64,000 nt of DNA from Verrucomicrobiota bacterium (lineage in GTDB: Bacteria > Verrucomicrobiota > Verrucomicrobiia > Palsa-1439): NCBI GenBank assembly GCA_003152315.1, contig PLZV01000043.1, positions 79,514 to 143,513 on the forward strand, in the 5' to 3' direction. Shown in pieces: positions 1 through 64,000 of this stretch. Both the position numbers and the translations under genes were made by a program. Within the stretch, counting starts at the first letter, position 1. Every line of letters begins with the position of its first letter. The notes beneath the pieces are model-generated. The model made no database searches, had not been told where the DNA came from, and was given only the letters and a program-made list of their open reading frames with translations.

Positions 1-2
1 GC

Positions 3-596
3 GACAAGTACGGCGCGATGCTCGTGTTCGACGAGATCCAATGCGGCATGGGGCGCTCCGGTAAGATGTTCGCGTGCGAACACGATGGCGTTGTTCCCGA
101 TCTGATGGCGCTCGGCAAAGGTTTCGGTGGCGGCGTCATGCCCATCGGCGCGTGCGTCGGCACTCCCAGGACCTGGCAGAAGTACATCGAGAACCCGTTC
201 CTTCATACCACGACGTTCGGCGGCAATCCCGTCTGCTGTGCCGCTGCCATCGCGACGATCAATGTGCTGCTGGAAGAAGGTTTGCCCAAGCGTGCGGCCG
301 AGAAGGGAGAATACCTGCTGAAGCAAATCAATGATCTCGCGAAGAAGTATTCGAAGGTGCTGAAACTTTGTCGTGGACGAGGTCTGATGCTCGGCATGGA
401 GTTCACCGACAATGGCCTCGGCTACGAGGTCGCGAAAAACCTGTTCGCCCGCCAGATTCTCATCAGCGGCACGTACATCAACGCCCGCGTCCTGCGCATA
501 GAGCCCCCGCTCACCATTTCGCGGGAACAACTTGATCGCTTCCTCGCCGCCCTCGAAGAATCGCTGCTACAGGCCTACAAAGCTCACCAACTCTGA
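3..596 (+). CDS. Class III (ornithine/putrescine-type) aminotransferase, 5' partial
   Basis: The reading frame is open from the window edge, so the N-terminal half is missing. What remains is the PLP large-domain end and small domain of a fold-type I class III aminotransferase: a VFDEIQCGMGRSG stretch (the D and Q contact the cofactor), then LMALGKGFGGGVMPIGA, whose Lys in ALGKGFGGG is the Schiff-base lysine, and later the TTFGGNPVCCAAA segment. These enzymes move the terminal amino group of ornithine, putrescine, acetylornithine or similar compounds to a 2-oxo acid. The ALGKGFGGGVMPIGA style resembles putrescine and ornithine aminotransferases. A FAD-dependent amine oxidase-type gene lies 190 bp downstream, which supports amine or polyamine catabolism. 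Substrate is inferred, family is firm. Confidence 0.9.
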   Translation, partial: DKYGAMLVFDEIQCGMGRSGKMFACEHDGVVPDLMALGKGFGGGVMPIGACVGTPRTWQKYIENPFLHTTTFGGNPVCCAAAIATINVLLEEGLPKRAAEKGEYLLKQINDLAKKYSKVLKLCRGRGLMLGMEFTDNGLGYEVAKNLFARQILISGTYINARVLRIEPPLTISREQLDRFLAALEESLLQAYKAHQL

Positions 597-599
597 CGA

Positions 600-779
600 G
601 TGCAGAACTTTATCGCCATTACGTGTCCGCATTGTGGCGAAGACTTCGAGACGGTCTTCGATCCCAGCGAAGGCGGCGCGGAATTTATCATCGACTGCGA
701 AGTTTGCTGCCGTCCCATGGCGGTGGTGGTACGGGTCCGCAAGGGAGAGATCGATAGCGTTCAGGTCAACGCCAGCTGA
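600..779 (+). CDS. CPXCG motif-containing cysteine-rich small protein
   Basis: A 59-residue protein starting at a GTG only three bases after the upstream aminotransferase stop. It reads QNFIAITCPHCGEDFETVFD near the N-terminus, followed by an acidic FIIDCEVCC stretch and a basic C-terminal half (VVVRVRKGEI). The CPHCG and CEVCC pairs match the Cys_rich_CPXG family, a likely zinc-binding mini-protein of unknown role found widely in Proteobacteria and related phyla. Position and spacing suggest co-transcription with the aminotransferase and the oxidase starting at 785. Function is unknown; the call rests on the motif pair and length typical of the family (about 60 residues). Confidence 0.8.
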   Translation: MQNFIAITCPHCGEDFETVFDPSEGGAEFIIDCEVCCRPMAVVVRVRKGEIDSVQVNAS

Positions 780-784
780 AGGAT

Positions 785-2167
785 ATGCGTCCTTCCATTG
801 AGAACGCCAGTTATTGGCTCGCGACTCGTCCGGATCATCATCCAGCTCCACGCCTTGACGGCAACCGCAACGTGGACATCGCCATCATCGGCGCCGGCTT
901 TACGGGGCTGTGGGCGGCTCATTTCCTGAAACAGCTGGAACCGCAACTTGACGTCGTCGTCCTCGAACAAGGCATCACCGGCTATGGCGGCAGCGGAAGG
1001 AACGCAGGTCAGGTCAGCAGCGGCATCGATCATACACACAAACTGGCCATTGCCCACTTTGGCGTCGATGAGGCGCGGCGAATGTCCCGGGTGGGACTGC
1101 AAAACATCGAAGAACTACAGCAATTCATCCGCGAACGTGGTATCGACTGCGACTTTGAACGATCGGGGCAACTCGCCGTCGCGCTCACGCCCGCGCAAGT
1201 GACCGAGGTCCACGACCTGGTCGCCGCCGCCGAACAACTGCGTGTCGCCGGCGTGCGCTTCCTCTCACAGGAGGAAACGCGCACTGAACTGAACAGCCCG
1301 CTCTATCTCGGCGGCGTCGCTGATCCGGGTTGGGGAATTGTGAACCCCGTCAAACTGGTCGATGGTCTCCAGCGGGATGCCGAACGTCTCGGTGTGGATT
1401 TCTTCGAGCAAACCCGCGTCCGCACCTTGGAGCACGTGTCTGGGAAAATTCACGTGCAAACACCCGCAGGCACCGTGAGCGCCGACAAGGTTGTACTTGC
1501 CACCGACGTGTATACGCATCAGCTCTTCCCCCAACTGTTGCGACGGTACATTCCGCTCTACGATTACATCCTCGTGAGCGACCCGTTGACGGTTGGCCAA
1601 CTTGCCGCGATCGGTTGGCGGAACCGTCAGGCGGTGGTCGATTTCCGCACATTCTTCAACTACTACCGGCTCACCGCCGATAATCGCATCCTCTGGGGCA
1701 CCAGCGAAGCCCGGTACTACCCACCGAACCGCGTCGAGGTTGCCTGCGATCATTCCGAGCCGCATTACACCGCGTTGCGTGAAAGTTTTCGCCGGCACTT
1801 CCCGCAATTGGCCGACCTCGACTTCCCGTACGCCTGGGGCGGGCCAATTGCCTCGACCACGCGGTTGACGCCGTTCTTCGGGACGCTAAAAAGGGGGCGG
1901 GTACTTTATGGTCTGGGCTATACGGGGCTGGGGGTAGCCAACTCCCGCCTCGTTGGAAAAATCCTCGCACACATGGCTCTCGCGCGGCCTAGTGAACTGC
2001 TGGATTTGGAGATGGTCCAGCGCCAGCCGCTCCCCTATCCCCCCGAACCGTTGCGCCGGCTTGCCGTCAACGCGGTGACAGTTTCGCTTCGTCGGGTGGA
2101 CGCCGGCGGGAAACCGGGTATGTTGCTGCGAATCCTCGACGCATTGGGCATCGGGTTTTCCAGCTGA
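785..2167 (+). CDS. FAD-dependent oxidoreductase, DAO family (PuuB-like)
   Basis: A 460-residue flavoprotein of the D-amino-acid-oxidase (DAO) superfamily. The dinucleotide-binding motif IIGAGFTGLWAA is at residues 35-46, followed by an acidic residue closing the second beta strand (VVVLEQG) and the GGSGRNAGQ flavin-contacting segment. The C-terminal region has the GLGYTGLGVANS motif that closes the FAD site in this family. Closest in style to gamma-glutamylputrescine oxidase (PuuB/OrdL), which oxidises a primary or secondary amine to an aldehyde with release of peroxide. It lies just downstream of a putrescine/ornithine-type aminotransferase and the CPXCG gene, so the three may form a small amine-degradation operon. 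Exact substrate cannot be read from sequence. Confidence 0.88.
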   Translation: MRPSIENASYWLATRPDHHPAPRLDGNRNVDIAIIGAGFTGLWAAHFLKQLEPQLDVVVLEQGITGYGGSGRNAGQVSSGIDHTHKLAIAHFGVDEARRMSRVGLQNIEELQQFIRERGIDCDFERSGQLAVALTPAQVTEVHDLVAAAEQLRVAGVRFLSQEETRTELNSPLYLGGVADPGWGIVNPVKLVDGLQRDAERLGVDFFEQTRVRTLEHVSGKIHVQTPAGTVSADKVVLATDVYTHQLFPQLLRRYIPLYDYILVSDPLTVGQLAAIGWRNRQAVVDFRTFFNYYRLTADNRILWGTSEARYYPPNRVEVACDHSEPHYTALRESFRRHFPQLADLDFPYAWGGPIASTTRLTPFFGTLKRGRVLYGLGYTGLGVANSRLVGKILAHMALARPSELLDLEMVQRQPLPYPPEPLRRLAVNAVTVSLRRVDAGGKPGMLLRILDALGIGFSS

Positions 2168-2168
2168 T

Positions 2169-3221
2169 ATGAAACAACCCAAGATCCATGGACGCGGCAC
2201 GGCGGAGAATCCCTCCAATCGCTTCCGCCCGACGGTTTACGAGCGCGATGCGGAGTGGAACGAGCCGGACGATCCCGCGCCGAAGACGCAATTTTATAGG
2301 GATGCCAGCGTTTCCATCATTGCCCGCAACACCAGCCCTGACATCGGCTTCGAAGTGAGCATCAATCCCTACCGTGGCTGCGAGCACGGCTGCGTCTATT
2401 GCTACGCCCGGCCCTATCACGAGTATCTCGGTTTTTCCGCCGGGCTTGACTTCGAGACAAAGATCGTCGTCAAGGAGAACGCACCCGACCTGTTGCGCCG
2501 TGAATTGTTAGCGCCGAAATGGAAGCCGCAAGTGCTGTCCATGAGCGGCGTCACGGATTGCTATCAACCCATCGAACGGCGGCTGCAGGTCACCCGCAAG
2601 TGTTTGCAGGTGCTCGCTGAATTTCGCAACCCGGTCGCCATCGTCACCAAGAATCTCCTGGTCACGCGCGACATCGACCTACTGGCCGACCTGGCGCGTG
2701 ACAATGCTGTTGCCGTGTTTCTCTCCGTCACCACACTGGATGCCGACCTAGCCCGCATCATGGAGCCGCGTACCGCGCAACCCAACGCGCGTTTGCGCGC
2801 AATCCGGGAGTTAACGAAAGCTGGTGTGCCCGTGGGAGTGATGGTTGCACCGGTGATTCCGGGGCTTACCGACCACGAGTTGCCCGCCATCCTCAAGGCG
2901 GCTGCGGACGCGGGCGCGCGATTTGCCGGCATGGTGCCGATCCGCCTGCCGTATGGCGTGGCGGACCTCTTCCAACAATGGCTGGAACGCCATTTGCCCG
3001 AGCGCAAAGAAAAAGTGCTCGCGCAAATCCGCGCGATGCGCGACGGGAAACTAAATGATCCCGATTTTGGCTCGCGCATGCGGGGAAAAGGGATTCTTGC
3101 TGAGCAGATCGCGAAGATGTTTGCCGTCGCTTGCCGCCGGGCGGGTATTCCCGAACACGGGCCGCAGCTTTCAACAGCCGCGTTTCGTCGCCCCCTGGGT
3201 GCACAGATGGAATTGCTCTGA
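2169..3221 (+). CDS. PA0069-family radical SAM protein
   Basis: A 350-residue protein beginning one base after the oxidase stop. The [4Fe-4S]-binding cysteines form a CX3CX2C motif in YRGCEHGCVYCYAR (C71, C75, C78). It belongs to the spore photoproduct lyase-like group usually annotated as PA0069 family radical SAM protein. Characteristic segments are the early NTSPDIGFEVSINPYRG, the middle LSMSGVTDCYQPIER, and PVIPGLTD about two thirds along. Members are thought to act through a 5'-deoxyadenosyl radical; the substrate is unknown. Tight spacing suggests transcription with the upstream oxidase gene, but the function need not be linked. The family call is firm. Confidence 0.92.
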   Translation: MKQPKIHGRGTAENPSNRFRPTVYERDAEWNEPDDPAPKTQFYRDASVSIIARNTSPDIGFEVSINPYRGCEHGCVYCYARPYHEYLGFSAGLDFETKIVVKENAPDLLRRELLAPKWKPQVLSMSGVTDCYQPIERRLQVTRKCLQVLAEFRNPVAIVTKNLLVTRDIDLLADLARDNAVAVFLSVTTLDADLARIMEPRTAQPNARLRAIRELTKAGVPVGVMVAPVIPGLTDHELPAILKAAADAGARFAGMVPIRLPYGVADLFQQWLERHLPERKEKVLAQIRAMRDGKLNDPDFGSRMRGKGILAEQIAKMFAVACRRAGIPEHGPQLSTAAFRRPLGAQMELL

Positions 3222-3374
3222 TCTTGCGGGAAGATCGCTGAACCAGTAATTGTCACAAGTTTTCTGCCACCACGTCACCATCTCGTCGCCTGTTTGTGAC
3301 AAGCCCTGCGCATTCTCCGCACATCGGAGGGTCGCATTCCTTGTTCATTCTTCGGCTCCGCTCCCAACCATTTC

Positions 3375-6300
3375 CTACGGCACCAACACGCGGACGCGGT
3401 AGTATCGCGACGGCTTATTCGTTGCGCCGCCCGGATCCACCATATTGGTCAACGTGCCGAGCCCAATCCCTCCACTCAGGATGTTGCTCACGCCAGTGCT
3501 CGCAAAATTGTTGCTGCTGTAGCTACCGTTAGCGGTGCCCGTGGTGAACTCCAGCACATTGGTGCGGGACAACAAGAGCCCGGGCTGCGTGCGGCTGCTA
3601 TCACCGCTGGCTCCCAGGTAATCCACCCGAACATCAGTACTGCCGTTCGTCTTGGAGATACTGGTGATATGGACGTAAGCCGCAGCATTGGTGGGATTGA
3701 ATCCAGCCAGGAACTGGTTGGTGTTGCTCATTCCCTTGCCCAAGTAATCCGCATTCGGCCCGCTTATGGCCGGATTCATCAGTTGGCTCACCGTAAAATA
3801 CTGGTTCTGCCACGTGACGAATGGATTCGACGGCGCGGATGCACCCGAGTTGGTCGGCACGAAGGCAATATCACGAATGCTCTTGTTCGAGGCAGGTCCA
3901 ACAAGGGTCGTAAGAATCAATCCCGACGGGTCACCGTTGAACCCGGTATTGTCGGTAACAGCATAGATCACGTTGTTCGAAAAGCTTGTTGCGTACAGGA
4001 TGACATTCGTTGTGTTTCCGGCGATTTGCAGTTTCCCGATCAACCCCGTAACCCTGGGTGTTAGTAAGTGGTCGTCTCCTAAAGCACCGATGGCGCCGGT
4101 TCCGTCGCCACCCCCGTCGCCGGTGATCGTCCATGTGCCGCCGATCAGCGAGTACTTCAGGATTCCACCGTAGCCACCGAATTCGCCGTTGCCGCCATCG
4201 TCAGCGTAGTACAGGGTGTCGAAGTTAGTGCTGCCGGCCTGCAGGGTGAAGAACAAGAATTTAAAGCCGTCTCCCGCTTTTGGCGCTACGGCGCCGAAGC
4301 CGGGCAGACCGGGCAGAATGGTCGCTATCTGGTTGCCAGTCGTGGGCAACCCTGTACCGATGGTATAGAGGCCATTCGTCGTCTTGCCCGTCATCCCATA
4401 GACCTGGCCTCCGAAGATGCCGATGCGCTCGATGTTCCAACTGCCTTCATTCGTGACCAACGCGGTCTGGGAGAGACTGCCGAACGTCGTGAAGCCAACG
4501 CCAAGGCCATTGCAGCCCAGCCAAATGTTGGTGCCATCGGGCGAAATCGCGTCGCGAGGATTACCGCTTATCCAATTGGTCGGGCTCGTCGATGTATCCA
4601 CGTTGCCGCTGGAATCCACTCGCGCCACCACCCCTGGCACAGTTGCGCCGGGTGTGGTACCGCCGTAGCCGACCGCGAGCAAATACCGGCCGTCCCCCGT
4701 CAGGGAAAGGCCACCCTCGGTTCTGGCAGTACCACTAAAGGTGAACGGATAGTTGCCGCTGTAAGACGTCGTGGGCAGAGGAACCGATTGGACGAAGGTT
4801 CCGTTGGTGGTGTACTCGTCGAGGAAGACAGGATTGCCCGAACCCGAGAGCGCCCCAACACCATCCCCCGCCCGGACAACAACGATGTTGCCAGCGGTGA
4901 AGGCGACATTCGTGGCACCAGTCTGGATGATCGTATTGGTCAAGCCGGCGGCGACGACGTGGCCGGTCCTCACCGATCCGCCAGCGTTGCTGGACATGTT
5001 GAAGGTGACGGCGGCATCGCCGTTCGTGCTGGTCGGAAACAGACCAGTGATCCAGCCCACATCCGTGGAAGCCGTCCACGTGCATTGGGTCGAATTGGCG
5101 GTCACATTGAAGTTAAACGCGGTGCCACCGGAGACAGGAGCGATGATTTCAGCGGTGTCCAAAGCAAATGCGCATTCAGCCGTTCCGAAGACCGGAACGA
5201 AGGCGATGTCACGGAAAGCCGTGTTCGCGGGAGCGTTGGTAAGCGTGGTGACGGCAGCCGCCGACGGATTTCCGTTGTAGCCGGTCGAATCGACCATGGC
5301 ATAGATCGCGTTATTCGTGCTCGTGGCGTAGAGGAGAACATTGGTTGTGCTACCGGTGATTTGCTTTCTCGCGGTCAACCCCGTAGCCCCAAAGGCGTTG
5401 ATGGTTCCGTTGGAGGTCCATGTGCCGCCGACCAGCGAGTACTTCAGGATTCCACCGCTATTGCCATTCTCACCGTTATTGCCATTGTCAGCGTGATAGA
5501 GGGTGTCGGGCGAGGAGCCAGCGGCTTGCAAGGTGAGGAACACGAAACTGAAACCGGCCGCAGCATTATTAGAGAGCACACCGTTGCCTGGCGACCCGGC
5601 AAGGATGGTCGCGAGCTGGTTGCCGGTCGTGGGCAACCCCGTGCCGATCGCATAGAGACCATTCGTGCCTTTGTCCGTCATCGCATAAAGTTGACCTCCG
5701 TAGATGCCGACCCGCTCGATATCGGAGGGCGCATTCGTGTTCAGCACGGTCACCGAGTTGCCGCCGAGCGAAGTATAACCGATACTGCCGGCCGCGCCAC
5801 CGACCCAAATGTTGAAGCCCTCCGGTGAGACGGCGGAGCGGGGATTATTGCCGCTGGACCAATTCGCCAGGGCGGTTGTCGTATCAATATTGCCCGCGTA
5901 ATCCACCCGCGCCACCAAGCGCGGCACCGTGGCCGAGGAGGAACCGGACAACGAGGCACTGTATTGGGTATTCGTCGCGTAACCGGTTGCGAGCAAGTAC
6001 AGCCCGTCCGTTGAGAGTGACAGGCCACCCTCGGACCCGGCCGTGCCACTGGCGACGAACGCCGAGTTGCTGCCACTCTGTGTACTGGGCATCGGAACCG
6101 ATTGGACGAAGGCACCGTTGGTCGTGTACTCGTCTAGAAAAACGACGTTACCAGTGCTCGTGAGCGGGGTTATCCCGTTGCCGACCCGGTAGACGACGAG
6201 ATTGCCCGGGGTGAACGGAACGACTGATGTGACGTGGCCGCCGGACGTAGAAATCACCACGTTATCATGCCGCCAGTTGCCCGAGGAGCTGTTGTAGGGC

Positions 6301-6992
6301 CCCCCCGACTGATTGATGCAGTCTTTGCCGGTCGAGGCATTGACAAGCCGGATGGCGAAGTTGGGATTGTTGAAGGCCGCCGGATTAGTGATGGTCGCGG
6401 TGAGGTCGTTGTACCAGGGAGCACTCGTGTCTCGGAATCGAAAGTAGCTGCCGGATACTGTCGAGGTGCTGTTTGCACTCTCAACCGTCGCGTTGGCAGA
6501 GCCCGCGTTGGTCAGGACCATGAAGGAGTTGGTCCAATGGATGCCGTCGGTGGTGTATAACACGGCCAGATTGGCTTCGGACTGAGCGGTCGTGTGGGTG
6601 TCAAAGGTAACCACAATATTGGTGTGATAGCCCACGGTGCTGACATCGAATTCAGCTCCCTGGCTGCCAATCGGAGCATTGGTTGACCAGCCGTTCGGCG
6701 GGTTGACGCCATTAAATCCACCGCGAACACGCCAGGCGTTGGCGCCGCCACCCGAACTGCCGGGGTCCGACAACACATCGCAAAAGTTGGTCGTCTGATT
6801 GGCAACGCCGTTATACGTGTTCGACATGCCCAGCGGCGTAGCCAACCCTGAACCGGTGGACGGCGCTGGACTTTGATTTTGACCAATCGCCAGACTGTCA
6901 AACGTCCAAGCGGTGATGGTTTGCGCCTGAGTGTTGGTTTGGACGAGCAAGGCCAGCGCACCCGCAACCGCAATGAGTACTTTCTTATTCAT
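3375..6992 (-). CDS. Large secreted protein with two internal repeats and a BACON-like domain
   Basis: The ATG at 6992 is chosen because it begins a clean signal peptide (MNKKVLIAVAGALALL... ending QAQ), giving about 1205 residues. The first ~250 residues match the PEP-CTERM protein encoded at 8363 (same WTF start, NGWS-APIG-QG segment, FAIRLVNASTG and SGNWR-DNV-IS). Then comes a repeat unit beginning GNLVVYRVGNG, with FLDEYTTNG, EGGLSL and YGGQLYAMT-like strands suggesting a beta-propeller. Next is a BACON-like domain (CTWTASTDVGWIT), followed by a second copy of the repeat unit starting GNIVVVRAGDG. Asn, Thr, Ser and Gly dominate. No PEP-CTERM anchor is present; the end is YRVRVLVP. Predicted exported or surface protein of unknown role; a carbohydrate- or matrix-binding function is only a guess. 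Confidence 0.85.
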   Translation of the reverse strand: MNKKVLIAVAGALALLVQTNTQAQTITAWTFDSLAIGQNQSPAPSTGSGLATPLGMSNTYNGVANQTTNFCDVLSDPGSSGGGANAWRVRGGFNGVNPPNGWSTNAPIGSQGAEFDVSTVGYHTNIVVTFDTHTTAQSEANLAVLYTTDGIHWTNSFMVLTNAGSANATVESANSTSTVSGSYFRFRDTSAPWYNDLTATITNPAAFNNPNFAIRLVNASTGKDCINQSGGPYNSSSGNWRHDNVVISTSGGHVTSVVPFTPGNLVVYRVGNGITPLTSTGNVVFLDEYTTNGAFVQSVPMPSTQSGSNSAFVASGTAGSEGGLSLSTDGLYLLATGYATNTQYSASLSGSSSATVPRLVARVDYAGNIDTTTALANWSSGNNPRSAVSPEGFNIWVGGAAGSIGYTSLGGNSVTVLNTNAPSDIERVGIYGGQLYAMTDKGTNGLYAIGTGLPTTGNQLATILAGSPGNGVLSNNAAAGFSFVFLTLQAAGSSPDTLYHADNGNNGENGNSGGILKYSLVGGTWTSNGTINAFGATGLTARKQITGSTTNVLLYATSTNNAIYAMVDSTGYNGNPSAAAVTTLTNAPANTAFRDIAFVPVFGTAECAFALDTAEIIAPVSGGTAFNFNVTANSTQCTWTASTDVGWITGLFPTSTNGDAAVTFNMSSNAGGSVRTGHVVAAGLTNTIIQTGATNVAFTAGNIVVVRAGDGVGALSGSGNPVFLDEYTTNGTFVQSVPLPTTSYSGNYPFTFSGTARTEGGLSLTGDGRYLLAVGYGGTTPGATVPGVVARVDSSGNVDTSTSPTNWISGNPRDAISPDGTNIWLGCNGLGVGFTTFGSLSQTALVTNEGSWNIERIGIFGGQVYGMTGKTTNGLYTIGTGLPTTGNQIATILPGLPGFGAVAPKAGDGFKFLFFTLQAGSTNFDTLYYADDGGNGEFGGYGGILKYSLIGGTWTITGDGGGDGTGAIGALGDDHLLTPRVTGLIGKLQIAGNTTNVILYATSFSNNVIYAVTDNTGFNGDPSGLILTTLVGPASNKSIRDIAFVPTNSGASAPSNPFVTWQNQYFTVSQLMNPAISGPNADYLGKGMSNTNQFLAGFNPTNAAAYVHITSISKTNGSTDVRVDYLGASGDSSRTQPGLLLSRTNVLEFTTGTANGSYSSNNFASTGVSNILSGGIGLGTLTNMVDPGGATNKPSRYYRVRVLVP

Positions 6993-7105
6993 GGTAATTT
7001 CCCTCAACTGATTTCTTCCCTAATTAATGTTGAATTGAATCTCGCCCGCCTAACTTTGTACAAAACCGATGCAAATCCCCACCTGCCCCAAGGGTCGTAA
7101 AGCAC

Positions 7106-7909
7106 CTACGGTGCGTCTGGGTTCAACGGATCCCAGATCACCGGTGAAGTCGTAATATTCTTGCCCGAGCTGTCCATTAGTTGCGCCAATAGAACTGCCT
7201 CCACGTGACCATCAAAGAAAGCGATAGGGCAAAAGTCGCCATGTCGGGCGGAAATCCGGGTCGTGTAGGACTTGGGACTGCCGTATTTCCCTCCTTGGCC
7301 AGCGAAAGCCTTCGGTTCGGATGGGAGCGCGATGGTGTCGAGGAACATAGCGACCGTCGTGGTATCGACCAACCGGTGATTGCTATTATTGGGGCCACCC
7401 GTTCCCTGATCTAGTTGCTTTATGGTCGCTGTTGTCATGGTCTGATTAAGTTTGGAGTTCATGGCGATGCTGAAGTACGGGCGTATTGTGGGACTTGGCA
7501 TCCCGTTCCAATTGACCGCGGGGCACTCGAAGATATTCTTGGTGTGATAGAGGTAATTAAAACCGGGAAAGCTGTGGAAACTCGTCATCGGTGGCTTCTG
7601 GACGTAGGGCGGCAGGACGATATACCAACAGGCTGCTGAGTTGGCATTAAGGACATCCGACCAAGAGGGCTGATCGGTCCCGCCCGGGTCGTACTCGTCC
7701 AGGGGAATGTACTGGTCGTGATCATCGAAATACATCGTGGCGGCGAGACCCCACTGGCGCAAATCCGACATGCACTGTGCCAGTGTTGCTCGGGTACGGG
7801 CTTTGGACAGCGCCGGCAACAGCATGCCCGCAAGAATTCCAATGATGGCAATGACCACCAGCAACTCAATCAACGTGAACGCTCCATTTATTCGCCGTGA
7901 CTGCCGCAT
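7106..7909 (-). CDS. Prepilin-type N-methylation / H-X9-DG domain protein
   Basis: Start set at ATG 7909 because a strong GGAGGAG ribosome site lies seven bases upstream; this gives 267 residues. The N-terminus has a short basic leader followed by [18 protein letters not shown], the type IV prepilin cleavage and methylation site (Gly/Ala-Phe, Glu at +5) with its hydrophobic helix. The C-terminal part contains [12 protein letters not shown], the H-X9-DG signature of the pseudopilin-like family greatly expanded in Verrucomicrobia, Planctomycetes and Lentisphaerae. Such proteins are processed by prepilin peptidase and assembled by a type II secretion or pilus-like machine, but individual roles are unknown. 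It is read divergently from the PEP-CTERM gene at 8363 and lies upstream of the 1205-aa secreted protein on the same strand. Confidence 0.9.
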
Positions 7910-8362
7910 CGTGTCTCCTCCTCCGTGGAGTGTTACCCGCTTCACAATGCGCGGGCGCAGCAACAGCATGCTGCGCAAGCGCGGACCTGGTTACACCGCG
8001 CGCTTCTGGTAATTTGCTTGCAGGTGAACTCACGCCGAGTTCCTGCGACCTCGCGCAGACTGACCTCGTTACGTGACGAACAAAGGCAGAAAGAGAAACG
8101 CTTGCGTAACGAATTGATTACGAAATGTCAGAAAGGCCGTGCTAAGGTTCGGGTAGTTGTACCGCTGCCGTTTCCGGACGAAGTGGCGGTAAACCATCAT
8201 CTGGAATCTTTTCGACTCCGACGGGACTTGACGCACTGCGGGGAGAACGTCGAGTTGCTCAATTGTAACCATAGCGCCCTTGATTTGTCTCCGTTGCGGG
8301 GTAAACACGCCTTGGTCGCGAGTTTAAACCGTAAATCTAAGCGAGAAAATTGGAGGACTGGC
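7910..8362. other. Divergent intergenic region
   Basis: This stretch separates the pseudopilin gene (minus) from the PEP-CTERM gene (plus). It holds the GGAGGAG ribosome site of the former at the left edge and a GGAGGA site at 8352-8357 serving the latter. An open frame runs through it in phase with the PEP-CTERM gene but encodes a Lys/Arg-rich, unprotein-like stretch, so it is not included in that gene. No convincing sigma-70 promoter was seen. Confidence 0.5.
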
Positions 8363-9223
8363 GTGAGGAAATACACATCATTTGCACTGGCGGGAGCGTT
8401 GGCACTACTCATTCAAACAAGCGGTCAGGCACAAGTAACAATCACTGGTTGGACTTTCGAGACCAACGCGGTTGCGGTTAACAACAGCCCTAGTCCCACC
8501 ACCGGGTCCGGCACCGCGAGTTCCCTTGGCATGGACGTTTATCCAACCCCAAATGTCGGCGTGACCACCGACGATGTCCTTCTCGGCAAGGGCTCAGACA
8601 CAGGCGCAAACCTTGTTGCCGATACCACTCTGACCTGGCGCATCCGGGCGCAGGCCGGGGCCAACGGTGCGGCCAACGGCTGGTCGAGCCTGGCCCCGAT
8701 CGGCGCGCAGGGCGGGCAGTTCGCTGCGAGTACCCTCGGGTACAACAATATTACTGTCAAATTCGATTGGTATGCGACGACTCAGGGTGAGGCGAATATG
8801 CAACTCCAATACACCGTGAATGGCACCACTTGGAACAATGTTCAGCTGACACTAGGCGGGTCCGACGGCGGACTCGTGGTTTCGAACAATACCACCTCCG
8901 CCAATACGGTTAATGGGTGGTTTGTCAGCGATAGTATTTCGAACGGCGTTGCAAGTGCGGGGCAGGATTGGTTCACCGGTTTGACCGCGACCATTTCCGA
9001 TCCGTCTGCAGCGAACGATGCGAACTTCGCCATTCGACTCGTGAACGCGTCGACGGGCGCCGACGATGTCAGCACCCAAGGAACTGCCTTGAACAACAAT
9101 TCGGGCAACTGGCGTTTTGACAACGTGACGATTAGCGGTGTTGCTGTGGTTCCGGAGCCGTCGACTGTGGCCATGGTGGGGCTGGGAGTCTTGGGGATGT
9201 TGAGCCTTCGCCGTCGTCGGTAG
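8363..9223 (+). CDS. PEP-CTERM sorting domain protein
   Basis: The GTG at 8363 is preferred over upstream in-frame starts because GGAGGA lies five bases before it and it opens directly on a signal peptide (MRKYTSFALAGALALLIQT, ending QAQ). The 286-residue product ends VPEPSTVAMVGLGVLGMLSL followed by four arginines, the PEP-CTERM signal: VPEP motif, transmembrane helix, basic tail. Exosortase cleaves such proteins and moves them to the outer surface or matrix. The mature part is a Ser/Thr/Asn/Gly-rich beta domain homologous to residues 25-270 of the 1205-aa protein at 3375, so the two genes share one extracellular module with different C-termini. No exosortase gene is in the window. Confidence 0.92.
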   Translation: MRKYTSFALAGALALLIQTSGQAQVTITGWTFETNAVAVNNSPSPTTGSGTASSLGMDVYPTPNVGVTTDDVLLGKGSDTGANLVADTTLTWRIRAQAGANGAANGWSSLAPIGAQGGQFAASTLGYNNITVKFDWYATTQGEANMQLQYTVNGTTWNNVQLTLGGSDGGLVVSNNTTSANTVNGWFVSDSISNGVASAGQDWFTGLTATISDPSAANDANFAIRLVNASTGADDVSTQGTALNNNSGNWRFDNVTISGVAVVPEPSTVAMVGLGVLGMLSLRRRR

Positions 9224-9309
9224 AAGGCCCCTCGAAACAAGTTTTCGGGACTGCGTGGATCGGGTGCGTCCGATCCACACGGGAGGATGTTCCCATGAAA
9301 AATAGGTTT

Positions 9310-9394
9310 AAGAGCGCGACCGTTCAAACAGTGGGCAAACAACAATCAGCCTGCGTTCACGACTCGGTGAATCAAATGTCGGTCGCGCTCTTTT
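9310..9394 (+). terminator. Probable terminator, 13-bp inverted repeat with long loop
   Basis: AAGAGCGCGACCG at 9310-9322 pairs perfectly with CGGTCGCGCTCTT at 9380-9392, and the second arm runs into TTTT. A smaller perfect hairpin, GTGGATCGG/CCGATCCAC (9255-9278), precedes it. Together they probably end transcription of the PEP-CTERM gene before the convergent gene ending at 9422. The 57-base loop is unusually long for an intrinsic terminator. Confidence 0.5.
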
Positions 9395-9421
9395 CCTTGC
9401 TCAATGCCGTACAGAATTTCA

Positions 9422-10297
9422 TCAAAAGCGGGCGTGGCAGGCAATCTGGCCATACGGGGCGTCGTGGCTCCGAAAGACGATGTTCGGATCGAAGAAATCG
9501 AAACTGCGGTAGGGCATGAAGCCCGCCTCCGCCTCGATCGTGACAGTCGGTGTAATCTTCCACGAGCAGCCCGAACCGAGATGAAGTTCAAGATAATCCA
9601 CGATGGCGTTGTCCAGCCTGGGTAGGCCGCGAGTGCTGCCAAAATCCTGTCCCACGGCGAATGTTCCCGCCTGGATTTCCGCGCCGAGATAGAGTTTGAG
9701 TCTTTCGTTCACGTCGTATTCCAGCCTCGGCTTGGGGAGCATGAAGTTCAACGTCCACACATCCGAAAACTTCCAACGGACACCGGCCGCTGGCAAGACG
9801 GGGTACTGGGTCCGTGCGTCAACTCTCAACCCAAAGAACCACTGCAAATCGGCGCTGGCCAAATATGCCGCGCCAACGACCAGCGGCGCGTCCACATCGC
9901 GCCAGGTTATGTCCCGGAAATCGCTGTAGATGCCGGGTTGCACTTCCACGCGCATCAGCCATTCGTCCGCAATTTGGTAGTCGAAACCCAGCACCAAGCT
10001 TGCTTGCTGCAAAACGCCGGGCAGTGGCGCATGGTCGGGCACACCGAAAGTGAAACGCTGCCACTCGAACCCGATCCGCAATAGTAGATCCTTGTTAAGC
10101 TGTGGGGAGATGACGTATTTGAGATCAGCGCTGTGTTCGTCGACCGAACCGACATTCAGACCGCCGCCACGCGTGCCCGCGCCGCCGATGTAACCGTACT
10201 CAACATCCAACTCCTGCGAGATGCTCATCGAGTTGGCTGCCCAAATGGTGGCACCTGGCAGTAGCAGAGCGAGCAGGGCGATCAGTCCAGGTTTCAT
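9422..10297 (-). CDS. Outer-membrane beta-barrel-like protein (DUF6268-like)
   Basis: 291 residues from an ATG whose A overlaps the TGA of the upstream gene (TGATG), showing translational coupling. A signal peptide (MKPGLIALLALLLPGATIWAA) is followed by alternating polar/aromatic strands such as LLLRIGFEWQRFTFGV, SLVLGFDYQIADEWLMRVEVQPGIY and LKLYLGAEI. It ends in the dipeptide RF, a terminal aromatic as expected for an outer-membrane barrel. The pattern resembles the DUF6268 barrel family, though I cannot run a search. It is the last gene of a minus-strand cluster running from 13658 to 9422, all of unclear function. Confidence 0.7.
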   Translation of the reverse strand: MKPGLIALLALLLPGATIWAANSMSISQELDVEYGYIGGAGTRGGGLNVGSVDEHSADLKYVISPQLNKDLLLRIGFEWQRFTFGVPDHAPLPGVLQQASLVLGFDYQIADEWLMRVEVQPGIYSDFRDITWRDVDAPLVVGAAYLASADLQWFFGLRVDARTQYPVLPAAGVRWKFSDVWTLNFMLPKPRLEYDVNERLKLYLGAEIQAGTFAVGQDFGSTRGLPRLDNAIVDYLELHLGSGCSWKITPTVTIEAEAGFMPYRSFDFFDPNIVFRSHDAPYGQIACHARF

Positions 10298-11331
10298 CAC
10301 CTGGTCTTCGCCTCAACTTGAAAAAAGTGAATCTCTTTCTTGATGTCTTGCAGCATGAGCGCGCCGTAGGCGATACGCTCGGTCCCCTTGGTGAAGGCGA
10401 GCATCGGCGCGGCGAAGAAATCACCGCGCCACACGAGCGCCCCGGGCTTCCCGCCGACTTCAACCGGCCAAACTTCAAAAAGCGTAGCCGAGGTATAGTA
10501 GTTCCCGCTGACGTAATACTCCATGTCTACGAGCTGAAAATGATCGCCCACCGCCAACTGATATATCGCCCCCAAACTGATCGTCCCATGATAATCGGCG
10601 TCGAAAATAGTCCAGTAGTAGAAGGGGGTCAGCGACGGCGTGGTCTCATTCCCCAACAACCCGATTCTCTTAAGGATCGGTGAAAACTCGTGGGCGATGG
10701 CGAGTTGTTCGCGCAGCATGGTGCGCAACTGAATGGGCGGCGAGACAGATTCTCCCGCCGCGTCATATGGTTGGGCTCCGTCGAGCCCCTTCTGCTGGAA
10801 AGCCGACGCGCGGCCCAAGAGAAGTTTAGCCCAGCAGTCCGACACTTTTTGCGGATCGGCACGCTTCTGGACGCAAGCGGCAAGTTGCTGCGCTTCGTCA
10901 TGCGTCAGATTGAGATCGGACTTCACAGGGGTGGAAGCGACAGTTTTTTCCAACAGCCAGCGAACGGGCCGCTGGCTCATCTTGAAATCCAGTTGCTGAA
11001 AATCTGCGAGTTCACATGGCGTATGGAGCGGGTGGAAGGCAAAGACTTTCAACTCGCCATGCGGCGATGGGTCCCACAGCTGCAATCGCTTCGCGGTCTC
11101 TTCCGCCGATACCGGCACCACGAAACAGGTTTGCGCCGAAATCCCGTTGGGGAAATCCATCAGCGAACCGCGTTCTGAAAGGACGTCACCACTTAGCAGA
11201 CGGTTGAGATCGACCTGCTGGAAATCGCTGAAGCTCTTGAGCGACTCGACCGGCCCGGGGTCCGCCGCCAGCGCGGCCACCGACAGGGCGCAGCAAATTC
11301 CGACCGTGTAGAAAACCGCCAGCCACCTCAT
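10297..11331 (-). CDS. Exported hypothetical protein
   Basis: I set the start at ATG 11331 rather than an upstream in-frame TTG, because the sequence then opens with a good signal peptide (MRWLAVFYTVGICCALSVAALA). About 344 residues. There is no motif I recognise. Visible features are an early DFQQVDLNRLL segment echoed later by DFQQLDFKM, and a C-terminal half of beta-rich sequence with GNYYTSATLFEVWPVE and a basic end. The stop overlaps the start of the beta-barrel gene downstream, so the two are translationally coupled and may work together at the cell envelope. Function unknown. Confidence 0.75.
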   Translation of the reverse strand: MRWLAVFYTVGICCALSVAALAADPGPVESLKSFSDFQQVDLNRLLSGDVLSERGSLMDFPNGISAQTCFVVPVSAEETAKRLQLWDPSPHGELKVFAFHPLHTPCELADFQQLDFKMSQRPVRWLLEKTVASTPVKSDLNLTHDEAQQLAACVQKRADPQKVSDCWAKLLLGRASAFQQKGLDGAQPYDAAGESVSPPIQLRTMLREQLAIAHEFSPILKRIGLLGNETTPSLTPFYYWTIFDADYHGTISLGAIYQLAVGDHFQLVDMEYYVSGNYYTSATLFEVWPVEVGGKPGALVWRGDFFAAPMLAFTKGTERIAYGALMLQDIKKEIHFFQVEAKTR

Positions 11332-11408
11332 TGGCCCTAACGTCTCGTGCAAACAGACAATAAAATCAATGTAAATCTTGCTGGTGAACGAAAGTAGTCA
11401 GCAGATCC

Positions 11409-11843
11409 TCAGCAACCATAATATCGGTCCAGAGCCGCTTCGATATCGGAGAGACAGGACACCACCGGCTGGATGGTCAACGACAGCGATTCGCCCAGTT
11501 TGTCCACAGCCTCCATGTCCAATGGATTGGCGATAGCGACGGTCAGTTGATTCCCCCGCTTGAAGATTGGAAGAACCTTCCATTGACGGGCCAGATCACG
11601 CGACATCACCGCGAGTACATCCTGAGGAACTTCGTATTTGTTCAGATCCACCGTGTCGAGGCCGAACTGGCTCGCGAGGGCCTTCGTAATATCCATTTCC
11701 GTGAGTCGTCCCGTCTCCAGTAGTATTTGCACGACGCTCTTGCCGGCAACCTTCGACCGCTCTTTGGCCTGCGCCATATCGCCGCGAGAAACCAAGCCGA
11801 CATCCGTCAGAATCTGTGTGATGGATTCATCCTCTGGGTACAT
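11409..11843 (-). CDS. Stand-alone GspE/PilB N-terminal (MshEN-type) domain protein
   Basis: 144 residues that correspond entirely to the N-terminal domain of type II secretion/type IV pilus ATPases (T2SSE_N/MshEN). The evidence is IGQ-like heptads (ITQILTDVGLV, VVQILLETGRLTEMDITKALASQFGL), the VDLNKYEVPQDVLAVMSRDLARQWKVLPI linker, and LTVAIANPLDMEAVDKL, the usual border before the ATPase core. The ATPase core itself is absent; the protein ends at YYGC. In some ATPases this domain binds cyclic di-GMP. Here it may act as an adaptor or second-messenger receptor. It overlaps the next upstream gene by 17 bases. Confidence 0.82.
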   Translation of the reverse strand: MYPEDESITQILTDVGLVSRGDMAQAKERSKVAGKSVVQILLETGRLTEMDITKALASQFGLDTVDLNKYEVPQDVLAVMSRDLARQWKVLPIFKRGNQLTVAIANPLDMEAVDKLGESLSLTIQPVVSCLSDIEAALDRYYGC

Positions 11844-13221
11844 TAGTGTCCGCCTCCTTGCAGTTCTTCACGGGGTGTTTTTCTCGCAACAGCCTTCGTA
11901 TATCGCGGATGGACAGCCATAGCATGAGTCCGCCAAATCCGATGTAGAATAATAGACCGAGGTACACGGAGCCAACCAAGTGTCCGCCGGTTCTAATGTG
12001 GACGCCTTCCTTTGGATTTTGCGTGAGGAAGAACATGATTGCGGACTCACCGAGATAGGGTGCGTGGTCGCCAGCGGCCAGCGAGATTGTGCGCGGGCCA
12101 AGTTGCAGCCCGTTTGGCAATGGCCAGCACGCGGTCAGCACCTGGGCGCTGATGGTAAAGGCGTGATCGAAACGGCCGTTGACCCGCGATGCAGCAACAG
12201 CGAACGCGTTTCCGGAAATGCTGAAGCCGTCGATGATGGGCCCTGAATCCACATCATACCAACTGCAGTTCGTAATATCCCTTGGGTACTCGCGAAAGCC
12301 GGCTGCCCACCACCGTTCCTGCCAGAAATGCTTTTCATAGAGATTGTACCAGATTTGCGCCTGTACAGGCCACAGATCGGTGGCGGACATCAGGACGTGC
12401 GAATTGCCAATCCCCCGCGACGGTTCGTCCACCCTCCCTCGCAAGTAATCGACCGTGTAAGGAACCAATCCCCGCCCATCCGACTGCGCCCCGACGAAAG
12501 CCCGCAACGACCGCGCATAGAATTCCCCGCGATCGATGCCGAGCAACTCATCCGCGCGTTTGATCCACGCAATCGCCGCCAGTACATCAATCGGATAACA
12601 TTCATTCGGGTAATCCTCCAACAAACCCAGTTTCGAGTGATCCAGCGCCGCCGACAACGTGTCCACCTGATCCCGCAAGAGCGGTCGGTACTGCCCGCGC
12701 CCGTCAAGCTGCTCGTAGCTCGTGATTCCTGAAATAACCAACGAACGAAAGAACACATTCTGGGTGTGCCAGTAGTCGTCACCCCAATGCTGCCGCACCC
12801 ACGTGTGATGGTTGGGGTCGAGTAGTAAATCCTTCGCGGCTTCGACCGCGTCCCGTGAGTAGTTCAATGGCGCCGGGCGGGACAGTCGATGATCATTCTC
12901 CCACGCCGCCTGCAAAGCCTCGGTCGTCCGCAGGTAAAACACGCATGTGAACATCGGCCACTCTGTGCTGGGAACATCGTAGAGGTTCAAATGCGCCGCC
13001 CGCTTGGACGCGATGCGCTCCCGTGCCCACTGCTGGATGAGAGGCGTCAGATAACGATGCATCCGCCACGCTTTATCCGGGATCCCCGGCCGCCTGACAC
13101 CCGGATCCGCAAGGTCTCTTAGGGTTGTCAGCCCCGGCAGCAGCAAGAACACCACGGCTACCGCTGCCGAAAGCAGACTCCTCATCCACCTGTAAACAAA
13201 CAAGAAACGGTGTTTCAACAT
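11827..13221 (-). CDS. Membrane-anchored hypothetical protein, (alpha/alpha)-barrel-like
   Basis: The frame opens at a TTG (13329), with ATGs at 13248, 13221 and 13185. I chose 13221 because it gives a short basic lead and then a hydrophobic helix (LLSAAVAVVFLLLPGL). The large middle part is helix-rich with W/H/Y clusters (HHTWVRQHWGDDYWHTQNVFFRS, ECYPIDVLAAIAWIKRA, VDSGPIIDGFSISGNAFAVAA) typical of (alpha/alpha)6-barrel enzymes. A second membrane helix pair lies near the C-terminus (VYLGLLFYIGFGGLMLWL). I cannot name a family. It overlaps the lone GspE-N gene by 17 bases and sits in the same operon as the lipoprotein-like gene upstream. Confidence 0.65.
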   Translation of the reverse strand: MLKHRFLFVYRWMRSLLSAAVAVVFLLLPGLTTLRDLADPGVRRPGIPDKAWRMHRYLTPLIQQWARERIASKRAAHLNLYDVPSTEWPMFTCVFYLRTTEALQAAWENDHRLSRPAPLNYSRDAVEAAKDLLLDPNHHTWVRQHWGDDYWHTQNVFFRSLVISGITSYEQLDGRGQYRPLLRDQVDTLSAALDHSKLGLLEDYPNECYPIDVLAAIAWIKRADELLGIDRGEFYARSLRAFVGAQSDGRGLVPYTVDYLRGRVDEPSRGIGNSHVLMSATDLWPVQAQIWYNLYEKHFWQERWWAAGFREYPRDITNCSWYDVDSGPIIDGFSISGNAFAVAASRVNGRFDHAFTISAQVLTACWPLPNGLQLGPRTISLAAGDHAPYLGESAIMFFLTQNPKEGVHIRTGGHLVGSVYLGLLFYIGFGGLMLWLSIRDIRRLLREKHPVKNCKEADTNVPRG

Positions 13222-13325
13222 CCCTATCGCATAGATGGCACAACTACCCATCCGCTCCCGAATCGCCGCCAACCCAGGCAATCTACGCTGGCACAAAATG
13301 TCGAAAGAATGCCGGCAGCCGTTCT

Positions 13326-13658
13326 TCAATAAGACGGCGGTGGCGGCGGAGGGCGTGAGGAACGATACAGGCTCGGGGTATTGATCATGAAGTCGATCAC
13401 TTTCTCGCTCACGCCGGCATCCTTAAGGTCCAAGATCTCAGCAGCGCTGAGGCGGTAGACGGTATGCGAATTGCGAATCTGGCTGAGGATGACCTCGTCG
13501 CTGACGCCCGATTTGGCGAGCATCTTGATGTCCGGCAGGCCCATCGGCTGAGTGCGATACGGTGGAGGAGGAGGCGCTGGCCGTCGCCGCGGGGTCTCGC
13601 AACCGATTCCCACCAGCGTTACCACGGCAGCCATCATCACTAAGGTCGGCTTATTCAT
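13326..13658 (-). CDS. Small exported, Pro-rich probable lipoprotein
   Basis: About 110 residues from ATG 13658, chosen because it gives a signal peptide (MNKPTLVMMAAVVTLVGIGC) ending in a cysteine that could be lipidated, although Gly at -3 departs from the usual lipobox. After it come two proline runs (PAPPPPPYR near the N-terminus, PPPPPPSY at the end). They bracket two similar helical units: IKMLAKSGVSDEVILSQIRNS and ILDLKDAGVSEKVIDFMINT. Such GVS-(D/E)-x-VI repeats occur in short exported proteins of unknown role. Its stop overlaps the TTG start option of the next gene. Confidence 0.7.
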   Translation of the reverse strand: MNKPTLVMMAAVVTLVGIGCETPRRRPAPPPPPYRTQPMGLPDIKMLAKSGVSDEVILSQIRNSHTVYRLSAAEILDLKDAGVSEKVIDFMINTPSLYRSSRPPPPPPSY

Positions 13659-13863
13659 TACACAGTATTCCTTTACTAAATCCCCCACACTTCCCAATTT
13701 CCCCTCCCACATTATAGGCGCGGTGCGGATGAAATCAAACACTATTGCCGGATGTGATCCTTATACCCGGCCACCATTCGAAACAGTTGAAGTTATGTTA
13801 CGACCTTGCTACAATGCCGCTGTAGCGTGAGTTGTAAATAAGCAATAACCAATCCGGAGGATC

Positions 13864-14100
13864 ATGTCTAGTATCAACCAAGTTGTTCAGCAGTTGCAGA
13901 TTCAGCGCAGGCGCACGGAGCAAGAACTCGAAAAGCTCAATCTTGCTCTCAAGGCGCTCTCATTCCTTGACGGAGGATCAACGGCGGCCAAGTTAGTGAC
14001 CCGTCGCAAGCCGAAGTTTTCGGCAGCCGCTCGCGAGAGAATCGCCGCGGCGCAACGCGCTCGTTGGGCCAAAATCAAGGCGGCGCAGAAGCGGAAGTAA
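13864..14100 (+). CDS. Small basic protein with coiled-coil N-terminus
   Basis: 78 residues with a GGAGG ribosome site at the right distance. The first half is a charged coiled-coil (QLQIQRRRTEQELEKLNLALKAL). The second half is basic and Ala-rich, with RERIAAAQRARWAKIKAA, a motif seen at the C-termini of many small nucleoid-type proteins. A DNA- or RNA-binding role is plausible but not proven. A strong terminator hairpin follows at 14131. Confidence 0.7.
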   Translation: MSSINQVVQQLQIQRRRTEQELEKLNLALKALSFLDGGSTAAKLVTRRKPKFSAAARERIAAAQRARWAKIKAAQKRK

Positions 14101-14130
14101 GCCTTACCCAAACAACAAAAGCAGTTCCAT

Positions 14131-14174
14131 GCACCCCAACTGGTCTGAGTGACGGTTGGGGTGCGTTCATTTTT
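14131..14174 (+). terminator. Intrinsic terminator between convergent genes
   Basis: GCACCCCAAC (14131-14140) pairs perfectly with GTTGGGGTGC (14155-14164), followed shortly by a run of T (CATTTTT). It ends the small basic protein gene on the plus strand; the last bases touch the stop of the convergent MtfA-like gene. Confidence 0.85.
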
Positions 14175-14973
14175 AGGCACGGCGTGTTTGCGATTCGATG
14201 CCGTCCGTGCTGGCGGGGTCCTGGCGGTAGAAGCGTCTCAATTCCTCGTAAAGCTCGGGATGCCGCTGTTTGAGCTGCAGCGGCTTCTCAAAGAAATATT
14301 CCGTGACGACGGCGAAGAACTCAGCCGGTTCCGTTGCGCCATACTTGTCGATGAGCGTCGGCTGATCAGCGGCGGTTTGTTTGGACAAGGTTTCAAATTC
14401 ACCTCCGAGAACGCGAGCCCACGTGGCGTATTGGGAAGTCGTCCGCAAGACCGGAGCGCCGTCTGTAGAGCCGTTTTCCTGGTCGAGTTGATGCGCGAAC
14501 TCATGGAGAGCCACATTCCGCCCCTCCGGAACTGCGGCCGGGCGACATAGCACATGATTCCACGAGAGCACCACTGCCCCGGTCCGCCAGGATTCGCCGG
14601 CGCGCATTTCGTGGCCCTCGACTGCGATATTCCCGGGCACGATTCGCACCACCGCCGCCGGATAGGCGTCGGGATACACAAGGATGGACTGCAGGCGGGG
14701 ATAGTAGTCATGCGGGCGATTCAGCAGCAGGATACAAGCGTATGCGGCGATGGTGACCTTGATCTCTTCCGTGATTTCCAGGCCTGCGCATCCCTCAAAG
14801 TTCTTCTCCGCGATAAACACCTGAATGTAGCCCTGCAATTGTTCACGTTCGGGCGGGGTGAGTCGTCCGTAATACGAGATATTTCGCCACAGGATGGCCC
14901 GCCACGATGGCGGGAAGGCTTGTGCTCGGAGTCGGTCGCGACGCCTGGTCTTTCGCTCGAACATGACGGTCAT
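14173..14973 (-). CDS. mtfA: MtfA-like zinc metallopeptidase (M90)
   Basis: 266 residues with the HEFAHQLDQENG zinc-binding site (HExxH: H157, E158, H161) and a downstream AEFFAVVTEYFFEKP helix supplying the further metal ligand, as in MtfA (Mlc titration factor A, DgsA anti-repressor). N-terminal FPPSWRAILWRNISYYGRL and the YPAAVVRIV region are also typical. In Enterobacteria MtfA is a cytosolic aminopeptidase that titrates the glucose regulator Mlc; in other phyla its partner is unknown. In-frame ATGs exist at 14973 and 14964; I kept the longer. Before integration of the element it would have been the next gene downstream of the tmRNA. Confidence 0.88.
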   Translation of the reverse strand: MTVMFERKTRRRDRLRAQAFPPSWRAILWRNISYYGRLTPPEREQLQGYIQVFIAEKNFEGCAGLEITEEIKVTIAAYACILLLNRPHDYYPRLQSILVYPDAYPAAVVRIVPGNIAVEGHEMRAGESWRTGAVVLSWNHVLCRPAAVPEGRNVALHEFAHQLDQENGSTDGAPVLRTTSQYATWARVLGGEFETLSKQTAADQPTLIDKYGATEPAEFFAVVTEYFFEKPLQLKQRHPELYEELRRFYRQDPASTDGIESQTRRA

Positions 14974-15022
14974 CCGTAAGATGTTCTGCCGTCCTCAAGG
15001 CGCCGGTTCGCAGCCTTGAAAA

Positions 15023-15291
15023 TGGTGGTGCCTCTTGGACAAAGTTCGAACATTTTTTGATGAAAATCCAGTCTGATTTGGGTATCCCCACACCCTTCCC
15101 CACTGTGGGGAGGGGTGCTGATCCCAGATGAGTCAATGTTTACAACGGTTTCGTCGTGGTTCACCCCTCTTTTGACATCCCCTACGTCAATAGGTTTTCC
15201 GCTCACGCGGATACGGGCTGCGCGCGGCCTCAGGGCAGGCCGTGCTCGCCCTCGTCGCACAGGCGACAGAACGGGTTCACCCACGGACGGG
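15023..15291 (+). repeat. Arm A with crossover core (attR-like end)
   Basis: Core TGGTGG at 15023-15028, then 263 bp that recur in inverted orientation at 37052-37314 with no difference that I can find. The arm contains a near-perfect hairpin around CCTTCCCCAC/GTGGGGAGGG (about 15102-15124). Bases left of the core (towards mtfA) are not shared with the internal copy, so the junction between element and chromosome is exactly at the core. Confidence 0.9.
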
Positions 15292-15870
15292 AACGTGTTA
15301 AAGGACAATGTCCTTTAACGGGTAGAACACGGGTGGGACAGCCCGCTTACGCGGGAGTAAAGAACCCGGAGACGGGTTCGCAGGAAAACAAGGGAGGAAG
15401 CCTCCCCAGGTTTCCTCTCGACTCCTCTCCCCCTCCTATTTCGCAGCTACGCAGATGGATCGGTTTTGGTGTATCCGCTGGGGCTACACTCCCCCTTGCG
15501 CTACGTCGATACCCCTCTTACCCCATCGACGGCGAAGGTGGGTTCCGCCCCGCTCCTTCCACCAAAGTCCGACCACCAGCGCTTTACGCTGCGACCAAAG
15601 GGAACACAGGGGCGGCTACCGCCCCAGTTTTCCTTTGGATGTCTTTCCCCCACCCGGGGTGGCTACGCAGATGGTGCGTCCGGTCTGCGCTGTCTGGTGC
15701 TAGACGACAGCACCGGCCGCTTGCCAGGCCGACCAACTGCGCTTAACGCCACGCAGAAACGGGTTAAGCCTGCGTCACCGCAGGCGTCGCCGATCAAGAA
15801 TGCTGCCTCCGGGGTTACATCATCGTAGTCCAAAATGAATGGAACCCGATGATACGCAGATGGATCGAGA
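15292..15870. other. Stem-loop-rich non-coding region
   Basis: No believable gene is present; the long open frames here are Pro/Arg/Ser-rich and lack family features. Instead there is a series of short perfect stem-loops: AAAGGACA-ATGTCCTTT-type (15300-15316), CCCGC-TTAC-GCGGG, ACCCG-GAGA-CGGGT, GAGG-AAG-CCTC, GGGGCGG-CTA-CCGCCCC, and GCCTGCG-TCAC-CGCAGGC. The 11-mer TACGCAGATGG occurs three times, at 15448, 15664 and 15853. Together with arm A this makes about 0.8 kb of structured sequence at the element's left end. It could be a structured RNA, a replication or transfer origin, or both. No known RNA family was recognised. Confidence 0.6.
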
Positions 15871-16001
15871 AAGTCATGCTGTCCAACAAAGTGGACACCA
15901 TCGCTTAGTTGAAGGGCTGTTCAGTTAACACAGCAACGAATGGGTGAGAAGATTGATGTGCCAGTTGGCACGCTGGGAGCAATACAGAACGGCAGGACAA
16001 A

Positions 16002-16136
16002 ATGAACTTGGAGAAAATTATGGAAGCACTTTTTAAGATGATGGTGGCGATGGTGGACAAGGTGGCCGGCGATCCAGTCGAGTTGGCGATTGTTGCGATC
16101 CTTCTGATTGCCGTTGTTTACATGTTGGTACGGTAG
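16002..16136 (+). CDS. Small single-pass membrane protein (44 aa)
   Basis: Starts MNLEKIMEALFKMMVAM and ends in a hydrophobic helix (LAIVAILLIAVVYMLV) with a terminal Arg. An AGGA ribosome site lies seven bases before the ATG. Too short for most gene finders, but start signal, membrane helix and stop form a coherent unit. First of several tiny membrane proteins in this part of the element. Function unknown. Confidence 0.6.
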   Translation: MNLEKIMEALFKMMVAMVDKVAGDPVELAIVAILLIAVVYMLVR

Positions 16137-16479
16137 TGATCATGGCACATTCGCCCAATTCACGATTCACGTGTTAAAAAAGGCATACCTCGCTACAAGG
16201 AATCCGTTCCGCAGGCGAAAGCAGACCCACGAACCGTGGCCTACCATTCTGAAAACGGCAAATACTCGCCCGCTAGCTTTAACTATGCCGAAAGAAAATT
16301 TGAGGAGTTTTGCTTTTATACCGCATATGCTTTAGCCGTGCCGACGAGAATTATTTCGATGCAAGTCACTCAGTCAAAGGCCAATTCAGCGCTACGTAAC
16401 CCAAATAAAAGAGTGTGGCAAGGTCAATGCTATTGAGGAAACAGACAGCGTAGTTGGGGCGCTGTCAGAACAATATCGG
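16137..16479. other. Intergenic stretch without a clear gene
   Basis: Nothing firm is present. A segment TTCACGTGTTAAAA near 16167 resembles one at 19185 (TTTACGTGTTAAAA) in the same element. A frame open from about 16340 leads into the small gene at 16480 but has no start codon before 16480. Confidence 0.4.
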
Positions 16480-16656
16480 ATGTACGAAGACAAAGGGTTG
16501 TTAATGCAGGTTGATGAAACGGCATTCAGGAGGCAGATGGTACAGTTTCTAATTATTATTCTGGGGGTTGCTCTGATTCTTTGGCGTATCGAACGAATCA
16601 TCCGCGCAGCGCACGGCAGCGGTGGCAATGCGGCAAAATCTAAGCGGCGGAAATAA
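16480..16656 (+). CDS. Small membrane protein (58 aa)
   Basis: Begins MYEDKGLLMQVDETAFRRQ, followed by one membrane helix (VQFLIIILGVALILW) and a strongly basic tail (RRIIRAAHGS, then KSKRRK). The frame is open for about 130 bases further upstream without an ATG, GTG or TTG, so the true start could differ or the gene could be a 5'-truncated remnant. No clear ribosome site. The N-out or N-in topology is not evident; the positive-inside rule would put the C-terminus in the cytosol. Confidence 0.45.
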   Translation: MYEDKGLLMQVDETAFRRQMVQFLIIILGVALILWRIERIIRAAHGSGGNAAKSKRRK

Positions 16657-16699
16657 TCGAAACCTTGACTTTAGAATTCATCGGGCGTAGACGGGGTGC

Positions 16700-16912
16700 A
16701 TGAATCGATTGGGGATTTGGCTAGGAGTTTGGGCGCTGCTCTTCATGCTTTTCTTCGGCATCTCGTTTCGAGTCATCGGAGTGCTTTTGAGATGGACTGC
16801 CCTCTCTCCGGCTGTCGTGGTTCTCGGAGTCGCAATCTTTGCGTTGGCGATTAGCGGCGGATTGACCGTCCAGGCCTATGACGCTTTCAACCCACGACAG
16901 CGGCGGCGATAA
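16700..16912 (+). CDS. Small two-helix membrane protein (70 aa)
   Basis: Two hydrophobic helices (LGVWALLFMLFFGISF and AVVVLGVAIFALAISGGL) separated by a short loop, then a basic end (NPRQRRR). Unknown function. Lies in the run of small proteins after the structured region and has the same orientation as its neighbours. Confidence 0.55.
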   Translation: MNRLGIWLGVWALLFMLFFGISFRVIGVLLRWTALSPAVVVLGVAIFALAISGGLTVQAYDAFNPRQRRR

Positions 16913-17120
16913 TACCGCTAGTTCAAGCGCCGCTAGTAGCGCTACGCCCGGCTGTTCGTGCTGTTTTCATGTTCATGCCAATGCACCCGTCTTGCGGCCA
17001 AGTCTTTCATGCGCAGCCTGAAAGTCACTTACGATGTAACGCGGCACCGTGCCTCCGCGTCCAACTTTCCAGCCCCGACGATGGCACCAAGAAACCGGTA
17101 GTGGTACAGTTTGATTTGCC

Positions 17121-17312
17121 ATGCCAAACGATCTACCATCCAAATACCGGAGCACCTGTCTTGGTTGCGGGAAGGACTACACCGAAACGGTAGCATGGTT
17201 TGCCGAAAACTGGCGGAAATGCCCCTCTTGTGGGGCTGTAATCGACCCCAGACCCCTATTGGCCCAGATCAAGGAGATGCTGAGACCATTTATAGAAAGC
17301 GATATGATTTAA
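17121..17312 (+). CDS. Zinc-ribbon mini-protein (63 aa)
   Basis: Contains two CxxC knuckles, STCLGCGKDY and RKCPSCGAV, 18 residues apart, the layout of a zinc ribbon, followed by a helical end. Such proteins commonly bind DNA or protein partners; nothing more specific is visible. Confidence 0.65.
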   Translation: MPNDLPSKYRSTCLGCGKDYTETVAWFAENWRKCPSCGAVIDPRPLLAQIKEMLRPFIESDMI

Positions 17313-17337
17313 GGCAACACGCGGACAACAGGCGGCC

Positions 17338-17433
17338 ATGAATAGGAGTGAGAAACTCATTCTGCTATGCCTAATCGCACTCGCCGCATTGGTTGTCTTG
17401 GTTCTGATTGCTTTGCGAAGAATCTCAAATTAG
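17338..17433 (+). CDS. Tiny single-helix membrane peptide (31 aa)
   Basis: MNRSEKLILL followed by a hydrophobic run (LIALAALVVLVLIAL) and RRISN. One membrane helix makes up most of the protein. Its stop overlaps by a few bases the stop of a small convergent frame (17430-17555). No clear ribosome site, so confidence is modest. Confidence 0.4.
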   Translation: MNRSEKLILLCLIALAALVVLVLIALRRISN

Positions 17434-17555
17434 GGGGCTTTGCGCTTCTTTTTCACCGGTTTGCCCTTGAGAATCCTATGGGTGATCTCGCCACTCGGAT
17501 GCACGGTTGCCTCAACCCAAACCTTTTTGAGCTTGGGCTTGAAACGGGCTGTCAC
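17430..17555 (-). CDS. Small very basic protein (41 aa)
   Basis: From GTG 17555 it reads TARFKPKLKKVWVEATVHPSG and ends with GKPVKKKRKAP. The charged, beta-type composition resembles small phage or plasmid proteins. There is no ATG option and the ribosome site is weak. Possible gene, low certainty. Confidence 0.35.
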   Translation of the reverse strand: MTARFKPKLKKVWVEATVHPSGEITHRILKGKPVKKKRKAP

Positions 17556-17644
17556 ACCACCGATTTAACCCGGTCCGCCGGGCCGGTCAAGCCTTTGGCG
17601 ATAAAATGGATCGCCGAAATGGAAAAGAATGTCGGTTCCTGACA

Positions 17645-17824
17645 TTAATTGCGTGAGTGGTTTCTGGCTCCCTGTCGGTTCTCAAATATAGCCCGCAGAA
17701 TCGTGTCCACGCCTCGCAATGCTGCCCGAAGCCCTACCCGTTTCTCGACGGGTGCGGCGTCCAGTTGCGTCACGATCCGGCGACGGAGCTTCCAAAGAAG
17801 TGTTGTGGGCGGCTGCCGTTTCAT
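17645..17824 (-). CDS. Small basic protein, third gene of SRAP operon
   Basis: 59 residues from ATG 17824, whose first bases overlap the stop of the upstream membrane protein (ATGA). Sequence is rich in Arg and Leu (KLRRRIVTQLDAAPVEKRVGLRAALRGVDTILRAIF) and helical. The four-base overlap and the reading frame favour a real gene. Longer frames extending upstream to 18139 are shadows of the membrane protein gene. Function unknown; coupling to an SRAP gene suggests a DNA-related context. Confidence 0.55.
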   Translation of the reverse strand: MKRQPPTTLLWKLRRRIVTQLDAAPVEKRVGLRAALRGVDTILRAIFENRQGARNHSRN

Positions 17825-18099
17825 CGGAACGTGCTCACAAGGAAAATAACCACGCCAAGAGCGGCAAGCACCGCGTAGTCTTTCCACGTCCACGACAAAG
17901 ATGGTTGTGGCTCCGAAGCGATGAAGTTCTTTAGCGTGCGGGCTATGGGTGTGTCTTGTGGTATGCGCCCCCGCCGGTGCCGGATGATTTCCACGATAGC
18001 AACCAGCATCGTGAACGCTGCCACAGCCAGGGCAAGCGGAATCAAATCCACGTCGCCCACTTTGGGCGTACACCATTCGATGAATCTCTGAAGCATCAC
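17821..18099 (-). CDS. Two-helix membrane protein, second gene of SRAP operon
   Basis: 92 residues with two membrane helices (LIPLALAVAAFTMLVAIVEII and DYAVLAALGVVIFLVSTF) and a charged cytosolic loop (RHRRGRIPQ). Overlaps the upstream SRAP gene and the downstream small basic gene by four bases each, so the three are translated as a unit. No family recognised. Confidence 0.65.
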   Translation of the reverse strand: MMLQRFIEWCTPKVGDVDLIPLALAVAAFTMLVAIVEIIRHRRGRIPQDTPIARTLKNFIASEPQPSLSWTWKDYAVLAALGVVIFLVSTFR

Positions 18100-18782
18100 G
18101 CACCCACTTCCACGCGCTCAATGTTACTCGCTTTGTCAACGGCTGGCGAATTCACGTCACGCGACACCGCGTAAAATTCCATTTCTTCTGGCGGATACTG
18201 CTTCAGTAGCGGCAATAATTTTTCGGGATCTTGTATGTCTGGATTGAGCCACGCGGCCTCAGCATCAGGCGTGAGGATGACTGGCATTCGTTCGTGGATT
18301 GGTTTCAACAACTCACTGGCTTCCGTAGTGATAATCGTACAACTCAAAACCTCTTCGCCTTCGGGTGACTTCCAGTGTTCCCACAAGCCAGCGAACCCGA
18401 ACGGCTCGCGATTCTTGAGAACGACACGGAGAGGTTGTTTCACCTTTCCCAGTTTCTGCCATTCATAAAAACCGTCAGCAGGGATAAGGCAACGGCGTTT
18501 CTTCAACGCGTCCCGAAAAGCAGGCCTCTCAGCCAAGGTCTCAGCGCGAGCATTTATCATCCGATTGCCAATGCTGGCGTCTTTCGCCCAGGAAGGTATC
18601 AGGCCCCAGCGCATTTGCTTCATATACCGCTTACCGTCATCACCGACCACGATCACCGCTTGCGTTGGCGCGAAATTATACCGAGGCAGCGCACAGGTGG
18701 CCCATTCATCGACGGGCATCGGTGCGCCGAAACGATCGGCCACTTTCTTCATGTCAGCAGTTAGCGTATAACGCCCGCACAT
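18096..18782 (-). CDS. SRAP (HMCES/YedK) abasic-site protein
   Basis: 228 residues, full length for the family. The N-terminus is MCGRYTL, so Cys2 becomes the catalytic N-terminal residue after Met removal. Further motifs are the INARAETLAERP segment (N77, E81), FYEW (E108), and PIHERMPVIL (H163). SRAP proteins form a thiazolidine crosslink to abasic sites in single-stranded DNA and shield them, and are often linked to SOS or mobile DNA. It heads a three-gene overlapping operon within the integrative element. Its presence fits an element that passes through single-stranded DNA. Confidence 0.95.
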   Translation of the reverse strand: MCGRYTLTADMKKVADRFGAPMPVDEWATCALPRYNFAPTQAVIVVGDDGKRYMKQMRWGLIPSWAKDASIGNRMINARAETLAERPAFRDALKKRRCLIPADGFYEWQKLGKVKQPLRVVLKNREPFGFAGLWEHWKSPEGEEVLSCTIITTEASELLKPIHERMPVILTPDAEAAWLNPDIQDPEKLLPLLKQYPPEEMEFYAVSRDVNSPAVDKASNIERVEVGA

Positions 18783-18867
18783 ATTCCGGTAGTGTCTTAA
18801 TTTGAAATTCGTGACAAGTCAAACTGCATGGCTTGACTCCTTCATAGCGGCGGCGTACATCACAAGC

Positions 18868-19152
18868 ATGTCGCTTTTTTACACAGAATGGTGCGACAAG
18901 CACGGCTTCGACTACGCCGATCCAGACGCTCGTATCGGCTGGAAGAGGTACAGCCAAGAAGAAATGCGGCGACCGCAGCCCAAGCCAACCCCCTACCTCA
19001 GCGGCCAAATCACAAGAACGTGGATGGACGACCGCGCCGACGAACTGCGCCGTCGTTCCTATCAGCGGCTGTATCGGATCATCTGGCCGACTCAGCCGCT
19101 TAAAATCGTCCGTTTTTCCGTTGCTTCGCAGCCGTCTCAACCGACTCTATGA
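18868..19152 (+). CDS. Hypothetical protein (94 aa)
   Basis: Start set at ATG 18868 (MSLFYTEWCDKHGFDY); an in-frame ATG at 18802 would add 22 residues lacking protein-like character. Charged and aromatic, with GWKRYSQEEM and TRTWMDDRADELRRRS. The C-terminal 17 codons lie within a 51-bp sequence that recurs at 20666, so the end may have been acquired. Divergent from the SRAP gene. Unknown function. Confidence 0.45.
   Translation: MSLFYTEWCDKHGFDYADPDARIGWKRYSQEEMRRPQPKPTPYLSGQITRTWMDDRADELRRRSYQRLYRIIWPTQPLKIVRFSVASQPSQPTL
19082..19132 (+). repeat. 51-bp dispersed repeat, copy 1
   Basis: TCTGGCCGACTCAGCCGC... recurs at 20666-20716 in the same orientation with about five mismatches. Both copies end in TTCCGTTGCTTCGCAGC. 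Copy 1 overlaps the 3' end of the 94-aa gene; copy 2 is intergenic. Confidence 0.75.
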
Positions 19153-19394
19153 CCGCCTCATGGCGGTATTCTGTAAATTCACCGTTTACGTGTTAAAATC
19201 GGTGCACTTTCCTGCCACCAATGCTCTCCGCCAAGCGAAAATCAGACGGGCAACATGAGCCCTACGGTAACTATTACTACGCCCAAATCGAGGTGCAGAC
19301 CAAGATTCGTAGGCGCTCCGTCCCGGCTTGACGGACGGCATTATTGGAGGATGATTGGTGGCATGAGCAAAACCCGCCAAGAAAGGGCACACGC

Positions 19395-19634
19395 ATGGAA
19401 ATCGAATTTAACAATCTCCAAGAGATAATTAATACTGCCGAAGCAAAAAACACAGACCTCCAGTTTGTGAAGACGCCTGCATCAATTGAAGATCTCCTTC
19501 TCGTATGGTCAGGTATGAAATTTCTCGCTAAAGAGATTCAAAAGATGCAACCGGTAAACGCTGACAAAGGTAGCGAGAATAAAGCGAAGCTTCAACCGCC
19601 GGCGCCTTCTCAGAATCAACCTCCACCGAAATGA
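19395..19634 (+). CDS. Hypothetical protein, first of a coupled three-gene operon
   Basis: 79 residues from ATG 19395 (MEIEFNNLQEIINTAEAKN). Helical and charged, ending in a Pro/Gln-rich tail. The stop overlaps the ATG of the next gene by four bases. A longer in-frame start (19344) is possible but lies outside the better protein-like part. No family recognised. Confidence 0.6.
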   Translation: MEIEFNNLQEIINTAEAKNTDLQFVKTPASIEDLLLVWSGMKFLAKEIQKMQPVNADKGSENKAKLQPPAPSQNQPPPK

Positions 19635-20143
19635 AACGCTTTGACCAACCGCTCGGCGCAGACGACGAAGCTCCTCGTGTATTTTGGGAATTCCGACCAG
19701 AGCAAATCGAGCAAAATGACTTCAGAGAATTCCTTGCTCGATTCGGCCAGGCAGAGAAAGCCGATTTGCCCCGAAATAGCCAGGGCAGTTTCCATATCGC
19801 TGTTGCCGGATACGACGACGATCCTCGTGAGATTCCGGAAATTCTGGAGATTCGGGCGTTCTACAAAAAGTTTTACGAGGAGTGGCCACATTGGCTCTTT
19901 TTTATCGAGCCGGAAAATCTACGGATAATGACTTTCTGTATTCTCAAAACCTTCACCTGCGTCCGGGACGAGAAAAAGAAACACGTTGTCCTTGGTTTCG
20001 AGGATACAGAGATGGAAGCGTTTATTGAAGAACAGACGTCCGATTTTATGCTCCTGTGCGATCATTCGGGGATAGAGAGTATCGAGGCGACGGAATTGCT
20101 TGAGAAAGCCAAGCGTCGGTTGCTGCCAAAGCGTACCTCGTGA
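19631..20143 (+). CDS. Hypothetical cytosolic protein, second of coupled operon
   Basis: 170 residues, acidic and rich in Phe, Glu and Asp (FWEFRPEQIEQNDFREFLARF, YDDDPREIPEILEIRAFYKKFYEEWPHWLFFI). The segments FFIEPENLRIMTFCIL and HSGIESIEATELLEKAKRRLL look like alternating beta/alpha elements. No catalytic motif recognised. Overlaps both neighbours by four bases, a strong sign of stoichiometric co-translation. The pattern recalls plasmid-borne hypothetical proteins, but I cannot assign a family. Confidence 0.7.
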   Translation: MKRFDQPLGADDEAPRVFWEFRPEQIEQNDFREFLARFGQAEKADLPRNSQGSFHIAVAGYDDDPREIPEILEIRAFYKKFYEEWPHWLFFIEPENLRIMTFCILKTFTCVRDEKKKHVVLGFEDTEMEAFIEEQTSDFMLLCDHSGIESIEATELLEKAKRRLLPKRTS

Positions 20144-20631
20144 CGGACAAACCGAAAACAGGTTGGGAAAAGTATCAGCATGGTCTTTCTATTTTTACAA
20201 CGCTCGTCGGTATCGCAGGAATTATCTACGCCTTCACAACGTTCATCGACTACCGGATTAAGACCGTCGTTCAGGATGAGAACTATGTCCGGCGGATCGC
20301 TGCGGAAGTTCGACCCTCGGTGATTTTCAACGGTAACGGCGTTATCCTTGTCGACCAGGGAGCGATGCGCTATTTGAACGCCGTGAAGATTTTGGATTAT
20401 CAACCTGAACAACCGTGGACGAACGTTCCCCTCAGAATTCTAGTTAGCCCGAAACAGTTTCTCTCATTTGCTCCCTTGCTGACGCCACTAGACCCGACCG
20501 TTAGCGGTTCGGATGTCGAGCGCACGAATCAATTCGATTTCGTTTATACGATTGGAACGGGAATGATGTCTACGTGGGTTCCGCCAGCGCCACCCCCGTT
20601 CCCAAAATTTCGGCTTGAGATTTTGCAATAG
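20140..20631 (+). CDS. Membrane-anchored hypothetical protein, third of coupled operon
   Basis: 163 residues from a GTG that overlaps the preceding stop (GTGA). One membrane helix near the N-terminus (IFTTLVGIAGIIYAFTTFI) is followed by a soluble beta-rich domain and a Pro-rich stretch (WVPPAPPPFPKF). The arrangement cytosolic partner plus membrane-anchored partner is common in effector or sensor operons, but no known family is recognised. Confidence 0.65.
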   Translation: MTDKPKTGWEKYQHGLSIFTTLVGIAGIIYAFTTFIDYRIKTVVQDENYVRRIAAEVRPSVIFNGNGVILVDQGAMRYLNAVKILDYQPEQPWTNVPLRILVSPKQFLSFAPLLTPLDPTVSGSDVERTNQFDFVYTIGTGMMSTWVPPAPPPFPKFRLEILQ

Positions 20632-20665
20632 TGCTACGCTTAGACCGTCGCTAGTTTGACAGAGT

Positions 20666-20716
20666 TCTGGCCGAGTCAGCCGCTCAGAATCGTCCGTCCT
20701 TCCGTTGCTTCGCAGC
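20666..20716 (+). repeat. 51-bp dispersed repeat, copy 2
   Basis: Second copy of the repeat at 19082-19132, about 46 of 51 positions identical. Located in the intergenic region after the three-gene operon. No other feature was recognised between 20632 and 20871. Confidence 0.75.
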
Positions 20717-20871
20717 GTAATAACCGACACCTAGCCGCCTGCGTATAACGCCACTCAGGAAAAAGCGTTTCGCCTGCATTTGGATGCAAGAGAAAGACGC
20801 CGAATTGCTTCGGCGTCTGCACCCGTTCAGGAAACTTCACTTCTTTTGCTGCGAAAGGATTACCATGATGT

Positions 20872-21132
20872 TCAGTCTACGTCGTGATCCGACATCAACG
20901 ACTCGACTTCGGCGTCACCCTTCTTCTTAAGAACATATGCCGTGTATCCCCAACAACCGATAAGGCCTGCAAAGAAAACCGTCGCAGCGAGAAACTCGCC
21001 CTTAGAGGCCCCTGAGATAAAAAAGACTAGCATTATTGCGAGCCACACAGGAAGAACCACGGCACCCACTAACCGCATTACACGCAACTCGGGTGTGAGT
21101 CTAAACACCGGCGTTGTAGCTGACTTTTTCAT
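20872..21132 (-). CDS. Two-helix membrane protein (86 aa)
   Basis: Begins MKKSATTPVFRLTPELRVM and has two membrane helices (LVGAVVLPVWLAIMLVFFIS and FLAATVFFAGLIGCWGYTAYVL), with an acidic end (DAEVESLMSDHDVD). Followed on the same strand by nothing obvious; preceded by another membrane protein (21211-21606). Unknown function. Confidence 0.6.
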   Translation of the reverse strand: MKKSATTPVFRLTPELRVMRLVGAVVLPVWLAIMLVFFISGASKGEFLAATVFFAGLIGCWGYTAYVLKKKGDAEVESLMSDHDVD

Positions 21133-21210
21133 AGCACTCCTTCAATTGTTAAGATGGTTCAAGCCTTTCCAACTAGCTGATCTCGTACCATAATAACAAC
21201 TCCTTGCTTT

Positions 21211-21606
21211 TTACTTATCCCCACTTTCTGCATGCTGCACAATCTTTACCGACTCATCTCGAACTTGCTCTTTTAACCATTTCTTAATTTTCCGAAGATC
21301 TGATCGAGACAAAAACGGCACCCCAGGCCCCGCAGTAACGGTCTTAGACCGCGGGACCATCATCTCATATACGAAAATAAACACCCACATGGCCGATATG
21401 GCAAGTACAACAAATCGCCATGACATCACGGTTTCGATCAAGAAATACCATCCGAAAAAGCTCACAAATACAAGGATGGCGAACGTTACTTGAAGACTTT
21501 GAATCACACACAACTCTCGTTTGTCCCGCTTGATGAGCGTCACATGACTTGCAGTCCTCCGCGCCCAAAGCGCCCCTGTCGCAAGAAGTAGGGAAAAATA
21601 GATCAT
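21211..21606 (-). CDS. Three-helix membrane protein (131 aa)
   Basis: Hydrophobic helices at the N-terminus (MIYFSLLLATGALW) and the middle (VTFAILVFVSFFGWYFLI, FVVLAISAMWVFIFVYEM), then a basic cytosolic tail (RSDLRKIKKWLKEQVRDE). Unknown function; likely paired with the 86-aa membrane protein downstream. Confidence 0.6.
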   Translation of the reverse strand: MIYFSLLLATGALWARRTASHVTLIKRDKRELCVIQSLQVTFAILVFVSFFGWYFLIETVMSWRFVVLAISAMWVFIFVYEMMVPRSKTVTAGPGVPFLSRSDLRKIKKWLKEQVRDESVKIVQHAESGDK

Positions 21607-21674
21607 GAAACCGAGCTTGCCAGCTAGCCGTCGCGATTGAAGTCCAAATCAGTTCGCTCTCTATCGAAACCATC

Positions 21675-22100
21675 ATGCGCCGCACGATTGACTACTACCG
21701 CAAAGGAATGTGCGTGCTGTGGTTGTTACAGTGGACGCCGAAGCTCGACGCGGCGCGCTACACACCGAAACTTTGGGAAAAATGGATTCATGCCGCGTAC
21801 TACGGTCGCGTGTACTACTGGATTGAAGGACTGACGGTCGTGAGTTACCGTTTCGACCCCGCTTTCAAATCGGTTCCCAAGAAGTCTTGGTACACCGAAG
21901 ACGGCGACAAAATCACCGCTGGCGGCTACAGCCAGAGGTTGAAGCGGCATCGAACGGCAGTCCGCGAAAAGACACTCAATCTGGCAAGAGATTTTGGCCC
22001 GAAGCAGCGTTACTGGTGGGAAGGAAACGGCCTCAAAGTTCCCGACGCAAAGCTCTACATGCATCGAGGAGATTATGGGAAAAGCGCGTCCTTCTCGTGA
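21675..22100 (+). CDS. Hypothetical protein rich in Trp/Tyr (141 aa)
   Basis: Starts MRRTIDYYRKGMCVLWLLQW. Aromatic and basic throughout (LWEKWIHAAYYGRVYYWIEGL, KQRYWWEGNGLK). No motif recognised. Its 3' end overlaps by 28 bases the 3' end of the convergent HEPN-like gene. An aromatic-rich small protein of this kind in mobile DNA could be an anti-defence or regulatory protein, but this is speculation. Confidence 0.5.
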   Translation: MRRTIDYYRKGMCVLWLLQWTPKLDAARYTPKLWEKWIHAAYYGRVYYWIEGLTVVSYRFDPAFKSVPKKSWYTEDGDKITAGGYSQRLKRHRTAVREKTLNLARDFGPKQRYWWEGNGLKVPDAKLYMHRGDYGKSASFS

Positions 22101-22597
22101 CGAACGTGTTCCTTTAACCGGGCCAATTGAAATTCACACAACGCTTTGAATAGTGGGTACGAAGCCAATGTAAGGCTGCGACTTTGTGTGTAGTCTCCAT
22201 GAGAGGTAACAATTCCCTTTCCTTTTCCATTCGCCCAACTGACTTCAGTGCCTTTGGGAATTATCAAAACCTTGTTCTCAGTTTCATCACGATGAGCAAC
22301 GAAGGAGTTCCGCAGAACGATCAGATCCTTGTGCATTTGAAGAAACTTTTTCTCACTGAATTCCGAATACTTCTTCGGAAGCGCAGGGTACTTGCTACGC
22401 CCTATAAACGGACGCGAATAGCAGATGACGGCAGCACAATTAAGAGGTTCCCACATTCGATCTTGGAGAGTCTTGACCTCTTGAATCACGTAAGTGATGG
22501 CGGCATGAGCCGCCTCAATGTCCTTTCGACCCAGAATTAATCGCTTAAGCGCTCTGTGTCGCGGGTTTGCCGCGTCTAGTTCAATTGGTCCACTCAT
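22073..22597 (-). CDS. HEPN-like hypothetical protein
   Basis: 174 residues from ATG 22597 (MSGPIELDAAN). Helical, with an amphipathic IEAAHAAITYVIQEVKTLQ helix and later IVLRNSFVAHRDE. The RNSFVAH piece fits the R-x4-6-H signature of HEPN nucleases and related four-helix proteins. Stand-alone HEPN-type proteins are frequent in defence or toxin settings. No MNT-type antitoxin partner is seen next to it. The call rests on one short motif and helical context, so it is tentative. Confidence 0.45.
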   Translation of the reverse strand: MSGPIELDAANPRHRALKRLILGRKDIEAAHAAITYVIQEVKTLQDRMWEPLNCAAVICYSRPFIGRSKYPALPKKYSEFSEKKFLQMHKDLIVLRNSFVAHRDETENKVLIIPKGTEVSWANGKGKGIVTSHGDYTQSRSLTLASYPLFKALCEFQLARLKEHVRHEKDALFP

Positions 22598-22831
22598 CAC
22601 CCACCGTCTTTCCGCAATACTTGCCGTCGCCGATACTATAGAACGGTACCGAGAAAAATGCAGCGATCTTCCAGGGTGCCCCCGCCGCCCCTCTTTGGGC
22701 GTTCGCCGCCGCCCTCTTTCCATTATACCGTCCTGTCAAGGCATTCGCCTTGACCAAGGACGGTGCGTCAAGAGTGCGTAACGGCGCACGCCCGCACGCA
22801 CGGTCGAATTATCAACCAACTACAAACGAAC

Positions 22832-23029
22832 ATGACGTACATCGAACAGTTCGAAACGGAGCTTCGGAAGAAATACGACGAAGCTCAGGACGAAGAAGTC
22901 CTCTTTCGTTGGATTTCCGAGAAAGTCCTCGAAAGCTACCGCAACGGTATTACCGCAGGCCAAAAAGGCACGCAGGTGATCCGCAAGGGACAAAGCCGCA
23001 GGCGCGGTTTCCCCTCACAGGCTCAATAG
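22832..23029 (+). CDS. Small charged helical protein (65 aa)
   Basis: MTYIEQFETELRKKYDEAQD, then SEKVLESYRNGITAGQKGTQ and a basic tail. Probably helical; no motif recognised. The ATG is used in preference to an in-frame start at 22763. Followed 36 bases later by another small coiled-coil protein on the same strand. Confidence 0.55.
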   Translation: MTYIEQFETELRKKYDEAQDEEVLFRWISEKVLESYRNGITAGQKGTQVIRKGQSRRRGFPSQAQ

Positions 23030-23065
23030 TCGCGAGCCGAAATTATCAGTTAAGAAATAAATCTT

Positions 23066-23329
23066 ATGTCATTAGACCAGAAAGACCTCGAACTCATTGA
23101 GCGGGTTATTTACAAGAACGGCGACGATGTTGCCGTATCAATGGCTCGCTCGTTTGAGCGCCTTGAGGAGCGGATAGACGCTGCGGAATCCCGTCTCTAC
23201 AGTCGGATTGCGGAGCTAGAGGACAAGGTCGAGGCCAGCCGTCAGGACATTTCCGACGAGCTTGGCTCGATAAAGGCAGATGTGCGTGAACTGCTTTCTT
23301 CGGACGAGGAACTAGTGGGTGAGAAGTAG
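23066..23329 (+). CDS. Coiled-coil protein (87 aa)
   Basis: Strong heptad pattern of Leu, Ile and charged residues (SFERLEERIDAAESRLYSRI, ELEDKVEASRQDISDELGSI). The type is typical of small oligomerising phage or plasmid proteins. A clear intrinsic terminator follows (23349). Unknown function. Confidence 0.6.
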   Translation: MSLDQKDLELIERVIYKNGDDVAVSMARSFERLEERIDAAESRLYSRIAELEDKVEASRQDISDELGSIKADVRELLSSDEELVGEK

Positions 23330-23348
23330 CGTCCGCTACTCGGGAGAG

Positions 23349-23374
23349 GCCCCGCCTAAGTGCGGGGCTTTTCT
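23349..23374 (+). terminator. Intrinsic terminator
   Basis: GCCCCGC pairs with GCGGGGC across a short loop, followed by TTTTCTCTT. It ends the two-gene plus-strand unit 22832-23329. Confidence 0.85.
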
Positions 23375-23516
23375 CTTGTATGTGCGTGGAGAGGGGGCGT
23401 GCCCCGAGCCCCCCTGCCCCCCTGCCGTCGAACCTCCCCCAGGGGGGTCAAACGCCAGCAACGTGAGTTCTCCTAATATTCTGTAGGGGATTGCGGTTTT
23501 ATCTTGGCGTGATCTG

Positions 23517-23999
23517 CTAATTCGAGGCGGGTTTTCCGAAAATGCGTTCGTCAACCAGTCGAGTGGCGGTCTTGTCGATCTCGGCCATGATTCTTTTCAG
23601 ATTGACGAGGTCCTCATACTCTAGCCCCGCCATGAGCAACCCAAACTGGCTCATTTTAATGCGCTGTAATTCTTGGATCTTCATTGCACCATTTTTGGTC
23701 AATTCTAGCGGTTCGCCGCGTCCCGTTTCTTTCAGAAGGTCAAGTTCTTGTAGGCGCTTTACGATTTGGCCTGCCTGCCCAAAGTGAATCCCAAAAATAA
23801 TGCGCAAGACCTTCTGTGTCACTTGATTAGAAAACTTCGCGACAAGTTTTATCGTCAGAAATTCACGATCGCTTAGACCTTGCCCTGCTTGTCCAGCGGT
23901 CGTCGAGTGCGCGTGCTCATGTAACACTCTGGCCATTGCCCAGCCGTCACCGGTTGTGTCTAACACATCGTTCAATGTTTCGGTGAGTTTCTTATCCAT
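23517..23999 (-). CDS. MarR-like winged-helix regulator
   Basis: 160 residues from ATG 23999. The pattern is SDREFLTIKLVAKFSN, VTQKVLRIIFGIHFGQAGQIVKRLQELDLLKETGRGEPLELTKNGAMKIQELQR. That is a helix, a helix-turn-helix, a recognition helix (QAGQIVKRLQEL) and a wing (GRGEPLELT), as in MarR-family repressors. A dimerisation helix ends the protein. A consensus sigma-70 promoter for the opposite strand lies only 85 bases upstream, so the product could regulate the divergent gene at 24168 and itself. Ligand unknown. Confidence 0.6.
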   Translation of the reverse strand: MDKKLTETLNDVLDTTGDGWAMARVLHEHAHSTTAGQAGQGLSDREFLTIKLVAKFSNQVTQKVLRIIFGIHFGQAGQIVKRLQELDLLKETGRGEPLELTKNGAMKIQELQRIKMSQFGLLMAGLEYEDLVNLKRIMAEIDKTATRLVDERIFGKPASN

Positions 24000-24083
24000 A
24001 GAGTCTGCTCCCCTTGTTTGAAGTAACTGTTTTCCCACTTAACAATACGCCCACTTATACAACAATCAAATTTTGACCGCTGC

Positions 24084-24112
24084 TTGACTACCAAAACAAC
24101 TCAGTTTATAAT
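24084..24112 (+). promoter_or_regulatory. Consensus sigma-70 promoter
   Basis: TTGACT at 24084-24089 and TATAAT at 24107-24112 with a 17-base spacer. It drives the gene at 24168. CTTGTTTGA (about 24014) and TCAAACAAG (about 24142) form a distant inverted pair around it. Confidence 0.85.
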
Positions 24113-24167
24113 GTAGCCGAAGGCGTTAGTACAACAACTATGTGGTCAAACAAGCGGAGGCTATCAG

Positions 24168-24497
24168 ATGAAACGGACTGGTGGCGTACAAAAGGAAAGG
24201 CCCCTACCCAGTGACGTGGGTAGAGGCCAGACGAAGAGCCGAACGGATATTCAGAACTCCAGCGTCTCCCCCCATTATAAATATCTGGGCGAAAAACGCA
24301 AGGGCCTTATCCCCAACAGGGGAGTTCGTTTCCTCGGGGATATTTTCCTCTTCCGGAGCGACGGTGGGTACGTAGTCTCGCACGTCGGTGGCGAGATTTT
24401 CCACTCCACAGAAGCGACGGCTCTTGCCGATGTTCTACGAATACATGGCGAGCAAACAGATACGTTCAATCGACGCCTTGCCGGAATATTGAAGTAA
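24168..24497 (+). CDS. Hypothetical protein behind a strong promoter (109 aa)
   Basis: ATG with a GGAGG site eight bases upstream and a near-perfect promoter. The C-terminal half looks like a folded domain (GDIFLFRSDGGYVVSHVGGEIFHS, TALADVLRIHGEQTDTFNRRLAGIL); the N-terminal half is less protein-like. A second frame (24181-24375, GTG start) overlaps it and also looks coding, so the true product is not certain. A hairpin, GGCCcCTACCCA / TGGGTAGaGGCC, lies early in the gene (about 24197-24225). Confidence 0.5.
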   Translation: MKRTGGVQKERPLPSDVGRGQTKSRTDIQNSSVSPHYKYLGEKRKGLIPNRGVRFLGDIFLFRSDGGYVVSHVGGEIFHSTEATALADVLRIHGEQTDTFNRRLAGILK

Positions 24498-24646
24498 GAC
24501 TTGGACTCGGTTCGGAAATGCTGACAACGGCACCGAAGTATCGAGTATGCTGTTTCGTTTCGACAAATAGAAGGTACTCACTTATGCTTCGCAAGAGTGT
24601 GCCCATCAAACACAGACGTAGGTTGGTGGCAAGGATTTATTAGCTG

Positions 24647-26404
24647 ATGAGCCGTATTCCGGGAAACAAGCTGGAACTTGGCAGCGTTGACAGCAAGGGC
24701 GTCCCCCTCGAAATGACGCCGGAAATGCGGTCAACGCATCTGTACATCTGCGGCGCTACTGGCACTGGCAAATCCAAAATGCTGGAAAGCCTCATCCGGC
24801 AGGACATCAAAAACTGGCACAAGAACAAGTGCGGTATGCTCATTATTGATCCGCACGGCTCGCTCTACGACAGCCTCATTGACTGGATTACGTGGAATGA
24901 AAAATACCTGAAAGACATTCCACTCGTGCCGATTGATTTGCGCCAGAAAGACTGGACGATTGCCTACAACGTCCTACGCCCGCGCACTGTAGCCGACCCC
25001 GCCGTTGTTATTAGCAATTTCGTGCAGGCGATGGCATTCGTGTGGGGCGCGGACGGCACTCGCGATACCCCCCTGTTTGCGCGCATCGGAAAAGAGGTTC
25101 TGTGGCCGCTATACGAGAAGGGACAGAGCCTGCTTGAAGCCGAATACATGGTTGACCGCCTTAACAAGCGAATGCGAAGCATCCTCACCAAGGGCCTGTC
25201 AAAACGTTCAGTCGAACAAAGCTGGGATTACGCGAATGCGCTCTCGCCTCGCGATTTTGACGCCCAAATTTCGAGTACTGTTAATCGCTTCAATGACTTT
25301 CTTCATGCTGAAAAACTGCGTCTCATGTTCGGCCAGACCGTGGCCTCCCTTGATCTCGGTAAGGCGCTCGAAGAAGGACAAATCATCATCGCAAATCTTT
25401 CGACTGAAGGCGGACGCGCGTCCGAAGAAGATGCGTCACTCTTCGCCACGTTGCTTTTGAGTGACCTATGGACGGCTGCCAAGGAACGCGGCAAAGGCAC
25501 GGAGGAAGCCGATGTTAAGCCGTTCTACGTTTACATCGACGAATTCCAGAACTTCATCACACCGACAATCGCCAAGAATCTCGACCAAGCACGCGGGTTC
25601 GGATTGCACCTGACGCTCGCCAATCAATTTCCCCGCCAGATCCTCCATGCTGGCGCGAACGGCGCCCAAGTGTACGATTCCGTCATGGCAAACGCCCGAA
25701 GCAAAATCGTCTTCAGTCTTGAAGGCACGGAGAATTTGAAGCCGCTCGCCGAATCTTTGTTCATGGGCGTGATGGACCCGGACGAAATCAAATTGAAGCT
25801 GTATTCCCGCAAGGTGATGGATTACATTGAGGAAGAACGCGTCATTAACAGCAGTAGCGAAAACTGGAGCGAGGGCGTGGGCGATTTTGCCGGAACAACT
25901 GATACAGGAAGTTTCGGCGGTGCAATTGACGGCGGTATCCAACAAGACGCCCAGTTGTGGAATGAATCTAACGCCAATTCGAGCGGCACCTCCCGCACAA
26001 GCATGAGAGGCGGTGCACGAGGTCAAAGTAAAGTGCCATTTCTCAAACCGGTATTCGGTGAGGAATTGTCGAGTGTTCAATACCGCAGTCTTGAAGAGCA
26101 ATTGTTCAGGGCAATGGCAACGCTATTTGATCAGCAGCAACGGCATGGCGTGGCCCGGCTCGTTGGAATGCGTGCGCCAGTCAAGATCGTGACGCCAACC
26201 GTTGGGCGGTGGCCGACTTCGAAGGAGATGGCCGCTTCCTATTTAGACCGAGTTTATAACAATCTCCCGTGTGCACTGCGAAGGGTGGACGCGTTCAAGC
26301 AGATCGAAAAACGACAACAGGCACTCATCGGAGAATTATCACGGCCCCAGGATGAGCCGACGACGGCGAGAAGACGGATTCGTCGGCAGGAAGAACCTCG
26401 CTGA
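24647..26404 (+). CDS. TraG/VirD4/HerA-like ATPase (coupling-protein type), 585 aa
   Basis: Walker A GATGTGKS at residues 36-43; then LIIDPHGSLYDSLIDW, the IDPHG segment common to HerA/VirB4/TraG proteins; then the Walker B FYVYIDEFQNF near residue 293. LTLANQFPRQI follows, matching the TraM-recognition region of coupling proteins. There is no N-terminal membrane anchor, so it is the cytosolic type. A Gly/Ser-rich insert precedes the C-terminal helical part. Such proteins pump DNA for conjugation or partition. A second, shorter ATPase of the same type is encoded at 33647 on the opposite strand. No other conjugation channel gene is present nearby. Confidence 0.85.
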   Translation: MSRIPGNKLELGSVDSKGVPLEMTPEMRSTHLYICGATGTGKSKMLESLIRQDIKNWHKNKCGMLIIDPHGSLYDSLIDWITWNEKYLKDIPLVPIDLRQKDWTIAYNVLRPRTVADPAVVISNFVQAMAFVWGADGTRDTPLFARIGKEVLWPLYEKGQSLLEAEYMVDRLNKRMRSILTKGLSKRSVEQSWDYANALSPRDFDAQISSTVNRFNDFLHAEKLRLMFGQTVASLDLGKALEEGQIIIANLSTEGGRASEEDASLFATLLLSDLWTAAKERGKGTEEADVKPFYVYIDEFQNFITPTIAKNLDQARGFGLHLTLANQFPRQILHAGANGAQVYDSVMANARSKIVFSLEGTENLKPLAESLFMGVMDPDEIKLKLYSRKVMDYIEEERVINSSSENWSEGVGDFAGTTDTGSFGGAIDGGIQQDAQLWNESNANSSGTSRTSMRGGARGQSKVPFLKPVFGEELSSVQYRSLEEQLFRAMATLFDQQQRHGVARLVGMRAPVKIVTPTVGRWPTSKEMAASYLDRVYNNLPCALRRVDAFKQIEKRQQALIGELSRPQDEPTTARRRIRRQEEPR

Positions 26405-26551
26405 TTTTGGTTAACCCATGGACAAGAGCCGACTATCGGCGGCAATGGCTGCCGGCGTGGATAGCCCCCGATATTCACAGGCAGGTGGAATTGCGAAAAG
26501 CCAAGCGAGCCGCAGCACCGGATAATCTAGCGGCGTGACCCGCCGACAGTC

Positions 26552-27595
26552 TCACTTAGATTCTGACACCAAGACGCTCGACTTCCCATTTCCGTTGACC
26601 ATAGCAGCCTCATCAAAACGGTAGCGACTGCCAATCAGATATTCCTCAACGTTTTCACTCGCAAGCCATCGCCGCCCAAGACGCTCTGCTACTGCGCCGC
26701 AGGTATTGGAGCCCGCAAATGGGTCGTATACGAGATCACCCTTATCTGTGAGAAGTTTAATGAAGAATTCGGGCAGTGCGGCAGGAAACCGCGCTGGATG
26801 AATCTTAACTCCATCCCGCTTACAACACTTCGTGTAATAATCGTTCGCCGAGTTGTTGCCTAGCCGAAGCATCGACTCAGCGTCTGAGTCGTCTATCACG
26901 TTTGGTGGGATCGACCCTCCAGACGAAATATCGGTGAACCGGGATGTGATGTTGTGTCCAGAAGGTCGGACAGTTTCAAGCACACCGCGCTTGTTCAAAC
27001 GAATCATGTCAGCGCTGTACGGCCTAAGCACATTCCTGTTGTTGGCCTTGGGGTGCGGTGTTTTAGAGAACCACCAAAGATATTCGACAGAGTCCTTGAT
27101 CCGTACCCGCCTCACCGTAACCCACTCTGCGGGCATCGGCATTTTTGCCGGGTTATACCAAAAGGCTTCTTGCGCTAAATGGAAGCCAACTTCCTCGACC
27201 AAGGCCACCAGCAGCTTAAAGTGATAGACCGACCGTGTAGGACTTCCCTTGTTGTAGCTCCCGCCGATGTTCAGAACAAAACTACCATCGTCGGTGAGAA
27301 CTCGCTTGAACTGTTTGGCGAAACGCAGAAACCACTCAATGTACTCGTGCTTCTCGACATTCCCATATGCCTTTTTGAAATGCAGCGCGTAGGGCGGGGA
27401 GGTGAAGATCAAATTGGCGCTACGGTCCGGCATGTCTGCGAGCACACGCTCGGAATCGCATAGATAGGCCGCACCGAAATCCGTTTCGTGGAACGGCTCC
27501 AGGCTTTTCACGAGTGCCGAGGGATGGACGCCCTTGCCGAAATGCAAATCCCTCTGCCTCTTCACAGTCGTTTTCACACGGGCTTCGGTTGACAA
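26552..27595 (-). CDS. DNA methyltransferase, beta class (probably N4-cytosine)
   Basis: 347 residues. TSPPY at residues 65-69 is motif IV, here in the form typical of N4-cytosine enzymes (adenine enzymes usually have DPPY). [10 protein letters not shown] at 291-300 is the AdoMet-binding motif I, placed after motif IV as in the beta class. [16 protein letters not shown] marks the region between them. It is divergent from an HTH gene and a putative endonuclease gene (27703-28613), so it is most likely the protective half of a type II restriction-modification system. Recognition sequence cannot be read from the protein. Confidence 0.92.
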
Positions 27596-27645
27596 AACAA
27601 GTTCCCTTTCGCCTCAGAGTTTACTACACTGTCGCCCAAATGCAC

Positions 27646-27672
27646 ACTTCGGAATGTAGCCCACCCCGAAGT
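27646..27672. promoter_or_regulatory. Inverted repeat in the R-M divergent control region
   Basis: ACTTCGG (27646-27652) and CCGAAGT (27666-27672) form a perfect 7-bp dyad with 13 bases between. It lies between the methyltransferase start (27595) and the HTH start (27703). A plausible operator for the HTH protein. AGGAG lies just downstream (about 27678-27682), rather far from the ATG. Confidence 0.5.
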
Positions 27673-27702
27673 TTATCAGGAGACTAGTGATTTAGGTTTA
27701 CA

Positions 27703-27924
27703 ATGTCAACCAAAAAAGAAATCACTATTTCGCCCTCAGACTGGGTCTCCCCGGCTGAAGCTGCCAGAATTCGAGGGGTTTCGCGGCAAGCGATCACAAA
27801 ACTCATGAAGGGCGGTCGCATTGAAACGATAGAACTCGCCGGACGAAAACTCGTTCGGTTGTCTGCCGTTGAGGCTTTCAAAGCGAAGCCGCCGGGCCGC
27901 AAGAAGCAGGGCAAGTCAAAATGA
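27703..27924 (+). CDS. HTH DNA-binding protein (excisionase/control-protein type)
   Basis: 73 residues. [23 protein letters not shown] is a helix-turn-helix of the MerR/excisionase (HTH_17) kind, followed by a wing-like [18 protein letters not shown] and a basic tail. It overlaps the endonuclease-like gene by four bases (ATGA), so it probably serves as control protein for the restriction-modification pair, delaying endonuclease expression until methylation is complete. This is a different fold from the classic XRE-type C proteins. An excisionase role for the element is the alternative. Confidence 0.75.
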
Positions 27925-28613
27925 GCAGACTCGACGAAATTCACAAGTTGCTCTTGCAGTGTACCCCAGAGGAGCGGCAGCAAGTATTCAAGATTCTTCG
28001 ATCAGAATTCCACATCCATCCGTTTGAGAAAACTCTCAACACGCGGGCCGAGGTCATCTTGGAGGCAATTAGCAAAGCCCCGGATCTGACCATTCGTGGC
28101 GTCAGGGGCATTATCGCCGAGGCCAGTTTTATCGTCGATGTGATTGGCCCTCTTCTTGAATCAGGGTGGCGAGATGCCACACCTAAAGGAGACCTGCCCT
28201 ACGATTGCCTTATCGAAGACAACAAGGGAGGCGTCCGAGTACAGGTCAAGATGCAGCGGCTCAAGGATCATCGCCCAATGATGGTATCGGAAGGGTACCG
28301 CCGCCTCTCCAACGATAAGTTTGTCGTTGAAACTCAGCGGACACGTGGAGGCAAGGACGCCACTGGCGGAAACACCCGCCCGTACAAATTCGGAGAGTTT
28401 GACATCTTGGCAGTCTCCTTGCACCCGTCCACGAATGATTGGCGCGAATTCAGATACACAGTTGCGAGCTGGCTGCTGCCAGACCCCGATGCTTCCGCGA
28501 ACATTCTCAAATTCCAACCCGTTTCGCAAATCCCGAACGCGGACTGGACTTCAAAATTCCTTGACGCTGTCGCCTGGTATCGCAGCGGAACACAGAAGTG
28601 TATCGCTGCCTGA
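27921..28613 (+). CDS. Putative type II restriction endonuclease (PD-(D/E)xK-like)
   Basis: 230 residues, translated by overlap with the HTH gene. A PD-(D/E)xK-like core is visible: [10 protein letters not shown] with D95, followed by [11 protein letters not shown] with Q108 and K110 (a Q-x-K variant of E-x-K). The surrounding GWRDATPKG and [11 protein letters not shown] resemble endonucleases that sense their own DNA target. Its position opposite a methyltransferase and behind a control-type gene makes restriction the natural reading. No closer family is recognised; cleavage is not proven. Confidence 0.7.
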
Positions 28614-28799
28614 TTGGAGTCTTTCTGCCGCGACGTGTTCCCTAGCCGGGTTACTGCTGTGCAGTTCCTTCAGTTGGTAATTGGTATTCATTCCGTCAGT
28701 TCTCCTACAGGAAGTCTCCGGTCCCGCCATGCGGCCTTTCTGATGGCATTTGAAAGTCCCTTCTGCTTAAGACAACGGCGGGATGATATACTCATCAAC

Positions 28800-29783
28800 A
28801 TGTCCGCGTCGAAATCGCAGTTTGATTCCATAGACGTTCAAGAGCGTGATCTAGCGTTACTCCGTGGCCTTTTTGAGTCCCGCGTCATGACTGCCGCACA
28901 TGCCAAAACTCTCTATTTCGACGGCAGGAAAGAAGCATCCAAAAAACGCCTGCAAAAGCTCAAAGGAGCTGGCCTCATCGGCGAACGTGCGCGGCGCGCG
29001 TATGAGCCGGCGGTTCTGTTTCTTGCCCGCAAGGGCCTAGCGCTTTTGGACAAGCGCGGCGTTCTTCGCGGGTATCCACCTCTCGCCCAGGCTACGCTTG
29101 AGAGAAGAGCACGCGTGGGCGCAAGCACGTTGCAACACGAACTTGAAGTCATGGATGTGAAGACCGCGTTTCACTCGGCTATCACAAAGACACCCTCATT
29201 CGCTATCGCGACGTTCAGCACGTGGCCGCTTCTGTATCAATTTCAGGCCCTTCGACCGGGATCGAGCGGCGCAGAGGCCCTCATGAAGCCCGACGGGTTC
29301 ATTCGTATCCACGAAACGATAACTGACGGGGATTTGGACGAACACTCTTTCTTCCTAGAGGTTGACAGATCGCACGAAACCCAAGACAAGCTCGCAAGGA
29401 AGGCAAGCTCCTACCTCGATTACTACCAGTCCGGCGGTTTTGCCGCACGCCACGGGACTCCTCGCTCGGATTACAAAAAGCACGGATTTCGTGTGCTCAT
29501 GGTGTTCAAGACCGCCGAACGGCGCAATAATACGGCGGAACGTCTCTTGCAGAACAACCCGCCCATTTTCACCCAAACCTGGCTTTCGACATTTGAGGAA
29601 GTGACGACCGATCCGCTCGGGAAAATTTGGATACGCCCTCTCGACTACAACGACGTGACCAAGGGGACAGCATTTGACACCGAACGCAAACGAGCTTCGT
29701 GGGGATACCGCAGGCAAATCGAAAGGGACAGGCTTGTTGAAAGCAAAATCGCCAGATTCGCTTTGCTCACCCCGTCGCAATAA
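28800..29783 (+). CDS. Replication-relaxation family protein (Replic_Relax)
   Basis: 327 residues from ATG 28800; the earlier in-frame start at 28614 adds a stretch without family character. N-terminal winged helix: RDLALLRGLFESRVMTAAHAKTLYF, then RLQKLKGAGLIGERARR. C-terminal part: STLQHELEVMDVKTAF, then FFLEVDRSHETQDKLARKASSYLDYY, the conserved E-D-K core of this family, which resembles a nuclease fold. Replic_Relax proteins are found on plasmids and integrative elements, often with coupling-type ATPases, and are proposed to act at origins. Here it may substitute for a canonical relaxase. Confidence 0.82.
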   Translation: MSASKSQFDSIDVQERDLALLRGLFESRVMTAAHAKTLYFDGRKEASKKRLQKLKGAGLIGERARRAYEPAVLFLARKGLALLDKRGVLRGYPPLAQATLERRARVGASTLQHELEVMDVKTAFHSAITKTPSFAIATFSTWPLLYQFQALRPGSSGAEALMKPDGFIRIHETITDGDLDEHSFFLEVDRSHETQDKLARKASSYLDYYQSGGFAARHGTPRSDYKKHGFRVLMVFKTAERRNNTAERLLQNNPPIFTQTWLSTFEEVTTDPLGKIWIRPLDYNDVTKGTAFDTERKRASWGYRRQIERDRLVESKIARFALLTPSQ

Positions 29784-29815
29784 TCCGCTGACGAGGTTAA
29801 AACGCCGTTGCCCCT

Positions 29816-30268
29816 TCAAGCCATCTGTTGGCACTTGCCGATGAATTCAACAAAGTCCTTATCCTGAAAAGATTTTATCCTCTGCCAAACCTGTTTTGGA
29901 ATCGGCAGTAAGAAGAATTCGTGCACGTCCTTCCGCAGTCCTTCCAACTTTGCAAACTCTCCGTACCTCAGCGCCCGAAACACCGTTGCGAGATGCAAGA
30001 CGAGCGTCTTGACGAACAACTCCTCTTGAACGGAAATTGGCTGCTTCTTAATATCCGCGTCTTTCGTCAACACACGAGAGAGCTCGGCATGATCGTACAG
30101 TTCCTTCCAGATTTCTCGATATTGCCCTGCGATAGCGATTGAGTTGCCGATCCGTCTCGCCCGTTCATCTTTCCAGGTCGTGTACGCGGTAAAGAAGAGC
30201 CCACCGACGATACCGACGGATTGCAGTAGATCAAGCCAGTGCTGTGCGCCCCAGGTTGGAAGGCCCAT
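29816..30268 (-). CDS. Membrane-anchored hypothetical protein (150 aa)
   Basis: One N-terminal membrane helix (LLQSVGIVGGLFFTAYTTW) followed by a helical cytosolic domain (IAIAGQYREIWKELYDHAELSRVL, FVKTLVLHLATVFRALRYGEF). The form resembles small anchored proteins near phage or restriction genes. No family recognised. Convergent with the Replic_Relax gene. Confidence 0.6.
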   Translation of the reverse strand: MGLPTWGAQHWLDLLQSVGIVGGLFFTAYTTWKDERARRIGNSIAIAGQYREIWKELYDHAELSRVLTKDADIKKQPISVQEELFVKTLVLHLATVFRALRYGEFAKLEGLRKDVHEFFLLPIPKQVWQRIKSFQDKDFVEFIGKCQQMA

Positions 30269-30311
30269 CGCCCCATATTATATCGGAGCCGATGGAGGCC
30301 GCACAACTGCC

Positions 30312-30554
30312 TCAGACCTGATTCGGGATGTCTGACTTGGCGTTTACGAGCAGATTACGCGGAATACGGACGATCCTCTCATCCGGGCCGCAACTGGCCG
30401 ATGGCGGCAGCTTCGGGGAGGCGGCACTCGTAATGTCGATGCCGATGATGGCGAAATCTCCAGATTCGAGTTCGAAAATGTCCGGACAGTTGCAAAGTGC
30501 AATCGTTCGCGCTCCGTTTGCGTGCGGGTCTGGTCCTAGTCTTCTAAGAAACAT
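30312..30554 (-). CDS. Small hypothetical protein (80 aa)
   Basis: Protein-like sequence with CNCPDIFELESGDFAIIGIDIT and DERIVRIPRNLLVNAK. The pattern resembles short plasmid or actinobacterial-type proteins of unknown role. The region around it has no other candidate on either strand. Confidence 0.5.
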   Translation of the reverse strand: MFLRRLGPDPHANGARTIALCNCPDIFELESGDFAIIGIDITSAASPKLPPSASCGPDERIVRIPRNLLVNAKSDIPNQV

Positions 30555-30598
30555 GTTGTCTGCTCATTGTGCCGTTTCGCAATTCCTGCCGCTTTCGC

Positions 30599-30620
30599 AT
30601 TGCTAAGAAAGCGTAGCAAT
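30599..30620. promoter_or_regulatory. Operator-like dyad upstream of the XRE gene
   Basis: ATTGCTA (30599-30605) and TAGCAAT (30614-30620), perfect 7-bp arms with an 8-base spacer, 44 bases before the XRE start. Candidate autoregulatory site. Confidence 0.5.
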
Positions 30621-30663
30621 CTAATTCCCATCATCCTCTATTGTCAAGCTCTCATTCGCGAGC

Positions 30664-30930
30664 ATGGCTAGAACACGACAACCAGCCAACGTCATTGGCA
30701 AAGAAATTCAAAAGCGGCGCTACCAACTCGGCCTGACGCAGGAAGAGTTTGCCGCGAAGTGCCAGTTGCGCGGTCTCAACATCAGTCGCGGGACAGTGTC
30801 CCAGATCGAAGCGCAAGTGCGATGCGTTAAAGACACGGAGTTGTTTACTCTGGCTTCCGTCCTGGATGTTTCGACCGACAGCCTCTACCCAGCGAGCTTC
30901 AGGAAGTTCAAGCGCAAGCGGCAGAAATAA
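30664..30930 (+). CDS. XRE-family transcriptional regulator
   Basis: 88 residues. The helix-turn-helix is GKEIQKRRYQLGLTQEEFAAKCQ, then ISRGTVSQIEAQVRCVKDTEL, ending LASVLDVSTDSLYP, the usual XRE layout, with a basic tail (KFKRKRQK). A dyad 44 bases upstream may be its operator, and a terminator follows at once. Likely repressor of element functions; no partner toxin is obvious. Confidence 0.9.
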   Translation: MARTRQPANVIGKEIQKRRYQLGLTQEEFAAKCQLRGLNISRGTVSQIEAQVRCVKDTELFTLASVLDVSTDSLYPASFRKFKRKRQK

Positions 30931-30932
30931 AA

Positions 30933-30954
30933 AAGCGACCCGTGAGGGTCGCTT
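30933..30954. terminator. Bidirectional-type terminator hairpin
   Basis: AAGCGACCC pairs with GGGTCGCTT over a GTGA loop, between the convergent XRE and primase genes; A-rich on the left side, weakly T-rich on the right. Confidence 0.75.
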
Positions 30955-30959
30955 GTGCT

Positions 30960-31985
30960 TCAGGTTGTGAAGTATGACTTCAGTTGCTCTTCTGCCAGGT
31001 CTGTCGGCTGAAAGCCTTCAGCGATCTTGACCCACCGCACAAAACGATGCGGCGAGACTTGCAGAAGAACCGATTGCGCGAACCGCCGTCCGGAATCGTC
31101 CCCATCAGCCAGTATCCACACCCGACCAGTGGGCTTAACCAGCGTCACAATGAGTTCGGTTTGCCTTTCAGAGAAATCCGCCCCCATCGCGGCAACCGAA
31201 TCCGCATAGCCATTTTGATACAGCCACCAGACCGAGGCGAAGCCTTCGGTTATAACAAGATCGTCAACAGGAGTTTTGACCCGAAAGCCGTTGTAGAGAA
31301 ACATCGTCTTTCGGAATTCGATCACTTGCCCAGCCCGTTTTCGCTTTGAGGGAAAACGGTACCGAGGGTTGTCCTTGCTGATTGTCGCATCATCGACGAC
31401 TCTGCCGGCATAGCCCACGAGTTTGCCTTCGTGGTCGTGTAGAGGAATCGCCACCCGATCTTTGAGCAATCCGCGCGAGCAGAAGCCGAGATCGAAACAG
31501 TCTATTGTCTCCCTGAAGAAGCCCCGCCCCTTGAGATACGGGTGCTCTCGGTCCAGCCCCTTGAGTTCAAAATCAAGCGGCGGGTTGACGACGACCGGCA
31601 GTTCTTCTGTAGGTTCAGTCTTCGTCCGCTCCTTCTCAGCAGCCTTCTTCGTATCTTTCGGGCCACCCTTGAGATCAGGACAGAACCGTTCTTGCAGGTC
31701 GAGCGCAACTTTGCGAAAAGCCGCACCGTTTTCGAGATCGACATTTTCCATGAGGGCGGCGAATTCAAGGACGTTCCCTGACGCTCCGCAGCCGAAGCAT
31801 TTGAAAATGCCGCGTTCGAGATTCGCCGAGAATGACGGCGAGTTCTTTTTTCCCTGATGCAACGGCAGCGGACAGAAACCGTGATGCTGCTCGCCTTTGC
31901 GCTTCACATCCACTCCGTAATGACGGAGCACCGCTTCGAAATTGAGCTTCTCGCGAAGCTCTTTGAAGTTGACCCAGGTACTCAT
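30960..31985 (-). CDS. DnaG-type primase: CHC2 zinc finger plus Toprim
   Basis: 341 residues from ATG 31985. N-terminal zinc site C38, H43, C63, C66 (FCPLPLHQ, FKCFGCGASG) as in CHC2 primases. Toprim core with LVITEGFASVWWL (catalytic Glu) and VWILADGDDSGRRF (D-x-D). Between them lies a charged Lys/Glu linker. Shorter than chromosomal DnaG because the C-terminal helicase-binding domain is missing, typical of phage and plasmid primases. Makes primers on single-stranded DNA during element replication or after transfer. The downstream partner gene begins two bases further up on the same strand. Confidence 0.93.
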   Translation of the reverse strand: MSTWVNFKELREKLNFEAVLRHYGVDVKRKGEQHHGFCPLPLHQGKKNSPSFSANLERGIFKCFGCGASGNVLEFAALMENVDLENGAAFRKVALDLQERFCPDLKGGPKDTKKAAEKERTKTEPTEELPVVVNPPLDFELKGLDREHPYLKGRGFFRETIDCFDLGFCSRGLLKDRVAIPLHDHEGKLVGYAGRVVDDATISKDNPRYRFPSKRKRAGQVIEFRKTMFLYNGFRVKTPVDDLVITEGFASVWWLYQNGYADSVAAMGADFSERQTELIVTLVKPTGRVWILADGDDSGRRFAQSVLLQVSPHRFVRWVKIAEGFQPTDLAEEQLKSYFTT

Positions 31986-31986
31986 G

Positions 31987-32274
31987 TCAGTAGTCCTCCG
32001 GTAGAAGCACCGTGGTCGCCGAGCGATCCCCTTCGGTGATGATGTAGAACTTCTGGCCACGAACCGATTTGTAGATTGAGACAAGCCGACCTCCACTGTG
32101 AATGCCGACTTGGTTCATCAGGCCATCGGGGCGGTCAACGTCGCCCCAGTCGCCACATTGGTGGCGTTCGAGTGCTAGAGCCACGTCCAATTCGGGCAAT
32201 ACGTCCTTCGCGTGTGCGGTGATAACAGTCTGGCCCAAGGGAAACTTGGGCATCATGGCGAATGCGCTAGGCAT
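31987..32274 (-). CDS. Plasmid-type small protein (GDWGD...LLPEDY family)
   Basis: 95 residues from ATG 32274 with an AAGGAG site. Matches the pattern of a widespread plasmid/ICE protein: FPLGQ-VTAHA, then HQCGDWGDVDRPD, GGRLVSIYKS, and FYIITEGDRSATTVLLPEDY. Often mislabelled as a restriction subunit; true role unknown. Its stop is directly before the primase start, so the two are one transcription unit. This gene family is a good marker of plasmid-related elements. Confidence 0.8.
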   Translation of the reverse strand: MPSAFAMMPKFPLGQTVITAHAKDVLPELDVALALERHQCGDWGDVDRPDGLMNQVGIHSGGRLVSIYKSVRGQKFYIITEGDRSATTVLLPEDY

Positions 32275-32380
32275 TTGATGTCTCCTTGTTGGTGGTGAAA
32301 TGAACAGGCGTTCCGCCAACAATTAAACCAAGTTTCAAAATCAGCGTCAACGTAACCACCTGTGGACTAGAGTGTTACGG

Positions 32381-32410
32381 TTGACATACCGGAAGCGAAG
32401 GTGCTATAAT
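32381..32410 (+). promoter_or_regulatory. Consensus sigma-70 promoter
   Basis: TTGACA (32381-32386) and TATAAT (32405-32410) with an 18-base spacer; it drives the gene starting at 32513, leaving a leader of roughly 95 bases. Confidence 0.88.
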
Positions 32411-32512
32411 ACGAGCAGATTTCCTTCCGAAAGCCCCTCACAGCCGTTGGCAGTTGGATGAAGCCCGTCAGACTGATTGGCTTCTTCAACTGTTAACCTT
32501 CAAGGGAGGTAT

Positions 32513-32881
32513 ATGAAACAAGGCAGCTTCGGAAAGTTCGTTGCCAGGATTCGTCGCAGGTTGTTTGAACTACGCGTGGGATGGGAAATTTGTCACAAGA
32601 TCTTCCCGCACATGAATGAGGAGGCTGACCACGGCTATCCCTTCGGTTCGAAGGATGAAATGGCGAGCTCAGCCAACAGAAAGAGTCTCGCCGCAGAAAG
32701 CACCTTGCGGCTCATCGAGCAAACGGCTAGAAAAATGGGCAAAGCTGAAGGCGATGCGTTCCGGTACATAGCATACAGCGACCTGAATGAGCGTATGTGG
32801 ATGTATCTGGAATTCGCCTCGCAGAGAGTACATCCTGCCACCTGCGATTCGCGCGACATCGCCACGCGCGCGCCTGCGTAA
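32513..32881 (+). CDS. Hypothetical basic protein (122 aa)
   Basis: ATG 32513 has GGGAGG at the right distance and a full promoter upstream, so the gene is well supported. N-terminal half basic (FGKFVARIRRRLFELRVGWEI), middle helical and charged (TLRLIEQTARKMGKAEGDAFRYI). No motif recognised. Strong expression signals in an element suggest an early or maintenance function. Confidence 0.6.
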   Translation: MKQGSFGKFVARIRRRLFELRVGWEICHKIFPHMNEEADHGYPFGSKDEMASSANRKSLAAESTLRLIEQTARKMGKAEGDAFRYIAYSDLNERMWMYLEFASQRVHPATCDSRDIATRAPA

Positions 32882-32921
32882 GGCAGGCAAGACCCTGCTT
32901 ACCAAAGCGGGGTTCACTTTT

Positions 32922-33662
32922 TTACAGCAAGTTCCTCATGATCGCATCTACAATTAGGTGTCGCCTCTTGCGTTCATCTTCATTGTCCTTGAACTTCTCA
33001 TCAATCGCAGCTCTCAATCGTAGCTCATCGTCTTTGTTTTTCAAGATGCCGCGGTAAATATCTTCGACGGTTTTTTCCGGTTCTAGAGCTTTCTTGACTT
33101 CCTTTAATCGCACATCCAATTGGGCATCTTGTATGTCCAACTCCTTGTGTTGTATCCCCTTTTTCTTTTCGGCAATCTGTGACTCATGGAGATTCTCAAC
33201 CGGTTCAGGTTTATCGACAATGGGAGCGTTAGCGCATCTTGCAAAACCGGACTCCTGCTCGTCTTTCGAAAGATAAATCATTTTCCCGCAACCTGTATGA
33301 TGACACAAGTAAGCTTTTGGATAATAACCGCAATGCTCGCACCTATTTATGAACGGGAAATCGTCAACATTTTCGTTTCGGCATCCTTTGCTCCCGCATA
33401 TCCACGGCGTATTTGTCTCTATGATTTTTCCACAATGCTGGCAGTTGATGTATATAGCCCGGTTCTCCAAAGCAAGGAAAAGCAGAGCCGCCGGCGCGAG
33501 ACCGACGAAGAAACCAAATAAGGGATGGCCGATCAGCATCAGTATCAGAAAAATACCAAGGAAGAGGCCAAGACAAACCGCCCAATTCACAGCTTCCCGC
33601 CATTTGAACCATTGCCTAGCATGCAACCGGTCACACGTTATTGTCGTCAGTTCTGAAACCAT
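32922..33662 (-). CDS. Membrane protein with zinc-ribbon and coiled-coil (246 aa)
   Basis: Two membrane helices near the N-terminus (AVCLGLFLGIFLILMLIG, GFFVGLAPAALLFLAL), then a cysteine-rich part with paired CxxC knuckles (INCQHCGK, ICGSKGC, RCEHCGYY, LCHHTGCGK). A long charged helix follows (IQDAQLDVRLKEVKKALEPEK). It overlaps the ATPase gene upstream by 16 bases and is therefore translated with it. A membrane tether or receptor for the ATPase is an attractive but unproven idea. Confidence 0.7.
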   Translation of the reverse strand: MVSELTTITCDRLHARQWFKWREAVNWAVCLGLFLGIFLILMLIGHPLFGFFVGLAPAALLFLALENRAIYINCQHCGKIIETNTPWICGSKGCRNENVDDFPFINRCEHCGYYPKAYLCHHTGCGKMIYLSKDEQESGFARCANAPIVDKPEPVENLHESQIAEKKKGIQHKELDIQDAQLDVRLKEVKKALEPEKTVEDIYRGILKNKDDELRLRAAIDEKFKDNEDERKRRHLIVDAIMRNLL

Positions 33663-34912
33663 CGTCTGATCCTGTCTTCTACGATTTCCCGCTGCGCTCC
33701 GTATTTTTCCCGCGACCGGCGAATGATCGTTTCGTGTCTACCGTGCCGCTCCCCAAACGGCGGCAGCGTCCTGCCCAAAATCGGCTCGCAATCCTGTCCC
33801 AACTGCAACAGCTTCGCGTACACCTCACGATTGCTCAGTGTTGTGAATTGGCGTGCAGTGTAGGTTTCTCCAAACTCTTGTTCAAGCACTTTGGCGTCTT
33901 TCTGTCCGACGCGAAAACTGACAATCGAACCCACATTGCCGAATACTGCATCTCGAATCTCTGGCCGCAGTTGGTCTATGTATTGGTGCGACAGCGTGAG
34001 GCACAGGTGATACTTTCGCGCCTCCGAAAGGATCGAAACGAAAGAGTCCGATGCGAACGATTGAAACTCATCGACGTAGAGGTAGAAGTCTTTGCGCTCA
34101 GACTCCGGTACGTCCGCTCTCGACATGGCGGCGAGTTGGAACTGCGTCATGAGAAGCGCACCCAAGAGGTTTGACTTGTCCGCTCCGAGCTTTCCTTTAG
34201 ACAAGTCCGCGATGAAGATGCGTCCGTTATCCATCATAAAGCGGCCGTCAATTCTGCTTCGCACTTGGCCCAAGATGTTACGCACGTGCGGTGACATGAG
34301 AAGCTGCCCCACCTTGTTTTGAATCGGCGCGACCGCTTCATGCAGAAACCGTGAATCGTAGCTCTCGAATTCATTCACCCAAAACGACCGCACCATCGGA
34401 TCGTCCACTTGCTTGACCACCCAAGCCCGATACCGATCATCCGAGAGCATCCTCTGGACGCCGAGAAGACTCACGTTGTCGCAATGCAGCAGGGCGGCGA
34501 CGGCGGCGTAGAGGATGTATTCCAAACGTGGTCCCCAAAAATCAGGCCATATCCCTTGAAACGCGCTTACGATGCCGGATGTTACCAAATGCAGACGATC
34601 AGGCTGGGTGTAGCCAAGCAGATTGAAGCCGACAGGATACCCTAGATCGGCGGGATTGAAGTACGCCACATCTTCAACACGGTGGCGTGGAATGTGGCCA
34701 AGAATGTCTGTCGCTAAATCGCCATGCGGATCAATGACGCCTACACCATTACCCGCTTCGATATCTTGGAGAATCATGTTCCGAAGCAGCGTCGTTTTGC
34801 CTGTCCCGCTTTTTCCGATGGTGTATAAATGGTGACGCCTGTCTTCAGGAAAAAGAACAAGAGGCATTTCCTGCCCCCATTCCTGACGGATTCCTAAGAC
34901 AATTTGCTCCAT
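33647..34912 (-). CDS. Second TraG/HerA-like conjugation-type ATPase, 421 aa
   Basis: Walker A GKSGTGKTT at residues 33-41; VGVIDPHGDLATDIL, the IDPHGD motif of VirB4/TraG/HerA; Walker B FYLYVDEFQSFAS; and LTLSHQYIDQL, a TraM-recognition-like segment near the C-terminus. No membrane anchor of its own, but it is coupled to a membrane zinc-ribbon protein downstream. Shorter than the first ATPase (24647) and clearly a paralogue-type partner rather than a duplicate. Such pairs with Replic_Relax proteins occur on poorly studied plasmids and integrative elements. Confidence 0.85.
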   Translation of the reverse strand: MEQIVLGIRQEWGQEMPLVLFPEDRRHHLYTIGKSGTGKTTLLRNMILQDIEAGNGVGVIDPHGDLATDILGHIPRHRVEDVAYFNPADLGYPVGFNLLGYTQPDRLHLVTSGIVSAFQGIWPDFWGPRLEYILYAAVAALLHCDNVSLLGVQRMLSDDRYRAWVVKQVDDPMVRSFWVNEFESYDSRFLHEAVAPIQNKVGQLLMSPHVRNILGQVRSRIDGRFMMDNGRIFIADLSKGKLGADKSNLLGALLMTQFQLAAMSRADVPESERKDFYLYVDEFQSFASDSFVSILSEARKYHLCLTLSHQYIDQLRPEIRDAVFGNVGSIVSFRVGQKDAKVLEQEFGETYTARQFTTLSNREVYAKLLQLGQDCEPILGRTLPPFGERHGRHETIIRRSREKYGAQREIVEDRIRRWFQN

Positions 34913-35243
34913 ATACCAAATGAGCCTCTACTCCGCAGAGAATACTCTCCGAATACCCAACCGGCGCTTGTAGACGGTGGGTGTATTGTTGGCGACATGC
35001 GCTTTTCACGAGCCGCCAAGGTAATAGAGGCTCGTCTGAAAACGAGTCTCGATCCTCACTCGCAGTGCGGCCATTATATCAGTCAGACCGAATCGGCAGA
35101 ACCTGTGGATTACTCTCAAAGCTATTGTGCGGCGCGTGTCGGACACTCATTGAGTTCTCGACAATTCCGCCGCTTGCAGCCGATGACTTTTGCTTGCACC
35201 TGCACACGTTTTCTGCAAACTCAGGGCGAGCAATTAAGGGACA
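34913..35243. other. Intergenic region, no convincing gene
   Basis: Two overlapping open frames cover it but look random (many Ser, Arg and Cys, no motifs). A hairpin GAGgCTCGT / ACGAGtCTC is at about 35025-35050. It probably holds the promoters of the divergent ATPase and periplasmic-protein genes. Confidence 0.4.
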
Positions 35244-35981
35244 ATGCACAAAGTTGACCCGAAACGCGTAAAAATCTTCATCGCCGTATGTACCGCACTT
35301 GCCATCATCATGGGCGGCTGGTGGGAATTGTTAGTGCAGCGGCAAGGGCCACCGCAGGTTGGGATCGAACGTCAAGCAGTGGCACCCCTCCGCCAGGGCG
35401 AGATCGAACGTCACGCAGTGGCACCGCCAGTCGCCCAAGAACAACACGTCAACCAAGCCGAGCAAGAAGCCGCAGCAGAACACACGAGATACCTCGCGCG
35501 ATATTTGAACTCCGGCTCTTCCCGTAAACCGGGGATGAAAATGGTTGCCATCGCGGTTGTGTCGGAAAATGGAGCATTCAATTTTGCAATGAATGCCGCC
35601 ATTGCCAACCACCTTAAGACCGACTCCGCGTCAATGCTTACTTCCTTTTTCCGACCAGCATTCGTCACCGACGGCCTCTTTGCCAACGCACTCGCTGGTT
35701 CCAATGGGATCTTCGACAAACTGGATCTGTCAAGGTCGCTGGACATGCTGTTACTGGGCCGAGAGGAAGTGCAGTATTCGACCGACCCGTCTCTGGAAAA
35801 CGTCATGACCGCGAACGTGCAGCTTCAAGTAACCGCCTTCTCCATAGCAGACGGCCAGAGTCAATCCTGGACGTTCGTCGCAAACGGCTCGGGCTTCAAA
35901 CAAAGCGAAGCCCGGTTAATGGCCGAAGAGCGTCTCATCAAACAAATAGCCAAAGACACCAAAATGTCATTAAGCTTCTGA
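35244..35981 (+). CDS. Membrane-anchored periplasmic-type protein (245 aa)
   Basis: Short basic start, then one helix (IFIAVCTALAIIMGGWWELL), then a Gln/Ala-rich linker with a small internal repeat (IERQAVAP, IERHAVAP), and a soluble domain. The domain has SMLTSFFRPAFVTDGLFANAL and LDMLLLGREEVQYS, in the style of CsgG/FlgO-type receptor domains. Directly upstream of the CsgG-like gene and probably co-transcribed; the two may form one envelope complex. Confidence 0.6.
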   Translation: MHKVDPKRVKIFIAVCTALAIIMGGWWELLVQRQGPPQVGIERQAVAPLRQGEIERHAVAPPVAQEQHVNQAEQEAAAEHTRYLARYLNSGSSRKPGMKMVAIAVVSENGAFNFAMNAAIANHLKTDSASMLTSFFRPAFVTDGLFANALAGSNGIFDKLDLSRSLDMLLLGREEVQYSTDPSLENVMTANVQLQVTAFSIADGQSQSWTFVANGSGFKQSEARLMAEERLIKQIAKDTKMSLSF

Positions 35982-35995
35982 AGTCCCAACATCAC

Positions 35996-37024
35996 ATGAA
36001 ACCACTACGCCTTCTTACAGCCATCCTGTGCATCAGCATGAGCAGCCATGCGTTTGCAGAAGTACAGGACATCGATAAAGAGCTTTCTGATCTGACAGAA
36101 AGACTCGCAGTGCCGATCAAAGATCACGGCAAGACCAAGGTGGCTGTGATTGATTTTACGAATTTGGATGGCAGTTCGGCAGGCGAACTCGGCAAATATA
36201 TCGCAGAGCAATTGACCGTGGATTTTGTCATGGGCAAACGGGCGTTCTCGGTTTTGGACCGAGCAAACCTCAGAAACATATTGGCTGAGCACAAACTGAC
36301 TTCACAGGGCCTTGTTGACCCGGACAACGCAAAAAAACTTGGACAATTCGCTGGCGTGGACGCGCTCATTTTGGGCACCATCATTCCCAAGGGCACAAAC
36401 AGCGTCAGCCTCACCGCCAAAATCATCACGACCGACACCGCTGAAATCATCGGGGCGGCGAGGGCGGAATTCAAGGCGGATGCCGCCGTTCAACAGCTTG
36501 TTTCCAAACCCGTGACCGGAAGCAACGCGGGCAGCGCGTCGGGACCATTACAAGACGACAAGACCGAGGTAGCAAAGAAGTTTGGGGATTTGCGTGTCGA
36601 ATTACAGCCTTTACGAATTGTAAACGGCCAGGTGTTTTTAGTGAGCATGACTTTGGTAAACCAAAATCCGAGTAAGAGCATTTGGGTCGCGCTAGACGCC
36701 GACAAGACAGGTGTACTCAAAAGCGTAATCACTGATTCGAACGGAACTCAATATCAGAGCTGGGGAGGAAGTGAGGCCACTGGAATCGAGATCTCATTTT
36801 TTAACAAAAATTCCTATGACCGAGATAATTTTTCACCCGCCACAGAAATCAAACCGAATGATTCAGTTTCGGCAACCGTTAGCTTCCAAACAATGTACAG
36901 CAGGCCACCTCCACAACCGGGTGCGTGTAACATTCAATTGCAATTGCTTTTGGGACACGATCTCCGCAGCAATAGAAGCACTGTTTCAGTTGAGAATCTG
37001 ACAAGCAAACTTTCGGCAAATTAA
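35996..37024 (+). CDS. CsgG/FlgO-like exported protein
   Basis: 342 residues with a signal peptide (MKPLRLLTAILCISMSSHAFA). The core VAVIDFTNLDGSSAGELGKYIAEQLTVDF, FSVLDRANLRNILAEHKL and GVDALILGTI is the CsgG-type nucleotide-binding-like fold used by curli secretion channels and FlgO. It has no lipobox, so it is likely periplasmic rather than a lipoprotein channel. A second, beta-rich domain follows. A CsgG-like protein is odd cargo for an integrative element; a role in envelope passage of DNA or protein is speculative. Arm A (inverted copy) begins 28 bases after its stop. Confidence 0.78.
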   Translation: MKPLRLLTAILCISMSSHAFAEVQDIDKELSDLTERLAVPIKDHGKTKVAVIDFTNLDGSSAGELGKYIAEQLTVDFVMGKRAFSVLDRANLRNILAEHKLTSQGLVDPDNAKKLGQFAGVDALILGTIIPKGTNSVSLTAKIITTDTAEIIGAARAEFKADAAVQQLVSKPVTGSNAGSASGPLQDDKTEVAKKFGDLRVELQPLRIVNGQVFLVSMTLVNQNPSKSIWVALDADKTGVLKSVITDSNGTQYQSWGGSEATGIEISFFNKNSYDRDNFSPATEIKPNDSVSATVSFQTMYSRPPPQPGACNIQLQLLLGHDLRSNRSTVSVENLTSKLSAN

Positions 37025-37051
37025 CTGGTGGCAAACAATCCGGATATTTTA

Positions 37052-37435
37052 CCCGTCCGTGGGTGAACCCGTTCTGTCGCCTGTGCGACGAGGGCGAGCA
37101 CGGCCTGCCCTGAGGCCGCGCGCAGCCCGTATCCGCGTGAGCGGAAAACCTATTGACGTAGGGGATGTCAAAAGAGGGGTGAACCACGACGAAACCGTTG
37201 TAAACATTGACTCATCTGGGATCAGCACCCCTCCCCACAGTGGGGAAGGGTGTGGGGATACCCAAATCAGACTGGATTTTCATCAAAAAATGTTCGAACT
37301 TTGTCCAAGAGGCACCACCACTTTGAACTTGGTGTGAAATCATCGACCGCGCTCGGCGCGGCAACGGTGGTTTCAGCCAAGAAATTCCAGGGTTTTCTGA
37401 ACGTAACAGTTAAGGTCTGCTCGCGTAAAAGGCGG
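37052..37435. repeat. Internal attP-like site: inverted arm A, core, arm B
   Basis: 37052-37320 is arm A with its core, identical by eye to 15023-15291 but inverted; 37315-37435 is arm B with the core, matching 39337-39457 inverted. Thus both arms are joined here at CCACCA (37315-37320) exactly as expected for the crossover site of the circular form. Arm B contains the last codons of a serine recombinase gene (minus strand here), so this is a remnant of a recombinase 3' end still attached to arm A. Confidence 0.88.
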
Positions 37436-37507
37436 GACCAGCTTCACTGCTGGCGCCGCATGCGCACCGTCGAGCCTGAAGAAACACCCGACAATTACCT
37501 CACGCAC

Positions 37508-37915
37508 TCATTCCAATCGTTTCAGAATCCGCCAACACTGACGGATAGTAAGCGAAATGCCGAACTCTTCTTTGATATACTTGGAGAGGGTGTTCGTATT
37601 AACGACTTGTGATCTCTTACGAGATTGTTCCACAAAATTTTGCAACTTCTTCATTTGCGACGGCTTGAACCGCGCCGGGCGGCCAGGGCGTGACTCCTCC
37701 TCCAATCCTTCGAGACCACACTTCAGATATTGAGTCATCCAATATGCCACGGCGCGGGGAGAATCGCCGTAGATTAGCCCGACTTCACTAGCCGAAAGCC
37801 CACTTGAGACGAGCGCGACAGCATGCAGGCGATGAAGAAGGCGCTCCGACGAGGAATTACCCCGCAGTTTCTTGAGCAAAGCTTTCGGCATTGTAAAATG
37901 TTTCTGACGCTTCAT
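37508..37915 (-). CDS. Winged-HTH protein, IS630-ORFA-like, divergent from the recombinase
   Basis: 135 residues from ATG 37915 (a longer upstream frame is antisense to the recombinase). Pattern: LHRLHAVALVSSGLSASEVGLIYGDSPRAVAYWMTQYL, then GLEEESRPGRPARF, then NTLSKYIKEEFGISLTIRQCWRILKRLE. That is two helix-turn-helix units with the GRP linker, as in the N-terminal part of IS630-type transposases and stand-alone relatives. No DDE catalytic part follows, so it is either an IS remnant or a DNA-binding regulator. Only 42 bases separate its start from that of the recombinase; it may control recombinase expression or direction. Confidence 0.7.
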   Translation of the reverse strand: MKRQKHFTMPKALLKKLRGNSSSERLLHRLHAVALVSSGLSASEVGLIYGDSPRAVAYWMTQYLKCGLEGLEEESRPGRPARFKPSQMKKLQNFVEQSRKRSQVVNTNTLSKYIKEEFGISLTIRQCWRILKRLE

Positions 37916-37957
37916 TTTGTTATCGCAATTATTTATGTAACCTGCTAGAATATATCC

Positions 37958-39505
37958 ATGCTGAAATACTTCGTATACGCCCGCAAATCGACGGAGGATG
38001 AAGACCGACAAATTCTTTCCATCGAGGCCCAGCTTTCCGAATTGAACATCATCGCCCGGCAAAACGGCTTGGTGATCGCCGAAACATTTACCGAAAGCCG
38101 GAGCGCCAAGGAGCCTGGCAGAACAATCTTCAACGACATGCTCCGCCGCATCGAACGCGGCGAGGCAAACGCCATTCTCTCGTGGAAGCTCGACAGACTC
38201 GCTCGCAACTTCGATGACGGGGGAAAGATCATCGGGTTGCTCCAGCGTGGCGTCATTCAAGAAATCCGCGCCTTTGAAAGAACGTACCTGCCATCCGACA
38301 ACGTGCTCATGATAGCAGTTGAACTCGGCATGGCGAACCAATATGTCCGCGATCTCTCTGTGAACATCCGCAGGGGTATTCGCGAGAAGGTCCGGCGCGG
38401 CGTCTGGTCCGGCAGAGCACCACTTGGCTATTATAATGAACCACGCCTCCGCACCATCGAACCCCATCCAGAGCATTTCCCCAAGATGAAGCGGCTCTTG
38501 GAGCTTTTCGCCACAGGCGAGTACTCGCTCACCGCCATCCAGAAGGAAGCGACGAAGCTTGGCATTCTAGGCCGACAGAACGGCAAGCCGCTCAGACTTT
38601 CTTCCATCGGCAATCTGCTCCGCTGCCACTTCTACTATGGCGTTTTTCTACACAAGGGCGAAGTGCACCACGGCGTGCACCTGCCCATGATTTCGAAGAA
38701 AACCTTCGATCAAATTCAAGAAGCGCTTGTTGCCGTCGCGAAGCCTCGCAAGCATCGCGACGACAAAGGATTTCTCTTCCTGAATTTCGCTACCTGCGGT
38801 TCCTGCGGCCATTGTATCACCGGCGAACGGCATCTCAAAAAGAGCGGCCTTCGCTTCGACTACTACCGCTGCACTCACAAGAACAAGAAAGTGCATTGCG
38901 AAGACCGCTCGTACATTCGCAAAGACACGTTCGCCGATGAAGTTAAGCGGAACACGCAGCTAGTCGCCCTGCCCCTCGAATGGAAGGAACGGTTTCTCGC
39001 CAGAGTTGAGACATGGGAAGCCGAGGAGACGGCACGGAGGCAAATACAGATCGACCGACTCAAAGCCGAATTGGCGGCGATCAAAACCAAGATCGACCGC
39101 ATCAACAACGGCTTTGCCGACGGGTCACTCGATATTGAGGAGTTCAAGGAACTCAAAAACCCCCTTGTGCCCCGAAAAGTCGATTTGGAGGGCCAAATCA
39201 CCACTTTGGAGTCAAACGATGCACATCGGCTCGAACCCCTCAAAAACTGGCTTTTTGAGGCAAACAAGGCCGAAGAATGGCTGGCTGACCAAAACTGGTT
39301 AGAAATGAAAGGGTTCCTTAAAAAGGTCGGCTCGAACCGCCTTTTACGCGAGCAGACCTTAACTGTTACGTTCAGAAAACCCTGGAATTTCTTGGCTGAA
39401 ACCACCGTTGCCGCGCCGAGCGCGGTCGATGATTTCACACCAAGTTCAAAGTGGTGGAGGCGGTGGGAGTTGAACCCACGTCCTCTGCAAAGCGCACGCA
39501 AGTGA
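37958..39505 (+). CDS. Large serine recombinase (element integrase)
   Basis: 515 residues. Resolvase domain from YARKSTEDEDRQ (catalytic S11) through LSWKLDRLARN. Recombinase domain with GIREKVRRGVWSGRAPLGY. A zinc ribbon (ATCGSCGHCITG, then YYRCTHKN, and C in KVHCEDRS). A coiled-coil motif follows (TARRQIQIDRLKAELAAIKT). Catalyses attP x attB crossover with no high-energy cofactor. Residues 499-500 (WW) are encoded by the TGGTGG core and the last 15 residues by the tmRNA gene, so the present C-terminus depends on integration. The stop is inside the tmRNA gene. Preceded by a 42-base divergent promoter region. Confidence 0.96.
   Translation: MLKYFVYARKSTEDEDRQILSIEAQLSELNIIARQNGLVIAETFTESRSAKEPGRTIFNDMLRRIERGEANAILSWKLDRLARNFDDGGKIIGLLQRGVIQEIRAFERTYLPSDNVLMIAVELGMANQYVRDLSVNIRRGIREKVRRGVWSGRAPLGYYNEPRLRTIEPHPEHFPKMKRLLELFATGEYSLTAIQKEATKLGILGRQNGKPLRLSSIGNLLRCHFYYGVFLHKGEVHHGVHLPMISKKTFDQIQEALVAVAKPRKHRDDKGFLFLNFATCGSCGHCITGERHLKKSGLRFDYYRCTHKNKKVHCEDRSYIRKDTFADEVKRNTQLVALPLEWKERFLARVETWEAEETARRQIQIDRLKAELAAIKTKIDRINNGFADGSLDIEEFKELKNPLVPRKVDLEGQITTLESNDAHRLEPLKNWLFEANKAEEWLADQNWLEMKGFLKKVGSNRLLREQTLTVTFRKPWNFLAETTVAAPSAVDDFTPSSKWWRRWELNPRPLQSARK
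39337..39457. repeat. Arm B with crossover core (attL-like end)
   Basis: 121 bp covering the recombinase 3' codons and the core TGGTGG (39452-39457); inverted copy at 37315-37435. Beyond the core the two copies diverge at once: here into the tmRNA gene, there into arm A. Confidence 0.9.
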
Positions 39506-39806
39506 CTACATGCTTATTCCATCTTTGAGTCTCGCCCGGCGTGCTGCCAATGGACAGGCCACCCGCCGCGCCAGCCCCCAGTTATTATTTCATCCATGGA
39601 TCTGAAGACAACATCCACAGACTAACCTGCTATCGTCGTTCCGACCCCACTAGCAGGTGTCGCAGGCGGAACGTCGCGGACAATTAAGCCGCGAGTGCGA
39701 GTTCGTGATTCGCAGTTATGTTTTTGCCAGGTTTTTAACGAGGCCTCCTGACAACCTCGGCATGCCGCTCACGCTCACCCCACAAAGTCGAGACCGTTTC
39801 GCCCCC
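39452..39806 (-). ncRNA. ssrA: tmRNA (integration target)
   Basis: The 5' end GGGGGCG (39806 downwards) pairs with CGCCTCC near the 3' end to form the acceptor stem. CCA is encoded (39454-39452), and the T-arm reads GTGGGTTCAACTCCCAC. The tag reading frame lies at 39713-39684 and encodes ANHELALAA then TAA, ending in the usual LAA protease signal. About 355 bases, normal for a one-piece tmRNA. It rescues stalled ribosomes and tags the nascent peptide. The element is inserted directly at its 3' end but restores the complete CCA, so the gene should remain functional. Confidence 0.95.
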
Positions 39807-39927
39807 ATGAATGGTGCCGTGTTATGGCAAAGCGAATATAACGTAGACGGGTGGAAAAGCAAGCAGGCGGTGGAGTTCTCTCAGCGGCACGGCGGCAGAA
39901 GAGCTGCCGCGCGCGCGGGTTGAGAGA

Positions 39928-40161
39928 TCAAGCTGTTCTTCGGTCGGAGGAGGCGCCGACCTTGATGGCGTTGGGGGGATTCGAACAGTTGACTCTCAAC
40001 CCGTCGCGAGCGGACAGTCCGAGGCTTCGCAGGCCTTCGGCAATGTCCCAAAAAAAGAGGCGCTGGTCCGCTATGAACGGTTTTTCCTGCACATCCCGCG
40101 CAGCCTGTTTCACAGCCAACCCTAGATCCAGCGCCCTAATCGAGATCGAGTTCATTTTCAC
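39928..40161 (-). CDS. Small hypothetical protein coupled to receiver protein
   Basis: 77 residues from a GTG overlapping the upstream stop (GTGA); an ATG two codons later would also serve. Reads NSISIRALDLGLAVKQAARD, then KPFIADQRLFFWDIAEGLRSL. Helical with no family recognised. Overlap with the receiver-domain gene suggests they work together. Confidence 0.5.
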   Translation of the reverse strand: MKMNSISIRALDLGLAVKQAARDVQEKPFIADQRLFFWDIAEGLRSLGLSARDGLRVNCSNPPNAIKVGASSDRRTA

Positions 40162-40541
40162 TCTGTCTTACACGAATCGGCGAGCTCGAGAGCCTCGCCA
40201 AAATTGAATGGTTGCCGCAGGACACGCTCACCCTTGCGAGTGCGGCCGGCGCTGTCCCACGGTTGCGACAATCGGCCGGCACAGATGACGACCTGGGCGT
40301 GCGGGCAGAGTTTCTTGATTCTGTCCGCCAGATGCTGGGCGGATGCGCCCGTCAACGCCGCCTCGACAAACGCGACATCGATGGGATTATGCTGCAAGAA
40401 CTCCAGTGCGGTGCGAGCGCCATCGCGCACTTCCACGCTACGGTTCGGCGCGCGAAGCAATTCCGCGAGTAGTTCGCGCATGGCAGCATCCTCATCCACT
40501 ATCAGTACTCGGTAGATGTCCTGTTTATTGGTCTCGCTCAT
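40158..40541 (-). CDS. Degenerate receiver-domain (pseudo response regulator) protein
   Basis: 127 residues with the CheY-like fold: RVLIVDEDAAMRELLAELL (acidic D16/E17/D18), ALEFLQHNPIDVAFVEAALTG, and ERVLRQPFNFGEAL. The phospho-acceptor Asp is replaced by Glu (E60) and the conserved Lys by Gln (Q110). There is no output domain. It is therefore probably a phosphorylation-independent pseudo-receiver, possibly locked in the active-like state. The small gene downstream overlaps it. Confidence 0.78.
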   Translation of the reverse strand: MSETNKQDIYRVLIVDEDAAMRELLAELLRAPNRSVEVRDGARTALEFLQHNPIDVAFVEAALTGASAQHLADRIKKLCPHAQVVICAGRLSQPWDSAGRTRKGERVLRQPFNFGEALELADSCKTE

Positions 40542-40793
40542 CTTTCAATCCTGCCTCTGCGGAACGCCTGACTGACAGGCTAGATAGCAGTGGGTATGCC
40601 AACCTCGATTTTGTGGCGCAAAATCAAGGAAACCTTGATGTTCGGTACCGGCGGAAAATCTCAAAAAGAGGAATACCGCAGGAAAAGGCGCCTTCGTGGA
40701 ATCATCAATGCGGCAGCACAGCCCTCCAAAGTTGTGTAAGCGGCCCGATATTTCGCTTCAGTGCCGCTGCCACTTGACTTGGCTCGTTGCGCC

Positions 40794-41714
40794 ATGCAAT
40801 ATCGCGTCTCTGTGAGAAAGCCTTCAGTCACTGTTCGCGTGCCGGCCACGACCGCCAACCTCGGTCCCGGCTTCGACACGCTCGGCATCGCGCTGAAATT
40901 GCATAATCAGGTTTCCATACGTGAGACCGACACGCTAACCGTCGAGCGCATTGACGGCCAGAAAGGATCAGCCTCCGCCAATGCCATGGCACGGGAAGCA
41001 GTGGATGCCTTTTTCCGCCGCAGCAAGGGAAAGCCGCACGGCCTCCAGATTGAGGTCAAAGGCGATGTGCCCGTCTCCAGTGGTCTTGGCTCCAGCGTGA
41101 CCGTGCGCCTGGGCATCGTTTTCGCCCTCAACGAACTCAATGACCGTCCGCTCGGCGACACAGAGTTGCTCGATCTGGTCACCGCACTCGAGCATCACCC
41201 CGATAACGCGGCACCCGCGCTGTTCGGCGGGTTCGTCGTCTCGGCGATGATCAACGGCACAGTGCGCTACCGCCGCTTCAATGTTCCGCCCGCGCTGAAG
41301 TTCGTCGTCTGCGTTCCCGAGTACGAGGTCTCCACCGAGAAAGCCCGCGCCCTGCTGCCGAAGATGGTACCGCTGCGGGACGCCGTCGAGAACCTGAACC
41401 GTGTCGCCCTGATCACTTCGATTTTCGCCACGGGCGACTACTCCCTGTTGCGCGGCTTGTTCGACGACAAGCTCCACCAACCCTATCGCAAGAAACTCAT
41501 TCCCATGCTCGATGAGGTGATCGCCGGCGGCGTGGAAGCCGGCGCGCTCGCCGGCTGGCTTAGCGGCAGCGGCGCATCGATCATGTGCCTCGCGGAGCAA
41601 AAAGAGAAAGCCGTCGCCGAAGCCATGGCGAATGTGTTCGCCAAACAACAAATCCGCTGCGAGACCCACATCCTCATCGCCGACAACGACGGCACCCGCG
41701 TCAAACGGGCGTAA
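40794..41714 (+). CDS. thrB: Homoserine kinase
   Basis: 306 residues from ATG 40794 (an upstream GTG at 40761 is possible). GHMP-kinase signatures: VRVPATTANLGPGFDTLGIAL at the N-terminus, PVSSGLGSSVTVRLG as the ATP-binding loop, and LSGSGASIMCLAEQ near the C-terminus. Phosphorylates L-homoserine for threonine synthesis. Stands alone here, not with thrC or thrA. No clear ribosome site is seen. Confidence 0.93.
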   Translation: MQYRVSVRKPSVTVRVPATTANLGPGFDTLGIALKLHNQVSIRETDTLTVERIDGQKGSASANAMAREAVDAFFRRSKGKPHGLQIEVKGDVPVSSGLGSSVTVRLGIVFALNELNDRPLGDTELLDLVTALEHHPDNAAPALFGGFVVSAMINGTVRYRRFNVPPALKFVVCVPEYEVSTEKARALLPKMVPLRDAVENLNRVALITSIFATGDYSLLRGLFDDKLHQPYRKKLIPMLDEVIAGGVEAGALAGWLSGSGASIMCLAEQKEKAVAEAMANVFAKQQIRCETHILIADNDGTRVKRA

Positions 41715-41806
41715 TGGCACCGCGACAACCTGGGCTAAAATCCACCAGCCGCGCCCGAGCTCTCGGCGAACAAACGCCAAATGACTGATGCGGGAGTCCG
41801 GGCGCT

Positions 41807-43906
41807 TCAACGACCGAGTGCGTGTGCTGGGCTGGAGCTTTCACGAGAGAGACCATCCTGATAGAGCTTCAAGTGATCTTGTATCTCCGCAGATAAATTT
41901 GTTTGTCCGCCTGCCTCTGCCAGTTTGAGCGCCTCTTTTGCTGTCCCCGTGGCGTCCGCAAACCGATGAGCGGCAGCATACGCGGCGGCCAAGGTATCGA
42001 GACAGACTGGCCGACGGTTCTCCGTCAACTGGCAGGCTCGTTCGGCCAGTTGAACGGCGCGTGCGAAATCTGCCGCGATTCCGCCTTCCCGCAGGAGCAG
42101 CAGCCGAGATAGTTCCTCGCAGGAACTGGCGGAGTCGGGCGCAAGCTGTACCGCCAACTCGTAGTGCTTAATGGCTTCTCCAAATCTCTTTTGGTCGCTC
42201 AGGGCGTGACCCAGATTGGCGTGGGCATCCGCGAACGCTGCCCGCAATCGCACGGCTTGCTGAAAATGCTCGATGGCCTCATCGGGTTTTCCGGAGGAAG
42301 CCAACGCGATCCCGAGATTGTTGTGGACCTCGGGCGCGTTGGATGCGTCGGGATTTAGTTGAAGGGCCTGTTCATACTGCTGGATGGCTTCAGGAAAATC
42401 CCCCAGGTAGGCCAGAGCACACCCGAGATTGTAGTGAGCCCGGGCAAGGCTGGGTTGCAACAATAAAGCCTGCCTGTACTGCTGGATCGCCGCGGGGAAA
42501 TTTCCTTGGGAGGCCAGGACACACCCGAGATTGTAGTGCCCCAGAGCATACCTGGGGTTCCCCTCGAGTGCCCGGTCAAAGTGATCGATCGCTTCCGCCG
42601 TTTTTCCCTGAGAAACAAGTGCCACGCCCAGAAAGTCGTGGGCCGCCCAGCAATCTGGGTTTTGCGCCAGCGTGGTACGGGCAAACCTCTCCAAATCCGT
42701 ATATGCCAAACTGTGACGCCATGTCAGTCCTGCCAACGCCGCCGGCAAAGCAACACCGAGACTGATCCACACGGGACGGGAGAAAAATCGCCAGGTCTCC
42801 GTGAGTCGCACAGTACCAGCCGCCACCAGCGTGATGATGCCCAAGCTTGCCAGGTATTGGAAGTGATCGGCCACGAAAGAAAACTGAAAATAAGAGAACG
42901 GAATCAGGCTGAGAACTGGGGAAAGCGTGACAATGAAGAACAGCACTGCGGCGAACGGCGCGCGAGTGCTGTTGCGGAGGAACCACAGTCCAGTCAACAA
43001 CGCCAACACGCCCGCGGGACACAGGTAATCCACGGTCGTCATATGATCCAATTGCCAACGGGGATAAATGGGGCATAAGTTGACGGGCCAGAGCAGCTTG
43101 CCAATGTAGAACCAACAAGCGTGACCAGCGATGACAAACCGCTGGATCAGCGTGAACTGCAATTGTGTGATCGCTCCAGACATAGCCCGGCGATCTACCC
43201 AAACGGTCGCGTATCCGTCCAGCGCGGCGAGTACCAACAAGGGGACCAGGGGCAGCACGTTCCGCTTCCAAGAAAGTCGACCGCGTTTCCACCACACAAT
43301 CACCAGCATCCCAAGCGGCCAGACGACCGTGGTGGTCTTACTCAGCAGTGCGGACAGAAACAACACGGCAGTCAGAGCGAACCATGACTGGCTTCCTGTT
43401 TCGTCGAATTCTAGATACGCCAGCGTCGCGCCGAGATAGAAAGCCCCTGACATCGTATTCTTCAGTTCGCTAATCCAAGCCACGGATTCGACGTTCACGG
43501 GATGGAGCGCGAAGATTGCCGCCGCCAACCAAGCCCCCCTCAACTGCAAGCGCCGAAGTATGGCAAGAACCAACAACGCCCCGACGGCGTGGCACGCGAT
43601 GCTAACAAGGTGGTAACCCAACGTGGAACCACCCCAAAGTTTTGTCTCGATCCAGAAGACCGTGTCGAGCAATGGATAGTAGTGTTCCGTGGTCCCGGGC
43701 TCAAACCACATCCGCCGCAGGCCGTTCAACGAGCCGAATTTCGCTCGCGTAATGTACGACCCGTCATCCCAAATCGGCAGGCCGCGCCACGCCGGCAGGT
43801 AAGCCAGGAAAGTCGACGCGACCAAGAGGAACGCCAACAACCAATCGGACGTCCCGAAAGGAGTCTTCGTTCCGGGGGGCCGACCAGTCGCTGGTTCAGC
43901 CGTCAT
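41807..43906 (-). CDS. Multi-span membrane protein with C-terminal TPRs (TMTC-like)
   Basis: About 699 residues; ATG 43906 chosen for its GGGAGG site. The N-terminal half is a GT-C-like membrane domain: helix (WLLAFLLVASTFLAYLP), an early LPIWDDGSYI acidic motif, LFALHPVNVESVAWISELKN, and many further helices. The C-terminal half is a run of TPR units (AEAIDHFDRALEGNPRYALGHYNLG, AAIQQYRQALLLQPSLARAHYNLG, and so on). This TMTC-like form may transfer sugars (O-mannosylation type) outside the membrane. The gene follows rex closely. Two similar proteins are encoded at 49339 and 51985. Confidence 0.85.
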   Translation of the reverse strand: MTAEPATGRPPGTKTPFGTSDWLLAFLLVASTFLAYLPAWRGLPIWDDGSYITRAKFGSLNGLRRMWFEPGTTEHYYPLLDTVFWIETKLWGGSTLGYHLVSIACHAVGALLVLAILRRLQLRGAWLAAAIFALHPVNVESVAWISELKNTMSGAFYLGATLAYLEFDETGSQSWFALTAVLFLSALLSKTTTVVWPLGMLVIVWWKRGRLSWKRNVLPLVPLLVLAALDGYATVWVDRRAMSGAITQLQFTLIQRFVIAGHACWFYIGKLLWPVNLCPIYPRWQLDHMTTVDYLCPAGVLALLTGLWFLRNSTRAPFAAVLFFIVTLSPVLSLIPFSYFQFSFVADHFQYLASLGIITLVAAGTVRLTETWRFFSRPVWISLGVALPAALAGLTWRHSLAYTDLERFARTTLAQNPDCWAAHDFLGVALVSQGKTAEAIDHFDRALEGNPRYALGHYNLGCVLASQGNFPAAIQQYRQALLLQPSLARAHYNLGCALAYLGDFPEAIQQYEQALQLNPDASNAPEVHNNLGIALASSGKPDEAIEHFQQAVRLRAAFADAHANLGHALSDQKRFGEAIKHYELAVQLAPDSASSCEELSRLLLLREGGIAADFARAVQLAERACQLTENRRPVCLDTLAAAYAAAHRFADATGTAKEALKLAEAGGQTNLSAEIQDHLKLYQDGLSRESSSPAHALGR

Positions 43907-43919
43907 GGTTCTCACCTCC

Positions 43920-44549
43920 CTAGCCCTCGGCGAGCGAGCGGAAGTAGCTGAGGTTTTCCAATTCGATGGCGAGGTTGACGTTGCTGATGACGACGTTGTT
44001 CGGCACGCGCAGGACGATGGGGGAAAAATTGAGGATCGCGTTCACGCCCGCGGCCACGAGACGGTTCGCCACGTCCTGCGCAGCGGACGTCGGCACCGTA
44101 ATAATGCCCATGCGGATCTTGCGCGGGCGGACGAAGTTTTCCAGTTTATCCAGGGACAGGATCGGCTGACTGTAGGTCTTGCGCCGCTTGCGCTTCACAT
44201 CGACATCGAAACCGGCGACAATCTCGAAGCTCTCTTTTTCAAACCCCTTGTAGGCCAGTAACGCCGAACCGAGATGTCCGACACCGACGAGCACGACGGG
44301 CTGAAGCTGCGTACGGCCCAGCACCTCGGCGATCTTCTCGCGCAGCGTCACCACATTGTAGCCGAGTCCGCGCGTGCCGAAATGACCGAAGCTCGTCAGG
44401 TCCTTGCGCAACTGCGTCGGCTTGACGCCGGCCGCCTGCGCGAGCGCGTGGCTTGACGCGGTCTGGACGCCGTTCTCAGCAAGTCGCTCCAGGCAACGCA
44501 GATATACGCTGAGCCGATAGACCGTCTTTTTTGGAATTGCGACCCTCAT
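43920..44549 (-). CDS. rex: Redox-sensing repressor Rex
   Basis: 209 residues. N-terminal winged helix with VKPTQLRKDLTSFGHFGTRGLGYNV; Rossmann domain VVLVGVGHLGSALL; end typical for Rex. It senses the NADH/NAD ratio and represses anaerobic and fermentative genes; DNA binding is lost when NADH is bound. Its stop lies 13 bases before the TMTC-like gene start, while 43 bases separate it from the upstream DUF554 gene, so the three likely share a transcript. Regulon in this organism unknown. Confidence 0.95.
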   Translation of the reverse strand: MRVAIPKKTVYRLSVYLRCLERLAENGVQTASSHALAQAAGVKPTQLRKDLTSFGHFGTRGLGYNVVTLREKIAEVLGRTQLQPVVLVGVGHLGSALLAYKGFEKESFEIVAGFDVDVKRKRRKTYSQPILSLDKLENFVRPRKIRMGIITVPTSAAQDVANRLVAAGVNAILNFSPIVLRVPNNVVISNVNLAIELENLSYFRSLAEG

Positions 44550-44592
44550 GGTTCCTTCGCGTATACCAGAGTAGCGGTCGCGGTCGCGAATG

Positions 44593-45282
44593 TCAAAAGA
44601 GTTGCAGCAGGCGGGACAACAGCGGGGCGTAAATGATCGCGGGCAGGTAATCAGCCACCGGCAACTTCTTGATACCCGTCAATCCGAGCCCGATGCACAG
44701 GACCAGCGCCCCGCCGACGGCGCTCGTCTCGGCAATCAGCGGCGGTGTGAAGAACCCGCTCAGCGCCCGCGCGCCGAGCGTGATGCCGCCCTGCACGATG
44801 AGCACCGTCACCGCGCTCAGCAATACTCCCCAACCAGTGCTGGCCGCGAACGCCAGGGCCGCCACCCCGTCCATCATTGATTTCACGGCGATCAACCGGT
44901 AGTCACCCGTCAGCCCGTCTTTCAGCGAGCCAATAATCGTCATCGGCCCCACGCAAAACAGCAGGCTCGCCGCTACAAATCCTTCCGCAACCCTCGATGA
45001 TCCAGCGCCGCGCACGAACCGCTGCTGGATCCGTTGCGCCGCGCGTTCGAGCCGCGACTGGATCCGGAGAAGCGATCCCGTGGCGACCCCGCCGGCCAGC
45101 GCCGCTACCAATACCAATACGTTACGGGTTTCGATGACCATCTTCGCACCAAGCGCCAGCGTGACAGCACCGAGGATGCGGAGTGCCGCGGTCTGTGCTC
45201 GCTCGGGTAGCCGCGATTTAAATATCAGGCCCACACTGCCGCCTGCCAGCACCGTGGCTGTATTGAGCAGGGCACCGGTCAT
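44593..45282 (-). CDS. DUF554 family membrane protein
   Basis: 229 residues from ATG 45282, which overlaps the stop of the O-antigen-ligase-like gene (ATGA). Starts MTGALLNTATVLAGGSVGLI and has repeated glycine-rich hydrophobic helices (LVLVAALAGGVATGSLL, LLFCVGPMTIIGSLKDGLTGDY), the DUF554 (YqgA/YdfK) pattern. Predicted transporter-like protein of unknown substrate. Confidence 0.9.
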   Translation of the reverse strand: MTGALLNTATVLAGGSVGLIFKSRLPERAQTAALRILGAVTLALGAKMVIETRNVLVLVAALAGGVATGSLLRIQSRLERAAQRIQQRFVRGAGSSRVAEGFVAASLLFCVGPMTIIGSLKDGLTGDYRLIAVKSMMDGVAALAFAASTGWGVLLSAVTVLIVQGGITLGARALSGFFTPPLIAETSAVGGALVLCIGLGLTGIKKLPVADYLPAIIYAPLLSRLLQLF

Positions 45283-47108
45283 AAGCGGGGCTCCGCCTGC
45301 ATCTTCTGGCGCAGATCCCAAGCTTCCGGATTGTGGGGCTGCAGTTGCAGGACACGATCCAGTTGCTGCAAGGCTTCGTCGTTCTGCCCCAACTCGTGCA
45401 ACGCTGCGGCCAGAGCGATCCTCCGTTCCACATTGTTTGGGTTGATCTCCACGGCACGACGCAAATACGTGACCGCTTCCGCCGGGTGACTGGCCAGCCG
45501 GAGCAACTGACCGAGGTTGTAGGTCACATCCGCGTAATCGGGCGCGAGTTCTTCAATCCGCTGGCATTGCCCGATCGCCATTTCTTGCGCCTCCGGCTCC
45601 GGCAAGCGCGAGAGCGCACCGGCGAGCAGGTAGCGCGTGCGCAAACGAAACGGATCGAGATGGAGAGCATTCCACGAGTGTTGCACCGCCGCGGGCAAAT
45701 CGCCGCGCTCTTCGGCGATTCGCGCCTGGCGGTCCTGCAGGTCGGCCGACACCGGGCGAAGGACGTCCGCCACAGTGATCCACACTCCGAAGATGAGACA
45801 GACCCCGGCGGCACACCAGCGAACTGGCCGGGGGTAAATCGTGATCCGACGCCAGCACGATGGCGCCGCATCCGCACCCACGACCAGGCCCATCGACAGC
45901 CACAGGAGGCTCTGGTTCGGCAGGTACCGCAAATCCACGTCCACCAACCCGTGCAGCATCAGCACGAGCATGGCCCCGAACATCCCCCACAAGCAGCGAC
46001 GATCGGCACCATCCAATCGACGGGAGGCCCGAAAGCCGCACGACACCGCCGTTGCCCAAAGCCACAGCGTGGCGGCCAGCCCAATCAGGCCCTGCTCGGC
46101 CGCGATCTCCAGCAACTCATTGTGCGCATGATCTGTGACGTTGGTAGCTTTTGGCCGCAGAAAGTATTCTGGCAAACGGTACTTTGGATACGCCACGACA
46201 TAGGTTCCCAATCCGTGCCCCAGCAGCGGTCGCGCGGCAATCATGTCCAGCGTTGCCTTCCAGATCACAGGCCGCACATCCGTCCGCCACTGTCGCTGGA
46301 CATACGAACGAGCCAGGAGGGCAGCGCCCGCGAAGACCACCACGACGACAACGGCGCGCGTCTGCCACCGTTGAAAGAATCGATTTCGGAAGCTCAGGAA
46401 TGACAATAGACTCACGGCCCCCAGCGCCAACCAAGCCCCGCGCGAGCGACAGAAGCACATCGCGCCGATGACGATCAAGCTTGCCAAAACCGACCACCTG
46501 CCGCCGCACGAAATCATGATGGCGAGCGACGCGGCAAGATATGTCCCAAGGAAATCCCAGTTCCCCAGCGTGGAAATGAACTCCGGTTCCGAGCCCAATC
46601 GCAGCAGACCGTTTCCCGCCACAATGACGGCTGCGAATATCCACCAACGGCACAGTTCCGGCAGGCGGTCTTTTGGCGCACGCGCGGCCAACAGGAAGAT
46701 TGCCAGATTCCCCGCCAGCCGGGGCAGGAACCCCAATCCAAACTGGGGATGTTCACTGAATCGAGTGGACGCAACGGCGCTCAGCACGACCGCCAACAGA
46801 GGCAAAATAGCAGCGCAAGGCAAAAAGGCGACCGCCGTTCCTTCTACGGTTTCGGCCCTGGCACTTGGGCGGAGAAGCAGCCCGATTGAGGCAAACAATC
46901 CTGCCGCGAGAACCATCTCCGGCAATGGTAGCGTGCAGTCATAACGGAAGTGCGCCCAGGATTTAGGAAGCCAACTCAGGGGGTAGCTGAGCGCGGGCAG
47001 ACCAATCAGAAGGACCAGCAGCAAGTTGCCGGGTATCGTTTTCCGCCCTGTCGCATGCTCAGCCACAGATAGATGAAGTATCCTCGCTGGGTTGTACGCC
47101 CAACCCAA
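45279..47108 (-). CDS. O-antigen ligase-like membrane protein with TPRs
   Basis: About 609 residues from a TTG; no early ATG exists, so a GTG 14 codons in is an alternative. A Wzy/WaaL-type domain with some ten helices and the HNELLEIAAEQGLIGL motif (His and Glu after DHA) occupies the first two thirds, and RPLLGHGLGTY precedes it. Two to three TPR units follow (ADVTYNLGQLLRLASHPAEAVTYLRRAV). Joins glycans outside the membrane. Co-transcribed with DUF554, rex and a TMTC-like protein. Confidence 0.85.
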   Translation of the reverse strand: MGWAYNPARILHLSVAEHATGRKTIPGNLLLVLLIGLPALSYPLSWLPKSWAHFRYDCTLPLPEMVLAAGLFASIGLLLRPSARAETVEGTAVAFLPCAAILPLLAVVLSAVASTRFSEHPQFGLGFLPRLAGNLAIFLLAARAPKDRLPELCRWWIFAAVIVAGNGLLRLGSEPEFISTLGNWDFLGTYLAASLAIMISCGGRWSVLASLIVIGAMCFCRSRGAWLALGAVSLLSFLSFRNRFFQRWQTRAVVVVVVFAGAALLARSYVQRQWRTDVRPVIWKATLDMIAARPLLGHGLGTYVVAYPKYRLPEYFLRPKATNVTDHAHNELLEIAAEQGLIGLAATLWLWATAVSCGFRASRRLDGADRRCLWGMFGAMLVLMLHGLVDVDLRYLPNQSLLWLSMGLVVGADAAPSCWRRITIYPRPVRWCAAGVCLIFGVWITVADVLRPVSADLQDRQARIAEERGDLPAAVQHSWNALHLDPFRLRTRYLLAGALSRLPEPEAQEMAIGQCQRIEELAPDYADVTYNLGQLLRLASHPAEAVTYLRRAVEINPNNVERRIALAAALHELGQNDEALQQLDRVLQLQPHNPEAWDLRQKMQAEPRL

Positions 47109-47146
47109 TTGTTAACAGGATGCTCCCCCAACTGTTAGCAAAAAAA

Positions 47147-47176
47147 AGAACCTCGACACCGGAGCGTCGAGGTTCT
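47147..47176 (-). terminator. Intrinsic terminator of the pseudopilin gene
   Basis: AGAACCTCGAC pairs with GTCGAGGTTCT, 11-bp perfect stem; on the minus strand it is followed by TTTTTTT. Ends transcription of the gene at 47195-47827. Confidence 0.92.
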
Positions 47177-47194
47177 TTCGTGATGATTCTCGTA

Positions 47195-47827
47195 TTAGTC
47201 GTCAGTGATGACGTTTACTGTGCTGTTCACACCCACAACAGTTGACAGGCTGTTATTCCAAGCCACATGACCGTCGTTGTACAGGACGTTGCCGCCAGCA
47301 TCTTTGTGAGGCGCGGGCATACCAACACCGCCGACGGTGAGCCACTTGGCGCCCTTTGTATAGCCGACGGCTGTAGTACTCGCCATACGATCCAGCGCGA
47401 GGACCGAATCCGGTTGATCCTGCCAGATGATGAAGGGGCAGTAGGCGTAGCTGATCTGCAAGTTGCCGCCGGACATTTTGGTGTCCAGCGGATAGGACGC
47501 CGTCAACTTCCTGGCGCTGTCACTCGGGCAAGTAAAGATCTTTGCAGAAGTGATCGTGTTGCTCAACAGGTTAAGCGAACCGCCCAGAGTGGTGACACCG
47601 GCGGTCGTATTGTCACACGGCACGCGACCGTTGTAGTTATCCGCATACATGGCGATACCCAAGCCGATCTGCTTGAGGTTGCTCAAGCAATTGGCGCGAC
47701 GCGCCTTTTCGCGAGCTTGATTGAGTGCCGGCAGCAGCATCGCTGCCAGAATCCCGATAATTGCGATGACGACCAGCAGTTCAATCAATGTGAAACCGCT
47801 GATCTTGATTCTAGTTAACCGTCTCAT
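47195..47827 (-). CDS. Prepilin-type / H-X9-DG-like pseudopilin
   Basis: 210 residues. Short basic leader, then [20 protein letters not shown], the prepilin processing site and helix; later [23 protein letters not shown], typical of this group. Near the end, [17 protein letters not shown] is an H-X10-DG variant of the H-X9-DG motif. Processed by prepilin peptidase. Followed by a strong terminator, so probably monocistronic. Confidence 0.92.
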
Positions 47828-47922
47828 GTTGTTGGTAATGCCTCCGTACTATTGGTTTGGAATGTGTGCCCCTCCCCGCGCCTCTCGGGACCGCCCCGCT
47901 TCGCGACGGGTATCGCCATCAA

Positions 47923-48036
47923 TTACCGAACCAGACTAACAGTGATCACACCGTCTGTCAACCGATAAACTTTCACCGTTGCGCCAAGTGGATACTCGGC
48001 CGCAAGCGCTATCTTCTTGTTCTCAATGAGTTGCAT
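47923..48036 (-). CDS. Small hypothetical protein (37 aa)
   Basis: ATG 48036 with AGGA upstream, 17 bases after the class V aminotransferase stop. Reads MQLIENKKIALAAEYPLGAT and ends VYRLTDGVITVSLVR. Beta-type composition and a good start signal support a real, unannotated short gene. Unknown function. Confidence 0.4.
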   Translation of the reverse strand: MQLIENKKIALAAEYPLGATVKVYRLTDGVITVSLVR

Positions 48037-48053
48037 TGAAAATTCCTACTGCG

Positions 48054-49211
48054 CTAAATTTGCGCAAACAACCCCGCGATCTCTTCTTTAGTGTTGTAGA
48101 AATGCGGCGACAGGCGCAAGCATTGTCTCCCGTCCCGGCAATAGCGGAGAGAAGTAACCACCTGCGCCACCTCCAATTTCGCGTGCATTTTCGTGACATC
48201 CCGGCCTTCCGCCACGAGTGAAACAATCCCTGAGAGCCCCTTCCCTTCCGCCGCACCGAGAACTGAGAACCCGGCCTTCGCCGCGCACGCAATCGCCCAC
48301 TCCGCCAACGCGAGCACACGTGCCTCGATCGGCTCAATGCCATACTCATGGATCAATTGCAACGCCGCCCGCAACCCCACGATCCCCGCCAGGTTCAGGC
48401 TCCCCGGTTCGTAGCGGCGCGCGTCGCGCTTGAACGCCAGGGATTCCTGCGCAATAAAGTTTGGACTCGACGCGTTGTTCCACCCGACGAGTGGCGGATG
48501 AAAACGCTCGAAGTGCTCCCGGCGCACGTAGAAGATCGCCGTCCCCAGCGGTCCCAACAACCACTTGTGCGCGTCCGCCGCGGCGAAATCGACAAACTTC
48601 ATCGATGTCCGCAGGGCCCCGAAACTCTGGATCCCGTCCAGGCAAAACAAAACTCCCCGTTTCCGGAGGAAACGACCAATTCGATCAACGTCCAACCGCC
48701 AACCGGTCTGGAAATGCACGCTGGCCAGCGACACGAGCTTCGTTTTCTTGTCTACCACCCGCTCCACGTCCTCGACCGTCACATTCCCCAACGGCGTCGC
48801 CTCGACAAATCGCGTCTCCACGCCGCGCCGCGCCAAATCCATCCACGGATACACGTTGGCGGGATAATCGTCGCGGTAGCACACCACGTTGTCGCCGCGC
48901 TCCCAGGGCAAACCGGCCGCCACCATTGCCAGTCCCATCGATGTCGACCCAACAAACGCGATCTCCCCTTCCCCAGCTTCAATGAGTCGCGCGGCCAACA
49001 CCCGCGTTTCGCTCACCACTTCGTCCGGCAAAACATTCTCCTGGTGGTCGTGGGCGCACGCCTCGACGTATTGCTTCATCGCGTCCACCACCCGTCGCGG
49101 CAACGGGCTTACACCCGCATGCGCAAGAAAAACCTTCCCATCACACACCGGAAACTCAGACCGCCGCAAGGTCTCGTCTCGTAAAAATTCTGAAATGTCG
49201 AGTTGGTTCAT
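48054..49211 (-). CDS. Class V aminotransferase (cysteine desulfurase-like)
   Basis: 385 residues. PLP fold-type I, class V: FLAHAGVSPLPRRVVDAM at the start, VGSTSMGLAMVAAGL, then LASVHFQTGWRLDVDRIG, LCLDGIQSFGAL and DAHKWLLGPLG, whose Lys binds PLP. The end lacks the cysteine loop of group I desulfurases, so the reaction may be desulfuration, isopenicillin-epimerase-like or transamination. No partner Fe-S gene adjacent. Confidence 0.88.
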   Translation of the reverse strand: MNQLDISEFLRDETLRRSEFPVCDGKVFLAHAGVSPLPRRVVDAMKQYVEACAHDHQENVLPDEVVSETRVLAARLIEAGEGEIAFVGSTSMGLAMVAAGLPWERGDNVVCYRDDYPANVYPWMDLARRGVETRFVEATPLGNVTVEDVERVVDKKTKLVSLASVHFQTGWRLDVDRIGRFLRKRGVLFCLDGIQSFGALRTSMKFVDFAAADAHKWLLGPLGTAIFYVRREHFERFHPPLVGWNNASSPNFIAQESLAFKRDARRYEPGSLNLAGIVGLRAALQLIHEYGIEPIEARVLALAEWAIACAAKAGFSVLGAAEGKGLSGIVSLVAEGRDVTKMHAKLEVAQVVTSLRYCRDGRQCLRLSPHFYNTKEEIAGLFAQI

Positions 49212-49338
49212 AACCGGATGGAGATACTCTGGCCTTTCATTGTGACTTGAATCTTAGAATGCGGGCTGCTACAAAGCAAATGCAGTCTACCCTCCTCGGT
49301 ACAACAACGTTTGTTCGAGAGTGTGACGCAAGGCGCTG

Positions 49339-51438
49339 ATGAGGAAATTCCGCTGGTGGATGCCCGTGGTTCTGGCGCTGTTGTGCGCTGCTACCTACCA
49401 CAACACGTTTCACGTTCCCTTCATCTTTGACGATCTCGCGAGCATCAGGCAGAATCCCGCTATCCGTCGGCTCTGGCCGCTGTCGGGGGTGATCGCCAGC
49501 GATCTTCCCATGCTGGTGGGGCGGCCGTTGATCAGCCTGTCCCTGGCGGTCAACTACGCCATCGGGGGCTACGACGTGATGGGCTGGCACCTCTTCAATC
49601 TAACGATCCATTTCCTCAATGCGCTGCTGGTCTTCGGTGTCGTGCGACGCGCGCAGGGGAGCAAGCCATCCGACCAAGACGGGCCGAGCCGGACGCTGTG
49701 GGTCGCGTATGCCGTAGCGGTTCTATGGATGCTGCATCCGTTGGTCACCGAGAGCGTGACGTACGTGTTGCAGCGGACAGAGCTGCTGATGGCGCTGTTT
49801 CTTTTGTTGACCTTGTACTGCTTCACTCGCGGGATTGAGTCCCCACACAAGGTGGTCTGGTTCGGCGCGGTGATTATGGCCTGCACGCTCGGGATGGGCA
49901 CGAAGGAGGTCATGGTGGTGACTCCGGTGCTCGTCCTTACCTACGATTCCATTTTCGTGGCTCGCTCGTGGCGCGCTGCGTTGCGCGAGCGTCGGGAACT
50001 ATACGCGGGCCTGATCGCGAGTTGGGTCGTGCTCGCGTCTCTGCTGATGACGACCAACCTGAAGGTGAAGTCAGGCCTCACCGTGGACACCCTGTCCGCG
50101 TGGAGCTATTTCAAAATGCAATGGACGGTGGTGGCGCATTACTTGCGGCTGGCGGTTTGGCCGCAGGGGCTGGTGCTGGATTATTCGGACTGGCCTCGGA
50201 AAACGGCCCTCGCTGTCGCACTGCCGTCAGCGGGACTATTGGCGGCACTGCTCGCCGGTACCGTGTGGGCAATCCGCCGCCGTTGGTGGTGGGGATTCTG
50301 GAGCGCATGGTTCTTCCTCCTACTGGGGCCGACGTCCAGTTTTTTGCCTTTACCGACGGAGCCCGCAACCGAGCGGAGAATGTATCTGCCGCTGGTGGCG
50401 GTAATCGCCGTCGTGCTGGGAGGCGGAGATCGTCTTTGCCGAAATCTCTGGGCTCGATTGGGCTGGCCCGACCACGTCCGCACTTGGCTGCAAGCCGGGT
50501 TGGTGATGGGATTGACGCTCGCTCTCGGTCTGGCCACGGTCCAAAGAAACGCGCAGTATCATAGCGCGGAATCCATCTGGGCCGATGTAGTTGCCAAGTA
50601 CCCGGATAGCTACCGCGGTCACGCCAATCTTGGCCTCGCCTTGCTGGACGACGACCGTCCGAAAGAGGCCATTCCCCATTTTATCGACGCGTTGCTCATC
50701 GACCCGAACGAGCCAGATTTGCGCTGCAACCTGGCGAGCGCACTGGCGATGAGTGGGGCAACGAACCAAGCGATCGCTGAATTGCAGGAGACGCTCCGTC
50801 ACGCACCCAACCACGCCCCCGCCCATGGGATCTTGGCCGACATGTTGGCGGGTCGGGGCGATCAGCAGGCTGCCTTGGAGCATTACGCGGCCGCGCTCGC
50901 AATTAATCCGGACGAGCAAACTGCGCGCTTCAATCTGGCCCAATTACTCACCCGCATGGGCGAGCGCGAGGGAGCCATCACACAGTTTAGGGAAGTGCTG
51001 CGGCTCGACCCGAGGAACGCGACGGCCCACTACAACCTCGCCAATTTGCTGGTTGAGAGCGGCCACGAGGCCGAGGCCATCTCACACTACATCAACGCGG
51101 CGCGATTTGATCCCCATAACGCCCACAGCCAGATCAATCTCGGCAATCTGTTCCTCAAACTGGGACGTGCGGATGACGCCATCGCCGCCTACACGGCCGC
51201 ATTGCGCGCGGATCCAACCGCGTTCAAGGCCCACAATAACCTGGCAGTGATCCTGGCCAGCCGCGGGGATTTGGTTCATGCCGCCGATCATTTCCGTGAG
51301 GCGGTGCGTCTCAACCCGGATGCACCCGAGGTGCACAGCGAACTGGCGGAAGTGTTGGACCGGCAGGGACTGCATGAGGAAGCCCGGCGCCAACTCGCGG
51401 AAGCGCAGAGACTCCGTGAGACGAGCGGCCCACATTGA
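49339..51438 (+). CDS. TMTC-like membrane protein with C-terminal TPRs
   Basis: 699 residues. First half: FIFDDLASIRQNPAIRRLWPL with the acidic motif, LHPLVTESVTYVLQRTELLMALF, and many helices (the GT-C/TMTC layout). Second half: TPR units such as YRGHANLGLALLDDDRPKEAI, AALEHYAAALAINPDEQTARFNLA and HYNLANLLVESGHEAEAISHY. Related to the proteins at 41807 and 51985. Likely extracytoplasmic glycosyl transfer or protein interaction. Confidence 0.85.
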   Translation: MRKFRWWMPVVLALLCAATYHNTFHVPFIFDDLASIRQNPAIRRLWPLSGVIASDLPMLVGRPLISLSLAVNYAIGGYDVMGWHLFNLTIHFLNALLVFGVVRRAQGSKPSDQDGPSRTLWVAYAVAVLWMLHPLVTESVTYVLQRTELLMALFLLLTLYCFTRGIESPHKVVWFGAVIMACTLGMGTKEVMVVTPVLVLTYDSIFVARSWRAALRERRELYAGLIASWVVLASLLMTTNLKVKSGLTVDTLSAWSYFKMQWTVVAHYLRLAVWPQGLVLDYSDWPRKTALAVALPSAGLLAALLAGTVWAIRRRWWWGFWSAWFFLLLGPTSSFLPLPTEPATERRMYLPLVAVIAVVLGGGDRLCRNLWARLGWPDHVRTWLQAGLVMGLTLALGLATVQRNAQYHSAESIWADVVAKYPDSYRGHANLGLALLDDDRPKEAIPHFIDALLIDPNEPDLRCNLASALAMSGATNQAIAELQETLRHAPNHAPAHGILADMLAGRGDQQAALEHYAAALAINPDEQTARFNLAQLLTRMGEREGAITQFREVLRLDPRNATAHYNLANLLVESGHEAEAISHYINAARFDPHNAHSQINLGNLFLKLGRADDAIAAYTAALRADPTAFKAHNNLAVILASRGDLVHAADHFREAVRLNPDAPEVHSELAEVLDRQGLHEEARRQLAEAQRLRETSGPH

Positions 51439-51459
51439 TCCTCTCTCGGCCGGGGAGAA

Positions 51460-51954
51460 TCAGCTTGATGCCGCCGGCTGCCCGCTGCTCAATTTCACTG
51501 CGAAGTCCGCCAGGATCGGTTTCGCCAGCCGAACGTAATCGACGTATTTCATTTTGATCGCGTCGCTGTGGGTGCCCGCCTCAAACACCAGCTTGTCGGC
51601 ATCGGCGACGCCCCGATCCAGGTAGGTCGCGACACCGTACAAGTGACCGAAGGGTGGCATCGTGCCGATGGCGCAATCGGGGAATAGCGCCTTGAACTCC
51701 GCTTCCACAGCCACCGCCGTCGGCCGGCCCGTGATCTTGCCAAGTTTTTCCAGGTCGATACGGCGGTCCGTCGGCAGCACCGCCATGAGCAATTCCTCGC
51801 CACTCTTGACCATCACCACTTTGGCGCGGTCTTTTCCTTTCACGTGCTCGATCGCCGCGAGTTCGTGTGAGGTGAAGGCCTCGGGGTGATGCAAAACCTC
51901 GTAACGCATCTTGCTCTCGTCCAAAAAATCAATCAACCGGGTCGGTATTCCCAT
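51460..51954 (-). CDS. YbaK/ProX-type aminoacyl-tRNA deacylase
   Basis: 164 residues. Family pattern: YEVLHHPEAFTSHELAAIEHVKGKDRAKVVMVKSGEELLMAVLP, then LGKITGRPTAVAVEAEFKALFPDCAIGTMPPFG, the region of the editing pocket with the conserved Lys in AKVVMVK. Clears mischarged tRNA (Cys- or Ala-tRNAPro). Start at ATG 51954 fits the family length. Confidence 0.92.
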   Translation of the reverse strand: MGIPTRLIDFLDESKMRYEVLHHPEAFTSHELAAIEHVKGKDRAKVVMVKSGEELLMAVLPTDRRIDLEKLGKITGRPTAVAVEAEFKALFPDCAIGTMPPFGHLYGVATYLDRGVADADKLVFEAGTHSDAIKMKYVDYVRLAKPILADFAVKLSSGQPAASS

Positions 51955-51984
51955 GGCTCACTATAACTCGCCACTGCGCAATCG

Positions 51985-53703
51985 TCATCTTCCTTTGCCG
52001 CCGATTAACGCGATAAACCGCCCCTCGTACGCGGGGTCGGCGCGCAGCGAGCTTAGCTCGCCATCACGCGTCGCCAACGTTGCGTACTCCGGTTGCGCCG
52101 CGATCACCGCCTGCAATTCATCATAGGCCTCCGCCAGCCGACCCAGCCGCGCATAAGTGCAAGCCAGGTTATATCGCGCCGCCCACAACGTCCCATTCCC
52201 TTTGACGGCCTGCTGGAGTTGCTCGACAGCCAGGTCGTACGCGTGGGTCTTGAGATAAATCGCTCCCAGTGTCGCGCGCGCCATCGGCAGTTGCGGCGTG
52301 TGGGGATCGGAATAGTTCACGGCGCGCTCGGCAGTCACGCGAGCTTCCGTCAGGTGCCCCGTTTTCAGCAGTGCCATCGCGGCATTGTAATTCGCCAGCG
52401 GATCATTGGGAAAATCCGCGAGCACCTCACCCCACAACGATAGGTCGTCCCGCCACACGCCAATCTGTTGGCGCGTCCGCATTCCAAGAAAAACCAGCCA
52501 TAACCCTATCGTCACCGACAGGGTGGCCTTAAACAGCAACGGACCGCGCCGCCATAACCATAAGATTCCGCTGCTGAATGCGATCAATACCGGCACCATC
52601 GCGAGGTACGCATAGCGGTCAGCCACTGCCTGGCCGCCCACCTGTAACAATCCCAACACGGGCCCGAGCAGGGCGAGGTAACTCCACCATGCCGCTACCA
52701 GCACCGGCATCCTCTCTCGTTGCCACACCGCCACGACCGTGACGACCATGCAAAACAACAGCGGCACGAGAAACTCCTCGCTGTGCAAACTAATCTGGCC
52801 ATTCAACGGATAAAATGGCGAGAGCCACGCGGGCCAAACCAGTTTCCACAGGTAGAAGACCACGCCCCGTGTCGCCACCAACACCCGCGCCCAAAACGTG
52901 TACTCGACCAATCCTTCCAGGTGCTCCTGCGCCGCGACCGCTCCCACGGCTGCGGCGGCGCTCAGGACAATCATCAGCCATTTTCCCCTAAGCAAAAGCC
53001 ACCAGCGGCGTTCCGCGTGCCGGCGCAACGGAAAAAAATCCAACGCGAGCATCACCAGCGGCAGACTTACCGCTACCGGTTTCGTCAGGAGCGCGACCGC
53101 CTGCAGCACGACGGTCGTCCACCACCAACCGCGTTTTGGTTTGCCGCCGCTGCCGACGGCGCGCACGTACGCGCACAACGCCGCCACCATCCACATCGCG
53201 CACAGCGATCCGTTGCGCTCGGCCAGCCAAGACACCGATTCCACCTGCAAGGGATGAATCCCGCAAACCAGCGCGATTCCCGCGCTCATCGCCAGCCGTT
53301 CCGGCGTCCGAACATCTCTCACCGCCCCGGTCAGCAGCCATACCAAAGTCCCCACGAGCGCGACGTAAATGCCGTGCAATATCCAATTTGTCGCGTGATG
53401 CCCGGCGGCTGTCATTCCCCAAACCTGGTAGTCCGCCAAATGCGTCATCCACGCGATCGGCTGGAGATAAAACGGCTGCAGCGATGTCCACATCCAGCAC
53501 AGCGATGACCACGAGAATCTCCCCATCCGCGCCAACTCCGCGAGGTAGATCTGGTCGTCCCAATTGACAAAACCGTTGGCGAGCACGGGCCGAAAGACCC
53601 AGAGCGAAACCAAGGAAACCGCGAGTAGCAAGTAAATGAGAAGTCGATTCGACGGGCCCTGCGTCGGCTGCACCGCTCCGTCCACGCTACGCTCCGGTTT
53701 CAT
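51985..53703 (-). CDS. TMTC-like membrane protein with TPRs (third copy)
   Basis: About 572 residues from ATG 53703, seven bases after the CAAX protease stop. Same layout: FVNWDDQIYLAELARM, GIHPLQVESVSWLAERNGSL, multiple helices, then TPR-like repeats (DPLANYNAAMALLKTGHLTEARVTAERAV). Operon with the PEP-CTERM-type protease upstream suggests surface-protein processing or glycosylation. Confidence 0.85.
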   Translation of the reverse strand: MKPERSVDGAVQPTQGPSNRLLIYLLLAVSLVSLWVFRPVLANGFVNWDDQIYLAELARMGRFSWSSLCWMWTSLQPFYLQPIAWMTHLADYQVWGMTAAGHHATNWILHGIYVALVGTLVWLLTGAVRDVRTPERLAMSAGIALVCGIHPLQVESVSWLAERNGSLCAMWMVAALCAYVRAVGSGGKPKRGWWWTTVVLQAVALLTKPVAVSLPLVMLALDFFPLRRHAERRWWLLLRGKWLMIVLSAAAAVGAVAAQEHLEGLVEYTFWARVLVATRGVVFYLWKLVWPAWLSPFYPLNGQISLHSEEFLVPLLFCMVVTVVAVWQRERMPVLVAAWWSYLALLGPVLGLLQVGGQAVADRYAYLAMVPVLIAFSSGILWLWRRGPLLFKATLSVTIGLWLVFLGMRTRQQIGVWRDDLSLWGEVLADFPNDPLANYNAAMALLKTGHLTEARVTAERAVNYSDPHTPQLPMARATLGAIYLKTHAYDLAVEQLQQAVKGNGTLWAARYNLACTYARLGRLAEAYDELQAVIAAQPEYATLATRDGELSSLRADPAYEGRFIALIGGKGR

Positions 53704-53710
53704 GTTCAAC

Positions 53711-54343
53711 TCACCAGAATTTCCAATCGCCGCGGGACAAGACCCACGCCGCCAGCGCCGCGTTGCTCACGGCATGCGCGATGACGCAGGAAAAGACGTC
53801 CTTGCGTTTGTAGTAGAGCCAATTGTACAGCGCCCCGCAGACCAGCCCCGCCAGCCACTCGTTGTGCTCCGCCCCGAACAGGGCCACCGTCACCACGAAC
53901 GATAGTCCGGTGAACGTGCCGACCGGCACGCTCTTGAAATCCTCCTTCACCAGCCAGCGAATCAGGAACGCGCGCCAGAACAATTCCTCCATCACCGGCA
54001 CCACGATCACCGCACCCAGAACGCGAAACGTAAGGAACATGTTCCGCTGCGCCAGCGATGAGAGGATCGTCGGATCGAACACTGCCCCGCTGCCGTGCTT
54101 CGGATAATACGGATCGATGCCAATCCAGATCGCTATCGCCACCAGTCCGACGATGACCGCCAGCAGGGAAAATCCCGGCCGCAACTCCTCGTACTCCTTG
54201 CGAAAGTAAATCAGCGCAACCGCCACCGCGATGACCTTTGCCGGATAAACCCATAACAAGTTCGCGTTCGTCTGCACTAGCAGGAACGCGGAGTAAATCG
54301 CCATTGGCACGACGTACGGAAGCCACGCTTTGGATTTCATCAT
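53711..54343 (-). CDS. CPBP/CAAX-type membrane protease, PEP-CTERM-associated form
   Basis: 210 residues (ATG at 54343 or 54340). Multi-helix protein with VVPVMEELFWRAFLIRWLV (the EExxxR motif), LFGAEHNEWLAGLVCGALYNW (His-x4-type motif) and IAHAVSNAAL, the three CPBP signatures. Closest in form to the CAAX prenyl protease-related family (pepcterm_CAAX) found in exosortase-bearing genomes. May process PEP-CTERM precursors such as the product of 8363. Co-transcribed with the TMTC-like gene after it. Confidence 0.87.
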   Translation of the reverse strand: MMKSKAWLPYVVPMAIYSAFLLVQTNANLLWVYPAKVIAVAVALIYFRKEYEELRPGFSLLAVIVGLVAIAIWIGIDPYYPKHGSGAVFDPTILSSLAQRNMFLTFRVLGAVIVVPVMEELFWRAFLIRWLVKEDFKSVPVGTFTGLSFVVTVALFGAEHNEWLAGLVCGALYNWLYYKRKDVFSCVIAHAVSNAALAAWVLSRGDWKFW

Positions 54344-54718
54344 GATGCGGGTCGCACTCTACAGTCAGTCAGCCTCAAAAGTCATTCCGAACCTATGGGG
54401 CTGCCGCGGTCCGCCGGCGTATGATTTGATGGGAACATTGGGTGATTTTTCCTCAAAAAGACCTCCAAAATGGGTTCGTTTTTCCAGAACGAACCCATTT
54501 GCAAATTCGACTGCAAACGTCATAAATAACTGTTGATACGTGTGATACATCAGAAAACATGCGGAAATAAATTGGGTTCGTTTCGCAGAAACGTATACGG
54601 GCCCCTCTTCTTGCCTCCCGTGGCGTCTTCGCAGTAGAGAATCACGCCATATTGTCACGCCGCCACTGTAGATTTCCATGTCGAAAGACATGCCACATCC
54701 TATCACTATCGAAATACG
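54344..54718. other. Intergenic region with palindromic hairpin
   Basis: Holds a perfect 12-bp dyad, AATGGGTTCGTT / AACGAACCCATT, with a 7-base loop (54469-54499), and about 70 bases on a second, partial copy, ATTGGGTTCG...CAGAAACG (54571-54593). No gene is convincing; a long minus frame here is a shadow of the CYTH gene. Confidence 0.6.
54469..54499. promoter_or_regulatory. Perfect 12-bp hairpin, operator or RNA structure
   Basis: AATGGGTTCGTT, 7-base loop, AACGAACCCATT. Lacks a following T-run, so not a plain terminator. Partial repeat at 54571 suggests a protein-binding site present twice. Confidence 0.5.
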
Positions 54719-54787
54719 ATGTCCAGAGGAAAAGACGCGCAGTGCCCGCAACCTTTCGACTTGCGCCTCCCAAAGCCCAACGCCAAT

Positions 54788-55300
54788 ATGTTCACCACGC
54801 ACACAATGAAATACGCAAAGCGTGAGTTTGAACGCCATTTTCTGCTGCGAGGCGAACCGCTGTCGCTTCCTTCGCAGTACGTGTCCATTCTCGACGCCTA
54901 CCTTGTAGACACAACCCTTCGCTTGCGGCGTGTGGTGAATTCTGACGGCACAAGTACCGTTTACAAGCTTACGCAGAAGAAGAAAGATGCCGACGGCCAG
55001 ATGTGGATCACCAACTTCTGCCTTACGGGGGCCGAAGCGACACTCTTTCGCGCGTTGCCGTCGGTTACGCTTGAAAAGCGCCGCTACCACATCGAGCAAG
55101 GTGCGGTGAGCCGCGCCATCGACATCGTGGAAAGCCTGCCCGAGAAAATTGTCCTTCTCGAAGTGGAAGGTGACGCCGCGGCTGATATACAAGAATCACC
55201 TTCTGGCTTCGATATTGTCCGAGAGGTCACCGACGAAGCGGAGTACACCGGATACGGTATCGCTCAACGCTCCGCCCTCTTCCTCAGTTCACGTCGTTAA
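54788..55300 (+). CDS. CYTH-like domain protein
   Basis: About 170 residues (starts at 54719, 54788 and 54806 are possible). CYTH-like pattern: an early EFERHFLL, ILDAYLVDTTLRLRRVVNSDG, YKLTQKKK, LEKRRYHI and VLLEVEGD. That gives the alternating ExExK-type, R-rich and E-rich strands of a triphosphate tunnel enzyme; the first motif is weakened (EFERHF). Likely a tripolyphosphatase or nucleotide-binding protein; substrate unknown. Next to a histidine phosphatase gene, which may point to phosphate-ester metabolism. Confidence 0.72.
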   Translation: MFTTHTMKYAKREFERHFLLRGEPLSLPSQYVSILDAYLVDTTLRLRRVVNSDGTSTVYKLTQKKKDADGQMWITNFCLTGAEATLFRALPSVTLEKRRYHIEQGAVSRAIDIVESLPEKIVLLEVEGDAAADIQESPSGFDIVREVTDEAEYTGYGIAQRSALFLSSRR

Positions 55301-55310
55301 TGGGAAAATT

Positions 55311-55946
55311 ATGAAAATACTACTCACCATGTTCCTTATTGGATTTACCATTTGCGTTCGCGTTGACGCACAAACCAATTCGGCCCCCTCAACTGCGACC
55401 TCCACGCAAGTGGAAACCATCGTCTGCATCCGCCATGGTGAAAAACCACCCGGAGGACTTGGGCAATTAACCTGCCGCGGCCTCAATCGCGCTCTGGCCC
55501 TACCTAAGGTGTTGCTTGCAAAATACGGCATCCCGCAGTTTGTTTTCGCGCCCAATCTCACCCAAAAAGTGGATGGTATGGATGAGAAGCAGGGACACTT
55601 CCCTCTTCGTCCGTTAATGACCATTGAACCTACCGCCATTCGCTGCGGCCTGCCTGTCAATATCCAGTTCGGCACCAAAGAAATCTCACGCCTCGAAAAC
55701 GAACTTCAGAAAGCGGCCTACAAAAGCGCTATCGTTTTTATCGCCTGGGAGCATGTTCTGCTCGACGATTTTGCAAAAAATGTGGTCAAAGCCTGTGGCG
55801 GCGACTCAACACAAGTTCCTCTCTGGCCGGCTGATGATTATGACACAATATTCGTCATTCAGATCAGCAGAAGCGAGGGACGAGAATCGGCTGCCTTTAC
55901 CATCGACCACGAGAACCTGGATAATTTAAGCGATACCTGCCCCTGA
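55311..55946 (+). CDS. Secreted histidine phosphatase superfamily protein
   Basis: 211 residues from ATG 55311. Signal peptide (MKILLTMFLIGFTICVRVDA), then VETIVCIRHGEKPPGG with the RHGE catalytic motif. AWEHVLLDDFAKN contains the second His of phosphoglycerate-mutase-like phosphatases. Exported phosphatase of unknown substrate. A longer frame extending to 55149 is excluded because it overlaps the CYTH gene. Confidence 0.78.
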   Translation: MKILLTMFLIGFTICVRVDAQTNSAPSTATSTQVETIVCIRHGEKPPGGLGQLTCRGLNRALALPKVLLAKYGIPQFVFAPNLTQKVDGMDEKQGHFPLRPLMTIEPTAIRCGLPVNIQFGTKEISRLENELQKAAYKSAIVFIAWEHVLLDDFAKNVVKACGGDSTQVPLWPADDYDTIFVIQISRSEGRESAAFTIDHENLDNLSDTCP

Positions 55947-55980
55947 ATTTGCCAAGGGGACACAACTCTGACTGCGATGC

Positions 55981-56666
55981 ATGGCCGTTTCCTTTGACCA
56001 GATTGTTCCTTGGGGACGCTCTCGCCGGGAATATGAATTGATGTTTTCCCTGAGTGCGGAAGATTTGTCAGGGGGAGTGCTCGACTGTGGAGCCGGCCCT
56101 GCCAGTTTCACAGCGGAGATGTCGGCGTCCAACATCCGTGCGGTTGCCGTTGATCCAATCTACGCGTTTTCTGGTTCCGAGATTTTGGCGCGGTTTGAAG
56201 CAGTCGTGGAACCGATGATTTCTCAGGTTCGGGCTACGCCAGAGGATTGGACATGGAGTTACCATCGAGACACCCAGACGATCTTTGTGCAAATCGCCGT
56301 GCTGCGATGGAGAAGTTTCTGGCAGACTACGAGCGGGGACTGCGCGAGCAACGCTACATCACGGGTGAACTACCTTCTCTTCCCTTCGATTCGGGCTCGT
56401 TTGGTCTCGCGGTTTGTTCCCATTTGCTCTTCCTCTATTCTGATCTGCTTTCAGAGGATTTTCACATTCGCTCAGTACTTGAACTCTGCCGGGTTGCCGG
56501 CGAGGTCCGCCTCTTCCCACTCTTGACGCTTCGCCGCGAGCTGTCCCCGCACCTGGCAGCGGTGCGTTCCGCTCTTGATTCCAAAGGATTGAACAGTGAA
56601 ATCGTGCGCGTGCATTACGAGCTACAGCGCGGCGGCAACCAGATGTTGAGGGTATATCGAGCCTGA
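55981..56666 (+). pseudogene. SAM methyltransferase-like gene with a frameshift
   Basis: The first frame (55981-) begins FDQIVPWGRSRREYELMFSL and GGVLDCGAGPASFTAEM, an AdoMet-binding motif I. Near 56270 (SYHRD) the family-like sequence continues in a different frame as HPDDLCANRRAAMEKFLADYERG and ELPSLPFDSGSFGLAVCSHLLF, then LELCRVAGEVRLFPLL, ending at 56666. Neither frame alone is a complete protein. A single-base loss is the simplest reading. It may be a true inactivation or a sequencing error. Confidence 0.75.
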
Positions 56667-56745
56667 CCGTAACACCCGTCATCCGCCGGGCCAGGGGCCA
56701 TCGGCTCTTGAGTTTTTGACCCGCTTTTAGTATACATAATGCGTC

Positions 56746-57030
56746 GTGAAATTGCTCTTGGTAGCAATGATGATTACTTCGCTTTCGGTTGCCGGTGTCT
56801 TTGCTGATAGCGCCGCTCCGGACAAGCCAAAAGAGTGGCCGTACGGACCGTACGACAAGCTTCACCGCGATCCCTCGCTCATCCAGAAGAATGAGATCCC
56901 CGTTATTCTGAGCCCACCTCCAGCGCGTCGGCAGATTCTCATCTATCGTGGCACTCAGCAAGAAGTTGTGCACCCAACAACAACCACGAACATCGTCATT
57001 GCTCCCAAGTCGGTGTTGCCTCCAAAATAG
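56746..57030 (+). CDS. Small secreted protein (94 aa)
   Basis: GTG start, signal peptide (MKLLLVAMMITSLSVAGVFA), then a Pro-rich mature part (KPKEWPYGPYDKLHRDPSLI, SPPPARRQILIYRG). No motif. A short exported protein of unknown function; convergent with the Mla cluster. Confidence 0.6.
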   Translation: MKLLLVAMMITSLSVAGVFADSAAPDKPKEWPYGPYDKLHRDPSLIQKNEIPVILSPPPARRQILIYRGTQQEVVHPTTTTNIVIAPKSVLPPK

Positions 57031-57040
57031 CACATCCCAA

Positions 57041-58039
57041 TCACTTCCCCTGTTCCGCCGGTCGCACGGGTGGCGCAGTTGACGCCGGCGCGTTGGTCTG
57101 ACTGTTCATCTTCTGGAAGACGCCGCGCAGGAGCCAGTGTTTCTTCAAGCCTTGCACCATGTTGTCGGTGTTCACCACCAGGCCGGAGATCTGCGTGAGG
57201 ATTTTGTCGTTCGACTCGACCTGGGCGTTGAGGTTGCTCGTGATGGCGGCGAGGTTCAGGATCGTGTCGTTCAGGCTCGCGACTACCGCAGTGAGATTTG
57301 TGTGCAGGTCGTTCGGGATGAGCCATTCGCCAAATGACCCGTGCGGGTCGCGGAGGTTCGTGGTGATGACGGTGAGGTTGGTAACCATCTGGTTCGCGTT
57401 GGCCGTAAGCTGCGCGGTATTGGTCAACACCATGTAAAGTTGATTGGTCAGCCCAAGAATATTGGGCAGCGCCGACTCGACGGTGCCGACCAATTTCTGT
57501 GCGCGATCGCCGAGCGAGGGTTGTTCATCGGGATCGAGCCGGACTCCCTTGTGCACTTTCCCAATCGGCACCCAGTGGTCGTGAATCCACAACTCCGATA
57601 TCTTCCCTCCAGCTTCCCGCACCGTCGGCATCCCCGTTTCGCCCGCCGTGATCTCCAAATCACGACCGCCCAGCAGGCCCACAGCCGCGATGCGCACCTT
57701 CGAATCCGACCAAATATAACCGTAGTAGGGCTGCCGAACTTCCATGCCGACGAATACTCGGTGCTCGGCGGGCGATTGCGCGGTAATGGTGGTGATGTTG
57801 CCAACTTCAAAACCCATGAGCACGATGGGGTCGCCGATTTTCAACCCCTCAGCGCTTTGCACGAAGGTAAAGTACGGACACTTCGGGATGAGCCAGCCCT
57901 TGCGTTGCGCAGTGTGATAGAGGTAATACCCAAACCCCACCAGCAGCACGAGCGCCGCCAGAAGCACGAAAAAACCGACGATCTTCTCGACGCGCCGCAA
58001 CCGCGTCCGCAATTGGGGAGTCAAATCCTGTATCGCCAT
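57041..58039 (-). CDS. mlaD: MlaD/MCE family lipid-transport protein
   Basis: 332 residues. One membrane helix (IVGFFVLLAALVLLVGFGYYLY), then the MCE domain (FVQSAEGLKIGDPIVLMGFEVGNIT), and a long helical part with VLTNTAQLTANANQMVTNL repeats. Third gene of the mlaE-mlaF-mlaD-like operon (minus strand). Binds lipid in the periplasm and passes it to or from the ABC permease. Confidence 0.9.
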   Translation of the reverse strand: MAIQDLTPQLRTRLRRVEKIVGFFVLLAALVLLVGFGYYLYHTAQRKGWLIPKCPYFTFVQSAEGLKIGDPIVLMGFEVGNITTITAQSPAEHRVFVGMEVRQPYYGYIWSDSKVRIAAVGLLGGRDLEITAGETGMPTVREAGGKISELWIHDHWVPIGKVHKGVRLDPDEQPSLGDRAQKLVGTVESALPNILGLTNQLYMVLTNTAQLTANANQMVTNLTVITTNLRDPHGSFGEWLIPNDLHTNLTAVVASLNDTILNLAAITSNLNAQVESNDKILTQISGLVVNTDNMVQGLKKHWLLRGVFQKMNSQTNAPASTAPPVRPAEQGK

Positions 58040-58040
58040 A

Positions 58041-58835
58041 TCAAAATTCCTTCACGAGAAATTCCCGCACGACCGGCTCGGCGCTGGCCGACAATTCGTC
58101 GCGTCCGCCAACGACCTGGAAGCGTCCGCCTTCCACCACCGCAAAATGGCTCGCCACGTCGCTCCAACCACGAAAATCGTCCGCGCTGGCCACGAACGTC
58201 AGCGGCTTGCCCTGGGCACGATGACTCTCCTGCAATTGCCGCAAAAAATCCAGCCACCACCGACATTCGCGGAGCGATAACGTCGAAAGCGGATTGTCCA
58301 GGAACAGCACCTCAAAGGATAGCGCGAGCGCGCGGGCCAAACCAACGCGCTGCTGGACACTCAGGCTCAGGTGGCTCGGCATCTGGTCCGCGTAATCCTG
58401 CAACCCCGTTAGCGTGAGCAACTCATCCACCCGCGCCGCAATATCGGCCTCTTCCATGCCCGGATGATACTGCATCGGCAAAGCAATGTTCTGGGCCACA
58501 TTCAAAAGACTGAACAACCGTCCCCTGTGCTCGAAAACATACCCAATGCGACGACGCCAGTTCACCCGGTCTTTCTCATGCGCTTCCGCCACGTCCTGCC
58601 CCAAAATCCGCAAAGTCCCACGGATCGGCCGATTCAGTCCACCCGCCGTCATTAATAACGCCGACTTCCCGCTCGACGGTCGTCCGCTCACCACCCAGAA
58701 ATCGCCAACTCCAATGCGCCAGCTGACATCCTGTATCAGCACCACCTCCGGCGCGTCCATATAAGAGACCTCCACGCCCATCAATTCGATGGCCGCCGCG
58801 TCGGTATCTACATTCTTTGTAGTTGTGTTGCTCAT
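58041..58835 (-). CDS. mlaF: Mla-like ABC ATPase with altered catalytic motifs
   Basis: 264 residues. Walker A GRPSSGKSALL, signature LSLSVQQRVGLARALAL, but Walker B reads VLFLDNPLS, so the catalytic Glu after Asp is Asn. The H-loop region reads LTFVASADDF with no His. It therefore may bind but hardly hydrolyse ATP, or act through a partner. Immediately between permease (58843) and MCE gene (58039). Family and neighbours support a lipid-transport role. Confidence 0.85.
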   Translation of the reverse strand: MSNTTTKNVDTDAAAIELMGVEVSYMDAPEVVLIQDVSWRIGVGDFWVVSGRPSSGKSALLMTAGGLNRPIRGTLRILGQDVAEAHEKDRVNWRRRIGYVFEHRGRLFSLLNVAQNIALPMQYHPGMEEADIAARVDELLTLTGLQDYADQMPSHLSLSVQQRVGLARALALSFEVLFLDNPLSTLSLRECRWWLDFLRQLQESHRAQGKPLTFVASADDFRGWSDVASHFAVVEGGRFQVVGGRDELSASAEPVVREFLVKEF

Positions 58836-58842
58836 GGTCCAA

Positions 58843-59718
58843 TCAAAACAGGTAGCCCAGCAGAAAGAAGGCGTCGAGCAGCACGCAGGCCGTCACGCTC
58901 TCGACGACCGCGCGCGCTGTCACCTGCGAGACTTCTTCAACATTCAGCGGGCGCGCCAGCCCGTGATAGCAATTCACCACCGCAATCACGACACCGAACA
59001 GGATCGACTTCAGCGCGAACAATGCAAAATCCTCCCAGCGCAGCGCATTGTTGAGTTGCGCGAGATAATCCGTCAGGGTCAGCGGCACGTCCTGCAGGAA
59101 CGCAAAAAGATAACCACCGGCAATCGCAATGAGCACCAGGTAGGTCGTGAGACAGAACACCGCTGTGGCCAAACCAATCACGCGCGGCATGACCAGGTAA
59201 TGTATCGGGTCGATCCCCAGCGATTCCAGCGCCTCGACTTCGCCCAGCGCCCGCATCGTCCCGAGTTCGACAACATTCGCGGTGCCCGCCCGCGCCAGGA
59301 CGATCAGCGCCGTCACCAGCGGGCCCAGTTCGCGCACAATCACGGTCACCATCACCGTCCCAATATATTGTTGCGCCCCGACACGTGAGAGCAGGGCGAC
59401 TGTCTGCCCCACAATCACCAACCCCAGCGCCGCGCCGATGAAGCTGATCATCGGCAGCAACCGCACCCCCGCACTCCAAATTTGCGTGAAGATCAGCGGA
59501 TGCACCACGCGCTTGGAGGCGTTGAACTTGGTGAGCGTGACCCCCAGTGTGATGACGGCAAACGCGCCCAGTTCCCGCAGGACGTCCAGCGTGCCGATGA
59601 TCCGCGCGCCGATGCGCTCCGCACGCGTGCGGACTACGGTGGCTCCATCCATTGGATTCGAGACAGCTTTCATCAATCGAAGCTGACCCAATCTGTTCCG
59701 AGATGCTGCCGATGACAA
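58843..59718 (-). CDS. mlaE: MlaE-type ABC permease
   Basis: 291 residues. Membrane protein with VRELGPLVTALIVLARAGTANV, EVEALESLGIDPIHYLVMPR and a C-terminal helix pair (AVVESVTACVLLDAFFLLGYLF), all typical of MlaE/YrbE permeases. First gene of the three-gene operon; the initiation codon could also be one of the internal ATGs. Works with the ATPase and MCE protein. Confidence 0.9.
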   Translation of the reverse strand: MSSAASRNRLGQLRLMKAVSNPMDGATVVRTRAERIGARIIGTLDVLRELGAFAVITLGVTLTKFNASKRVVHPLIFTQIWSAGVRLLPMISFIGAALGLVIVGQTVALLSRVGAQQYIGTVMVTVIVRELGPLVTALIVLARAGTANVVELGTMRALGEVEALESLGIDPIHYLVMPRVIGLATAVFCLTTYLVLIAIAGGYLFAFLQDVPLTLTDYLAQLNNALRWEDFALFALKSILFGVVIAVVNCYHGLARPLNVEEVSQVTARAVVESVTACVLLDAFFLLGYLF

Positions 59719-59736
59719 GGACGATGTTTCGGTAAC

Positions 59737-60603
59737 TCAGCCCGCCAGCAGCGCACCGTAGCGGAGATTGCGAACGCTCACCGTCAATTCGATCGCTCCC
59801 AGCAATTCCATGGCGACGAGGAAGACAGCGCCACCCGCGACGATGATATCCGCCCGCTCGGGAGGCACATCGGACACCTTTTTGCGTTCGGCCAGCGGCA
59901 TCGCGCCCAACCGCTGCACGGATTCGAGCAGCGCCTCCCGTGAAATCTTCACGCGATCAACTGCTCCCCACTCCATTCGTGCGAAAGTCGAGATCGTACC
60001 GCCGGTACCGATCATCTGACCGTCGCCGATTTTGTACCGCGCCAGTGCCGGGCGCAAAATCGCATGCAGATGCTCGCGAAGTTCCGCCAACCTTCCTTCG
60101 CCGAATTGTTCGGTGAGCCGCAACGCTCCCAGCGGCAAACTCTTGAAGAGTTCCATCTTTCCATCCCGCCCCTGGATGAACTCAGCGCTCCCGCCACCGA
60201 CATCCATCACCAAAAGCGGCGCGCCCGTCCATTCCGGGTCACTACACACACCGTGAAAAATCAACTCCGCTTCGCGGTCGCCCGAGATCAACTGCACCTC
60301 CAGCCCGCACTTCTGGCGCACAGCATCGAAGAATTCATTACGGTTCGCGGCCTCACGGCACGCGCTGGTGGTCAGCGCGATAATATTGGCCGCGCCCAGT
60401 GCCTTGGCCTCCGCGAGGAGTTCGTCGATGGCTTGAAGGGTTCGGGTAATCGCGGCAGCCGAAAGGTGTTGGTGCTCGTTCACGCCTTCGCCAAGTCGTG
60501 TCGTGCGGTCTTTGCTTAAAACTGGAACCGCTTGACCCTGTTGTACATCCGCAACAAGGACTTTGACCGTATTTGTCCCAATATCAATGACAGCACGTCG
60601 CAT
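59737..60603 (-). CDS. Ppx/GppA-type exopolyphosphatase/pppGpp phosphatase
   Basis: 288 residues from ATG 60603; the longer frame upstream lacks family sequence. Actin-like fold: RRAVIDIGTNTVKVLVADV (phosphate-1), ALTTSACREAANRNEFF, ELIFHGV, and LLVMDVGGGSAEFIQG (phosphate-2). Only the N-terminal catalytic half is present, without the HD extension of long Ppx. Degrades polyphosphate or pppGpp. Divergent from the ATP synthase operon. Confidence 0.92.
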   Translation of the reverse strand: MRRAVIDIGTNTVKVLVADVQQGQAVPVLSKDRTTRLGEGVNEHQHLSAAAITRTLQAIDELLAEAKALGAANIIALTTSACREAANRNEFFDAVRQKCGLEVQLISGDREAELIFHGVCSDPEWTGAPLLVMDVGGGSAEFIQGRDGKMELFKSLPLGALRLTEQFGEGRLAELREHLHAILRPALARYKIGDGQMIGTGGTISTFARMEWGAVDRVKISREALLESVQRLGAMPLAERKKVSDVPPERADIIVAGGAVFLVAMELLGAIELTVSVRNLRYGALLAG

Positions 60604-60733
60604 CGCGGGCTGTTCATAACATGGCCGTTCACGTACAGCAAATCCGGAAAAAATTGCTTGCCTCGATTCGACTTTGTGATAGTTTTCACACACTTTTAGC
60701 TGCCCGAACTGACGTTGTCGCAAGCGAATCCCG

Positions 60734-60952
60734 ATGAATTTGGGCAAAGATTATCAAGGCATGGGCCGGTACATGGCTTTGGGCACGCAAATGGTTTTAA
60801 CCACAGTAGTTATTGCGGCCATTGGGTACTGGATCGATACGAAGACCGGTAAATTCCCGGTGTTTCTGATTTTGTTCTTTCTATTAGGTTCGGCGGCCGG
60901 GTTTCAAGTTGTGTATCGCGCCTTTCGTGACGGCGGAGCGAAGCCAAAGTGA
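60734..60952 (+). CDS. atpZ: AtpZ, ATP synthase accessory protein
   Basis: 72 residues, two helices (ALGTQMVLTTVVIAAIGYWID, FPVFLILFFLLGSAAGFQVVY). First gene of the atp operon. It overlaps the next gene by four bases. Confidence 0.85.
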   Translation: MNLGKDYQGMGRYMALGTQMVLTTVVIAAIGYWIDTKTGKFPVFLILFFLLGSAAGFQVVYRAFRDGGAKPK

Positions 60953-61242
60953 ACCTGGATCGCCCGGTAATTCTGGGAGTTGTCTTCGGCGTGCTGATCG
61001 GTGGCGTGAATGCCGCCTTGCAGATCCACGAGTTGCGCCTGAAGAGCACGGTTGTGCAGCCGAAAGGGGTGTCGGTGTTGATTCCCGGAGCGGTGGGACG
61101 GCTCCTGTTTGTGGTCGTGGCCTGGTGGCTGGCGTTCAGGTACACGGAAGCGGACAAATACTGGTTGACGGGCGCTTTGGCCGTTACCTATACTGCGCCG
61201 CTCTTAGTTCAGTTAAAGCAGTTGATTTTTCCCAAGAGGTAG
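60949..61242 (+). CDS. atpI: AtpI, ATP synthase subunit I
   Basis: 97 residues from GTG overlapping atpZ (GTGA). Membrane helices and the VQPKGVSVLIPGAVGRLLFVV segment fit the atpI group; helps assembly of the c-ring. Followed after nine bases by atpB. Confidence 0.82.
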   Translation: MNLDRPVILGVVFGVLIGGVNAALQIHELRLKSTVVQPKGVSVLIPGAVGRLLFVVVAWWLAFRYTEADKYWLTGALAVTYTAPLLVQLKQLIFPKR

Positions 61243-61251
61243 GATTTAGCA

Positions 61252-62312
<1,061 letters not shown>

Positions 62313-62319
62313 TCGTCCC

Positions 62320-62937
62320 ATGAAGACACTTCATCGCATCATCCATGCGTTCCTTGCCACGATGTTTTTCGTCGCCCTCACCGGCGCCGTGGCCTGGGCG
62401 GAGGAAGCGGCAACCGCACCACCTCCCGGCGAAGGCAGCCAGATCCCGCCGACCGACTGGCCCCTGCAAATCTGGACCCTCGTCACCTTCGTCATCTTGC
62501 TCGTGCTCTTGAAGAAGTTCGCCTTCAAGCCCATCGCGCAAGCGCTCGACAGCCGCGGCCAGAAAATCAAGCAGTCCCTCGACGACGCGGAGAAATCCCG
62601 CGCCGACGCGAAAAAGTTGATGGACGATTACCAGAAGCAGATCTCCGAAGCCCGCAACGAAGCCGGCAAAGTCATTGAAGAGGCACGACAACTCGGCGAA
62701 CGCGTCCGCAAGGAAGTTGTCGAGAAAGCGAACAGCGAGGCGTCCGCGGTCGCGCAGCGCGCGCAGGAAGAAATTGTTCGGCAGAAGGAGAAAGGCATCC
62801 AGGAGTTGAAGGATACGGTGGCCAACCTCTCCGTCCAGATCGCCTCGAAGGTCATCGAAAAAGAAGTCAACGAAGCCACCCATCGCCAACTAATCGATAA
62901 CCTGATCAAGGACCTCGGTAAAGTGCAACGCTCCTGA
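62320..62937 (+). CDS. atpF: ATP synthase F0 subunit b
   Basis: 205 residues. A signal-peptide-like hydrophobic start (FLATMFFVALTGAVAWA), then the true anchor (WTLVTFVILLVLLKKFAF), then the long charged helix of the stator stalk. The extra N-terminal helix is a variation seen in some phyla. Confidence 0.92.
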   Translation: MKTLHRIIHAFLATMFFVALTGAVAWAEEAATAPPPGEGSQIPPTDWPLQIWTLVTFVILLVLLKKFAFKPIAQALDSRGQKIKQSLDDAEKSRADAKKLMDDYQKQISEARNEAGKVIEEARQLGERVRKEVVEKANSEASAVAQRAQEEIVRQKEKGIQELKDTVANLSVQIASKVIEKEVNEATHRQLIDNLIKDLGKVQRS

Positions 62938-62955
62938 GCAACCAAACATCTCCCT

Positions 62956-63492
62956 ATGCCGCACGATCCCATCAATACTGGTTACGCCCGCGCCCTCTTC
63001 GAGATGGCGCAAGCTGAAGGCGTCGTCACCCGCGTCGAGGAGGAATTGTTCCGTCTTCGCGAGTTGCTGAAGAAGAATCCCGACCTGTTGGAGTTTCTCA
63101 AGGATCCGAACGTCAAACACGAAGGCAAGCGCCAGGCCATCACCACTCTCTTTCAGGGCCGGATCCATCCGCTTGTGCTCAACACCCTTATCACCCTCAG
63201 CGATCAGGATCGCGGGGGTCGCGTAATGCACATCATCGAGGAATTCGATTCCAGTGCCGATGACGCGCGCCAGAATGTCAGCGGCGAAATCACCACGGCG
63301 ATTACGCTGGATGAAGCCACACTCAAGCGGCTCGCGACAGAGCTTTCCCGAATTACCGGTCAGAACGTGCAACTTTTCCAGAGGGTTGACCCGGCGATTC
63401 TCGGCGGCGCCATTATCAAGGTTGGCGAACAGATCATTGACGGCAGCCTGCGCCGCAAGCTTGATCAAATTAAAGAACGGTTAGCGCAGTAA
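62956..63492 (+). CDS. atpH: ATP synthase F1 subunit delta
   Basis: 178 residues with the OSCP/delta pattern: NTGYARALFEMAQAEGVV at the start, LVLNTLITLSDQDRGG, and VDPAILGGAIIKVGEQIIDGS near the end. Links the b stalk to F1. Confidence 0.94.
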   Translation: MPHDPINTGYARALFEMAQAEGVVTRVEEELFRLRELLKKNPDLLEFLKDPNVKHEGKRQAITTLFQGRIHPLVLNTLITLSDQDRGGRVMHIIEEFDSSADDARQNVSGEITTAITLDEATLKRLATELSRITGQNVQLFQRVDPAILGGAIIKVGEQIIDGSLRRKLDQIKERLAQ

Positions 63493-63503
63493 CGAGGAAG
63501 ACC

Positions 63504-64000
63504 ATGGCAGACACACTTTCACTCGACTCCCAACAGATTTCCGACGTCCTGCGCCGCAGTATTTCGGAGTACAAGTCCGAAGTCAGCGTCCAGGAAGTCG
63601 GCGAAGTCATCGATTGTGGCGACGGCATCGCCCGCATCAAGGGCCTGCCCAATTGCATGGCCGAGGAAATGTTGGAGTTCCCCAACAACATCTTCGGCAT
63701 GGCGCTGAACCTCGAAAAAGAGCAGATCGGCGTGATGATTCTCGGCGATTTCACCGAGATTTCCGAGGGCAATCTCGTCAAGCGCACCGGCCGACCGCTG
63801 TCCGTGCCTGTGGGCGAGGAATTACTCGGCCGCGTCGTCAATGCCATCGGCCAGCCCATCGACGGCAAGGGCCCGATCAACACCAAGAACCTGCGCCCCA
63901 TTGAATCGCGCGCGCCCAGCGTCATCGAACGCGAGCCCGTGAAACAGCCGCTACAGACCGGCCTGAAGGCCATCGACTCGATGATCCCGATTGGCCGCGG
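63504..64000 (+). CDS. atpA: ATP synthase F1 subunit alpha, 3' cut by window
   Basis: N-terminal 165 residues: SLDSQQISDVLRRSISEYK, VGDGIARIKGLPN-type segment (GDGIARIKGLP), VKRTGRPLSVPVGEELLGRVVNAIGQPIDGKG, and KAIDSMIPIGRG at the window end, just before the P-loop. Nucleotide-binding subunit of F1. Confidence 0.96.
   Translation, partial: MADTLSLDSQQISDVLRRSISEYKSEVSVQEVGEVIDCGDGIARIKGLPNCMAEEMLEFPNNIFGMALNLEKEQIGVMILGDFTEISEGNLVKRTGRPLSVPVGEELLGRVVNAIGQPIDGKGPINTKNLRPIESRAPSVIEREPVKQPLQTGLKAIDSMIPIGR

Follow-up and report, generated by a model that had tools for sequence, protein, structure and literature searches.

Phage-type serine integrase systems typically carry one attP per phage genome. 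Paired inverted recombination sites are known from other systems: the yeast 2-micron plasmid is a circle cut into two arcs by two inverted sites for the tyrosine recombinase Flp, and the CTX phage of Vibrio cholerae, which has no integrase of its own, carries the inverted and closely spaced sites attP1 and attP2, which the host XerCD recombinase uses on folded single-stranded DNA. Serine integrases join attP to attB; in the portion of the A118 report drawn on here, the integrase alone recombined two attP sites at <5% of the rate seen for attP x attB, and pairs of attL or attR with attP or attB were not acted on (PMC3556126). Among the literature matches listed, no title or abstract describes an integrative element with an inverted internal attP, in line with an earlier note on this DNA whose author knew of no described element with such a plan.

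The stretch analyzed here (the window, 64,000 nucleotides of a Verrucomicrobiota bacterium) contains an element of 24,435 bp at positions 15023 to 39457, with a flank that we call X on one side and a tmRNA 3' end on the other. These limits were set because a sister species of the same genus (G002) has the uninterrupted flank-core-tmRNA site, AAAATGGTGGAGGCGG, with ca. 83% identity to the window in X and 93% in the tmRNA flank. The earlier note had proposed three core sites, the middle one joining both arms at the same hexamer and resembling an attP, with a 21.8-kb cargo inside inverted 269-bp A arms and a 1.9-kb module inside inverted 121-bp B arms, and this anatomy was confirmed: the copies agree at 269/269 and 121/121 positions, TGGTGG (the complement of the tmRNA CCACCA) is the core at the left end, the middle, and the right end, and the two intervals measure 21,760 and 1,901 bp (Table 1). 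The doubt, also raised there, that the arm copies might be too different to be related falls away, as they are letter-for-letter identical, and beyond each arm the next ten bases differ between copies. The middle site (37052-37435) reads A'-core'-B' in reverse, the two arms meeting at the 6-bp core. The assembly has one copy of this joined sequence, a single arm lies at each element end, and the two ends have only the 6-bp core in common. Judged from the sequence, chance can be excluded as the source of exact inverted repeats this long, and the empty site in G002 shows the element ends to be real. The element is thus a 3'-end insertion of the tRNA/tmRNA type with an empty site in a relative, and it departs from the arrangement in which a single attP is split over the two ends after integration, as a second joined copy lies inside. 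A search of the window's assembly for the attB junction expected from excision found none, and a scan for RNA families in the arms, run between 13 and 41 kb of the window at gathering thresholds, recovered the tmRNA alone.

Table 1. Features of the element and its target gene in the window.
Feature	Position	Strand	Basis or remark
Left end, core TGGTGG (15023-15028) and A arm; attL = X-core-A	15023..15291	+	Arm match, G002 empty site
Cargo, 21,760 bp, flanked by inverted A arms	15292..37051	unassigned (.)	
Cargo: SRAP	18096..18782	-	
Cargo: TrwB-like coupling ATPase	24647..26404	+	
Cargo: N6/N4 DNA methylase	26552..27595	-	
Cargo: Replic_Relax protein	28614..29783	+	
Cargo: DnaG-like primase	30960..32096	-	
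Cargo: TrwB-like ATPase	33647..34912	-	
Cargo: CsgG/FlgO-like protein	35996..37024	+	Adjoins inner A arm
Inner A arm	37052..37320	-	Reverse complement of 15023-15291, 269/269
Middle-site core, attP-like	37315..37320	-	Meeting point of the arms
Inner B arm	37315..37435	-	Reverse complement of 39337-39457, 121/121
Integrase module, 1,901 bp, flanked by inverted B arms	37436..39336	unassigned (.)	
Winged-helix HTH protein, divergent from integrase	37508..37915	-	HTH_32/HTH_33
Large serine integrase, 515 aa	37958..39505	+	Resolvase, Recombinase, Zn_ribbon_recom
Right end, B arm and core (39452-39457); attR = B-core-tmRNA	39337..39457	+	
tmRNA gene, target	39452..39806	-	3' CCACCA = core

The integrase has the domain set of the large serine integrases (PF00239, PF07508, and PF13408, all exceeding the cut-off), its solved relatives are YokA and the A118 integrase, and its frame runs across the core and stops inside the tmRNA gene. 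In the window and in another species of the same genus (G001), the integrase is separated from the inner B arm by the winged-helix HTH gene, of which the G001 copy is 71% identical. A phage or plasmid origin was rejected: tblastn of the integrase against phage and plasmid records gave no phage match and one plasmid match at 29%, and scans of viral contigs gave two integrase loci (L147 and L169), the first of which has no arms. The second, a 4.6-kb contig of a viral collection, has a 51% integrase match and 62-bp identical inverted arms (349-410 and 4537-4598), one of them at the contig end. The window cargo contains two 51-bp direct repeats, 90% identical (19082-19132 and 20666-20716), and the same genome carries a second serine integrase, 31% identical and without inverted arms (G000:C34, ca. 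41841-43682, L048).

The same three-site plan was found in G001, in a 6.7-kb element that lies at tRNA-Ala(cgc) and whose integrase is 77% identical. Its arms are 99.6% (A) and 100% (B) identical within the element, the B arm being 121 bp long as in the window, and ca. 76 to 84% identical to those of the window. In a genome of another family (G091), a 35%-identical integrase lies between identical arms of 126 bp, on a contig that stops at one arm. Three integrases served for a pattern scan of genomes from 84,980 species, from which 80 of 93 relatives were retained; these are distributed over Verrucomicrobia, many Patescibacteria lineages, Omnitrophota, Planctomycetota, and others, although contamination of some bins is possible. 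Under a single filter, inverted arms bracketed the integrase in 92 of 149 related serine-integrase matches (61 of the 97 with enough flank), and cargo arms were also present in 39 of the 149; random intervals outside elements were bracketed in 8/190. Stricter arms (≥60 bp and ≥90% identity) were present in 82/149 matches and 5/190 random intervals. The first version of the random-interval control had given 20/237, and its repeat, which separated element interiors, gave 10/16 inside and 8/190 outside. Further loci with short flanks, which hide arms, had them in 18/31 cases. The 149 matches leave out duplicates (L134 to L137 and L234, with L167 and L168 standing for L136 and L137) as well as L034 to L042, L044 to L053, L148, L156, and L169 to L207, and genes split by a frameshift may have been counted twice; L169 to L199 were counted apart as the further loci, of which L180 duplicates L060 and some more are repeats of counted loci. 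L134, a copy of the window, was also left out of an earlier survey of orientation and arms.

The plan is not universal among these integrases. Arms were absent from 36 of the 97 testable loci and from all 21 testable members of one 24-member clade, and among the eight integrases at loci L038 to L051, mostly 24 to 31% identical, only L043 had them. In a tree of 86 integrases (9 of the 95 sequences, <300 aa, were omitted), arms were clustered, with 13 changes compared to 29 when shuffled (0/500 shuffles). A arms were not found in the available stretch of 53 of the 92 B-armed loci, in part because of contig ends. Loci J077, J082, J086, and J092 had none within 28 to 30 kb, and L054 (69% identical) had just 65-bp B arms, which stop 53 bp short of the tmRNA, and lacked A arms over almost 50 kb. 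As far as sequence comparison goes, the elements form a family of tRNA/tmRNA-targeting serine-integrase elements with a recurring plan and exchangeable cargo. Remnants were also seen. At tRNA-Ala(ggc) of G001, a decayed relative (L047, G001:C24, 11423-13419) keeps an A arm, parts of a window-like cargo, an integrase tail, and a B arm; an inverted pair was not found at this locus, and little of the integrase is left. An orphan C-terminal integrase fragment, 57% identical, lies at the tmRNA gene of G010 (L044, 2410-2742). At L225 and L208, two integrases of the armed family stand face to face a few kilobases apart at most; their arms are shared or overlap, and they possibly belong to tandem or nested elements.

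In the phylum of G435, which we take to be Patescibacteria, 172 of 379 sampled genomes matched an integrase profile built from arm-bearing members; G441, the genome of locus L063 and one labelled as Patescibacteria, falls in this phylum, whose listed genomes measure 0.5 to 2.0 Mb. Most of the dozens of elements that repeat the layout come from Patescibacteria. On 40 loci picked, non-randomly, for their distance from contig ends, 35 of 43 integrases had arms and 26 the full plan. Based on these two counts, armed elements appear to be one of the major classes of mobile DNA in Patescibacteria, whose genomes are tiny and whose gene transfer is little understood, and the plan would help to explain why contigs break beside tRNA genes in such genomes. 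Five near-single-contig genomes (G609, G455, G578, G773, and G550), in which the contig is about as long as the rounded genome size, all have the full plan, which argues against an assembly artefact; the inner junction of G550 (locus L214) is not clean.

Thirty-seven complete three-site elements were compared, a set that omits L225 and, among L208 to L247, B arms of <85%; site triplets were also written out as sequence in 13 cases. The smallest of the 37 measures 2.7 kb and the largest, the window element, 24.4 kb, with modules mostly of 1.4 to 1.9 kb, cargoes of 1 to 22 kb, and arms of 41 to 424 bp. The inner arms overlap by 1 to 12 bp, that is, by the core, in 28 elements, and show no clean core junction in the other nine, L214 among them. 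Cargoes are mostly unrelated: a common stretch of ≥150 bp was found in 9 of 666 pairs and in none of the remaining 657, and L056 and L080, whose arms and modules are 93.5% alike, carry different cargoes. Pfam searches on seven cargo proteins gave alcohol dehydrogenase, nitroreductase, LD-carboxypeptidase, NUDIX, LysE exporter, and HTH_3, the seventh protein being DoxX-like, slightly below the Pfam cut-off. In the flipped-module element at the tmRNA gene of L127 (11702-14961), cargo open reading frames resemble, by eye, pieces of ribonucleotide reductase.

Arms are near-identical within elements and differ between elements. In 12 four-copy arm comparisons, which reuse some elements and are not independent, 331 sites grouped by element, none by position, and none were crossed, so that the arm copies inside one element appear to exchange sequence far faster than they change, or to be regenerated. 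Orientation of the modules is strongly biased. In 71 loci the integrase faces the tRNA and in three (L078, L094, and L127) it faces away, with 18 uncalled, and further loci gave 16 toward and none away; two loci cut by contig ends (L070 and L099) also read as away. The modules of L070 and L056 are 92.3% identical and lie on the same strand, with the tRNA-Asn flanks on opposite strands. In L078 the module is flipped and an XRE-like gene keeps its usual place, a layout that fits recombination between the B arms. Cargo orientation was identical in 9/9 comparable pairs, and a single cargo orientation is common to the 14 elements that have an XRE-like gene at their inner cargo end, L229 having one at the other end. 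All these module orientations were seen between relatives, i.e., not within one population. The earlier claim that homologous recombination could invert either module is borne out for the integrase module, which does flip between relatives, whereas free inversion of either module would be an overstatement, given the 71:3 ratio and the constant cargo orientation in the pairs compared. Equal use of both attP sites is likewise disfavored: it would leave half of the modules flipped, and the bias suggests that the inner attP is seldom used or that flipped states are lost.

The reading that we favor, and consider probable as a whole, is that of an intact reversed attP inside the element, a circle with two attP sites, one of them spent and one spared at integration, and a recombination that homogenizes the arms. 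The middle copy, where both end arms join at the element's own core, is likely to be an undamaged attP placed in reverse. Judging from the ends and the empty site, attL x attR excision would yield a circle on which two opposed attP sites separate an integrase arc from a cargo arc. For serine integrases, the plan thus predicts two opposed attP sites on one circle. The serine integrase would insert this circle next to the tmRNA 3' terminus. Integration would use up the attP that adjoins the 3' end of the integrase gene, which accounts for the observed X-core-A and B-core-tmRNA ends, and would leave the other attP whole, as found, inside the integrated element. In the integrated copies, the attP by the integrase 3' end is the one used almost always. 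Recombination between the inverted copies probably keeps the arms identical, and would now and then flip the integrase module. RecA could act on arms of such length, and gene conversion of this kind is one candidate. The other is slow attP x attP recombination by the integrase, since the low rate of the A118 reaction would, by analogy, allow the circle to isomerize slowly. The likeliest benefit of a spare attP would be an undamaged attP and control region beside the integrase, together with homology for cargo exchange. A standing landing site for related elements, as the earlier note had suggested, is an unlikely role because serine integrases pair attP with attB, and attP x attP stayed below 5% in the A118 passages cited (PMC3556126). 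Weighing against the favored reading are the orientation bias, the missing attB junction, the lack of a close integrase among the plasmid and phage records, the loci with B arms alone or no arms, the nine elements with unclean inner junctions, and the negative promoter search in the arms.

A bolder version, which we regard as possible but lean against, would make these elements a widespread, 2-micron-like class, with opposed attP sites, a circle that isomerizes and possibly amplifies, cargo mobilized by A arms, and a live attP always left behind, forming a main road of gene transfer in Patescibacteria. If so, any cargo set between A arms would become mobile, integration at a tRNA would always leave a live attP, and such elements would be a main way in which ordinary genes pass between Patescibacteria cells.

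Alternatively, the inner attP might be a control region, an operator bound by the integrase between a divergent cargo or regulator operon and the integrase gene, with no use in recombination. The integrase start, estimated from alignments, lies ≤183 bp from the inner B edge in 30 of the 37 elements, and in 14 of them the inner end of the cargo holds a small XRE-like gene (one assigned by Pfam, the others by eye) that diverges from the inner site; in L229 it is at the opposite cargo end. Moreover, the inner site is apparently seldom used in integration, and binding of the A118 integrase is about equal for attP, attL, and attR in the binding data of the report sections used (PMC3556126). Against this, most arms are longer than an operator needs, and their near-perfect identity would be left without a reason. 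A search for sigma-70-like promoters in the arms of 24 elements placed one in the top 5 of 100 shuffles (which preserve base counts only), i.e., at chance, and the idea of the arms as carriers of the integrase promoter was discarded on the same result. We consider the control region unlikely. The B arms could also serve an inversion switch, in which a flip would place the integrase downstream of the tRNA or tmRNA promoter (ON) and the common orientation would be the quiet integrated state. Flipped modules do exist beside tRNA-Asn, -Ser, -Thr, and tmRNA, the end site is the same in both orientations because the arms are inverted copies, and a strong bias to one state would fit a short-lived ON state; however, flipped loci are just 3 of 74 and a switch does not require duplicated A arms, which makes this reading improbable. 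That the middle copy is the fossil of a second element, as the earlier note had also put forward, here one left by accident when one of two related integrated elements collapsed, is very improbable: decayed elements with integrase fragments at tRNA and tmRNA genes do occur (L044 and L047), but the plan is repeated in 37 complete elements across the integrase tree, with mostly near-identical arms that are homogenized wherever they were compared, and this recurrence contradicts it. We give hardly any credence to an artefact of assembling circular and integrated forms together, a possibility of which the earlier note had itself named the general kind; the genome is in 62 contigs and many contigs stop at or near arms, but both flanks of the middle copy have unique junctions, 18 of the 92 B-armed loci have arms <97% identical, the plan stands in near-single-contig genomes, and in G001 it is written in different letters.

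Among described systems, the element resembles the Dehalococcoides ssrA islands, as their published description goes (PMC3146451), in the serine integrase (DsiB) acting at a tmRNA gene, the integrase frame overlapping the attachment site, and the common integration module with varied cargo. Those islands differ in their ends, which repeat 20 bp of the 3' end of ssrA in direct orientation, in their insertion in the T-loop region, and in a second recombinase, DsiA, within the module; the main text contains no form of the word "invert," the comparison being by description. With the A118-type phages, as covered in the cited parts of their report (PMC3556126), it shares a related integrase, a short core, and, by prediction, the attP x attB logic, and under the favored two-attP reading it differs from them in the second, inverted attP inside the integrated form. 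Its cargo has a Replic_Relax protein and TrwB-like ATPases, candidates for the relaxase and coupling protein of an integrative and mobilizable element, whereas the cargo of the small relatives examined consists of ordinary genes. Like the CTX phage it would carry two inverted att sites on one mobile DNA, although the latter depends on XerCD, has its sites close together, and lacks its own integrase. The excised form predicted from the integrated anatomy would resemble the two-arc circle of the yeast 2-micron plasmid, which differs in being eukaryotic, in using the tyrosine recombinase Flp, and in not integrating at tRNA genes.
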